The notes under the pieces were generated by a model. The model made no database searches. It saw only the letters and a program-made list of their open reading frames with translations, and was not told where the DNA came from. Source: a virus. Taken from it: 36,987 nt of DNA. The stretch covers positions 1 to 36,987 of the IMG/VR virus record IMGVR_UViG_3300024982_000009, one strand, 5' to 3'. How positions within the stretch are numbered: position 1 is the stretch's first letter; every line of letters starts with the position of its first letter. Of this stretch, positions 1 through 36,987 are shown one piece after another. Both the position numbers and the translations under genes were made by a program.

Positions 1-36
1 AAAGGCGAAGGCTGGGTGACGGCAGTAAAGCGGCTT

Positions 37-116
37 TGAATTCCGGACAAAATGCGCTTGAATTCCGGACGGGAATAAACGCATAAATGTCTTGAATATC
101 GGACAGGAATAAACGC
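37..116. repeat. Left-end repeat array, putative transposase-binding end sites (three copies)
   Basis: Three direct copies of a motif lie between the window edge and the methylase stop. They start at about 37 (TGAATTCCGGAC), 59 (same core) and 93 (TGAATATCGGAC). Copies two and three extend to a 26-bp match (57-82 and 91-116) with three differences, ending in GGAATAAACGC. The same motif occurs inverted at the right end (36861-36890 and about 36940-36969). Clustered sites in opposite orientation at the two ends are what a Mu-type transposase binds. A 5'-TG terminus could lie at 37, but no 5-bp flanking duplication with the right side is seen, so the exact end is unresolved. Confidence 0.72.
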
Positions 117-877
117 TACCAATTGCGGATAATTAACTCCTTTGCCGCCTTTACATTTTTCGCACCACCTACCGTGTAATTGATCCCCACACTCTCCATC
201 GTTAAACCATCAAACGCTTGTCTCATTTCGGGAATATCGTTAACAGAAATAATCATCTTGCCAGCGATAGACTTGGCTAGAGCCGCTATAACATCGTATT
301 GCTCAAGGCCAAAGTCCACGCCATAACCTTCAGTGCCCCAATACGGTGGGTCGAGATAGAACAATGAATGGGGCCGGTCATAACGCTTAATGCAACCATC
401 CCAAGATAAATGCTCAATAAACGCCCGCGATAACCTTAAATGGGCTGCAGACAACTCTTCTTCAATCCGCAACAAATTGAGCCTGGGCGCGCTTGTTGTA
501 GCGGTACCGAAATGCTGGCCGGTTACCTTGGCACCAAAGGCCATCTTTTGCAGATAATAAAAGCGGGCCGCCCTTTGAATGTCCGTCAACGTTTCTTCAG
601 GGGTTGACTTCAGCCAGGCGTAAATTTGTCGGCTTATTAACGCCCATTTAAACTGCCTTACAAACTCCTCAAAATGGTGTTTAACAACCCTATAAAGATT
701 GATCAACTCGCCATTGATGTCATTTAGCACTTCAACTTCGGAAGGCGCTTTCATAAAGAACAATGCCGCGCCGCCTGCAAAGGGCTCTACATAGCATTGA
801 TGCTCAGGGAACAAGGGTAAAAGGCGCTTAGCCAAGCGGCGCTTGCCACCGACCCACGGAATGATAGGAGTTGCCAT
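116..877 (-). CDS. Dam-type DNA adenine N6-methyltransferase (D12 class)
   Basis: A 253-residue SAM-dependent adenine methylase. The N-terminal PWVGGKRRLAK and YVEPFAGGAALFF segments form the SAM-binding motif I region, and the catalytic DPPY is in FYLDPPYWGTEGYG near residue 170. The length is close to that of E. coli Dam (278). The ATG at 877 is chosen because GAGG sits at a good distance upstream; an in-frame ATG at 889 overlapping the com stop (ATGA) is the alternative. It lies directly downstream of the Com-like gene at the phage end, the position of mom in Mu. It probably modifies phage DNA against host restriction and may be under Com translational control. GATC specificity is not proven. 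Confidence 0.9.
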   Translation of the reverse strand: MATPIIPWVGGKRRLAKRLLPLFPEHQCYVEPFAGGAALFFMKAPSEVEVLNDINGELINLYRVVKHHFEEFVRQFKWALISRQIYAWLKSTPEETLTDIQRAARFYYLQKMAFGAKVTGQHFGTATTSAPRLNLLRIEEELSAAHLRLSRAFIEHLSWDGCIKRYDRPHSLFYLDPPYWGTEGYGVDFGLEQYDVIAALAKSIAGKMIISVNDIPEMRQAFDGLTMESVGINYTVGGAKNVKAAKELIIRNW

Positions 878-885
878 GTTAAACC

Positions 886-1035
886 TCATTGTTCGATGCT
901 CTTGGCATTCTGAATTAGAGGCTCGGCGGCCTTCAGTTGATTTAAATACCCACAACGCGGGCATTTAATTGAGATGCGAATAAATTCCGCTTCTAATAAT
1001 TTTTTACGACATTGGTTGCAACGCACAACTAACAT
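886..1035 (-). CDS. com: Com-like zinc-finger translational activator
   Basis: A 49-residue protein read directly from the minus strand. It has two CxxC pairs (CNQC near residues 6-9, CPRC near 25-28) separated by a short strand region, the treble-clef layout of Mu Com (62 residues). In Mu, Com binds the mom mRNA and opens a hairpin that hides the mom start. Here the downstream partner is a Dam-type methylase instead of Mom, with the methylase start within about 10 bases of the com stop. A start at 1035 follows an AGAGTAG-like weak ribosome site. Identity rests on the zinc-finger pattern, size and position. Confidence 0.8.
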   Translation of the reverse strand: MLVVRCNQCRKKLLEAEFIRISIKCPRCGYLNQLKAAEPLIQNAKSIEQ

Positions 1036-1064
1036 AATTACTACTCTGGTCTACCCTTAACACG

Positions 1065-1076
1065 CTGTGTACACAG
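1065..1076. promoter_or_regulatory. Perfect 12-bp palindrome upstream of com
   Basis: CTGTGTACACAG is perfectly symmetric and lies about 30 bp upstream of the com start, in the only sizeable gap (1036-1165) before the com-methylase pair. It could be an operator for a regulator of that pair; no factor is identified. One GATC at 1100-1103 lies nearby. Confidence 0.3.
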
Positions 1077-1144
1077 TACGGTGTCTAGGCCAAACGCAGG
1101 ATCAATCTGCCGATGGTGGCCGTTGAAAGTGCACTAACACTAAC

Positions 1145-1159
1145 AACGGTCACACCGTT
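1145..1159. terminator. Small hairpin downstream of the tail gene
   Basis: AACGGT-CAC-ACCGTT is a perfect 6-bp stem just past the stop of the 1166-1855 gene. The T-run lies on the plus-strand side (1158-1163), so as an intrinsic terminator it would act on plus-strand transcription. On the minus strand it is a hairpin without a T-run and may only attenuate. Confidence 0.35.
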
Positions 1160-1165
1160 TTTTAC

Positions 1166-1855
1166 CTACCAAATAATGGCTTCAATTGCAGCTAAATCAT
1201 CACCCGCCGCTGCTAGCTCGGCCATGCGGATATCTAAATGATTGAGCGAATCAGTAATGTGCGCATCAACAGCTAAACCAACGGCGATAATTTGCGCAGC
1301 TGTATGATCAATCCTCACCCAAACGCCAGCCGCATTTTGGCACTTGAACGAATATGGCTCACCAGCAGCACCCAGCGCCTGCGCTTTAGCAAAGCGTGCT
1401 GATAAAAAGTTTTGATCGTTACGGGTCGACGGATATGTATGCAAACTGCCCAGCGCTGCACAATCAACACCTGCGACAATTTGAGCTTCGCAAGCCAGGC
1501 TAATTTCTGATGTTTTAGCGGCACGCACTTTAACGGCGTCGAGCACCCAGTCGGTACCAACCCATGAATGCAAAGGGCTTGGCTTTGGAATGGATGTAAA
1601 TCCAGACGGTAATGGGCCGAGATCGGCATGATTAGATGGGTTACCCGTTGCCGTGTCATAAATAGTACCGCGATGATCTACAACATTTGACCAATCGTCA
1701 TTGTTAAAAACAGGCCACGTCCCCTCAGTAAATACAGGTTGTTTAGGTGTAGAGTTTTCCGGCGTGATGTAATCGCCGGGCGACTTTGGATTTTCCTGAG
1801 ATATATAGTCGTTAGTAAATTCGCCCGTGCTACCAAATAGATAAAAGGTTTTCAT
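1166..1855 (-). CDS. Tail fibre-associated protein with DUF4376-like domain
   Basis: A 229-residue protein. The C-terminal half, from about residue 110, has the layout of the DUF4376 domain common in phage tail fibre/tail fibre assembly proteins: a helix rich in Ala (AAKTSEISLACEAQIVAG), a short YPSTRNDQNF segment and a FKCQNAAGVWVRIDHTAAQI block. The N-terminal half is low in charge and probably fibre- or chaperone-interacting. A strong AAGGAGG ribosome site precedes the ATG at 1855. It follows the tail fibre gene directly, where Mu has its fibre assembly gene U, so it is either a small fibre subunit or the fibre chaperone. Confidence 0.7.
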   Translation of the reverse strand: MKTFYLFGSTGEFTNDYISQENPKSPGDYITPENSTPKQPVFTEGTWPVFNNDDWSNVVDHRGTIYDTATGNPSNHADLGPLPSGFTSIPKPSPLHSWVGTDWVLDAVKVRAAKTSEISLACEAQIVAGVDCAALGSLHTYPSTRNDQNFLSARFAKAQALGAAGEPYSFKCQNAAGVWVRIDHTAAQIIAVGLAVDAHITDSLNHLDIRMAELAAAGDDLAAIEAIIW

Positions 1856-1864
1856 CAGTCCTCC

Positions 1865-2848
1865 TTAAAATGAGACATAAAATTTGACACGGCGACCAGC
1901 GGCTAGGTTAGCTGAGCCTCCTGTACTGCTAGTAAGCTCAGACCCTGCGCTCTGCTGGACTGTTGATGGGGTTGTATTTACACTCTGACCAGTGCCTGCA
2001 GAGCTATATGACAAATGCGTATGCGCAATAACCTGACCAACACTCAATGAACCCACCGTACCCGTACCCACAGCAATCGGGACATAACCGTCCTCAAAAA
2101 ACGGCAGGCCAAAAGTAGACGCACCGTCACCTGCCCCCCATGCAGTACCTATCGCTGTAAATAAATCAGCATAAGTAGCGCGAGATACATTCATAACTAC
2201 AGTAGCGAGCTGTAAAAAATCACCAACTGGAGCGCCACCCCCGGCAAACGCAATTACTTCTCCAGCTGGCCGTTTAGGTGCAACGATAACGCCCTTAGCT
2301 GGATTTTTTAAAACCCACTTGTCCAGAGTTAAGTCATATTGAATTGTCGCCCAATAGCCAGTGCCTGGAATATCCCCGACAGCCAGCGGCAGGTCGTTAC
2401 CTTTGATAATGGGTTTAGCAGCGATAATGCCGTTATTTGGGGTAAACGTGGGTGTCGTAGTTGTATTAGCAGCCAAACAGCGCACATACAAAACCATACC
2501 ATGCGATGCCGCTAAATCGGTAATAGCAGGGAAAAACCCAGCTACGATCGCATTAGCAGAGCCAACAACACTAGCCTCCGCAATTTTATAATCGTCAAAC
2601 TGCACTGCCGATTTTGTTGCATAGTCACCCGCCGGGTTAATCGATGCAAACTTGGCTTGCAACGCTTGCAACAACTGGCCATTGTCGCCTTTATTAAGCA
2701 CCAAACCAGCCCACTCAATGACGTTGCTTAACTCCATCTGCAACGCATTCATAAAATCGGCTGTGATTTCAGTGGGTGGGCGATTTATCAGCGCATCCTC
2801 CATTACAAACATGTGCCCGAGATGCCCCGCGCCGTCAATCTTGTGCAT
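1865..2848 (-). CDS. Tail fibre protein with collar-type C-terminal domain
   Basis: A 327-residue tail fibre. The N-terminal part (from MHKIDGAGHLGHMFV) attaches to the baseplate side. The C-terminal 90 residues contain the phage collar pattern (GLPFFEDGYVPIAVG, then VGQVIAHTHLSYSSAG) and a Ser/Thr/Gly-rich tip region ending RRVKFYVSF. The start at 2848 has GGAGAGG seven bases upstream; longer forms reading to 3013 have no ribosome site and run through the preceding gene. It overlaps the gp48 gene by 14 bases. It is much shorter than Mu gpS and no invertible segment or Gin recombinase is present, so host range does not switch by inversion here. Confidence 0.85.
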   Translation of the reverse strand: MHKIDGAGHLGHMFVMEDALINRPPTEITADFMNALQMELSNVIEWAGLVLNKGDNGQLLQALQAKFASINPAGDYATKSAVQFDDYKIAEASVVGSANAIVAGFFPAITDLAASHGMVLYVRCLAANTTTTPTFTPNNGIIAAKPIIKGNDLPLAVGDIPGTGYWATIQYDLTLDKWVLKNPAKGVIVAPKRPAGEVIAFAGGGAPVGDFLQLATVVMNVSRATYADLFTAIGTAWGAGDGASTFGLPFFEDGYVPIAVGTGTVGSLSVGQVIAHTHLSYSSAGTGQSVNTTPSTVQQSAGSELTSSTGGSANLAAGRRVKFYVSF

Positions 2849-3416
2849 AATTAACCTCTCCACCGCTGCCGGTAATGTCCTCAAACCATAAATAAACATG
2901 CGCTTGTTTAAATGCCTTAAGTGCCGCCCACAATAAGCGTGGCGGCACGACAGACTGGTAATAACGCACTCGTAAAATATAACGGCTCCGCAAGCCAAAT
3001 AACCGACTACCAACCGTACTGCCCGCCCGAAACGGCCCTACCAAATGCTCAACTTGCACCAGCGGCACCGGAAACGTTAATTCCGCAGCTGCACTACTCC
3101 ACAACCGCGTACCAACCCGGCTACCTACTGCGCACATCTGCCGAGGCATCGTTTCGGCAATACCCGCAACTGCTTGGTTAGCGATTTGCCGATAAGTATC
3201 AATGTGCCAATTCGCCACGGTTGGCCGGTGGGTTTCGATGGCATTATCAAGCACAGCCTGTGTTGCCGCATCAACGCGGGCCAACTCTGCCGCCGTGCCT
3301 TGCAGCAGCGTAAAACCCACACCGCTTTCCGGCCAATCCCATGCCGCACCCGGCGGCAACAGGGCTTTAATAGCGCGAGCATAGTCATTGGCATCGTGCG
3401 GATTGATCTGCATCAT
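2835..3416 (-). CDS. Baseplate protein, Mu gp48 family (YmfQ/DUF2313)
   Basis: About 193 residues. The N-terminal pattern ALLPPGAAWDWP...LLQGTAAELARVDAA is typical of the Mu gp48/YmfQ family, which completes the baseplate next to the gp47 wedge. The ATG at 3416 overlaps the gp47 stop as ATGA; a second ATG lies at 3413 and a GTG at 3422. Gene order gp47-gp48-tail fibre matches Mu. Confidence 0.85.
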   Translation of the reverse strand: MMQINPHDANDYARAIKALLPPGAAWDWPESGVGFTLLQGTAAELARVDAATQAVLDNAIETHRPTVANWHIDTYRQIANQAVAGIAETMPRQMCAVGSRVGTRLWSSAAAELTFPVPLVQVEHLVGPFRAGSTVGSRLFGLRSRYILRVRYYQSVVPPRLLWAALKAFKQAHVYLWFEDITGSGGEVNYAQD

Positions 3417-4459
3417 GACCACTGCACCGGATTTAATACAAGAATCTCACCCGGCCCAACGGCAATGCTGGCTAGTGGTAACAAGCGGGTATATTGCTGG
3501 GTAACCGTTGCGATCGCCGCATCAATCTCAGCCATGGTCAGCAATGACGTCTCTGTTGCCTCGGATAACACCAACGCCTGCAACGCCGCTGTAATGGCCT
3601 CGCGGTTGGCGCTGCTATCAAAGCCGGGCAACAACGCAATCATAATATCGACAGCTTTTAACAGTGGGCTGGTGACGCGCCAGTCCGCTGTCGCCGGGGC
3701 AATACCATTAAAATAACTTTCCACAGCTGCGAATACAGCAGGTGTTGGCAGGCGATCAGTTAAACCATTGCATATTGGCCGCACAACCACCGTGCCCAAA
3801 CCCAAAACATGCGGCTGTACTAATGCGCCGGTCACTGAGGGATGCGCGCTTTTAGCCCAAAACCGATAATCCTCAGCCTTTCCAGATCGACCGCCCCGCG
3901 TCACCATCACGCGCCATTCATCGGCCACGCGCACCCGCCACGCCTCCAGCGTTTCTTCGGCTGCACCGCCGGTTAATCCAGCGGTATCAACAGTCAACGT
4001 ACTATTAACGCCAGGTGCCGGATCAACCAGGGTTAACGTCTGGCCTGCCAGCAAATTACCTGCAGCACCGGTGGACACACTGCGCACAGTGACCGATGTG
4101 GCCCCCGCACCCAGCGTTACCGCCGCCAATACCGTGTAATCCAACCCGTTTTGGCCGCGCAATAGTGTATTAGCCAGCAGGTCAGTCCCCACCGTGCCGG
4201 TAGCCACCACCAGCCCGCTGGCCAATGAGGCTGCTAACCTATCTACGCCATACAACGCCGCCCAATCGAACAACCGCTCCAGCTCGCAGGTAAGCGGGCT
4301 GCACTGGGCATCAATCCACTCTAAATAACCGTGCTGGCTATGACATGCCCTCGCCCATGCCGCAGACAACGGGCCGCGCAAAACCGCTGGAACGGCTGCT
4401 AGATCAGTTTCAATGCGCGTTTTTAATGCGTCGTAAGGTGGGCGAGCGTAAATAGTCAT
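3413..4459 (-). CDS. Baseplate wedge protein, Mu gp47 / P2 gpJ family
   Basis: A 348-residue baseplate J-like protein. The central part (RGQNGLDYTVLAAVTLGAG then SVSTGAAGNLLAGQTLTLVDPAPGVNS) is the hallmark of the family, followed by GGAAEETLEAWRVRVADEWR. It forms the wedge around the central hub with gp46. It starts ATGA-coupled to the gp46 gene and ends coupled to gp48, so it is part of one baseplate operon. Confidence 0.93.
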   Translation of the reverse strand: MTIYARPPYDALKTRIETDLAAVPAVLRGPLSAAWARACHSQHGYLEWIDAQCSPLTCELERLFDWAALYGVDRLAASLASGLVVATGTVGTDLLANTLLRGQNGLDYTVLAAVTLGAGATSVTVRSVSTGAAGNLLAGQTLTLVDPAPGVNSTLTVDTAGLTGGAAEETLEAWRVRVADEWRVMVTRGGRSGKAEDYRFWAKSAHPSVTGALVQPHVLGLGTVVVRPICNGLTDRLPTPAVFAAVESYFNGIAPATADWRVTSPLLKAVDIMIALLPGFDSSANREAITAALQALVLSEATETSLLTMAEIDAAIATVTQQYTRLLPLASIAVGPGEILVLNPVQWS

Positions 4460-4860
4460 AATGCCGTGCTGAATAAAAACTTTGTGCCATTGTGCAATCC
4501 AGCGATGTCTATAAACAGACTGGAAACACTTCCCGGCGGGGCAATACGCTCTGTGACAACGACATCAGATAACGCCGGGCTATGGCTTTGCAGAGCTTGT
4601 TGCACTCCATTTAATGCCTCACGCCGCGCGGCAGGGCTTAGGCCTTGTCTGCGCACATGCCAAATGCCGCTGCCCGCGTCAGCCTTCGCCCACCAGCCGC
4701 GCCGGGTAAATCGGTCCGGGGCGCGATTGATGGGGGCCTCGGCATCGGTAAACAGCACTGTATATATAAGAGTGGCCACAGCGGCATCGGTGTCGGTTTG
4801 CGCTGGATCAGCAAACACCAGGTCAAACACACCGTTATCAATTTGCACTAAATTCAGCAT
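4456..4860 (-). CDS. Baseplate protein, Mu gp46 family
   Basis: A 134-residue homologue of Mu gp46 (gpW-like baseplate wedge). The signature is a short N-terminal strand (LVQIDNGVFDLVF) followed by AVATLIYTVLFTDAEAP and RRGWWAKA. It sits between gp45 (spike) and gp47 (wedge), as in Mu. The gp45 stop (TAA at 4863-4861) directly precedes its ATG at 4860. Confidence 0.88.
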   Translation of the reverse strand: MLNLVQIDNGVFDLVFADPAQTDTDAAVATLIYTVLFTDAEAPINRAPDRFTRRGWWAKADAGSGIWHVRRQGLSPAARREALNGVQQALQSHSPALSDVVVTERIAPPGSVSSLFIDIAGLHNGTKFLFSTAL

Positions 4861-5355
4861 TTAATTAACTCCGCTAGTCGGTGAGCCAGCCGCCGCGCTG
4901 GTATGGGTATGGGTATCGCTGACGTTTTTACCGTTGACTGTCAGTCCGCCGACAATATCAACATCGCCGCCAACTTTTAGGTGTTGCGTAGTCTCGACCA
5001 GCGGGCTATCAATCAACACTTTCGTAGTCGCTTTAACCTCAATATTGCCATCGCGTTTAATGGCTACGTAGTTGCCCTGGTCATCATGCAAAGCCACTTC
5101 GCCGCCGACCAACTCCATTTGATATTGCTTATCGCCAACCACCAGCGCCACCCCATACGAGCGGTCACCGGACGGAAACACGATATAGGCTTGGCAACCT
5201 GCCAGCGGTCGACTGCTAAACCCGTAGGGCTCAACCCGGCGCACGTTATTCAGCACCTCGCCATCCAACACCTTTACCTGCAACTTGTCAGCGCTTACCA
5301 ACGTGGCCACACCGTGGCCAATCATCAATTGCAGCCGGTTCCAAATCTGTTTCAT
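4861..5355 (-). CDS. Baseplate spike / puncturing protein, Mu gp45 (P2 gpV) family
   Basis: A 164-residue spike protein. The N-terminal OB-like domain (about residues 1-85, with GFSSRPLAGCQAYIVFPSGDRSYGV) is followed by a beta-helical stretch and an apex motif THTHT near residue 147. In the gpV/gp45 family the HxH triplet binds an iron ion at the membrane-piercing tip, and this is present here. It starts ATGA-coupled to the end of the gp44 gene. Confidence 0.9.
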   Translation of the reverse strand: MKQIWNRLQLMIGHGVATLVSADKLQVKVLDGEVLNNVRRVEPYGFSSRPLAGCQAYIVFPSGDRSYGVALVVGDKQYQMELVGGEVALHDDQGNYVAIKRDGNIEVKATTKVLIDSPLVETTQHLKVGGDVDIVGGLTVNGKNVSDTHTHTSAAAGSPTSGVN

Positions 5356-6362
5356 TTTTTTGCCTTCTTTTTGCTGACGCCTTTCTTGCCGGTTTTTTTA
5401 GCATCGCCTTCAAACGCCTGCCGATGCATCACTTGCAGCTGGGTGGTCGTTCCGTTGTGGTCGTCCTGAGTAAAACTGCGCTCGCCGATCAAAAACACAC
5501 CGTCGATGCCCTCTTCGGGAATAATCACCCGCACCTGAGTATTAATCGCCCATAACCCGCCCGCATGCGTCCAGCCAACCACATCCAGCTCGATGCGGTG
5601 TGCTCTGGCCAGACGACGATTACGCTCCAGCAACGCACGCCGATCACTGCCGCCTTGGCCTTGGCCATAACGGTCGGCAACAATTTGCATGGGGCGATAA
5701 TGGGTAATGCCGTCGTCTTTTACTTTGCCGTTGATAGCTGCATCGTTTTCATAGTCGTAGCCCTTTACCCAGTATTCAGAGTGGCGCAGCTTAAACTCGT
5801 CGACCACGTCATAACGTTTGATATGTACACCATAGATAAGAGTAGCGACCGGCGCGGCGTTGGTCGGCGGCGTTAATACCAGTCCGCCATCTGGCGAGGG
5901 GTGCAGTAGCATATTCGCGGCCCGCGCGGCATTGATCAGCGCATTGGCCGGGGCTTCTGATTGCATGGCAAAATCAGGCACCACCGCTGTGTCACCAACG
6001 ATCTTCACAGGCACTTTAAACGCGCTACAAAGCTTGTTTGCGATTTCGCCAAGTTTTAATCCGGACAGCGTGACCGAATACTGGCTGTCCACCAACTCGC
6101 GGGCCAACGAGCGCGCATCAATGCTGATGGTATGGCTATTAGCATCAACCGACCGGCGCACCACATCGGGCCGCACAGTGGATACCAACAGCCCATCAAT
6201 CAACACCTCAACCACCGTGCTGGCTGATAACCCCAACGACTCACCGGAACCAGGCCGGGTAATCGATAGCCGCACCGTTGCGCTCATATCATCAACTGAC
6301 TCACTAATTGACACTTTTTGCCAATACCCGTAGCGCTTGCCATTAAATCGCAACTCAACCAT
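5352..6362 (-). CDS. Baseplate hub protein, Mu gp44 (gpP) family
   Basis: A 336-residue baseplate hub protein of the Mu gpP/P2 gpD type. It has an N-terminal LRFNGKRYGYWQKVSISESVDDMSATVRLS strand region, a middle SVTLSGLKLGEIANKLCSAFKVPV domain and a lysine-rich tail (KKTGKKGVSKKKAKK). The start at 6362 (MVELRFNGK) fits the family; it overlaps the gp43 stop by 8 bases. The hub links the tape measure end of the tail to the gp45 spike. Confidence 0.9.
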   Translation of the reverse strand: MVELRFNGKRYGYWQKVSISESVDDMSATVRLSITRPGSGESLGLSASTVVEVLIDGLLVSTVRPDVVRRSVDANSHTISIDARSLARELVDSQYSVTLSGLKLGEIANKLCSAFKVPVKIVGDTAVVPDFAMQSEAPANALINAARAANMLLHPSPDGGLVLTPPTNAAPVATLIYGVHIKRYDVVDEFKLRHSEYWVKGYDYENDAAINGKVKDDGITHYRPMQIVADRYGQGQGGSDRRALLERNRRLARAHRIELDVVGWTHAGGLWAINTQVRVIIPEEGIDGVFLIGERSFTQDDHNGTTTQLQVMHRQAFEGDAKKTGKKGVSKKKAKK

Positions 6363-7515
6363 TAATACGCCCCTGCATAAACAACGGATGCCGTACCGCG
6401 TTACGGGCCAACAACACCGCCTCATCAACCTCCAGCAAATACGCTAACAGCGTGGCAGGCAACGGGTTAAGCACGTCGCGCACTACCGCCGGGTTTAATT
6501 CTTGCGCCAACAGCGCCTCGCGCAACGCGGCACGGGCATCCACCGCCGCTTGAAACACCACATCAGGCAGACTGGGCAACAACGCCTCAAAAGCGGCATC
6601 AACACTGGCTAGGGCCGCGTCCCTGTCCGCCTCGGAGCGGTAATCAGTCAAGGCCACTTGCGCGGCTGCCATCACTAACAAACGGCTTTGCAACGCCGAT
6701 TGTTGTTGTAAGTTACGGCGCACTGCGCCATCGGTTAGCCCGGCTGTAGAGGCGCTATTCGTCATGGCCAGAGTGCATAGGCGAGATACCAGGCGCGGCC
6801 GGTCGGTATCGGCAACATCAACATCGTCCGCACTGGCACCAAAGCTGTTCATCAGCCCACGTAGTGCATTGGCATACGCGCCCGGCATGCCCATTAGCGT
6901 GCCGATATCGCCTTTAATGCCGGTAATCACCCCCATGATTTGCTGGGCATAGGTCAGCGGTAAGCTGGCAAGGGCAATCACGGTGCGCACTACTTCCAGC
7001 TGATTTTGCACAGCGGCAATAAACGCCGTCATTCCATCCTCATTCATAGCTTCCGGCTCAAAATCATCCTCGGCGGCATCGCCCAAGGTGTGAGAGCGAT
7101 CAAATGCGACATCAACCTTATCGGGCTCAGCGCCAAACGGCTGCTCGCCGCCGGGTACAAACATAATCGACAGCGTGCAATAGCCGTTTTTATCGCTCGA
7201 CTCAGTGCGTGACCATTGCTGAGCACGTACCCACAATTGTCCCAACCAGGGATGCGTCAGCCAGGTCGGGCCGGATTCATTCAGCTTGGCTAATAGGCCG
7301 TTGCACTCCAGGTCATACTGCGGGCCAGTAAAATAGGCGGTCAGTTGATACTCGCGGGCCTTGCCGCCCATGTCCTCAACCAACGGCTCTTCCGCGCCGG
7401 GGTACTCATGTACCACCAAACGGCGGCCGTATTTGGCATCATGGCTGTCGGTGCGAAATTCAAAGCCCCGGAAAGACGCCGTAGCCCAGCGGTCGTAAAA
7501 GGTTTGCTCAGCCAT
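6355..7515 (-). CDS. DNA circularisation / tail protein, Mu gp43 (gpN) family
   Basis: A 386-residue protein whose first 100 residues match the 'DNA circulation' N-terminal domain (FRGFEFRTDSHDAKYGRRLVVHEYPG, then AREYQLTAYFTGPQYD). In contractile-tailed phages this is a baseplate/tail component. The stop of the tape measure gene and its ATG share a base (TAATG). The middle contains long helical Ala-rich segments. Confidence 0.9.
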   Translation of the reverse strand: MAEQTFYDRWATASFRGFEFRTDSHDAKYGRRLVVHEYPGAEEPLVEDMGGKAREYQLTAYFTGPQYDLECNGLLAKLNESGPTWLTHPWLGQLWVRAQQWSRTESSDKNGYCTLSIMFVPGGEQPFGAEPDKVDVAFDRSHTLGDAAEDDFEPEAMNEDGMTAFIAAVQNQLEVVRTVIALASLPLTYAQQIMGVITGIKGDIGTLMGMPGAYANALRGLMNSFGASADDVDVADTDRPRLVSRLCTLAMTNSASTAGLTDGAVRRNLQQQSALQSRLLVMAAAQVALTDYRSEADRDAALASVDAAFEALLPSLPDVVFQAAVDARAALREALLAQELNPAVVRDVLNPLPATLLAYLLEVDEAVLLARNAVRHPLFMQGRING

Positions 7516-9572
7516 TATGGCGCTCCGTGATGAATATTCCCGGTGTTAACGCTGACATTGCCGTCACCCGATGTTTGCATGCCCTTTGAAACAAACTGAA
7601 AACCCGGCGGCGCGAGCAGCTCGAATTTAGCATTAAGCTCAGTTGGTTTTGCCGGTTCAGCAGGCTTATTAAAGCCTTCGACAATCAGCCCAGCGCCTGC
7701 GCCAATGAGGGCGCCAAAGCCAGTGCCAAGACCGGGGACCACGCTACCGACAGCGCCTCCAGCCATACCGCCGTTTAAAATAGCTTTGCCATAACGACCC
7801 CACGCCTTATCTTCGCCGCCGGCAGCATCAATGGCATAATCGCCAGCCAACGCCCCGGCCCCAAATAAACCACCGCGCATCCCAAGCTTTGTCAGCATAC
7901 TTACGCCCTTTGCCGCTACACCACCCGCACCGGTACCGCCCCCCAATGCCAATGCTGACATTCCCGCCGCTCCAGCCAACGCGATTAAGGGCGGTACAGT
8001 GGCCACGGTTGCCGATGTCATACCCGGGAATTTTTGCGCTAAATCAGTAAATAAATCGGCGGCCTTGCTGATAGTGGGGGTCAGCTTGTCCATCGCTGAT
8101 TTTTGAGCGATTTGTGCTTCTTGCTCGACATTGCGTACCGCCGCCGAGGCGGTGGCTGACATCACGTCGAAGTTTTTATCATTGGCGCCAAATTCTTTGC
8201 GATTGTTGCCGATAAACTGATCGACTCGGCTGGTAGTGTCGGTATTGCGCAACGCCAGCAACGCGCTTTTGGCTTGCATATCGCGGAAAAAATTACCGAT
8301 CACACTGCCTTCGGTCATTTGCGACAACGCCTCAACCAGGGCGGTTTTTTCTTCTTTGCTTTGCGCGGCCTTTAGTTTTGCCATGGCCTCTTTCAGCATG
8401 GGACTTTTTTCGGCTTCTTTGTCGATAATCTTTAGCCAGGCATCAACCGCATCCACCCCTTTGGCGCGCTCGTTAAGCATAAATTGCGCTAGATCACCAC
8501 GGCCCGCGTCTTTAAATTGATTAGCGGTATCAGGGGAGTTGAGTTTGCTTAATAGGTTTTTAACATTGGTACCGGCCTCATTGACACCGCCTGACGTTAA
8601 CACCGCCGCCTGGTTCATGGTCAGCACTTTTTGCAGGCCGGTAAGGCCGGTCATACCAACACCCTTGGCGATGCCCAACTGCTCGGGCAAGGCCTTGGCC
8701 AGGTCTTTAATCTCAAAACCGCCCGCTTGGCCGGATGCCGTCACCATGTTGAGTGCGGTTTTTAACTCCTGGTTGTTTTTGACAATGCCCTGGCCATACA
8801 GGGTGCTGGATAGTTTGGCGATGTCGAGCGGATCGGCGCGGTTGGCAAAGGCAGTACGGGTAACGGTGGGCAAGCTGTCCAATGCGCCTTGCAACCCCAA
8901 ATTACCTTCACCGATTAATACCTCCAATGCTGACGCTGCTTGGTCACGGGTGCCACCACCGCCACGCTTTAAATCGACAGAGCGGTTAATCACATCTTCC
9001 AGAGACTTAGCTCCGGACAACGTACCTTTCGCGTCGCGCTCAGGGAATGCAGTAGTAGCCATGCCCGCCAAGCGCTCATCAAAACTCATTGCCGTGGTCA
9101 GCGGGCCTTTTAGTGCATAGCCAGCAGCGACACCACCCACCGCTAACGAACCACCCAGCCGCAAGCGGCTTTGGGTCTTTTCAAAGTCCTTGGCCGCGCG
9201 CGCGGCTTTTTCTTGCTCGCGGGTCAGCTTGCCCATTTCATTGGTTAGACTGGTGATTTTGCTCTTGGTTTTATCGGCGGCGCGGGCTAAGGCCGCTTGG
9301 CTCATTGTGCCGGAGGCTTCCAGACGCTTGTAAGCGCTTTCAGTCCGTGAGATTTCCAGCTGGATTTTCTTTTCTGAGCGCATGCCCAGCGATTCGCGGG
9401 CTTGTGACAGCCTGTCAAAGCTGGCGCGCTGGCGGGTGTTGGACTGGGTAACGGCGGCTTCGGCCTGTTTAGTCGATTTCTCTACATCTTTGGCATATTT
9501 GTTAATACCTGACGTTGCGCCTTTATCGACAAACTTAAGCCGAACTTCAACGTCGGCGGCGGCATTAGACAT
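7515..9572 (-). CDS. Tail tape measure protein (Mu gp42 position)
   Basis: A 685-residue tape measure. It has an N-terminal coiled-coil region (about residues 20-140, rich in Glu/Lys/Ala), then a TP901-type core with MTTAFPERDAKGTLSGAKSLEDVINRSVDL and GTRDQAASALEVLIGEG, and glycine/alanine-rich membrane-like segments around residues 530-635 (VPPLIALAGAAGMSALALGG; GAVGSVVPGLGTGFGALIGA). It sets tail length and passes into the host membrane at infection. The ATG at 9572 follows a seven-T run and hairpin (9579-9606) that contains its ribosome site, described separately. Confidence 0.93.
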   Translation of the reverse strand: MSNAAADVEVRLKFVDKGATSGINKYAKDVEKSTKQAEAAVTQSNTRQRASFDRLSQARESLGMRSEKKIQLEISRTESAYKRLEASGTMSQAALARAADKTKSKITSLTNEMGKLTREQEKAARAAKDFEKTQSRLRLGGSLAVGGVAAGYALKGPLTTAMSFDERLAGMATTAFPERDAKGTLSGAKSLEDVINRSVDLKRGGGGTRDQAASALEVLIGEGNLGLQGALDSLPTVTRTAFANRADPLDIAKLSSTLYGQGIVKNNQELKTALNMVTASGQAGGFEIKDLAKALPEQLGIAKGVGMTGLTGLQKVLTMNQAAVLTSGGVNEAGTNVKNLLSKLNSPDTANQFKDAGRGDLAQFMLNERAKGVDAVDAWLKIIDKEAEKSPMLKEAMAKLKAAQSKEEKTALVEALSQMTEGSVIGNFFRDMQAKSALLALRNTDTTSRVDQFIGNNRKEFGANDKNFDVMSATASAAVRNVEQEAQIAQKSAMDKLTPTISKAADLFTDLAQKFPGMTSATVATVPPLIALAGAAGMSALALGGGTGAGGVAAKGVSMLTKLGMRGGLFGAGALAGDYAIDAAGGEDKAWGRYGKAILNGGMAGGAVGSVVPGLGTGFGALIGAGAGLIVEGFNKPAEPAKPTELNAKFELLAPPGFQFVSKGMQTSGDGNVSVNTGNIHHGAP

Positions 9573-9606
9573 AAAAAAACTCCGGTGACTGGGTTGTCAC
9601 CGAAGT
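9573..9606 (-). promoter_or_regulatory. Terminator-like hairpin sequestering the tape measure ribosome site
   Basis: On the minus strand an 11-bp stem (ACTTCGGTGAC / GTCACCGGAGT, one G-U pair) with loop AACCCA is followed by seven T residues and then the ATG at 9572. It has the form of an intrinsic terminator placed directly before a start codon. The only Shine-Dalgarno candidate, CCGGAG, lies inside the 3' arm. Folding would therefore both favour termination and hide the ribosome site, lowering tape measure output relative to the tube and chaperone genes upstream. Confidence 0.7.
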
Positions 9607-9667
9607 TTATTGGTTTGGGTAGTTTATTGTTACGCTGGAACTATTTCCCGGCTAAGCCATCTGGGGA

Positions 9668-10113
9668 TTACTTGAACTCTCTGCCATCCATGCCAGCCGC
9701 TATTTTAGCCCACAAAAACAGCTCATCCAGCGGCATAGATTTAACCACCGGCAGCGGCTGGCACATGCACTTTGCCACCAGCGCCACTGCCGTGATAATC
9801 CGCATTACTTTTTTTCAGCGGCCTGCTCGGGGTTATTATCCGTTGATGCTGAGCTTGTCGAACCATCGTCTTGCTCAGCATCATCCGCCAGCAACATCGC
9901 CTCAGCAATCCGCTCAGCCGCCCGGTAATCCGGCCCGCGCAACTGCTCAATCAATGCCTCATCAGTGCCGGTCAAACTGGCAATCAACGCAATCCGCTGA
10001 GCAACGCCGCCCTTTTTATCAAACGACAGATAATCAGCCGCCGTAGTGTAATCGCGGAATTTCAGCTCGGAGATGGTTTTTTTTCCAACTGTTAGTGGAT
10101 GTTTAAGATGCAT
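9668..10113 (-). CDS. Tail assembly chaperone, -1 frameshift product (gp41-type fusion)
   Basis: Frameshift product of the gene at 9805-10113. The last codons GAA AAA AAG sit in the dnaX-type slippery heptamer A AAA AAG (9814-9808) just before the TAA. A -1 slip continues for 46 more codons to a TAA at 9670-9668. The extension contains PLDELFLWAKIAAGMDGREFK, which looks like a real helical protein segment. The product would be about 148 residues. Programmed frameshifting of tail chaperones located just upstream of the tape measure gene is known for lambda G/GT, P2 E/E' and Mu; the position and heptamer here match. Confidence 0.82.
9805..10113 (-). CDS. Tail assembly chaperone, unshifted form (Mu gp41 family)
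   Basis: A 102-residue protein of the Mu gp41 / P2 gpE tail chaperone type. The N-terminal motif LKHPLTVGKKTISELKFRDYTTAADYLS is characteristic; the C-terminus is acidic and low complexity (DDAEQDDGSTSSASTDNN). It ends at the slippery AAAAAAG TAA. The unshifted form probably binds tail tube subunits, while the shifted form recruits tape measure protein. It is separated from tail tube by the inserted deacetylase gene, unlike in Mu, where tube and chaperone genes are adjacent. Confidence 0.85.
   Translation of the reverse strand: MHLKHPLTVGKKTISELKFRDYTTAADYLSFDKKGGVAQRIALIASLTGTDEALIEQLRGPDYRAAERIAEAMLLADDAEQDDGSTSSASTDNNPEQAAEKK
9808..9814 (-). promoter_or_regulatory. Programmed -1 frameshift site A AAA AAG
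   Basis: The heptamer fits the X XXY YYZ rule in the zero frame (AAA AAG in P and A sites) and is the same as the E. coli dnaX site. The zero-frame stop TAA follows immediately, and the -1 frame stays open for 46 codons. Confidence 0.85.
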
Positions 10114-10149
10114 AATTTTTTATCTTACTGGGTTAGTATTTGCCTATTT

Positions 10150-11823
10150 CTAGACCAATTTAGTCACTTCGGCATAATCAACGCAGTCAAAAACGTCACA
10201 TGCACCAGCCGCTCTACTTGCAACAATGCTATCCAGCAGAATGCGAACATCACTGATCCTCGCCTGGTTACTCAGTGGCACGACAGAGTCATCTACTATG
10301 TCATGCAAGTAGATTCCTGCGCCTCTTCTCAGGGAGATGGCCATATCTTTTACCGCTATCAAAGCTCCAGCGCCACCAGTCGCTATAAATCCGCCCGAGC
10401 CGCTTAGCGCATAGTTGGTGTGCTCAAGCGCAGGAAACTCATACTGTGATGATGTTAACCGGGCAATAGTGATGCCGCAGTCTCTGTAGACGCGTTGCAA
10501 AATACCGGTAAACTGCCCAGCGACAACGATGCCGAGATGCAGCGCCTTGTCTAAGCCAAGCTCGATGTATTTTTGTTTGCAGCCATTAATTTCAGCGTAC
10601 ATTTCTGAGTAGTTTGGGGAGATACCAATAGATGTATTAGCGGCTGCCCCGTCTGGGCAGGTGATGCTAATAACCTTAGTAAACTCAGTCTTTGTCCAGC
10701 TTGGAATATTATTTAACCCAATTAATGTTTCAACTGTCAGCACACCATTAACTTCACCGGTGATGATAAAGCGTTTGTTGGCGTTATTTATGCCTATATT
10801 AATGACGACGTGCCTTGGTGAGTCAAAATTACTGCCCCCGGTGCTGCCGTTAAGTAATAAGTCATTACCCGCTGTTACTGTTTGTGCCAATCCTATTTGA
10901 TTGCATGGGCCTCCATTACCTACCACGCCGTGTCCTGTCGCTGCGAATTTGTGGTTAACCGTGTGATTTGCAATTGACACCCCATTTTTCTGCATCTCTT
11001 TTAGCTGAGCTAGCGTGACTGTGCTAGCATTTTTATCGATATTAGAGCTGACTACCGCCAAGCTAAAAGGTAGCGAGCGCGCCACCATCTCTGGATACAG
11101 TTTTATTGCTTGACTAGCGAAGCCGTCATCTGCACTCAGATGTATGGCTGGCTTCATAGCGGCGTTGATAATTACTTTTTTTATCGATATGCTGCCAGTC
11201 GCATTAAAGCTGTTAAATGTTAAACGCATGTAATTGATGATACTGCCTATCGTTACAGCCCCAGTACCCCCAGGCACAAAAAGACTAGCTGGGATTGTAA
11301 AAAGTTTTACTGCTCCCTCAATAGGGATACCCTCAAACGCAATGGCTGAGGTGGTTTGGAGGGTATATGCGGTAAAGTCCCCTATCGTTGATGATAGGTA
11401 CATAGCGATACTGCCGGACGCATGCCCTTCAACGTATGCCAATACGCTAATCGTTGTCGTGTTTTCAAGTACAAACGGGGTGCATGAAAAATCAATTTTA
11501 TTGTTTGCAAGCGGACCAGAGTCTTTTTTTATCTGAATAGCATTTCCCCCAGTGCCTGTCTTGTCTATGACGAGGCTTAAGGTGGAGTTCGCTTCGATGG
11601 TGGGTAGTGCTATATCGGCTAAGCTGGTAAAATTTTTGATTATAGTGCCTGTGTATACTGACTGTGGTTTCTGTCTGATAGACATCACATTTTTACCGTC
11701 ACTGACATAATCGATACCGTCTACAATAACTTTTCCAATGCCATACGCCGCCGCCCCCCCATCGGCCTCAAACTCACTTAAGCTGTCATATTCCCAAACC
11801 TCACGCGCTCTTCGCTTACCCAT
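10150..11823 (-). CDS. Polysaccharide deacetylase (CE4/NodB-like) cargo protein in the tail operon
   Basis: A 557-residue protein not found at this place in Mu. Residues about 225-295 carry the NodB-type core: HLSADDG with metal/catalytic Asp232-Asp233, YPEMVARSLPFSLAVV, and HTVNH (His287, His291), the H-x3-H metal motif. A later IYLHD (His507) fits the second catalytic His. The N-terminal 220 residues form beta-rich repeats, like a virion-attachment or carbohydrate-binding region. A second long insert (about 300-400) splits the catalytic domain. The ATG at 11823 has AGGGGG upstream. It may be a virion or secreted enzyme that deacetylates surface polysaccharide, or a lysogenic conversion gene. 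Lower GC than its neighbours suggests separate acquisition. Confidence 0.78.
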   Translation of the reverse strand: MGKRRAREVWEYDSLSEFEADGGAAAYGIGKVIVDGIDYVSDGKNVMSIRQKPQSVYTGTIIKNFTSLADIALPTIEANSTLSLVIDKTGTGGNAIQIKKDSGPLANNKIDFSCTPFVLENTTTISVLAYVEGHASGSIAMYLSSTIGDFTAYTLQTTSAIAFEGIPIEGAVKLFTIPASLFVPGGTGAVTIGSIINYMRLTFNSFNATGSISIKKVIINAAMKPAIHLSADDGFASQAIKLYPEMVARSLPFSLAVVSSNIDKNASTVTLAQLKEMQKNGVSIANHTVNHKFAATGHGVVGNGGPCNQIGLAQTVTAGNDLLLNGSTGGSNFDSPRHVVINIGINNANKRFIITGEVNGVLTVETLIGLNNIPSWTKTEFTKVISITCPDGAAANTSIGISPNYSEMYAEINGCKQKYIELGLDKALHLGIVVAGQFTGILQRVYRDCGITIARLTSSQYEFPALEHTNYALSGSGGFIATGGAGALIAVKDMAISLRRGAGIYLHDIVDDSVVPLSNQARISDVRILLDSIVASRAAGACDVFDCVDYAEVTKLV

Positions 11824-11831
11824 ATCGCCCC

Positions 11832-12194
11832 CTACGCTATGCGCTCAGATGTATTGCTCATGATGGTTATTTTGCTCTCGCCATCACCAAACCCGACTGG
11901 CTCCGTGACAAACGCCTGGCTCATCATGTAGACGTGGCCATCGGTGAGGCGGATGGTTACGTCTTCTCCGGCCACGGCGTTAAGGGCATCCATATCGATG
12001 CCGCTTTGCAGGTTGATGTTTAAATCCAGTTTGGCTGGTTGGCTGGAGGTTAAAAAACCGCCGTCCTCCGGCAATCGGCCGGGTTTGTGGTCGCGTTTGT
12101 CGCCGGAGGGCGTAAAGGTGCCGGGGCTGGCCGCCAGTGGAAGCTTGCCCAGGCTTGGCACCGACACGGTGCGGATGTTGTTTAATTGAGCCAT
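11832..12194 (-). CDS. Tail tube protein (Mu gpM family)
   Basis: A 120-residue tail tube protein: NNIRTVSVPSLGKLPLAASPGTFTPSGDKRDHKPGRLPEDGGF, then a DVTIRLTDGHVYMMSQAFVTEPVGFGDGESKI tube-fold core. Size and position after the sheath gene match Mu gpM. A CGGAGAT ribosome site precedes ATG 12194. It polymerises inside the sheath as the DNA channel. Confidence 0.9.
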   Translation of the reverse strand: MAQLNNIRTVSVPSLGKLPLAASPGTFTPSGDKRDHKPGRLPEDGGFLTSSQPAKLDLNINLQSGIDMDALNAVAGEDVTIRLTDGHVYMMSQAFVTEPVGFGDGESKITIMSNTSERIA

Positions 12195-12250
12195 GTTTAA
12201 ATCTCCGATAAATGCTATTTAAAAACCGTTTATGCTGGGCTTGCGAACCA

Positions 12251-13711
12251 TTAAACGCGCTTTGCAAACTGAGCACGGCCCGCCAAAATGTAAAATGGTG
12301 ACAGCAATACCGGCACATCCAGGTAATTAAATCGGCTGGGGTTGGTCGGGTCTTGTTCAACCACCAGCGTAGATTTGTAATGGGCATAGTTTTGCACCCA
12401 GCCGTTTTCGCGCATCAACACGTTTTGATAGAGGCTGAGCAAAAACGCCCGCACCGAGTCCTCGGTGGTAATGCGCAACCCCGGTTTGTAACCCTCGTTA
12501 GTTTTGGCGGCGGCCGTGCCGACAAAGGCTTTGATCGCGCCAATGCGTTGGGTATAACGGATGCGCTCCAGTAGTTCCGGGGTGTTAACGTCCAGGTAGG
12601 CATCATCCGCCGAGCCGTCCGGCCTAAACTGGTGCAGGGTGATCAGGCGTTTGATTGAGCAACTGCCGTCCTGGCTGATTTGCATCACGCTCATGCCTTT
12701 AAACAGCAAGCTGTTGGCGTTGGTCCAATCGTGATACGTCACGCCGACCATGCCGGTTAAGGCAATGCCCTCTAATGACTCGACCGGGCTGTTGTAAAGC
12801 TTGGGTGCTGCGGCCGCTGTTAATATTGCTGCAGCCTCCCATGTTGGGGTTGGATTAATTTCCAGCGACAAGTCACAAATGTGCTCGTAGTTTTTAGTCT
12901 CGCCAAAGGCGGCGGCCGCTGCAAAATCGCCACGATGTGCGGTAAAGCATCTAAAACCGGCTTGCACAGGCGGCTGGTACCGGCGTTGGCTTTCAACGTG
13001 CCAGGCGGACAAGGTGGCGGCGTCGTTAATGCCCAGGGCGATATAACGGTACCAACGGTTGGCCCCTAAAATAGTCGCTAATGCACCCGGTGCCGGGTCG
13101 CCTGTGCCACCGGCCATCGCGACCAAGGTCAATGCCAAGCCCAGCGGTTTAAGCTCGCCGTACAAATTAAGGCGCATGTCGATGTTGTTGCCGCAGGTAC
13201 CTTTATGTTTGGCGGTCAGCGTCACCACATTGGTAACCGCTGCAGCTGTTACCGCCAAGTCGGTCGCGGTAAAGGCGGCCACAATGGCCGTGGCAATTTG
13301 TGCGGTCGTCATGCCGGTGGTAATACCCACGCTAATCAGTTTGCCGCCTATATATAAGGATAGCGTGCCGTTGGCAGTGGCTGCAGTCGTTACGGTAATG
13401 GTGCCGGTCGCCGCTACGCCTGCGCCGTTATCGGCATAGGGCAGCATGTATAAATCAAGGGTTTCGTCAATGGCTCGGTAACGCGCGGCCATTTGGGCCA
13501 GCATCGATCCGGCACCGGCTTTTTGCTCGGCATCGTAAACACTGGTGATGCGCACAATTTCGCCCGCCACGGCAGAGCCTGCGGCCAGCTTTTGGCCGAC
13601 CAACAATACCGCCGGGATGTCCTCGCCCAGCCCGGCTTGCGAGCCGTCAATCTCAATATAAACCCCCGGATAGCGCAAAGCGCTGGGGACGTTGGCATAG
13701 GATATGGTCAT
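12251..13711 (-). CDS. Contractile tail sheath protein (Mu gpL family)
   Basis: A 486-residue sheath protein: N-terminal RYPGVYIEIDGSQAGLG (the usual 'PGVY-E' start), an Ala/Thr-rich exposed insertion (about 100-200), and the conserved sheath core ending in the C-terminal TRITTEDSVRAFLLSLYQNVL...NYAHYKSTLVVEQDPTNPSRFNYLDVPVLLSPFYILA region. It overlaps the end of gp37 by 4 bases. The small Mu gp38 gene normally found before the sheath gene is absent. Confidence 0.95.
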   Translation of the reverse strand: MTISYANVPSALRYPGVYIEIDGSQAGLGEDIPAVLLVGQKLAAGSAVAGEIVRITSVYDAEQKAGAGSMLAQMAARYRAIDETLDLYMLPYADNGAGVAATGTITVTTAATANGTLSLYIGGKLISVGITTGMTTAQIATAIVAAFTATDLAVTAAAVTNVVTLTAKHKGTCGNNIDMRLNLYGELKPLGLALTLVAMAGGTGDPAPGALATILGANRWYRYIALGINDAATLSAWHVESQRRYQPPVQAGFRCFTAHRGDFAAAAAFGETKNYEHICDLSLEINPTPTWEAAAILTAAAAPKLYNSPVESLEGIALTGMVGVTYHDWTNANSLLFKGMSVMQISQDGSCSIKRLITLHQFRPDGSADDAYLDVNTPELLERIRYTQRIGAIKAFVGTAAAKTNEGYKPGLRITTEDSVRAFLLSLYQNVLMRENGWVQNYAHYKSTLVVEQDPTNPSRFNYLDVPVLLSPFYILAGRAQFAKRV

Positions 13712-14190
13712 AGTAGTGGTGCTCCGGTATAGACCAGCTCGCCATAGGCGACCGGGTCGGGTAAATAATTAGTAATCAGGGCGTCAAACTCGTAACGATC
13801 ACGCCAGTAAATATCTCCAGCGGTGTACTCCAACACCTGACCGCCGTTAAACAGGATGGGGCGCACATCGCTTTCAATCTCCCAGCCCAGCAACAACGTT
13901 TTAACTGCCAGCCGATACTGCAACAGCAAGTCGTCGGTATCGCCCGGCGTGTGGCTGCGTTCGTTTTTAATCGCAATGACCACATCAAAGCCCAGCGTTA
14001 CGTTTTCGGCACGTTCGCCCGCGTGGCTTACCTTATCAGCCGCGCGGACTACCCAACAGGCCGGGAGCGGTAACGCTTCCGGACGTACCTGCGCAAACTC
14101 CGCAGCCCCTGCCACCTGCCTAAACCACAGGCGTGTAAAACCGGCTGGTTTAGGGGTTAAGTGTTGGATGAGCGGCGTTAACGAAATCAC
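13708..14190 (-). CDS. Tail/neck protein, Mu gp37 family (DUF1834)
   Basis: About 160 residues. The sequence FDVVIAIKNERSHTPGDTDDLLLQYRLAVKTLLLGWEI and a VLEYTAGDIYWRDRYEFDALI end fit the Mu gp37 (DUF1834) family, a tail-terminator-like protein. The probable start is the GTG at 14190, which shares a base with the gp36 stop (TAGTG) and has GGGAG upstream; a TTG at 14196 is the alternative. Confidence 0.82.
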   Translation of the reverse strand: MISLTPLIQHLTPKPAGFTRLWFRQVAGAAEFAQVRPEALPLPACWVVRAADKVSHAGERAENVTLGFDVVIAIKNERSHTPGDTDDLLLQYRLAVKTLLLGWEIESDVRPILFNGGQVLEYTAGDIYWRDRYEFDALITNYLPDPVAYGELVYTGAPLL

Positions 14191-14696
14191 TACCAATCGC
14201 TCCCAAGGGTGCTGGTATCACTGCCAAAGCGGCGCGGGCTGCTCTCCAGCAATACTGCATCATCAGAGATAACCGGGTCAGTCGGTAAGGGTGCTGCGGG
14301 CGGTATCAAATTAACATCGCCTTTGGCATGGGCTTTTAGCGTATCAATGACACCCTGATAGGCTTTGCTCACGTCATCGGTCATCCGCTCCGCGCCCTGC
14401 AGGTAATACAGCGCAACGGTTGAGGCTAAGCGGGCAATCAATGTAGTTTGCACGGTGTCCGGTATGCCGTAACTGAGCAGCAAGGCGTCGGCATCGGCCA
14501 GCGCTTTATCAATCGCATCCAGCGCCAACGCTAATGCCGCTTGCTCGTCAACGGTGTAGCCGGTGAGTGCGCCGCCTTCAATGGCAACACGTAATGCCTC
14601 GTCCGGCGGCATGGCTTTGTCAGCCGGTACCGCCAGTTGTGCCAGCCGCATGGCATTGCTACGAGCCAACAAGTCGGCGCGGGTGGCGAATGGCAT
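14190..14696 (-). CDS. Head completion protein, Mu gp36 family (DUF1320)
   Basis: A 168-residue protein with the DUF1320 start MPFATRADLLAR and the pattern ALDAIDKALADADALLLSYG...LIARLASTVALYYL. The family sits between capsid and tail genes in Mu-like phages and probably forms a head-tail connector ring. ATG 14696 shares a base with the gp35 stop (TAATG). Confidence 0.88.
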   Translation of the reverse strand: MPFATRADLLARSNAMRLAQLAVPADKAMPPDEALRVAIEGGALTGYTVDEQAALALALDAIDKALADADALLLSYGIPDTVQTTLIARLASTVALYYLQGAERMTDDVSKAYQGVIDTLKAHAKGDVNLIPPAAPLPTDPVISDDAVLLESSPRRFGSDTSTLGSDW

Positions 14697-15295
14697 TACT
14701 CAGCGCCCTCAGTGCGCAAATCTGCCCAGGCTAAATCACGTTGGCCGCTGGAGACAGTAACGCCGATGATGTCTTCAATGGCTTTAGTGCTGGGACGGCC
14801 GTCTTTTAGCCAGAGTGCCTCGTTGTTTTTGTCCAGCTGCAGGATCGCGGCTTTAACATCGGCATTGTTATCGGCTGGTGTGGCGACTGGGTCCAACGTA
14901 TCAACAACCGGCTCAATCACTGCATCAACAACTTCCGGGGCATCGCCACTGCTATCCACTGTGGCTAATTCGGCACTATCTTCTTGTGCCGATGCCCCAT
15001 CCGCATTTGCCGAGGGTGTGTTATCCAATACCACTTCCGATGGGGCCTCATCAGCTGCATTAATAATGGCCGCAACAACTGGGTCCATAGTGGCAGCCGC
15101 CGTTTGTGTAGCTAGCGCCACTTCAACTAATACCGTTGGTGTTTCTGTGACTTCTAAATACGGGTCCTCTTCCAAGGCCGCGCGGGTAGCGTCATCAACC
15201 TCAATCTCTTTCCAGACGTCGGAAAACCCTTGTCCACAGCGATGGCGCACTTTTAAACCGGTGCGTGGCTGGGTGCGTACATAAATCTTTGGCAT
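14696..15295 (-). CDS. Mu gp35-like protein with C-terminal HeH/LEM-type domain
   Basis: A 199-residue protein. The N-terminal part (KIYVRTQPRTGLKVRHRCGQGFSDVWKEIEVDDATRAALEEDPYLEV) resembles FluMu gp35. An acidic, Ala/Val/Asp-rich disordered linker follows (about 60-150). The C-terminal 45 residues (AAILQLDKNNEALWLKDGRPSTKAIEDIIGV) look like a helix-extended-helix (HeH/LEM) nucleic-acid-binding domain seen in FluMu gp35. GGAGATTGATATG marks the start. The role in head-tail joining is inferred from position. Confidence 0.75.
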   Translation of the reverse strand: MPKIYVRTQPRTGLKVRHRCGQGFSDVWKEIEVDDATRAALEEDPYLEVTETPTVLVEVALATQTAAATMDPVVAAIINAADEAPSEVVLDNTPSANADGASAQEDSAELATVDSSGDAPEVVDAVIEPVVDTLDPVATPADNNADVKAAILQLDKNNEALWLKDGRPSTKAIEDIIGVTVSSGQRDLAWADLRTEGAE

Positions 15296-15333
15296 ATCAA
15301 TCTCCGGTGCGTGTTAGCGCAATTAGTAAACGA

Positions 15334-16251
15334 TTACAGGGCTAACCAAGGCGTGGCAACCACTTCGACTTTGCCGTAGTTGGTGTTGCTTGCACCGTTG
15401 GCATTCACCAACGCTTTAATCAGCGCTTCGGCGGCTGATAAATTGTCCGGGCCGACTAATAAGGTATCCGGCACGATGCCCAACTTGCGGTTGCCGTCGC
15501 CTTTAAATTTCATCATCGCTTTGTATGCGGCATTAAAATTAGTGACGTCCAGCGTGGCTTTAGAGCCAAACGCTAATTGCCAAAACCCATACACCGCATC
15601 GCCGCGCCATCTGCCGCCGTAGCTAAACACGTCGTTTTCAAATACTCCGTCAGAGTTAACCGCGTTGTTTTTGGCGATAAATTCGGGGCGCAGGCGCTCT
15701 TGTAGGTAAAACGGTTTGGGGGCTTTTTTGGTGCACAACAACACCCACGGCTCAGCTACACCCGCTTGCATATTGCTGACGGTGGCCACCGTGCCAGTGC
15801 CGTCCTCGTTGGGGTAAACCGGGTGGTCGGTATCAAAGAAAAATTGGCCGTCATAACAAATGGATGCAAAGCCCGCCACCGCCGCACCAAAAATCAAATC
15901 GTTTTTTAAATCATCAACCGAGATGCCGTAGCTGTAAGCCAGGTCGGCATAGAGTCCATAATTGTCGTCTTCAATGTCCTCACGCGGGATGTCCAGGGTG
16001 TTTTCAAACTTGCGGTTGATCACCTGGTAGGCGCGCTCTTTAACCTGTTTGTGTAACCGCGCACCGACCCACTCACGAAATGCCGGAAACTGTGACAACC
16101 AGGCATAGGTATTGGAGCTGGAGTTGCTGGCAATCAACATGGCGATCTTCATCCAATCGCTATTGCCCTCGGCCAAACCCTTATCAAAGCGGGTTTGTAG
16201 GGCGGTTTTTAACGCATCAATTTGCGTTTGGTTTAATACATTAGTAGCCAT
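15334..16251 (-). CDS. Major capsid protein (Mu gpT family)
   Basis: A 305-residue major head subunit: TNVLNQTQIDALKTALQTRFDKGLAEG, WLSQFPAFREWVGARLHKQVKERAYQVINRKFENTLDIPREDIEDD and a C-terminal KLGIVPDTLLVGPDNLSAAEAL are characteristic of Mu gpT. It follows protease/scaffold with an 82-bp gap that holds a perfect hairpin (16303-16326). Confidence 0.95.
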   Translation of the reverse strand: MATNVLNQTQIDALKTALQTRFDKGLAEGNSDWMKIAMLIASNSSSNTYAWLSQFPAFREWVGARLHKQVKERAYQVINRKFENTLDIPREDIEDDNYGLYADLAYSYGISVDDLKNDLIFGAAVAGFASICYDGQFFFDTDHPVYPNEDGTGTVATVSNMQAGVAEPWVLLCTKKAPKPFYLQERLRPEFIAKNNAVNSDGVFENDVFSYGGRWRGDAVYGFWQLAFGSKATLDVTNFNAAYKAMMKFKGDGNRKLGIVPDTLLVGPDNLSAAEALIKALVNANGASNTNYGKVEVVATPWLAL

Positions 16252-16302
16252 ATTAATAATCTCGGTGTGTTAATGGGGCGGTGCGCCATGAGTCGCTTCA
16301 AT

Positions 16303-16326
16303 CACCTTCCTGATGCCAGGAAGGTG
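16303..16326. promoter_or_regulatory. Perfect 10-bp hairpin between scaffold and capsid genes
   Basis: CACCTTCCTG-atgc-CAGGAAGGTG is a perfect inverted repeat with a 4-base loop, 7 bases after the protease/scaffold stop. There is no T-run on the minus strand, so it is a better candidate for an mRNA processing or stabilising hairpin, letting capsid message outlive protease message, than for a terminator. Confidence 0.55.
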
Positions 16327-16333
16327 TCGGTGG

Positions 16334-16786
16334 CTACTTTGCGGCCTTGCGTTTTAAATAATCCTCTTGGCTGACGCCGGTACGCTCAAGTACGTCCAGC
16401 TCGTCTTTGGATAGCACTGCGGTTTGGGTGGTATGCCCGTCAGCGGATTGTTTGTTTAACAACGCCAGCGGGTTAACACTGCCCAGGTACTCGGTTAAAT
16501 CCGCCAAGCTGCGTTTTTCGGCCCAGTCTTTAAGCGCAGGCGGCAAGCGGCCGTCGGTTAAAGCGGCTTTTACCAGGTCGGCCTTTTGGGTTTGCTCAGC
16601 CGCCAACGCGGCTTGCGCTTTTTCGGCATCAATTGCATCTACTCGAGCTTTAAGCGTGTCGCGCTCTGTGGTTAATGCGGCCACCTGAGTTGACAGGCTG
16701 TCACGCTCAACGGTCAGCGCCGCCACTTTGTTGGTTAAGCTGTCACGTTCGACGGTGAGCGCCGCTAGTTGGGTTGGGTCTGGCAT
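16334..16786 (-). CDS. Nested capsid scaffold protein (Mu gpZ-like) from internal start
   Basis: An in-frame ATG at 16786 (MPDPTQLAALTV) has a strong ribosome site, GGAGATTGATATG, inside the protease gene and would give a 150-residue scaffold made of the coiled coil and C-terminal domain. The same ribosome sequence precedes the gp35 start at 15295, which supports real use. Mu gpI/gpZ use this nested layout. Confidence 0.8.
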   Translation of the reverse strand: MPDPTQLAALTVERDSLTNKVAALTVERDSLSTQVAALTTERDTLKARVDAIDAEKAQAALAAEQTQKADLVKAALTDGRLPPALKDWAEKRSLADLTEYLGSVNPLALLNKQSADGHTTQTAVLSKDELDVLERTGVSQEDYLKRKAAK

Positions 16787-17332
16787 ATCAATCTCCGGGT
16801 GGGTAATGGGGGCTAAGGAAAATCGTTTGGATAGCGCGGCAATGTCTTGCTCGCCCAGGCTGTCTAGGCCATCTAAAGCGGGGGTGTTGGTAAGGGCGAC
16901 GGAGACAATCTCCAGCACCTCGCCGGTACGTTCGTAGTAATAAAACACGGCGCTGATGTAGCGATATTCTTTGGCGGCGATATGGTCTTTGGCTTTGGTG
17001 GTCCAGTCGACGCCGGTTGCGTACAAGCCCAGCCCATCACGCCATTCCAAATCATGAAACCAGCCTGCGGCAATCACCGGCTGGCCATTCCATTCAGCAC
17101 GCAAGCTTTGGTGCTCGTAGTCGATCAAGGTGTCGTTTTGCACATCGGCCATGCGAGCGATAACCGCCGCAGCAATGCTGGCGTCTAATTGCCAGGCGTC
17201 GGCATCTTCCGGACGACCGTCAGTGGCGCGAAATGGACCAACCGGTAATAGGTGCGCTTCGGTAGGCACGCTGTTACCTGCGGTAATTTCAAACGCTAAG
17301 GCGGCAAGTTTGGGAGCGCGGGGTGTGGACAT
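16334..17332 (-). CDS. Head maturation protease with scaffold domain (Mu gpI family)
   Basis: A 332-residue protein. Residues 1-175 are the Mu gpI protease domain (SVPTEAHLLPVGPFRATDGRP, DTLIDYEHQSLRAEWNGQPVIAAGWFHDLEWRDGLGLYATGVDWT, EYRYISAVFYY). Residues 183-240 are a coiled coil with three near-identical 14-residue units (AALTVERDSL type). The remaining C-terminal part is the scaffold tail. In Mu the protease is made from the full frame and the scaffold gpZ from an internal start, and the same is seen here at 16786. It is the first gene of the left late operon, preceded by a shared palindrome at 17391-17406. Confidence 0.92.
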   Translation of the reverse strand: MSTPRAPKLAALAFEITAGNSVPTEAHLLPVGPFRATDGRPEDADAWQLDASIAAAVIARMADVQNDTLIDYEHQSLRAEWNGQPVIAAGWFHDLEWRDGLGLYATGVDWTTKAKDHIAAKEYRYISAVFYYYERTGEVLEIVSVALTNTPALDGLDSLGEQDIAALSKRFSLAPITHPEIDMPDPTQLAALTVERDSLTNKVAALTVERDSLSTQVAALTTERDTLKARVDAIDAEKAQAALAAEQTQKADLVKAALTDGRLPPALKDWAEKRSLADLTEYLGSVNPLALLNKQSADGHTTQTAVLSKDELDVLERTGVSQEDYLKRKAAK

Positions 17333-17390
17333 ATCAGCCTCAAAAAATGTGTTGAGGCAATTGTCCGTGGATTGGGGTAAAACGATAATG

Positions 17391-17406
17391 CTGGAAACAT
17401 TTCCGG
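17391..17406. promoter_or_regulatory. Late operator candidate, left late operon
   Basis: CTGGAAACATTTCCGG lies 59 bp before the protease start. It differs at two bases from the perfect palindrome CTGGAAACGTTTCCAG in front of the right-hand late operon (28810-28825). Conservation of a rare symmetric sequence at the same distance from the first gene of both late blocks points to a shared activator or repressor site. Confidence 0.6.
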
Positions 17407-17574
17407 CTAGTGGGGTTGGCGATTGAAGCAGAGGCGATTTAAGCCGTTTTTTGGTTTAGCTATACAAAGCCTTAATTAAAAATCTTCAAACGCGTGTGCG
17501 CTTTTTCAAATGGCTTGCTGAGGGTGTTGCGGGGTGTTTTGTTGGCGGGTTGGTATTGTTGGTTAATCTATTCC

Positions 17575-17607
17575 GCGTGGGCAGGTAAGCGCTGCCCACC
17601 CTACGGG
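17575..17607. repeat. REP-like dispersed palindrome
   Basis: GTGGGCAG-GTAAGCG-CTGCCCAC forms a perfect 8-bp stem, flanked by the sequence ACCCTACGGGC. Read on the minus strand it is GTAGGGTGGGCAGCGC, a type of intergenic palindrome that recurs in many bacterial chromosomes. It begins next to the stop of the 17608 gene and may act as a 3' hairpin for it. The remaining gap to the protease start (17333-17574) shows no gene; it contains the late operator candidate. Confidence 0.6.
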
Positions 17608-17985
17608 CTATTTGTTGTTTTTACGGATTAGGTCAGCGGCTTTAATCAATGTCGCTGCGTGGACGAAAACTTGTGCGCCTCTCTGCAAGTCGTGCGCATA
17701 TGCCTCTAGCAATGCTGCTATTGCCTCCGCGTCGTTGCTATAGGTAAATAATTTATCGCCATGATCCATAGGCTGCCCAATCGCGCTTACCCGCATGCGC
17801 TGCCATGAGTCGTCAACAAGGTTGGCATCAACATCAAATGGCACGGGAATGTCATTAGCGTCAAAAATTGAAATCTCCCCCAGAATCCCCTCTCTGTCAC
17901 ATGTCCCAACGAGGACGATGCCATGCTCAATACATATCAATCTAATCGCATCAATCGCCAGTTGCAGTTGTTGTTTAGTTTTCAT
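17608..17985 (-). CDS. Hypothetical protein, between early terminator and late operon
   Basis: A 125-residue soluble, acidic protein that I do not recognise. It starts at ATG 17985 (MKTKQQLQLAIDAIRL) with a GGAGAGAG ribosome site; longer forms lack one. A C-terminal segment EAIAALLEAYAHDLQRGAQVF is helical. It lies alone between the early terminator (18028-18054) and the REP-like element, so it is probably transcribed from its own middle or late promoter. Mu has the late activator C at this place, but no helix-turn-helix is visible here, so that role is not assigned. Confidence 0.6.
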   Translation of the reverse strand: MKTKQQLQLAIDAIRLICIEHGIVLVGTCDREGILGEISIFDANDIPVPFDVDANLVDDSWQRMRVSAIGQPMDHGDKLFTYSNDAEAIAALLEAYAHDLQRGAQVFVHAATLIKAADLIRKNNK

Positions 17986-18027
17986 GCTCTCTCCAATTTT
18001 AAAAGTCAGTCTACTGATAATGCTCGG

Positions 18028-18054
18028 CAAAAAAAAGCCCCGTTTCGTGGGGCT
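18028..18054 (-). terminator. Intrinsic terminator of the early operon
   Basis: On the minus strand AGCCCC-ACGAAAC-GGGGCT is followed directly by eight T residues. It lies about 90 bp after the last early gene (stop at 18142) and ends leftward early transcription. Confidence 0.88.
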
Positions 18055-18141
18055 AGTCGGTCATGCGCCTAGTGAGGATGCACCGGGGTGACTGCGGGTG
18101 TTTTTTCTGAACGGCTCACCGCCCGCTGGAGCCGTCCGGGG

Positions 18142-18327
18142 TTATGACCGGCTTTGTTCGTTGCCCTGTAGCGCCTCGATCTGCTGGACCGTCATCCGCA
18201 GGGTTATCAATGCCGGGCGGTATAAATACGGGCGGCGGTTGGCAGGGGTGGCTCGCCATAAGTCCATCAGGTCGGCAATTACTGCAATAGCCACCTCGAT
18301 CTCGTGATCGGGTTTAGGTAATGTCAT
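18142..18327 (-). CDS. Small hypothetical protein after Mor-like gene
   Basis: A 61-residue, mostly helical protein (MTLPKPDHEIEVAIAVIADLMDLWR, then PALITLRMTVQQIEAL). It starts 3 bases after the Mor-like stop and is the last gene before the early terminator. Not recognised; compact spacing and clean codon use support it as real. Confidence 0.6.
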   Translation of the reverse strand: MTLPKPDHEIEVAIAVIADLMDLWRATPANRRPYLYRPALITLRMTVQQIEALQGNEQSRS

Positions 18328-18329
18328 GT

Positions 18330-18734
18330 CTACTCTCCAAATAAATCGACTTGTTGCCAGTTAACGCCTTCACCGCGAATGTTGGTGATCTGGCGGCTGG
18401 ATAGTTTGTAAATGCGGGCCTGCTGGGCGATGCTCTCCCGATGGGCATTGGCGATAATGCTGGCATTGCGTGCTTTCGCCAGCAGCTTGTCGGCCTTAGG
18501 GCACCAAAAGCGGTTATTGCTGTCGAGGTGCGGCTGCAACACCTGCCTAAGCCGGTTAAGCTCGTCGGCCTGTAGACCAAGCGCTTTGGCTTTGTGCAGT
18601 GGCACGTGGATGTTTATCCCGCCGCAATCCTGCAACCACTCAGCCGCGCGGGCATAGCCCAACGCTTTGACTATCGCCCGCAATACGGGCGGCAGCGTGG
18701 CTAACAGTGCAGGGTCTACGTCGGGGAATTCCAT
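18330..18734 (-). CDS. mor: Mor-family transcriptional activator
   Basis: A 134-residue protein with the Mor/C layout: an N-terminal dimerisation region with a GGINIHVP strand (compare GGGQVYIP in Mu Mor), and a C-terminal helix-turn-helix (ANAHRESIAQQARIYKLSSRQITNIRGEGV). It is near the end of the early operon, as in Mu, where Mor switches on the next transcription phase. No separate C activator is seen, so this single protein may activate the late promoters, perhaps at the palindromes near 17.4 and 28.8 kb. It starts 1 base after the GemA stop. Confidence 0.72.
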   Translation of the reverse strand: MEFPDVDPALLATLPPVLRAIVKALGYARAAEWLQDCGGINIHVPLHKAKALGLQADELNRLRQVLQPHLDSNNRFWCPKADKLLAKARNASIIANAHRESIAQQARIYKLSSRQITNIRGEGVNWQQVDLFGE

Positions 18735-19193
18735 TTATCTCACCATCCAGGCTTTCAAGGCTTCAATGATGGCCTGCCGCTCAGCATCGGTCAGGCTGTC
18801 CAGGTCGGGCACGTTATGCGCAGTTTGCCGAGCACAAAAGGCCAGCAAGGCCGGGCGGCTAGCATTGTCGACCTTGCCCGCTTGCCCCAAGCGGCCCCAC
18901 AGCTTGACCAACAAGCCAATTTGCGGCGATACCGCTGCAGGCTTGGCCGATGTATTGCCACCACGATAAAACGCCTTGTGCCGTGGCCAGCCGCGCTGTA
19001 CGTAGTCATCCAGCACCGCGCCCAGTTGTGCCAAGTTGAGGCTGCTGGCAGAAATGCGGCCAGCCACTTCAATCGCCCCATGCCGGGCCAACAGCTGGCG
19101 ATGGATGTCATCATCCCAGCCGGACAGGTTCTTCTCTGCCCAGCCTTTGGCGATGCCTACCAGTTGCCGGTAATGACGGATTAGGTCGGCCAT
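18735..19193 (-). CDS. gemA: GemA-like regulatory protein (Mu gp16 family)
   Basis: A 152-residue protein of the gp16/GemA (DUF1018) family: LIRHYRQLVGIAKGWAEKNLSGWDDDIHRQLLARHG at the N-terminus and LLVKLWGRLGQAGKVDNASRPALLAFCARQT in the middle. In Mu, GemA alters host gene expression and DNA supercoiling. Its place between Gam and Mor matches Mu-like early operons. Confidence 0.85.
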   Translation of the reverse strand: MADLIRHYRQLVGIAKGWAEKNLSGWDDDIHRQLLARHGAIEVAGRISASSLNLAQLGAVLDDYVQRGWPRHKAFYRGGNTSAKPAAVSPQIGLLVKLWGRLGQAGKVDNASRPALLAFCARQTAHNVPDLDSLTDAERQAIIEALKAWMVR

Positions 19194-19198
19194 GGCAG

Positions 19199-19708
19199 TT
19201 ACTCGGACACCGACACTTCAAACGGCAACACGGCGAAATCCTCCACGCCGGTGACGATGGTTATCCCGGCAATGCCGGAGACAGTTTTGGGGTCTGCCAA
19301 CATCGCGTCCTTGTTGGGCTCTTCTTTGGCTCTGATAAACTGAGTCAGGCCCAACGCACGCAGGGTATCCAGCACTTTATCGACGGAGCGAATGCTCACG
19401 CTGGGCGGGCGTTGTCGCCAGCTAACCTCGCCGGTGGTCAGGTTGGCGGTTTTAGCACCGCTTTTGCACAATTCAGCACGGTGAGCCTCACACCACGTTT
19501 GAATGCCGGTTGTCAGCGTTTTGGCGCGGGTTTTAAGCGCCTCAATTTCGGTTTTGCGTTCGGCGGTGATAACGGCAATGGCATCGTTGATTTCCGTTTC
19601 CACGCGGGTCAGCTCGCGCTGAGTATCGCCCAGCACACGGATTGACTCCATGGCCTGGTCTTTGGTTTGACAAACCCATTCAAGGGCGGGTGCTTTAGTT
19701 TTGGCCAT
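19199..19708 (-). CDS. gam: Host-nuclease inhibitor protein Gam
   Basis: A 169-residue Mu Gam homologue. The family has a long two-helix coiled coil at the N-terminus (LGDTQRELTRVETEINDAIAVITAERKTEIEALKTRAKTL) followed by a beta region (TANLTTGEVSWRQRPPSVSIRS). Gam binds DNA ends and protects transposition intermediates from exonucleases, similar to Ku. Size and the GEVSWR motif fit well. Confidence 0.92.
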   Translation of the reverse strand: MAKTKAPALEWVCQTKDQAMESIRVLGDTQRELTRVETEINDAIAVITAERKTEIEALKTRAKTLTTGIQTWCEAHRAELCKSGAKTANLTTGEVSWRQRPPSVSIRSVDKVLDTLRALGLTQFIRAKEEPNKDAMLADPKTVSGIAGITIVTGVEDFAVLPFEVSVSE

Positions 19709-19717
19709 GATTGGCTC

Positions 19718-20281
19718 CTAGGTTGTGGTTGATTGATTGGTTTTTTTTACATTGCCCCGCCAGCCGTCCGGCGGCTTGGACTTAGCTTTGCTCTGTGCGG
19801 TAGCAGCCAGCTCTGCAACGGACACTGGCCCGCCGCCAACATTGTTACGATTACGTTTTTGCTCAAGCGCTGCTTGTTCCAGCTTGGCCGCTGCCTGCTC
19901 GCCCCGGCCTGCAATCATGCTCAGCAGATAGCCGTTGCTCTTCAACGGCAGCACTAACGATTCCGGACGGTTAACCACCAGCTTCATCATCTCTGCCTCC
20001 CACACCGCCAAGGGCGCGGCGTAAACAATGCCGTTACGCTTGACCTGTGCCGCCGTCATCATCGGGATCAGCTCGGCAGTCAACGCCATGCGGCGAGACC
20101 AGCGCAGTTCTTGTTTAACTGGCTTAAACAGCTCCAGGTAGCGCAGCAGCGCGCCGATCATCGCGTTAGGCAGGCCGCCGATTAATGCCGTCCATTGATT
20201 GCCTGCCAGCGCCTCCATGCCCTGGATAATGTCGATATCCTTATTGCAATATGGGCAGGGGATGGTGCAGGCGTTGGTCAT
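19718..20281 (-). CDS. Hypothetical early protein with N-terminal CPYC zinc motif
   Basis: A 187-residue protein. Near the N-terminus a CPYC pair follows another Cys (CTIPCPYC), possibly metal binding. The body is helical (NAMIGALLRYLELFKPVKQELRWSRRMALTAELIPMMTAAQVKRNG), with a basic, Ala/Lys-rich tail. The ATG at 20281 overlaps the stop of the preceding gene as ATGA; the longer form to 20374 has no ribosome site. Similar proteins are found beside gam in Mu-like prophages, but I know no function. Confidence 0.7.
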   Translation of the reverse strand: MTNACTIPCPYCNKDIDIIQGMEALAGNQWTALIGGLPNAMIGALLRYLELFKPVKQELRWSRRMALTAELIPMMTAAQVKRNGIVYAAPLAVWEAEMMKLVVNRPESLVLPLKSNGYLLSMIAGRGEQAAAKLEQAALEQKRNRNNVGGGPVSVAELAATAQSKAKSKPPDGWRGNVKKTNQSTTT

Positions 20282-20508
20282 AGCGTGCAGACCGCATGCG
20301 CTGTCAGCAGCTGGGTGCCTGTCCACCACAGATACAGCACAATCACCAGGGTAATGGACAGCGCTGCAATACATAGTCGTGCCATGCGCAAATAGTATTT
20401 TGCCCAGTACAGCTCCCAGGTCTGTTTATTGGTAAATTTGCTGAGCGCGCGCACCTTGTCGTGTAGCTCAGTAATTTTGTAGTCAACAGCGTTATTGGGT
20501 GTAAACAT
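20278..20508 (-). CDS. Small early membrane protein
   Basis: A 76-residue protein with one transmembrane segment (about residues 43-65, ARLCIAALSITLVIVLYLWW). GGAGATCGATATG gives a clear start at 20508. No family recognised. Confidence 0.6.
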   Translation of the reverse strand: MFTPNNAVDYKITELHDKVRALSKFTNKQTWELYWAKYYLRMARLCIAALSITLVIVLYLWWTGTQLLTAHAVCTL

Positions 20509-20517
20509 ATCGATCTC

Positions 20518-20727
20518 CTAGTGACGTAGTGTTGATTGATCTATGGTCTGCGTTGCCCGGCCTATGTCAGTTAGCCGCTCCAAAATGTGCTCGGCTATTT
20601 GGGTGCCGATGGTGGTGGCAATAGTGGTGGTATTGCCGGACAGCATTTGCTCCTCGGTATGGGTAGCGTAGGCCTTAACCAGAACGCCCTTGTCGTTGTC
20701 TTCGAGAATGATGGTGAATATGCTCAT
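20518..20727 (-). CDS. Small hypothetical early protein
   Basis: A 69-residue protein, Thr-rich in the middle (EEQMLSGNTTTIATTIGTQIAEHILERL). It fits between MuB-like and the next small gene with 10-base gaps on both sides. Function unknown. Confidence 0.55.
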   Translation of the reverse strand: MSIFTIILEDNDKGVLVKAYATHTEEQMLSGNTTTIATTIGTQIAEHILERLTDIGRATQTIDQSTLRH

Positions 20728-20737
20728 GTCTGCCCCC

Positions 20738-21685
20738 TTATGCTCTAGCCAATGCTTGTAAACTCATGCCCTTAACAGCCACGAAATCGACCATCTCCAC
20801 TGATAACTCCCGGCCCTGCCTGAGCTGTTTAACCGCTGAAATCAGCCCCTCAACTAACATGCGCGCGCTGCCTTTGCTGTAGGCATACAGCCTGGCTATC
20901 ACATCGTCCGGCACTTCCTCCGCGCCAAAGGCGGTTTGTGTTAATGCGGCGGCATCTTCAATGGTGATTTGCTTGACGGTCTCCGGCCAAAACAGCGTGC
21001 GGCTGCGGATCTGGTCAAACTGTCCATGCACGGGCTTGATAATGCCGGTTAGGTACTCGGTGCCGCATAGGGCCACGCCGATATTGGCAAGGTCGCGCAC
21101 CCGGCGCAGCGTGTGTAATACGTGTGGGGTTAAGGTTTCCGCTTCATCGACAATCAACAAGCTGTCGGTGTTAGCCAGGCTATCAATCACCTGCCGGAAT
21201 TTGTCATCAATCGAGCCTTTGCCATCGGCACCGGTCACCAAGCGCGTCAACATCTTGATTAAGCCCTGCATGGTCATGGTGGGCGTGGCCTCAATCAAAT
21301 AGGTATTCGGAGTAATGCGCTGGTAATGGCGAGCTGCAAAGGTCTTGCCTGTGCCAACATGGGCGCTCAATACACTAAAGTTGCGGTTACGCCGGGCCAT
21401 CTGGAAGGCGGTCATCGCCAGCCGGTAGACGCTGGTTTCAACCGGTGCCACGGCGTCGGTCTCCGCCTCTTCGGCGTGTTGCATGGCGCTGACTACGCTC
21501 ACCAACAACTTGCCGGGCGAGGTGGCGTAACTGCCTTTGATGATCTGGTTAAGGCTGCTGGCAGAGACGCGAGACAGCCGGGCTAATGCAGCTTGGGTGT
21601 AGCTATGCTCAGCCAGCCAGGTTTTAATCTGCTCAATCAGCGCGACATCGTCGCTGCTGTAATGCTCTGGGTAGTGGGTAGACAT
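20738..21685 (-). CDS. MuB-like AAA+ ATPase, transposition target activator
   Basis: A 315-residue protein with an N-terminal helix-turn-helix (TQAALARLSRVSASSLNQIIKG, about residues 30-52) and an AAA+ domain: Walker A GTGKT at 111-115, Walker B LLIVDEAE with Asp180-Glu181. In Mu, MuB binds target DNA, stimulates MuA and gives target immunity. It follows the transposase with a 9-base gap, as in Mu. Confidence 0.93.
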   Translation of the reverse strand: MSTHYPEHYSSDDVALIEQIKTWLAEHSYTQAALARLSRVSASSLNQIIKGSYATSPGKLLVSVVSAMQHAEEAETDAVAPVETSVYRLAMTAFQMARRNRNFSVLSAHVGTGKTFAARHYQRITPNTYLIEATPTMTMQGLIKMLTRLVTGADGKGSIDDKFRQVIDSLANTDSLLIVDEAETLTPHVLHTLRRVRDLANIGVALCGTEYLTGIIKPVHGQFDQIRSRTLFWPETVKQITIEDAAALTQTAFGAEEVPDDVIARLYAYSKGSARMLVEGLISAVKQLRQGRELSVEMVDFVAVKGMSLQALARA

Positions 21686-21694
21686 GGTTTATCC

Positions 21695-23365
21695 TCAGTT
21701 GTTTAAAAAATCATCAAGACTAAAATCAGTCAGTTGGTTGGGTAATTCAGGTGTCACGGGTTGCATCAGGGTTTGCGCGTTATCGACTACCGAGTCGACA
21801 TCGATCACCAGCCCGGCGCGGGCGTTGAGTTCATCCAGCTTTTTCTGGATGCGTTTTTGTTGTCCCGCCACGCGCTCTTCGCGCTTTTCTTCCAGTCGGT
21901 TGGGCGCAATCACATCAATGGCGTTAACCAGTACGGCATCACAGATCCAGCGGCCGTCATCGGTGCGGATGATGGCGACGCGGTCATCCATCAGGTCATA
22001 CTCCAGCACCACCTTTTGTTTGTTGTAAGCATGTAAGTCAGGGTGTTTATAAACGCGCTTGCCCTGGGTAATGCTGGCCCGCTGCACGGTTAACACAACT
22101 GATTGCCGCTTCATCTCAATCTCGCTGCTGACTGGTGGCAGGGGTGCCAGCTCTGCCCATAACGATGCTTTGCTGACATGCTTGTTTTCCGGATGCGGCC
22201 GGTTAGCGTAGCGAGCAATCCAGTCATTAAATGCATCGGTAAATTCTGCCAAGGTAGGCGGGATCAGCTTGCCGCTCTTAACATCCTTAGCTGTTTGGGC
22301 GCGGGCCTCGTCAGACATGTCGTCACCGCAGTAAAACGCCGGTCGCCACACTTTCAAAAAGTCGCGCTTAACTTCCACAAAAAACCGTTCTATCCAGCCT
22401 TTGCCATGTGGGTTGCCTGGAATGGCGTGGATTACCGTGATGTTATGGCGAGCATAAAAGCCGGTCATCTCGTCACTCATCAGTTTGTTTTTATGGCCTG
22501 AGCCGTTATCCACGTATAAAAACAACGGTACATGGTTCCAGCGGGCGAAAGCCTCAGCCCACATGTTCTGCACGGCCACAGTGCCCTCGTGCTCATCTGC
22601 CCGCCAGCCCACCGGTACCCGGCTGCGTAAATCAATCGAGCAAGTCAGCTCAGGCCGCCAAGGCCAATGGCCGTCGCGTGGGTTAGCAAGCAAGATATCC
22701 GCGCAGTAACCGTCCGCGACATAGACATCGCCGGGTAAGGCGTTATCTGTGCAGCGGCGTATGTATTGCTTTTCTGTCAGCCGGTACAGGTTTTTACCTA
22801 TCCGCGCCGGGCTATTACGGCCCAGCATGGCCGGTACGCTGCTTAAGTAGCCGCGTACTTGGTCATAGGTGCAGGCATGCTTATCAACCTCAGTCAGCAG
22901 CCGATGCACTACCGACATTTCCGGCTTGCTTGGCGCGTTGTAATACTCCAATGCTGGGCCCCACCAAGCTGGGGTTTCTTTCAGCACTTTGCCCTTGTGT
23001 TCATCTAACAGTTCAACTTTACCGCCGCCCAATTTAACTACCCGGCGCCACTCGAAAAGTGCAGAGCGATTTGGGTAGTCGCGGTTTGATTTAGCCGCTG
23101 TTTTTAACGCCGCCGCTAAATGGGTATTTAACGCGCCTATCTCCGCCTTATTAAGCAATGTCGCAATGGCTTTGTTAGTGCTAAACCCTTCGTTTTCCAT
23201 AGAAATAATGGCGTCGCATATATCCATTCGCGCTACGGCAATGGCGCGCTGTTTGTGGCTGGCCTCATTCCATGGGTTGCGCTGACGTAGCGCAATCACC
23301 TGAGCGGTTGGCCTGACGGCAACGCTTGTTTTATCCACGCGCTGTAATAATGTGTTGGCTCTCAT
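21695..23365 (-). CDS. Mu-type DDE transposase (MuA-like)
   Basis: A 556-residue transposase. The retroviral-integrase-type core has Asp218 (VYVADGYCAD), Asp286 (LFLYVDNGSGHKN) and Glu326 (GNPHGKGWIERFF) as the DDE triad. After it comes a Mu-transposase C-terminal beta-barrel (QGKRVYKHPDLHAYNKQKVVLEYD) and a charged tail that would contact the MuB-like ATPase. The length is less than MuA (663), with a shorter N-terminal end-binding part. It should act on the end repeats at 37-116 and 36861-36969. A GGATGAG ribosome site precedes ATG 23365. Confidence 0.95.
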   Translation of the reverse strand: MRANTLLQRVDKTSVAVRPTAQVIALRQRNPWNEASHKQRAIAVARMDICDAIISMENEGFSTNKAIATLLNKAEIGALNTHLAAALKTAAKSNRDYPNRSALFEWRRVVKLGGGKVELLDEHKGKVLKETPAWWGPALEYYNAPSKPEMSVVHRLLTEVDKHACTYDQVRGYLSSVPAMLGRNSPARIGKNLYRLTEKQYIRRCTDNALPGDVYVADGYCADILLANPRDGHWPWRPELTCSIDLRSRVPVGWRADEHEGTVAVQNMWAEAFARWNHVPLFLYVDNGSGHKNKLMSDEMTGFYARHNITVIHAIPGNPHGKGWIERFFVEVKRDFLKVWRPAFYCGDDMSDEARAQTAKDVKSGKLIPPTLAEFTDAFNDWIARYANRPHPENKHVSKASLWAELAPLPPVSSEIEMKRQSVVLTVQRASITQGKRVYKHPDLHAYNKQKVVLEYDLMDDRVAIIRTDDGRWICDAVLVNAIDVIAPNRLEEKREERVAGQQKRIQKKLDELNARAGLVIDVDSVVDNAQTLMQPVTPELPNQLTDFSLDDFLNN

Positions 23366-23382
23366 GACTCATCCTTAACCTG

Positions 23383-24363
23383 CTATTTACGCGGGCGGCC
23401 CGGCCCTTTAGGTTGGCTGTCAATGCGCGTTTGCACACGCGTGGCTTTGGCAGTCTCGTGTTTGCGCTCAATCATCGGGTATTCCAACAACCAGCTGGTG
23501 GCTTCGTCATCGGTCAAAATGTGCTTGATGGTGATTGAGTTGGGCATATCGTCAGGCATATAAACGCTGCGCCTGACCTTATCCAGCATGTCAGCGGCGC
23601 GGGCGGCGACCACATGCGCCGTTATCCAGATCTGCTCTGTGCGCATGCGCCATTCGGGTTCGTTAATATTTTCTTTTTCGGCGTCTTCAAACATCGCCCA
23701 AATGCTGTTTAAAGCCAATTCACACTCCGCTTGATAGGCCAGGCACTCTTCGCGAACATGGTGGGTTTGCGGTAAAAACTGATAGGCTTTTTTAACGGTC
23801 AGGTTGGCGATGATTGAATCTTTATGCTCAAGGTCTGACTTTAATACTTTGACAGTTTTAGATTCTGAGTTGGTCATGTCGTCCAGGCGTTTGTCCCGGT
23901 CACGAATAGCGGCTTTTAACTCTGATACAGACATGCATTCAATCTCGTCTAAAGCCACGCCAAACGGGCTGCCGCCCTCTTCTAGCAAGGTTAGATCCTC
24001 TTCATCTAAGATAAGCAATTCCAAAAATTTGCAGGCACTTTCATTGCTAGCCGCTAACTGTCCCAATTTGGGACGGTTTGAAAACTTCTTTGCTGTTTGC
24101 ATAAATCGGTAAGCGGATGTCCTGCTAAACCCTAGTAGCTTGGCTCTTTCTTCAAACTGCCCACGCGGCGCCAACTCTTTTATCAACAGCAAGCGCTTGC
24201 CCAGCTCAATACAAGCTTCAGCTGTGCGGCGCTGATACATTCTGACTTCGTCTTCTAATGCCCCCAGCGTTACTTCACCTTCGTAACCTAGGTCTTTAGC
24301 TAATGCGATCACTTGGTTGCTTGGCTCTTCTGGCATTTCGCCAGTGATGACTAAATCGTTCAT
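23383..24363 (-). CDS. DUF3102-like protein with C-terminal AT-hook
   Basis: A 326-residue early protein. The N-terminal region (AEACIELGKRLLLIKELAPRGQFEERAKLLGFSRTSAYRFMQTAKKF, about residues 48-95) matches the DUF3102 layout and looks helix-turn-helix-like. A charged coiled coil follows (150-200), and the tail QPKGPGRPRK is an AT-hook. It is ATGA-coupled to the Ner-like gene and precedes the transposase, so it may help transposition or early regulation. Function not known. Confidence 0.78.
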   Translation of the reverse strand: MNDLVITGEMPEEPSNQVIALAKDLGYEGEVTLGALEDEVRMYQRRTAEACIELGKRLLLIKELAPRGQFEERAKLLGFSRTSAYRFMQTAKKFSNRPKLGQLAASNESACKFLELLILDEEDLTLLEEGGSPFGVALDEIECMSVSELKAAIRDRDKRLDDMTNSESKTVKVLKSDLEHKDSIIANLTVKKAYQFLPQTHHVREECLAYQAECELALNSIWAMFEDAEKENINEPEWRMRTEQIWITAHVVAARAADMLDKVRRSVYMPDDMPNSITIKHILTDDEATSWLLEYPMIERKHETAKATRVQTRIDSQPKGPGRPRK

Positions 24364-24560
24364 GCTGATTCCTCCTCGACGATTTTGTTTAATTTCTGGG
24401 CTATCTCCAGTCCCTGACCAAAGTGTGCGCGGCTAGTACCTCGGATAACGTTTGATGCATTGCGATAGCCATAGCCTTCGTCTGCAGCCCATTTTTTTAA
24501 TGTTGTTTTGCGCTTGTGAAGCGCATGCAACACAGCATTTCTATCTACAGCAGCTAACAT
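24360..24560 (-). CDS. ner: Ner/Cro-like DNA-binding protein
   Basis: A 66-residue protein, first gene of the early operon. The sequence AVLHALHKRKTTLKKWAADEGYGYRNASNVIRG resembles the winged/helix-turn-helix Ner of Mu (GLKKRKLSLSALSRQFGY...), with a similar size. Ner turns down early and repressor promoters. GGAG lies 8 bases upstream of ATG 24560. Confidence 0.75.
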   Translation of the reverse strand: MLAAVDRNAVLHALHKRKTTLKKWAADEGYGYRNASNVIRGTSRAHFGQGLEIAQKLNKIVEEESA

Positions 24561-24595
24561 GTGATAATCTCCAGTTATGTAATTCAGTCGCGTAC

Positions 24596-24624
24596 ATTGT
24601 GGTACTCATTTGAGTACTTGTCAA
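24596..24624 (-). promoter_or_regulatory. Early promoter with operator in the spacer
   Basis: On the minus strand TTGACA (24624-24619, perfect -35) is followed by a 17-base spacer and CACAAT (24601-24596, -10 with 4/6 match). The spacer is almost filled by the palindrome GTACTCAAATGAGTAC (24617-24602). A repressor bound there would block RNA polymerase directly. Confidence 0.78.
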
Positions 24625-24650
24625 CTTTTGTTTGGTATATAAATGAGTAC
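24602..24650. promoter_or_regulatory. Repressor operators in the divergent region
   Basis: GTACTCATTTGAGTAC (24602-24617) has perfect 6-base arms. A half site GAGTAC recurs at 24645-24650, overlapping the repressor start codon, so repressor could also control its own gene. No Shine-Dalgarno is visible before the repressor ATG at 24643, which would fit a leaderless message as for lambda cI. Confidence 0.6.
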
Positions 24651-25101
24651 TATCGGAAATAGATTGAAAGAAGAGCGTGAACGCATGCGCTTAAACCAAA
24701 CATCATTTGGCGATTTGGGCGGGGTAAAAAAACAAGCTCAGCTAAAATATGAAAAGGACGATAGGGCACCAGATGCAAAGTATTTGGCTGATATAGCCGC
24801 CGGTGGTGCAGATGTTTTATATATATTGACTGGCGAGCGAACGGAAAACGTCGCCCACACACCCATGGAATTAGGTTATCTACGGCATTGCCGATTACTA
24901 GCAACCAAGGGACTGGAAGGCGAAGGCCTAAAGGGATTGGCATTTTTAAGGGAGTCAAACGGTATATCGATAGACGACATGCCCGATGCGTACCAACAAA
25001 TAGGTAAGCAAATCAATATGCCAGTTGGGCTATATACCGTTCATGAAGCGGGGCCTGGCTATAATGAGACAAATAAATCAAAGGATGAGGTTAAAGAATG
25101 A
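24643..25101 (+). CDS. Phage repressor (c), XRE-type helix-turn-helix
   Basis: A 152-residue repressor. The N-terminal 70 residues hold an XRE fold (IGNRLKEERERMRLNQTSFGDLGGVKKQAQLKYEKDDRAPDAKYLADIAAGGADVLYILTG). The C-terminal part has no Ser-Lys S24 peptidase motif, so it is unlikely to be cleaved through RecA as lambda CI is. It is divergent from the Ner-like gene across the operator region and should hold the prophage silent. Confidence 0.88.
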   Translation: MSTIGNRLKEERERMRLNQTSFGDLGGVKKQAQLKYEKDDRAPDAKYLADIAAGGADVLYILTGERTENVAHTPMELGYLRHCRLLATKGLEGEGLKGLAFLRESNGISIDDMPDAYQQIGKQINMPVGLYTVHEAGPGYNETNKSKDEVKE

Positions 25102-25625
25102 AATTAATGGCATTTGTTTTATTGCTGCTTTTTAACTTGACATGCCAAGCTAATACCGGGAGTGATAACGCCAAACCACAACAGCCTTCATTTCGCGATC
25201 GTTATAACGCCATAGCGAAAATAAGAGCTCCTGCATTAGGGATTCGTGAATGCATCACAACTAAAAGCATTGGTAGAAACCGTGACACGCTTATCGAATG
25301 CCCATTAATTTCTGCTGGCGCTCAACTTAATGTGAGTGGTTTAAATAATCGCTTTACAGCTGCGATTCTCGATCTTGATGTCAAGAAACTAGACAATTCT
25401 GGTGACCTCATGGATGCAGGAAGAATTCTGCTGCGCTTAGCGCGGGATAAGGATTTTGAAAAAGAAGATCAATTGGAAATGATGCAGCTGGTCATTGAGG
25501 CTCAAGAGAATCCGGGGAAAGATGCTTGCGTGGATACGCCAGAGCAACACACACGATTTTGCGTAACAACTGACGACAAAAAACTTTATCACTTTGCCAT
25601 TCTCGATCCTGAGAAGTGGAAGTGA
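25098..25625 (+). CDS. Secreted hypothetical protein in the immunity operon
   Basis: A 175-residue protein with an N-terminal signal peptide (KLMAFVLLLLFNLTCQA, cleavage probably after residue 18) and a mature part with several Cys (RECITTKS, IECPLIS, DACVDTP, RFCVTT) that could form two disulphides in the periplasm. It is ATGA-coupled to the repressor gene, so it is made in the lysogen. This is typical for a lysogenic conversion or superinfection-exclusion gene. No family recognised. Confidence 0.7.
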   Translation: MKLMAFVLLLLFNLTCQANTGSDNAKPQQPSFRDRYNAIAKIRAPALGIRECITTKSIGRNRDTLIECPLISAGAQLNVSGLNNRFTAAILDLDVKKLDNSGDLMDAGRILLRLARDKDFEKEDQLEMMQLVIEAQENPGKDACVDTPEQHTRFCVTTDDKKLYHFAILDPEKWK

Positions 25626-25879
25626 GCAGGGGAGGTTCTGCTGTTAGTGCCGGCATATAAAAACAGATGGTTTAAAAAGTGCAATGCATCATCTATCTTC
25701 AACACATTTCATATAAAAAATAATCCATGCTTGATGCCTATGAGCCCATCAATATCTAAGCCATAAGGTAAAAACATATTAAATTCATCTATCTAAAAAA
25801 ATTAAGTGCTCAATGAAATAAATTTAAATGATTCATTCCTGATCATATTCAACTAACAACAGACTAATAAGGAAAAGTA
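25626..25879. other. AT-rich intergenic region before the two-gene module
   Basis: About 254 bases of AT-rich sequence without a convincing gene. It may contain the promoter of the 25880-27150 pair: TTGATG with TATCTA at 16-base spacing around 25732-25759 is the best candidate, but weak. No hairpin terminator was found. Confidence 0.35.
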
Positions 25880-26737
25880 GTGAAAGTTCATGTATTTAAA
25901 GTTGATGCCCATAATAGCAACCCATTAGAAAATGTTTTTAAATTAGTTGAGCAAGAAACTGATTTGCGAAAAAGGATAAGAATTGTTGGTGCCGTTGAGA
26001 TGCGTGCAGAATATATAAAGAAGACCAATGATTTATGGTTGATGGATTTTGTGCGAATTAGAACCGATCATGGTCCTGGAAAGGTTGGAAGAGATAATAA
26101 AATTGAGGGTATACCATTTAAAGATGACGAAGGCTTCGGTGAAGAGACTGCCGCTCTTTATGATCCATTAACTGGATATATGCTTATTCAATATAACCAC
26201 TTTGGTGTTCGTGCTGGGTCAATAGCAGATTACTTAACTATTTATGATGGGGCCAATACCAATGTTTATTCGCTCAACCCAAAGTTTGACGATGATATTG
26301 AGCGAAAGCTGGCTAAAAAAGGAATTACGAAAAAGATTGCTTTTAGTATTGATATTAGCAAAATGAATGTACAAGATAGAGCTTCTGGAACGGCACTTTC
26401 AGAGGCTATTTCTCTAGGAAGAAATGCTAATGCGAATAAAATTACAATAGTGCTATCGGCGGGCGGTGGGAGATCAAAAGGTTTGTCTGAAATAGGCGCA
26501 TCACTATTTGGTTCAGTAAAATCCTTACTAACTAGCAATCCTGAGGCAGTTACCAAACTTGAGTTTTCCGGAAAAGATGATAAAGATGCAATTACTGAGG
26601 TATTAGATTTAATTGGTCAACGATTAACAACTGATTTTGATAAATTAAAAGCCGGAGATGATTTGAGATATCCACGTAAAGAACGATTGATGGCATTAAT
26701 CCGAGCTAAAAATGGTTGGAAAGATAAACTTGTGTGA
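25880..26737 (+). CDS. Putative exclusion/defence protein, soluble partner (DUF6731-like)
   Basis: A 285-residue soluble protein with GTG start (25880) and AAGGAAAAG ribosome site. A central signature GFGEETAALYDPLTGYMLIQYNHFGVRAG and a helical C-terminal third are visible. I tentatively place it in the DUF6731-like group, without being able to search. It is coupled to a four-helix membrane protein and lies in the repressor region. This matches lambda RexA (279 residues) beside RexB next to cI in size and layout, though no sequence similarity is claimed. Codon use is AT-rich compared with the structural genes, suggesting separate transfer. Confidence 0.6.
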   Translation: MKVHVFKVDAHNSNPLENVFKLVEQETDLRKRIRIVGAVEMRAEYIKKTNDLWLMDFVRIRTDHGPGKVGRDNKIEGIPFKDDEGFGEETAALYDPLTGYMLIQYNHFGVRAGSIADYLTIYDGANTNVYSLNPKFDDDIERKLAKKGITKKIAFSIDISKMNVQDRASGTALSEAISLGRNANANKITIVLSAGGGRSKGLSEIGASLFGSVKSLLTSNPEAVTKLEFSGKDDKDAITEVLDLIGQRLTTDFDKLKAGDDLRYPRKERLMALIRAKNGWKDKLV

Positions 26738-27150
26738 TGAACGCTCTATTTTTTGAAAAATGGTATCCCTATTTATTGGGGCTGATTGCCGGAATAATTT
26801 GGTTTGAGCTAAATCCTTGCTTCCCATCAACTGATGCTATTCTCTCGGCTACCCTTACTGTGTCTGGAATATTTGTTGGATTCTTAGCAACAAGCAAAGC
26901 TATTTTGATTAGCATGAATTCTGGGTTGATCGGCGATTTAAAGAAAAGCGGCTATATAAAAGACTTAGTTTCATATATGGGTCAAGCAATTTGGCTAAAT
27001 CTAGTTTTTTGCACTTTCAATGTTATTGGTTTTTTTGATATTCAAAAAACAAGTTGGTTTCCTATTATTTGGGTTACTTTATCTGTAATAGCTTTGATGA
27101 CATTTGTTCGTGTCACGCACATCATGTTACAAATTTTTAAGCACGGTTAA
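26737..27150 (+). CDS. Putative exclusion/defence membrane partner (four transmembrane helices)
   Basis: A 137-residue protein with four predicted membrane segments: about 9-25 (PYLLGLIAGIIWFEL), 36-57, 82-98 (AIWLNLVFCTFNVIGFF) and 106-123. The start ATG 26737 overlaps the previous stop (TGATG); a GTG at 26734 is possible. The topology and length resemble lambda RexB (144 residues, four helices). Together with its partner it could be a two-component abortive-infection module with a membrane effector. It ends before a symmetric hairpin. Confidence 0.62.
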   Translation: MNALFFEKWYPYLLGLIAGIIWFELNPCFPSTDAILSATLTVSGIFVGFLATSKAILISMNSGLIGDLKKSGYIKDLVSYMGQAIWLNLVFCTFNVIGFFDIQKTSWFPIIWVTLSVIALMTFVRVTHIMLQIFKHG

Positions 27151-27174
27151 TAAGTTATTACAAATAATCGAGTT

Positions 27175-27204
27175 GACCATTGCGAGCACATCCTCGTAAT
27201 GGTC
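27175..27204. terminator. Bidirectional hairpin between converging operons
   Basis: GACCATTGCGAG-cacatc-CTCGTAATGGTC forms a 12-bp stem with one G-U/A-C position. It lies between the rightward two-gene module and the leftward lysis cassette. T-runs are lacking, so termination efficiency is uncertain. Confidence 0.55.
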
Positions 27205-27207
27205 AGT

Positions 27208-27279
27208 TCAGCAGCTCAGCAACAACGCAACAACGCTAATCACCAGCCACATGATTAAAATAGTGGTCATATTAATCAT
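27208..27279 (-). CDS. 23-residue membrane peptide ending the lysis cassette
   Basis: The ATG (27279) shares a base with the stop of the holin-like gene (TAATG). The frame encodes 23 residues that are nearly all hydrophobic (ILIMWLVISVVALLLSC), one transmembrane helix. Stop-start coupling and the membrane context make it plausible as a lysis-timing peptide; being so short, it may also be chance. Confidence 0.45.
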   Translation of the reverse strand: MINMTTILIMWLVISVVALLLSC

Positions 27280-27449
27280 TAATCTTTAACCCCCACGCCC
27301 AACCCGCCCGCAACCGTTGAGGCAATAAACATCAACTGCGACGTGTCTTTAGTGCCCCAGGTGTAGATCAGGCCGATAACACCAGCCACTATCCAGATTA
27401 GCCCGCGTTTGGTGGAGTTTTGTGCAAAGTCGATGCCTAGTTTGTCCAT
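27279..27449 (-). CDS. Holin candidate
   Basis: A 56-residue protein with two hydrophobic segments (GLIWIVAGVIGLIYTW and LMFIASTVAGGLGVGV) separated by a polar turn, and few charges at the ends. Small size, two helices and the position in a cassette with an endolysin fit a small holin. TAGGAG lies upstream of ATG 27449. Confidence 0.6.
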   Translation of the reverse strand: MDKLGIDFAQNSTKRGLIWIVAGVIGLIYTWGTKDTSQLMFIASTVAGGLGVGVKD

Positions 27450-27451
27450 TG

Positions 27452-28018
27452 CTATGCTCCTAAAATGATGTGCATAAAAACCAACCCTAAGATTAGATCT
27501 TGAAAAATGCCGTAGAAAATCTCTGACCGTGCCCATGCATCAGGCACAAACCAACCGGCTGTAAATCGGGTGGCCACGCTGCAAAAAGCGCTGACCGGAA
27601 ATAGCAGTGCCAGTAGGGTGATGGCGGCAAAGATTTCAAACGGGTTAGTTACCCAGCACAGTGGTAAAAGTGCCGGTATCCACCAGTAAAATCCCCGAAT
27701 TATCAGCGCGACGATGTTGTACTTTCTGACGGTTTCGCTATATGAGCACAGCGGGATGTCATCAATGCTGATGATCTTTTTAGCTAGCCAGCGGATGCCG
27801 TTACCTTTACCTTCATCGCCTAGTTTTGCGTGCCCGCCCACTAGTCCGCCAAGCCAATCCCCCCACCCCATGGACTCGCCAATGATGTAGCCAATGCCAC
27901 AGGCAAGCGCTACGCTAAAATTATGGGTGGTTGCAAACACCAGTAGGCCAAGCAGCACGCCAACGCCCTTGGCGGCCCAGCCCCACTGGCCGCGACATCG
28001 ATTTAAAACAGTAAACAT
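27452..28018 (-). CDS. Membrane protein in the lysis cassette
   Basis: A 188-residue protein with about four to five hydrophobic segments (GVGVLLGLLVFATTHNFSVALACGIGYIIG near the start; NIVALIIRGFYWWIPALLPLCW; IFAAITLLALLFPVSAF; DLILGLVFMHIILGA). It starts at ATG 28018 (GAGGACACACC upstream) and overlaps the preceding small gene. Not recognised; it may modulate holin timing or alter the envelope. Confidence 0.6.
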   Translation of the reverse strand: MFTVLNRCRGQWGWAAKGVGVLLGLLVFATTHNFSVALACGIGYIIGESMGWGDWLGGLVGGHAKLGDEGKGNGIRWLAKKIISIDDIPLCSYSETVRKYNIVALIIRGFYWWIPALLPLCWVTNPFEIFAAITLLALLFPVSAFCSVATRFTAGWFVPDAWARSEIFYGIFQDLILGLVFMHIILGA

Positions 28019-28188
28019 GGTGTGTCCTCGCAATAGTAAAGTTTAAATGTTTGCGCTCTGGCCGCGCTTTCGGTACCGCCAGATTGCATTTTGATGCCAA
28101 CACGCTCGGTAAAGCGTTCGTCCTCATCGGCGTTACTCCGTCGGTCTATTTTTGCCAGCATGGTTTTTAGCCATTCGGTATCGGTCAT
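28003..28188 (-). CDS. Small hypothetical protein in the lysis cassette
   Basis: A 61-residue charged protein (MTDTEWLKTMLAKIDRRSNADEDERF at the start, YYCEDTPCLLF at the end). Its ATG overlaps the stop of the preceding gene (ATGA) and its end overlaps the start of the next, so it is embedded in a translationally coupled chain. Function unknown. Confidence 0.5.
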   Translation of the reverse strand: MTDTEWLKTMLAKIDRRSNADEDERFTERVGIKMQSGGTESAARAQTFKLYYCEDTPCLLF

Positions 28189-28334
28189 TTGCCGCAGTAT
28201 TTGCATCTAAACAGCCTCAGCACTTTTGGCTCGACAATGATGATGACAAAGAGGGCCAGCCGGATTACCACAGCAATACCCGCGATCATGATAAACGCCG
28301 CGCCGAGTTTGATGATGAGGCTAGCTAAGGTCAT
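28185..28334 (-). CDS. Small membrane protein following endolysin
   Basis: A 49-residue protein with a long hydrophobic stretch (about 5-37, LIIKLGAAFIMIAGIAVVIR and LALFVIIIVE) and a basic Cys-containing tail (CKYCGK). ATGA overlap with the endolysin stop. It could be a second holin or an antiholin. Confidence 0.55.
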   Translation of the reverse strand: MTLASLIIKLGAAFIMIAGIAVVIRLALFVIIIVEPKVLRLFRCKYCGK

Positions 28335-28747
28335 GTGAGCCGACGCCCGGCTTGCAGATCGGCCAAGGTGAAGCCGCCGGTATATTGGCAGTGGGCCAGC
28401 TCTGGAAAGCGCTGCCACCGACCCGCCCACTCCAGCCCCAGTGATTCCGCTATCTCGCCGCATTTATAAAAGGTCGGGGTATCTTTCCAGCTAGCTTTGC
28501 CGCCAACGATAGGGACAAAATCAAAGGCCAATTTGTAATTGTGAAACGACTGGCCAGCCTTAGCATTTGTTACTTTTTCCCCTGACTCCGTGCGGCCTAG
28601 GGCATAAAGCGCCGTCTGTGATTCATGGTCTCGGTAAGTGCTTGTGATAATCACATCAATGGCCTGCTGTTTACACTCATCGATAAACGCCTGGCATAAC
28701 ACAGCCACTTTTGGATGTAGGTCTTTAATATCGCGGCTATTGACCAT
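28331..28747 (-). CDS. Endolysin, M15-family L-alanyl-D-glutamate peptidase
   Basis: A 138-residue peptidase. Zinc and catalytic residues are visible: His69 and Asp76 in SFHNYKLAFD (the S-x-H-x6-D pattern), then Glu116 and His119 in ELAHCQ. It has no signal peptide, so it needs a holin for release. GGAGTGCC lies upstream of ATG 28747; a longer form to 28834 has no ribosome site. It heads a leftward lysis cassette, whereas in Mu lysis genes read in the same direction as the head genes. Confidence 0.87.
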   Translation of the reverse strand: MVNSRDIKDLHPKVAVLCQAFIDECKQQAIDVIITSTYRDHESQTALYALGRTESGEKVTNAKAGQSFHNYKLAFDFVPIVGGKASWKDTPTFYKCGEIAESLGLEWAGRWQRFPELAHCQYTGGFTLADLQAGRRLT

Positions 28748-28809
28748 ATCGGCACTCCTAACAGTTTGGGTTGCAAAAACGATACGCCAACCCCTGCCCA
28801 TTGGCCGCT

Positions 28810-28825
28810 CTGGAAACGTTTCCAG
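28810..28825. promoter_or_regulatory. Late operator candidate between divergent late operons
   Basis: CTGGAAACGTTTCCAG is a perfect 16-bp palindrome, 56 bp before the rightward late gene (28881) and 63 bp before the leftward endolysin (28747). A near copy lies 59 bp before the left late operon (17391-17406). A symmetric activator could drive both divergent transcripts from here. Confidence 0.65.
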
Positions 28826-28880
28826 GCTGAGCAAATTCCCCGCGCGCGCGTAACCTGCAACTTCAATCTTTGGAGCTGTT

Positions 28881-29234
28881 ATGACACGTATCTATTTAGC
28901 CGGGCCGATGACTGGCCTGCCGGATTTTAACTATCCGGCCTTTAATCAAGCCGCCGAGCTGCTCAGGGAGCTGGGCTTTGTCGTGGAAAACCCGGCCGAA
29001 AACCAGCAGCCGCCGTGCGGTAGTTGGGAGGGCTATATGCGTTTGTCATTAACGCAGATGCTGGCGTGTGATGTGGTGGTACTGCTGCCTAATTACCGGG
29101 CCTCGCGGGGGGCCAGCGTTGAAAGCCTGGTTGCCAGTTATCTAAAAATACCCCGCTATATGATTGATGACGTGCTGGAGTTTCCGTCCAAGCTGCGGGA
29201 TAGGTGTGCCAAGCAAGCGGAGACAAAAAAATGA
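28881..29234 (+). CDS. DUF4406-like protein (nucleoside deoxyribosyltransferase fold)
   Basis: A 117-residue protein. The N-terminus RIYLAGPMTGLPDFNYPAFNQAAELLRELGF is typical for DUF4406, a small Rossmann-like group related to nucleoside 2-deoxyribosyltransferases. CDVVVLLPNYRASRGASVE carries the conserved Asp and Arg region. The role in phages is unknown, perhaps nucleotide metabolism. It is the first gene of the rightward late operon, with TTTGGAG upstream. Confidence 0.75.
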   Translation: MTRIYLAGPMTGLPDFNYPAFNQAAELLRELGFVVENPAENQQPPCGSWEGYMRLSLTQMLACDVVVLLPNYRASRGASVESLVASYLKIPRYMIDDVLEFPSKLRDRCAKQAETKK

Positions 29235-29731
29235 ATTTATTAGCCATTGTCGCCCTGTGTGGCGCGCTGTTGGGCGGCGGTTTTAGTTGGCTGGTTAGTG
29301 GCTGGATCAACAGTGTGCAATTAGCTGCAATTAAAACAGAGCAAGCCGAGGATGCCGCGATTGCCTCGCAATTGTCGTTAGATCGATTATCCGCCACGCA
29401 AGCCAAGGCCGACGGGCTATCGGCCCGGCTGGCAAAAACCGAATTTGAGTTAAACCAAACCACTTTGGAAAAATCCGATGCTATTAAAAAACTTACTACT
29501 GGCCGCGCTTGTCTTAACAGCGCTACTGTCGGGCTGCTCAACCGCGCCCGTGAAACCACTACAGCTGCCGTGCCCGAGCCCCCCGGCCCATCTGTTGCAG
29601 AAAGTACCGCCATTGCCACCGATACCGACGTCGCCGGATGGATTGTTACCGCCCAAGGCAGTCACGAGACCTGCCGCGCCCGGTTAAACACGCTAATCGA
29701 TTTTTACACACCACAGGATGGCCGCAAATGA
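29231..29731 (+). CDS. i-spanin (Rz-like)
   Basis: A 166-residue inner-membrane spanin: an N-terminal transmembrane helix (NLLAIVALCGALLGGGFSWLVSGW), then a periplasmic coiled coil (AAIASQLSLDRLSATQAKADGLSARLAKTEFELNQTTLEKSD). It starts with an ATGA overlap to the DUF4406 gene at 29231. The lipoprotein o-spanin is nested in another frame. With it, it disrupts the outer membrane in the last lysis step. Confidence 0.83.
   Translation: MNLLAIVALCGALLGGGFSWLVSGWINSVQLAAIKTEQAEDAAIASQLSLDRLSATQAKADGLSARLAKTEFELNQTTLEKSDAIKKLTTGRACLNSATVGLLNRARETTTAAVPEPPGPSVAESTAIATDTDVAGWIVTAQGSHETCRARLNTLIDFYTPQDGRK
29478..29687 (+). CDS. o-spanin lipoprotein (Rz1-like), nested in i-spanin
   Basis: A 69-residue lipoprotein wholly inside the i-spanin gene in another frame. 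The N-terminal signal LLKNLLLAALVLTALLSGC has a lipobox LSGC (Cys20). The mature part is Pro-rich (PPAHLLQKVPPLPPIPTSP), as in lambda Rz1. The nested arrangement is classic. Confidence 0.85.
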   Translation: MLLKNLLLAALVLTALLSGCSTAPVKPLQLPCPSPPAHLLQKVPPLPPIPTSPDGLLPPKAVTRPAAPG

Positions 29732-30090
29732 GCGAGCAAGCACCGGCTGATAACGGCCAAATTATGCACAGCATCGGACAGCTGACCGGCGCAATCCAGT
29801 CTATGCACCAGGGCCTGACAGCACGCATTGAAGATATAAAAGACGACATCCGCCGCCTGGATAATGCCAGCAACGCGCGCATGGATCGGATTGAAGAAAA
29901 TATGGTTCGGCAAATTCATGAGCAAGGCGCTAGCACCAATAAGCGCCTGGACGGCTTGGGCGACCGGGTGTCATCACTGGAAAAGGAAGACAAGATCATG
30001 ATCCGTGAGATTGCCAAATACTCGGCAATGGGCGGCGGGGCCTCTGCAGCGCTGGTCGCTGGCGTGGTTGAGCTGTTGAAGCGCATCTAA
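29728..30090 (+). CDS. Coiled-coil membrane protein (Mu gp25/gp26 position)
   Basis: A 120-residue protein: a helical coiled coil (SMHQGLTARIEDIKDDIRRLDNASNARMDRIEENMVRQIHEQG, SLEKEDK) and a C-terminal hydrophobic helix (GGGASAALVAGVVELL). It starts with ATGA coupling to the i-spanin stop and ends coupled to the small terminase. The position matches the small unassigned Mu genes between lysis and terminase. Function unknown. Confidence 0.68.
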   Translation: MSEQAPADNGQIMHSIGQLTGAIQSMHQGLTARIEDIKDDIRRLDNASNARMDRIEENMVRQIHEQGASTNKRLDGLGDRVSSLEKEDKIMIREIAKYSAMGGGASAALVAGVVELLKRI

Positions 30091-30584
30091 TGGCACACGC
30101 TCAAGACGTCCGCGACAGTGTCCGCCGCCTGTATATAGAGGGCATGCCACTTAACGGCGCGGCGATCGGTTGCCAGGTTAGCTATGACACGGCCCGCGAC
30201 TGGAAAGCCCGCGCGCAAAAAAAAGGCGATGACTGGGACACCGCGCGAGCCGCTTATCGCATTAGCGAATGTGGCATTGATGATTTAAACAAGCAGCTGG
30301 TTGAGGATTTTGCACGCCAAGTGATTACAACGACCCGCGAGCTGAAAGAATCGACTATTCCGGCGCAAGACAAAGCCCAGCTGCTGGCGCAGTTAGCCGA
30401 TGCCTACGCCAAGTTTAGCAAGGCGTTTAGTCGGGTTAACCCGCAGTTTAGCGGGCTGTCGGTGGCGCTGGATACGTTAAAAACCATTGCTGATCATCTG
30501 GCTAAAAAAGATCCGGTAGCGTTGCGTGTGCTGCAGGAACACCTTGAAGACATTGGGGCGGTGTTGGGGAAGCGTTATGGCTAA
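30090..30584 (+). CDS. Small terminase subunit candidate (Mu gp27, DUF1804)
   Basis: A 164-residue protein with an N-terminal helix-turn-helix (AHAQDVRDSVRRLYIEGMPLNGAAIGCQVSYDTARDWKARAQKKGDDW), a feature of DUF1804 and small terminases, and a C-terminal helical oligomerisation region. The ATG overlaps the previous stop (TAATG). It should recognise phage ends for headful packaging, upstream of the large subunit. Confidence 0.85.
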   Translation: MAHAQDVRDSVRRLYIEGMPLNGAAIGCQVSYDTARDWKARAQKKGDDWDTARAAYRISECGIDDLNKQLVEDFARQVITTTRELKESTIPAQDKAQLLAQLADAYAKFSKAFSRVNPQFSGLSVALDTLKTIADHLAKKDPVALRVLQEHLEDIGAVLGKRYG

Positions 30585-30876
30585 AACATTACTAGATAAA
30601 ATCGAGGAGTATGATTTTGAGTGTATTGGTGGGCCACTGGCTAACTGTACAGACTGGGAACAACTCAAATCCGCGTGTGATTTGTGGATTGTAGTTAAAT
30701 ACTGGGGTGGCGCTGAGTCAATTATTATGCACACCGGTGGTCGTGGTGGTTGGCGGTATTTGGTACATACAAATAAAGCTGAGGCCCAAGCAACGGCGGA
30801 CGAAATAAATCGCAAATCATTTGGTAATAACCAGGTATGTACGGTGCGGCATTTATTGGATCGGCATCATGGCTGA
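30577..30876 (+). CDS. Hypothetical protein inserted between terminase genes
   Basis: A 99-residue protein, ATG 30577 overlapping the small-terminase stop by 8 bases; its own stop overlaps the large terminase start in the same way. Composition is ordinary (SACDLWIVVKYWGGAESIIMHTG). In Mu the two terminase genes are adjacent, so this is an inserted small gene. Function unknown. Confidence 0.6.
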   Translation: MAKTLLDKIEEYDFECIGGPLANCTDWEQLKSACDLWIVVKYWGGAESIIMHTGGRGGWRYLVHTNKAEAQATADEINRKSFGNNQVCTVRHLLDRHHG

Positions 30877-32560
30877 GCCCATCGAAATTCAAGACGTCCG
30901 CAACTGGCATGAGTTTGAAAAAGAGCTGGCCCTGCTCGGCGAGCAGATCCGCAATCAAATCGAGCTGGAGTGCGCCGCGTTTGCTACCGACCCCGCTGAA
31001 AGCACCCTTAGACGCGACAAAGCTAAGGTTGACTATGGCTTCTTTTGCAAAACCTACTTTCCGCATTACGTACCGACGGCGCATTTCAGCCTGTTTCACC
31101 AGTTTATTTTTGAGCGTTTCCCGGCGATTGTAGACGGTGCCGCTGACGGTCGCGAGGTACATCAAGCGCCGCGTGGCGAAGCTAAGTCCACTTACGAAAC
31201 CCAGCTGGGCAGCTTGTGGTGCATTGTCACCGGTCGTAAGCACATGATCGGCATCATCATGAACACGGAAGAACAGGCGGCGGAGATGCTGGAAAGTATT
31301 AAAGCCGAGCTGGACACCAACCCGCGCCTGGCGATGGACTTTCCGGACGCTTGCGGTCGTGGGCGCGTGTGGCAAGCCACCACGGCCATCACTGCCAACA
31401 ATATCAAAATCCGTATTGGCGGTACCGGCAAAAAAATCCGTGGGATGAAGCACGGCCCGCACCGGCCTGACTTGATCTTCCTGGACGATCTTGAAAACGA
31501 TGAGAACGTTAAGGACAAAACCCAACGCGACAAGGTGCAAAAGTATGTGCTGAGCGCGGTGCTGGGCTTGGCCGGGCCGCAAGGCGGGATGGACGTGTTT
31601 TGGGTCGGTACCAGCTTGCATTATGACGCGGCCATCAATCGGGTGAGCCGTGCACCGGGCTGGCGGCGTCGGGTGTTTAGGTCAATTATGACGTGGCCTG
31701 ACAACATGGCGCTGTGGGAGCAATGGGAGACCCTCTATACCCGTGGCGGTGACGATGACGAAAAAGCGGCGCACGAAGCCGAGGCGCTGGCGTTTTACAC
31801 CAAGCACAAAGCTAAGATGGACGCGGGCGCGGTGTGCAGCTGGCCGGAGGTGCGTCCGCTGTACCGGTTGATGTGCATGCGCGCGGTCAATCACGACAGT
31901 TTTAGCCAAGAGCAGCAAAACGAGGCGGGCAACGACGAAAACGCGCCGTTTAAAGGCATTGTTTTTTGGGTTAATAGGTTGTCGGATTGGGTTTTTTTCG
32001 GTGCGATTGATCCGTCCCTAGGCAAAAAAGGCACGGTCAAAGGCGACCCGTCGGCCATTTTAGTCGGTGGTTTGGATCGTAAAAACATGGTTTTGGACGT
32101 TGTTGAGGCTGACATCTGCCGTCGCGTGCCTGATTTAATCATCAGCCGGGCAATTGATTTGCAGGCTGAATACAACTGCGTAGCGTGGTCTGTTGAGGCG
32201 GTGCAGTTTCAATATTTTATGTATACCGAGCTCATCAAGCTGGCGGCGCGGCGCAGCATCGCGTTTCCAGGGATTCCGGACACGCCTAATACGGATAAAT
32301 CGTTGAGGATATCCAGCCTACAGCCGCACATAGCCAATGGCCTGATTAGATTACATCGCAATCAAAGCACGTTGATCGAGCAACTAAAATTTTACCCCGA
32401 GGCCGACCACGACGACGGCCCGGACGCCCTAGAAATGCTATGGCGTCTAGCTCAGCAGTTTGCTGGTGATTGGGCATATACATCGGCTGGTAATAGCCGC
32501 AACAAACGGCGCTCGACGAGTCGTCGAAGTGCATATGATGAGGATTGGGATGATGATTGA
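30869..32560 (+). CDS. Large terminase subunit (Mu gp28 family)
   Basis: A 563-residue packaging motor. Walker A-like APRGEAKST is at about 100-108, Walker B LIFLDD at 202-207. The RNase H-type nuclease domain starts near Asp381 (AIDPSLGKKG) with a late DGPDAL. The start at ATG 30869 overlaps the previous gene; longer forms run over it. The acidic tail (DEDWDDD) overlaps the start of the interrupted gene downstream. Confidence 0.95.
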   Translation: MAEPIEIQDVRNWHEFEKELALLGEQIRNQIELECAAFATDPAESTLRRDKAKVDYGFFCKTYFPHYVPTAHFSLFHQFIFERFPAIVDGAADGREVHQAPRGEAKSTYETQLGSLWCIVTGRKHMIGIIMNTEEQAAEMLESIKAELDTNPRLAMDFPDACGRGRVWQATTAITANNIKIRIGGTGKKIRGMKHGPHRPDLIFLDDLENDENVKDKTQRDKVQKYVLSAVLGLAGPQGGMDVFWVGTSLHYDAAINRVSRAPGWRRRVFRSIMTWPDNMALWEQWETLYTRGGDDDEKAAHEAEALAFYTKHKAKMDAGAVCSWPEVRPLYRLMCMRAVNHDSFSQEQQNEAGNDENAPFKGIVFWVNRLSDWVFFGAIDPSLGKKGTVKGDPSAILVGGLDRKNMVLDVVEADICRRVPDLIISRAIDLQAEYNCVAWSVEAVQFQYFMYTELIKLAARRSIAFPGIPDTPNTDKSLRISSLQPHIANGLIRLHRNQSTLIEQLKFYPEADHDDGPDALEMLWRLAQQFAGDWAYTSAGNSRNKRRSTSRRSAYDEDWDDD

Positions 32561-32852
32561 TATACGCCCTATTGGTGATAATTGGTATGAGCTCTACGGC
32601 CGGGGAAGCACCGTCGAATATAACACTAGCTAGACACCAACCGCACAGTTGGAGGTTGATCGTTCGCCTCTGGAGACTGTCTACCGACATATTGATGGCT
32701 ACAAGTGCATTGCCAAAATTAACGGTGTCGGGGAAAAGTCGTTTTTTTACAGTGATTTTGGCTATGTAAATGCGTTTTCAAACGCTAAATCATTTGTGGA
32801 TAGTTTTTTTAGCGATAAAAAATTGCAAGCTGACATTTTTCTTGAGGAATAA
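32553..32852 (+). pseudogene. Small gene interrupted by an in-frame TAG
   Basis: From ATG 32553 (MIDIRPIGDNWYELYGRG) the frame runs 26 codons to a TAG at 32631-32633. It then continues in the same frame without a further stop to 32852, ending directly before the portal ATG. The second part (QLEVDRSPLETVYRHIDGYKCIAKINGVG onward) has normal protein composition. Without the TAG it would be 99 residues. Either a nonsense mutation inactivated it, or the amber is read through. A TTG at 32649 could restart, but has no clear ribosome site. Function unknown. Confidence 0.6.
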
Positions 32853-34394
32853 ATGATTAAACAAGCCAAAGCCGCCCTAGCCAAACTCACCCAGGTCAGC
32901 AAAAAAGGCCTGGACTCCCTGCAAGCCGGGGCACGATCCACGCAAAGCACATCGCTTAATTATCTCAGCGTCAACACGCTTGACCCCACGCGGCTAGCGG
33001 CCGCCTTTGCGCAAGCCGATCAGGGCAACATCACCGACCAGGCCACGTTGTTTGAGTTGGTCGAGGAGCAAGACCCGCACATATTTAGTGAGCTGGGCAA
33101 GCGGCGCCGCGCGGTGACCGGCTTAGGCTGGCAATTGCACCCGCGTGATGATGCCAATCAAGCCGAGATTGATCGTACCCAAGAGCTAACCGACATGCTC
33201 AACAACATCCCGCGTTTTGAGGATGCGCAATACGATTTAACCGATGCCATCGGCAAGGGTTTATCCATTTTGGAGTTTGACTGGCAAACCGGCAGCGAGT
33301 GGTTGCCCAAAGCGCTCAACTGGGTACCACAACGGGATTTCAAAATTGATATAAAAACCGGCGAGTTGATGTATTTAAAGAACAGCCTGCCGGAGCCGCT
33401 ACGCGAGTGGGGTTGGGTGGTGCATGAGCATCGGGCCAAGTCCGGCTATATCGAGCAAGCCGCGTTGTTTAGGGTGCTGGCCTGGACCTATGCTTATAAA
33501 GCCTACAACATCCGCGACATGCAGCGGTTTTTAGAGGTGTATGGATTACCGTTACGCTTGGGTAAATATCCAAGCGGCATCGGCAAAAACGAGCGCGATC
33601 AACTATTAAGAGCAGTGCGCAACATCGGCAATGACGGCGCGGGCATTGTGCCCAGCACGATGACGATTGATTTTGTCAGCGCGCAAGCCGGTAAAGTGGA
33701 CGATTTTTTAAACGCTACCGAGTACTGGGAGCGCAAACAATCGCTGGCGATTTTGGGCGGCACACTGACTAGCCAGGCTGACGGAAAAACCAGCACCAAT
33801 GCACTGGGCTTGATCCATGACAAGGTGCGCCGAGAAATTATGCTGCACGATGTGCGGCAGATTGAGCCGACCATCAACAGCCAGATCATCAATCCGATTG
33901 TGTTGTTAAATGGGATGTTTCCGCCAGACCGCATGCCGGTGTTGAAGTACGACACCGCTGAGTCGGTCGATCAAAAAGCCATGGTGGATGTGCTAAAAAT
34001 TGGCGCTGAGCTGGGCATGGAGATCGATGTCGATTGGGCGCATCAATCGTTACAGATTCCGCGCGCGGGTAAAGATGCCAAGATTTTAACGGCGGGCGGT
34101 AAAGCGGTTGTTCCAGCTGCTAATGCTGCATTGACAAGGCTGGCAGCATTGGCGGCGCAAAAGGGCGGCGCTGATGACATTACCGCAGCTTATAGCCAGC
34201 AGCTGGCGGCGCTATGTGTACCGCATGAGCAGGCGCTTATTCAACAGATTGCGGCGTTGGTAGCTGAGGCTGGGTCGTTTGATGAGGCGATTGCCGGGAT
34301 TGAGGCGTTAAAGCTGGACGGTTCGGCATGGGCCGAGTCGGTGGCGTTGGGGTTGGCGGCGGCTAATTTGGCGGGTCGATATGATGAAAATTAA
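32853..34394 (+). CDS. Portal protein (Mu gp29, DUF935)
   Basis: A 513-residue portal. Family signatures include LFELVEEQDPHIFSELGKRRRAVTGLGWQLHP, YDLTDAIGKGLSILEFDW, FRVLAWTYAYKAYNIRDMQRFLEVYGLPLRLGKYP and LAILGGTLTSQADGKTSTNALG. It forms the DNA entry ring of the head. A GAGG ribosome site lies in the end of the interrupted upstream gene. Confidence 0.95.
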   Translation: MIKQAKAALAKLTQVSKKGLDSLQAGARSTQSTSLNYLSVNTLDPTRLAAAFAQADQGNITDQATLFELVEEQDPHIFSELGKRRRAVTGLGWQLHPRDDANQAEIDRTQELTDMLNNIPRFEDAQYDLTDAIGKGLSILEFDWQTGSEWLPKALNWVPQRDFKIDIKTGELMYLKNSLPEPLREWGWVVHEHRAKSGYIEQAALFRVLAWTYAYKAYNIRDMQRFLEVYGLPLRLGKYPSGIGKNERDQLLRAVRNIGNDGAGIVPSTMTIDFVSAQAGKVDDFLNATEYWERKQSLAILGGTLTSQADGKTSTNALGLIHDKVRREIMLHDVRQIEPTINSQIINPIVLLNGMFPPDRMPVLKYDTAESVDQKAMVDVLKIGAELGMEIDVDWAHQSLQIPRAGKDAKILTAGGKAVVPAANAALTRLAALAAQKGGADDITAAYSQQLAALCVPHEQALIQQIAALVAEAGSFDEAIAGIEALKLDGSAWAESVALGLAAANLAGRYDEN

Positions 34395-34614
34395 ACGGTT
34401 ATTTTTTAAATGGTTAACGATAAATTATTTTGTTTTTGTAGTGGCAGGGATTTTGTTATATCCGGTTTTAATTGTTTTAGGCATTTTGGCAACTGCTGTC
34501 GAAGCCGTGTACTTTTTTTGTTCGGAGTTAAAAGACAGCTCATGGGCGATTGATTTATCAAAAAATAATTTCAATAATCTGCATAAGCATCGGTGGAAAA
34601 AGTATGAAAAATGA
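34381..34614 (+). CDS. Small membrane protein inserted after portal
   Basis: A 77-residue protein with a strongly hydrophobic N-terminal half (YFVFVVAGILLYPVLIVLGI, then LATAVEAVYFF), one or two membrane helices, and a basic tail. It overlaps the portal stop by 14 bases. AT-rich and absent from Mu at this junction. Possible superinfection-exclusion or conversion gene; function unknown. Confidence 0.55.
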   Translation: MMKIKRLFFKWLTINYFVFVVAGILLYPVLIVLGILATAVEAVYFFCSELKDSSWAIDLSKNNFNNLHKHRWKKYEK

Positions 34615-34918
34615 CTATACAACTATGACCGATGATGAGTTAACCGACATCAGGCATGCTATTGCAGCAGAGCATCAACGTCGTGCAGCTGAGCCTAAAA
34701 AACCCGTTTTTATAGTCGACGGAATAGCGTACAAAAACTTAGATATCGCGCTGGATAAATTGGTCCATCAAATTGATTATTGCCGTAATTTTGAGGGTGG
34801 AGCAATTAAATATTTGGCAGGCTCAATAGAAAATGAACAGCTTATTTTTGGCCTAACGTTTGAGCATTGGTCAGCAACTGAATACAGCGCCAGACCTGAT
34901 AAAGTTTATGGCTACTAA
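34604..34918 (+). CDS. Hypothetical protein before gpF
   Basis: A 104-residue protein. An N-terminal helix (TMTDDELTDIRHAIAAEHQRRAAE) is followed by a beta-rich part (KPVFIVDGIAYKNLDIALDKLVHQI). The ATG 34604 lies inside the end of the previous gene with GGAAAAAG upstream; its stop overlaps the gpF start. AT-rich insert; no family recognised. Confidence 0.58.
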   Translation: MKNDYTTMTDDELTDIRHAIAAEHQRRAAEPKKPVFIVDGIAYKNLDIALDKLVHQIDYCRNFEGGAIKYLAGSIENEQLIFGLTFEHWSATEYSARPDKVYGY

Positions 34919-36212
34919 CCCCGCCCAACTGCCATTCAAAGAGGCGATCGATTTTTTTAAAAACAAAACCAAATTGCCTACGTCCGGCTGGACTGACATT
35001 TGGCAACAGCAGCACAGTCATGCGTTTGTAGTCGCCGGTGCAGCTCAAGATGCGTTGGTTGAGGATTTTTATAACGCCATTATCCAGGCTAAAACCGTGG
35101 GCAGTGGTTATGAGGAGTTTAAGCAGTCATTTCAAGACATCGCCACCAAGCATGGCTGGTCATATAACGGCGCGCAGGGCTGGCGTAGCCGCATCATCTA
35201 CGATACCAACATCACCCAATCCTATAACGCCGGGCGCTATCAACAAATGATGGCCGTCAAACACTTGCGCCCATTTTGGGAGTACGACCACACCAGTATT
35301 GAGCATCCGCGCCTGGAGCATAAAGCCTGGGATGGGCTTATTTTACCGGCAGACGATCCTTGGTTTGATGTGCATTACCCGCAAAACGCTTGGGGCTGTA
35401 AATGCCGCGTGCGCTCGCTGACCACTACTGAGGCTGAGCAAAAGTGGCAGTTACGCGGTAAATCCGGCCCCGACCAAGCGCCCCCGATCGAGTGGGAAGA
35501 TAAGGTAGTCGGTAAAAACGGCAGCAACCCGCGCACTGTGCAGGTGCCGAAGGGCATTGATCCGGGCTTTGCGTACAATCCCGGCAAGGCGTATTTAGAG
35601 CCGCATACAGTACCGCCGTTGACGGGTTATGGTGGGGTTTTAAAGCAACGTGATAAGCCATGGCCAACTGGATTTAAAGTGCCCGACATGCCAGCACCAA
35701 CTAAAGTATCGCCCAATATTTTATTGCCTTCCGATATCGCTCCGGAAGCTGCCGTCGATGAGTTTTTAAGTATATTTGGTGCGACAGTTGATGAGGGTGT
35801 AGCGTTTGAAGATGCTGCAGGCAGTACATTAGCGATTACAAAAGCATTGTTTCATGATGGTTCCGGGCAGTTTAAGTGGTTGGCAAAAGCCGAAAAATCT
35901 AACCGGATGCAATATGCTAATTTGCTGGCAATGGCTCTAATAGAGCCGGATGAAATTTGGTGGCAGTGGGAGGAAGATCGAGCCTGGTCTGATAAAAACC
36001 CTGAGCAACCGAAGCGCTGGCGATTAAAACGTCGTTATTTACGTGCTTTTGAGGTTAATGGTACTGGGGAGTTTGCTATTTCTGTTTTTGAGTGGGGACG
36101 ATTGGGATGGTTTGGGTCAACTGCATTTATGGCGGAGCCGAGTAGCGCTAAGCAGCGTCTGAAATACTTTGATAAGCAACGGCTAGGTCGGTTGCTGTTT
36201 AAGAAAAAATGA
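34908..36212 (+). CDS. Minor head protein gpF (MuF) with C-terminal PBECR-type nuclease toxin domain
   Basis: A 434-residue two-part protein. Residues about 1-190 are the SPP1 gp7/MuF head morphogenesis domain: RSRIIYDTNITQSYNAGRYQQM, HLRPFWEYDHTSIEHPRLEHKAWDG and the NAWGCKCRVRSL motif. After a Pro-rich linker (FKVPDMPAPTKVSPN), the last 150 residues have the layout of a phage Barnase-EndoU-ColicinE5/D-RelE-like (PBECR) nuclease: LAMALIEPDEIWWQWEED, a basic LKRRYLRAFEV strand, GWFGSTAF, and KYFDKQRLGRLLFKKK. MuF proteins fused to toxins are known polymorphic toxins that can be carried in the head. The start at 34908 overlaps the preceding gene; Mu gpF lacks this domain. Confidence 0.88.
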   Translation: MATNPAQLPFKEAIDFFKNKTKLPTSGWTDIWQQQHSHAFVVAGAAQDALVEDFYNAIIQAKTVGSGYEEFKQSFQDIATKHGWSYNGAQGWRSRIIYDTNITQSYNAGRYQQMMAVKHLRPFWEYDHTSIEHPRLEHKAWDGLILPADDPWFDVHYPQNAWGCKCRVRSLTTTEAEQKWQLRGKSGPDQAPPIEWEDKVVGKNGSNPRTVQVPKGIDPGFAYNPGKAYLEPHTVPPLTGYGGVLKQRDKPWPTGFKVPDMPAPTKVSPNILLPSDIAPEAAVDEFLSIFGATVDEGVAFEDAAGSTLAITKALFHDGSGQFKWLAKAEKSNRMQYANLLAMALIEPDEIWWQWEEDRAWSDKNPEQPKRWRLKRRYLRAFEVNGTGEFAISVFEWGRLGWFGSTAFMAEPSSAKQRLKYFDKQRLGRLLFKKK

Positions 36213-36310
36213 TAGGTTCATCTGTAAAGCCTATCTATGGTTTTGGTTGGGTCTGCCGTACAGTCGGCCTGTCTCCTATCGCCACATTCTTATTATATAG
36301 GCGACATTGA
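36209..36310 (+). CDS. 33-residue coupled ORF between gpF-toxin and gpG
   Basis: ATG 36209 overlaps the gpF stop (ATGA) and the frame ends three bases before the gpG start at 36314, filling the gap exactly. It encodes 33 residues with a hydrophobic middle-to-end segment (VGLSPIATFLLY) and a basic end. It could be a small immunity factor for the gpF toxin domain or only a coupling leader for gpG. No family; too short for a firm call. Confidence 0.4.
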   Translation: MIGSSVKPIYGFGWVCRTVGLSPIATFLLYRRH

Positions 36311-36313
36311 ATT

Positions 36314-36781
36314 ATGCAATTTGAAATCGAATTTAATGATGACCATTTGAATCGCATCATGGATGCGGTTCGCCGGGAAATAGCAACGCCACAAGAGATG
36401 CTGGGCAGTATCGGCGAATCGTTGTTTAACGCTAATCAAAAGCGCCATGATGCAGGCAAAGATCCTGAAGGCAAAGATTGGCAAGAATTGTCGTTAGTAA
36501 CCTTGGCTCAAGGTAAACGCAAAGGCGGGCCACTTAATAAAACAGGTCGTATGCTAGCCAGCTTTCATTATTCAGTTAATGGCGACGATTTGGTATTGGG
36601 ATTTGATGAATCACGAGTTCAAGGCAAGTTGCCTGGTATTCATCATTTTGGTACTGAGCGTAAAGGTCGGCATCCTGGCATCCCAAAACGGGACTTAATT
36701 GGCTTCCCTGATTCTGACAAAAAGATTGTCACTGATGTGACTGTTGATCATTTAACGCGTGTTTTAAATCGCGTTCGTTGA
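36314..36781 (+). CDS. Virion morphogenesis protein gpG (Mu gp31)
   Basis: A 155-residue member of the phage virion morphogenesis family (Mu G/P2 S). Signatures are MLGSIGESLFNANQKRHDAGKDPEGKDWQELS, GPLNKTGRMLASFHYSV, PGIHHFGTERKG and PKRDLIGFP. It acts in tail/head completion. It is the last gene of the rightward late operon, whereas in Mu the protease gpI follows it directly. Confidence 0.93.
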   Translation: MQFEIEFNDDHLNRIMDAVRREIATPQEMLGSIGESLFNANQKRHDAGKDPEGKDWQELSLVTLAQGKRKGGPLNKTGRMLASFHYSVNGDDLVLGFDESRVQGKLPGIHHFGTERKGRHPGIPKRDLIGFPDSDKKIVTDVTVDHLTRVLNRVR

Positions 36782-36799
36782 TCTAATTAATACTGTTTA

Positions 36800-36846
36800 A
36801 ATAGGATTAATACCCCAGTTAGTTAACTAATTAATCCTATTTTTTT
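36800..36846 (+). terminator. Strong intrinsic terminator after gpG
   Basis: AATAGGATTAAT (36800-36811) pairs perfectly with ATTAATCCTATT (36830-36841), followed by a T-run. The loop contains another palindrome (TTAGTTAACTAA). It ends the right late operon about 20 bp after gpG. Confidence 0.88.
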
Positions 36847-36860
36847 CTTATTTTTTTATT

Positions 36861-36890
36861 GTTTATCCCCCAATCTGTCCGGAATTCAAG
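36861..36890. repeat. Right-end repeat, inner copy
   Basis: GTTTATCCC then TGTCCGGAATTCAAG is the inverse of the left-end motif (CTTGAATTCCGGAC followed by ATAAAC). It lies after the terminator and is probably a transposase binding site of the right end. Confidence 0.7.
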
Positions 36891-36939
36891 ATTTTTTTGT
36901 TTATAGCCAAACCCTAGAGTTTTCGGGGCTTCTCGGGTG

Positions 36940-36969
36940 TTTTATCCCTTCCTTCCCTGTCCGGTTTCA
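36940..36969. repeat. Right-end repeat, outer copy and candidate phage end
   Basis: TTTATCCC followed nine bases later by TGTCCGGTTTCA is a diverged inverted copy of the end motif. The CA at 36968-36969 could be the right terminus, pairing with TG at 37. Sequence from 36970 on is C-rich and may be host or still phage. Confidence 0.5.
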
Positions 36970-36987
36970 CCCCCCTCCCTACTCTGG

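Follow-up and report, generated by a model that had tools for sequence, protein, structure and literature searches.

Both modular tail depolymerases and NodB domains in virions have been described before. The turret head protein of the archaeal virus HFTV1 is a virion protein in which a galactose-binding-like domain is followed by a NodB deacetylase-like domain (PMC12494034). Modular tailspikes and fibres with SGNH esterase or depolymerase domains include Aristophanes gp41 (PMC8471582), Possum gp66 (PMC9569702) and Klebsiella prophage enzymes (PMC13123978). NodB domains also occur in large proteins of Bacillus phage G (gp673) and of a TM7 phage (CQ476_49), the gene of the latter adjoining pectate-lyase-like and tail-fibre genes.

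The window analysed here (36,987 bases) covers in full the virus record IMGVR_UViG_3300024982_000009. Its gene set is Mu-like, with a transposase, a DNA transposition protein, Gam-like proteins and a Mu-type head protease, together with structural genes for capsid, sheath, tube, tape measure and baseplate. The phage is a Mu-like, contractile-tailed virus, probably of methane-eating bacteria, with a Methylomonas-family methanotroph as its likely host, since its tube protein shares 85% identity with the tube of a Methylomonas sp. SURF-2 prophage and all carriers of the same N-terminal anchor (A1, see below) with a named host are Methylomonas. An ordinary tail-fibre region is retained at positions 22-7548, in addition to the gene described below. 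The terminase, portal and minor head genes (24600-36987) have plus-strand orientation and diverge from the transposase and the remaining late genes, an arrangement that differs from Mu's. Four relatives (L106, L107, G238 and G239) likewise have terminase and transposase in opposite orientations, so this is not an assembly error.

As the sequence-only reading had proposed, a 557-residue protein is encoded between the tail tube and the tail chaperone, both of which were recognized by their PHROGs families (Table 1); the tape measure gene follows the chaperone (phrog_794, E=5e-129). The gene lies on the minus strand, the plus-strand frame being full of stops. A wrong-strand or spurious reading frame was rejected in view of the real minus-strand ORF with its ATG. 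The gene begins 8 nt past the tube stop and ends 36 nt ahead of the chaperone start, and its translation is probably coupled to that of the tube gene at the 8-nt junction. Its GC content is about 0.45, against 0.52-0.58 in the surroundings, and PHROGs holds no family for its product.

Table 1. Positions of the cargo gene, its domains and its borders in the window, with the members of the recurrent N-terminal anchors.
Feature	Position	Strand	Basis or members
Tail tube protein, upstream border of the slot	11832..12194	minus	phrog_185, E=1.5e-10
Tube-cargo junction, 8 nt, GGGGCGAT from tube stop TAG to cargo ATG	11824..11831	minus	ribosome-binding-site-like
Modular 557-aa protein with CE4/NodB polysaccharide deacetylase domain	10150..11823	minus	ATG start
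Anchor family A1, residues 1-50	11674..11823	minus	common to L003, L005, L106, L107, L112, L193
Probable beta-sandwich, residues ~55-215	11179..11661	minus	strands at low confidence; gp673 similarity starts inside
NodB catalytic domain, first half, residues ~216-296	10936..11178	minus	Pfam and motif alignment
CE4 motif 1, D232-D233-G234	11122..11130	minus	motif alignment
CE4 motif 2, H287-T-V-N-H291	10951..10965	minus	motif alignment
Insert within catalytic domain, residues ~297-402 (~105 residues)	10618..10935	minus	near end-to-end PF01522 match once omitted
NodB domain, second half, residues ~403-557, motif 5 inside	10153..10617	minus	Pfam and motif alignment
CE4 motif 5 (LxH), L506-H507-D508, as I-Y-L506-H507	10300..10308	minus	motif alignment
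Tail assembly chaperone/tail protein, downstream border of the slot	9805..10113	minus	phrog_166, E=3.4e-11
Anchor A1 members			window, L003, L005/L194, L106, L107, L112, L193
Anchor A2 members			L036, L038, L039
Anchor A3 members			L016, L027, L030, L163, L182
Anchor A4 members			L011, L043

This gene is no one-off oddity, and the tube-chaperone gap is a recurrent cargo slot. Relatives were gathered by sheath, tube and chaperone searches, and the gap was measured in 79 loci whose tube genes are distinct. It was empty (5-50 nt) in 43 of these and filled in the other 36, of which 10 have a gap of 0.2-0.6 kb and 26 carry 1-3.5 kb of cargo. Two loci with a 0.2-0.6 kb gap, L120 and L183, have no clear cargo ORF. 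A tree built from 77 sheath proteins requires at least 17 changes between the empty and filled states, with L120 and L183 scored as filled. Where relatives do use the slot, they may place quite different sugar-active proteins there. The earlier premise that tube and chaperone genes adjoin in Mu-like phages holds for these 43 loci and for six isolates from outside the lineage, among them Mu, but fails for the remaining 36. Assembly artefact was rejected as an explanation, since many independent records, and sequenced Methylomonas genomes as well, have cargo in the slot.

At least four unrelated families of N-termini (A1-A4) recur among the slot cargoes and are followed by unrelated modules. A1 precedes NodB in the window protein, a long fibre-like protein in L112 and SGNH modules in five other loci. 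Of these five, L003 and L106 exceed the PF13472 cut-off and L107 falls short of it; in L005 and L193 the SGNH module was recognized by eye only. The modules behind A3 include an SGNH hydrolase and a NodB-like protein. Genes bearing A1 always lie immediately behind the tube gene, and both A1 and A3 were confined to the slot when the viral collection was scanned with the two anchors and 237 Methylomonas-family genomes were searched with the window protein. A1 is confidently predicted to fold as a small beta-alpha-alpha-beta-beta-beta domain (AlphaFold2, mean pLDDT 83). Foldseek searches with this model gave no significant match in the PDB or among viral structures (best viral E=0.17); some of the top, non-significant entries were tailspike, tail-fibre and Mtd N-terminal structures. 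With a conserved N-terminal anchor and exchanged C-terminal modules, the slot proteins have the organization of modular tailspikes and receptor-binding proteins.

Cargo differs even between close relatives. G239 is colinear with the window over its length, with a DNA identity of about 66-93% by segment (86% in the tail-fibre region) and protein identities of 98% for the transposase and 93% for the terminase. The DNA match ends at position 11833, at the tube stop, and restarts at 10107, at the chaperone start, with no similarity between. Breaks in two other relatives fall at almost the same places (11837/10117 in L085, 11833/10119 in L039), whereas in L106, which shares A1, similarity persists through the first 34 codons of the cargo gene and then stops. 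These break points indicate that either the whole gene or everything except the anchor is exchanged. The reading of the G239 terminase (G239:C1:31661-33361) carries one in-frame TAG.

The other cargoes are diverse. Those of L002, L003, L027 and L106 score above the cut-off for SGNH hydrolases (PF13472), the L038 cargo has at its end a K1-lyase_C domain, known from the C-terminus of a capsule-specific lyase, and tail-protein families were found in L012. Multi-gene cargoes occur in L012, L113 and L116, including a protein of ~104-108 aa (phrog_1084 in L012), a collagen-like protein with GPQG repeats and further genes. A gp49-type gene of ~98-117 aa (PF13876, as tested on L062) stands alone in five slots of the 0.2-0.6 kb class (L051, L059, L062, L114 and L117), and the slot is therefore not reserved for tail adhesins. 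Besides the window protein, the only NodB-like slot protein seen is a degenerate form in L016 (L016:3897-5429), with MDGN for DDG and HTGAGA for HxxxH. With an Asp gone from motif 1 and the second His from motif 2, it is probably catalytically dead. A tyrosine-recombinase-like gene lies between cargo and chaperone in L016 (6137-7060; PF00589), L027 (11474-12394) and L030 (11744-12658), the latter two versions being 78% and 56% identical to the first. These three slots share anchor A3 and the conserved recombinase-like gene and differ in cargo; the recombinase may be connected with cargo exchange.

The CE4 assignment made earlier from SADDG, HTVNH and LHD was borne out, the motifs being located within a PF01522 match above the curated cut-off (E=3.4e-7). 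Once the insert is omitted, the match extends nearly end to end (profile positions 7-122 of 124, E=2e-9), which argues that the insert, also noted earlier, is real and that the NodB domain is no chance motif match, an explanation rejected on both E-values. By family analogy, D232 and D233 (in the context S230-A-D232-D233-G234) would be the catalytic base and the metal Asp, and H287 and H291 the metal histidines. In the alignment, the catalytic Asp, the D-H-H metal triad and the motif-5 His (H507) are all retained. CE4 motif 3 (RxP[YF]G), which lines the active site, is absent from the window protein, the Arg and Pro-Tyr being replaced in IVVAGQ where phage G gp673 has AYPYGN; deacetylase activity is uncertain for this reason. 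In an AlphaFold2 model of the whole protein (seven-row alignment, pLDDT 42), the anchor took shape and the catalytic domain did not. Overall, the sequence points to a probable polysaccharide deacetylase.

The extra beta-rich N-terminal region of the sequence-only reading is consistent with the strands predicted between anchor and NodB domain, at low confidence; by its position, this probable beta-sandwich would be carbohydrate-binding-like. Searches of viral and genome contigs revealed no close relative of the whole protein, and a two-row profile of the NodB part gave no confirmed one. The nearest phage relatives are gp673 and CQ476_49, which align over the NodB part only (plus adjoining strands for gp673) and differ in N-termini and hosts. 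Among the CE4 deacetylases, PgaB/BpsB (PDB 4u10/5bu6) and 6dq3 show a weak local match around motifs 1 and 2; in contrast to these, the window protein has the insert, no motif 3 and no signal-peptide-like start. The insert had no significant match in Pfam, PHROGs or phage records. A weak likeness was seen to the NDAGLTFTVTGTAANG... segment of a 5353-residue open frame in the Methylomonas-family genome L207 (36% over 59 residues, E about 0.05).

Our preferred reading, which we hold to be likely, is that the tube-chaperone slot is exchangeable, that the window gene is among its many alternative cargoes, and that this gene encodes a virion-bound, glycan-active tail module. The cargo protein would be co-produced with the tube and dock onto the tail through its short N-terminal anchor, displaying a sugar-binding-like beta domain and the NodB domain. 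At host contact, it would bind and deacetylate surface polysaccharide and so help attachment or passage to the cell wall. That the protein is instead a virion-bound sugar binder only, a NodB-fold pseudo-enzyme serving as lectin or receptor-binding protein, appears unlikely. The missing motif 3, the insert inside the catalytic domain and the L016 protein without metal-site residues speak for it, but D232, D233, H287, H291 and the motif-5 His are kept where drift would be expected absent selection.

A virion-bound tail module also has to be weighed against a moron or lysogenic-conversion gene, not part of the virion, that would alter the lysogen's own surface polysaccharide and block rival phages. 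Variable presence, an accessory location, a GC content below that of the flanks and the small gp49-family genes in other slots would suit such a gene. It is nevertheless quite improbable given that the tube gene is so close, that no signal-peptide-like hydrophobic stretch can be read at the N-terminus, that consensus scans found no coding-strand promoter-like site directly upstream, within the tube gene (11832-12194), and that the anchors are common to tailspike-like modules. A lysis-time or injection-time peptidoglycan or periplasmic enzyme, in line with the late-operon location and with the peptidoglycan deacetylases of the CE4 family, is the least credible, as the SGNH, K1-lyase-type and fibre-like modules of homologous slots suit surface glycans rather than peptidoglycan. 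Of the two uses proposed earlier, at lysis or on the virion, the former is thus the less likely, with no signal-peptide-like stretch and an anchor common to unrelated modules, and we infer that the protein is best read as a virion-borne enzyme directed at host surface glycan.

The HFTV1, Aristophanes and Possum proteins are functional precedents for such a tail module, none having the location or anchor of the window gene. The HFTV1 protein likewise has a NodB-like domain behind a sugar-binding-like one, but it is mounted on the turrets of the capsid by way of a separate base protein, and it is not reported to have a catalytic-domain insert or a tube-linked slot (PMC12494034). The Aristophanes, Possum and Klebsiella proteins similarly combine an N-terminal attachment part with interchangeable glycan-active modules and a role in host recognition; the window gene differs from them in its tube-chaperone location, its other anchor of ~50 residues, its CE4/NodB domain in place of SGNH and the separate tail-fibre locus of its phage. 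No description of the slot or its anchors was found in the open-licence papers searched.

More tentatively, at somewhat less than even chances, the slot might be a dedicated cargo port in Mu-like contractile phages of environmental Proteobacteria. Its anchored proteins, placed along the tail or at the neck, would form a second receptor-enzyme system, independent of the baseplate fibres and swapped gene by gene between close relatives. Seen as slot cargo, a lone odd gene becomes part of a general and testable system, a plug-in site at which a temperate phage swaps its sugar-coat tool and leaves the rest of its genome, tail fibres included, unchanged. The site and manner in which a contractile tail carries accessory enzymes would become testable, and the slot would yield a catalogue in which glycan-active enzymes are paired with environmental hosts that have been little studied, methanotrophs among them.
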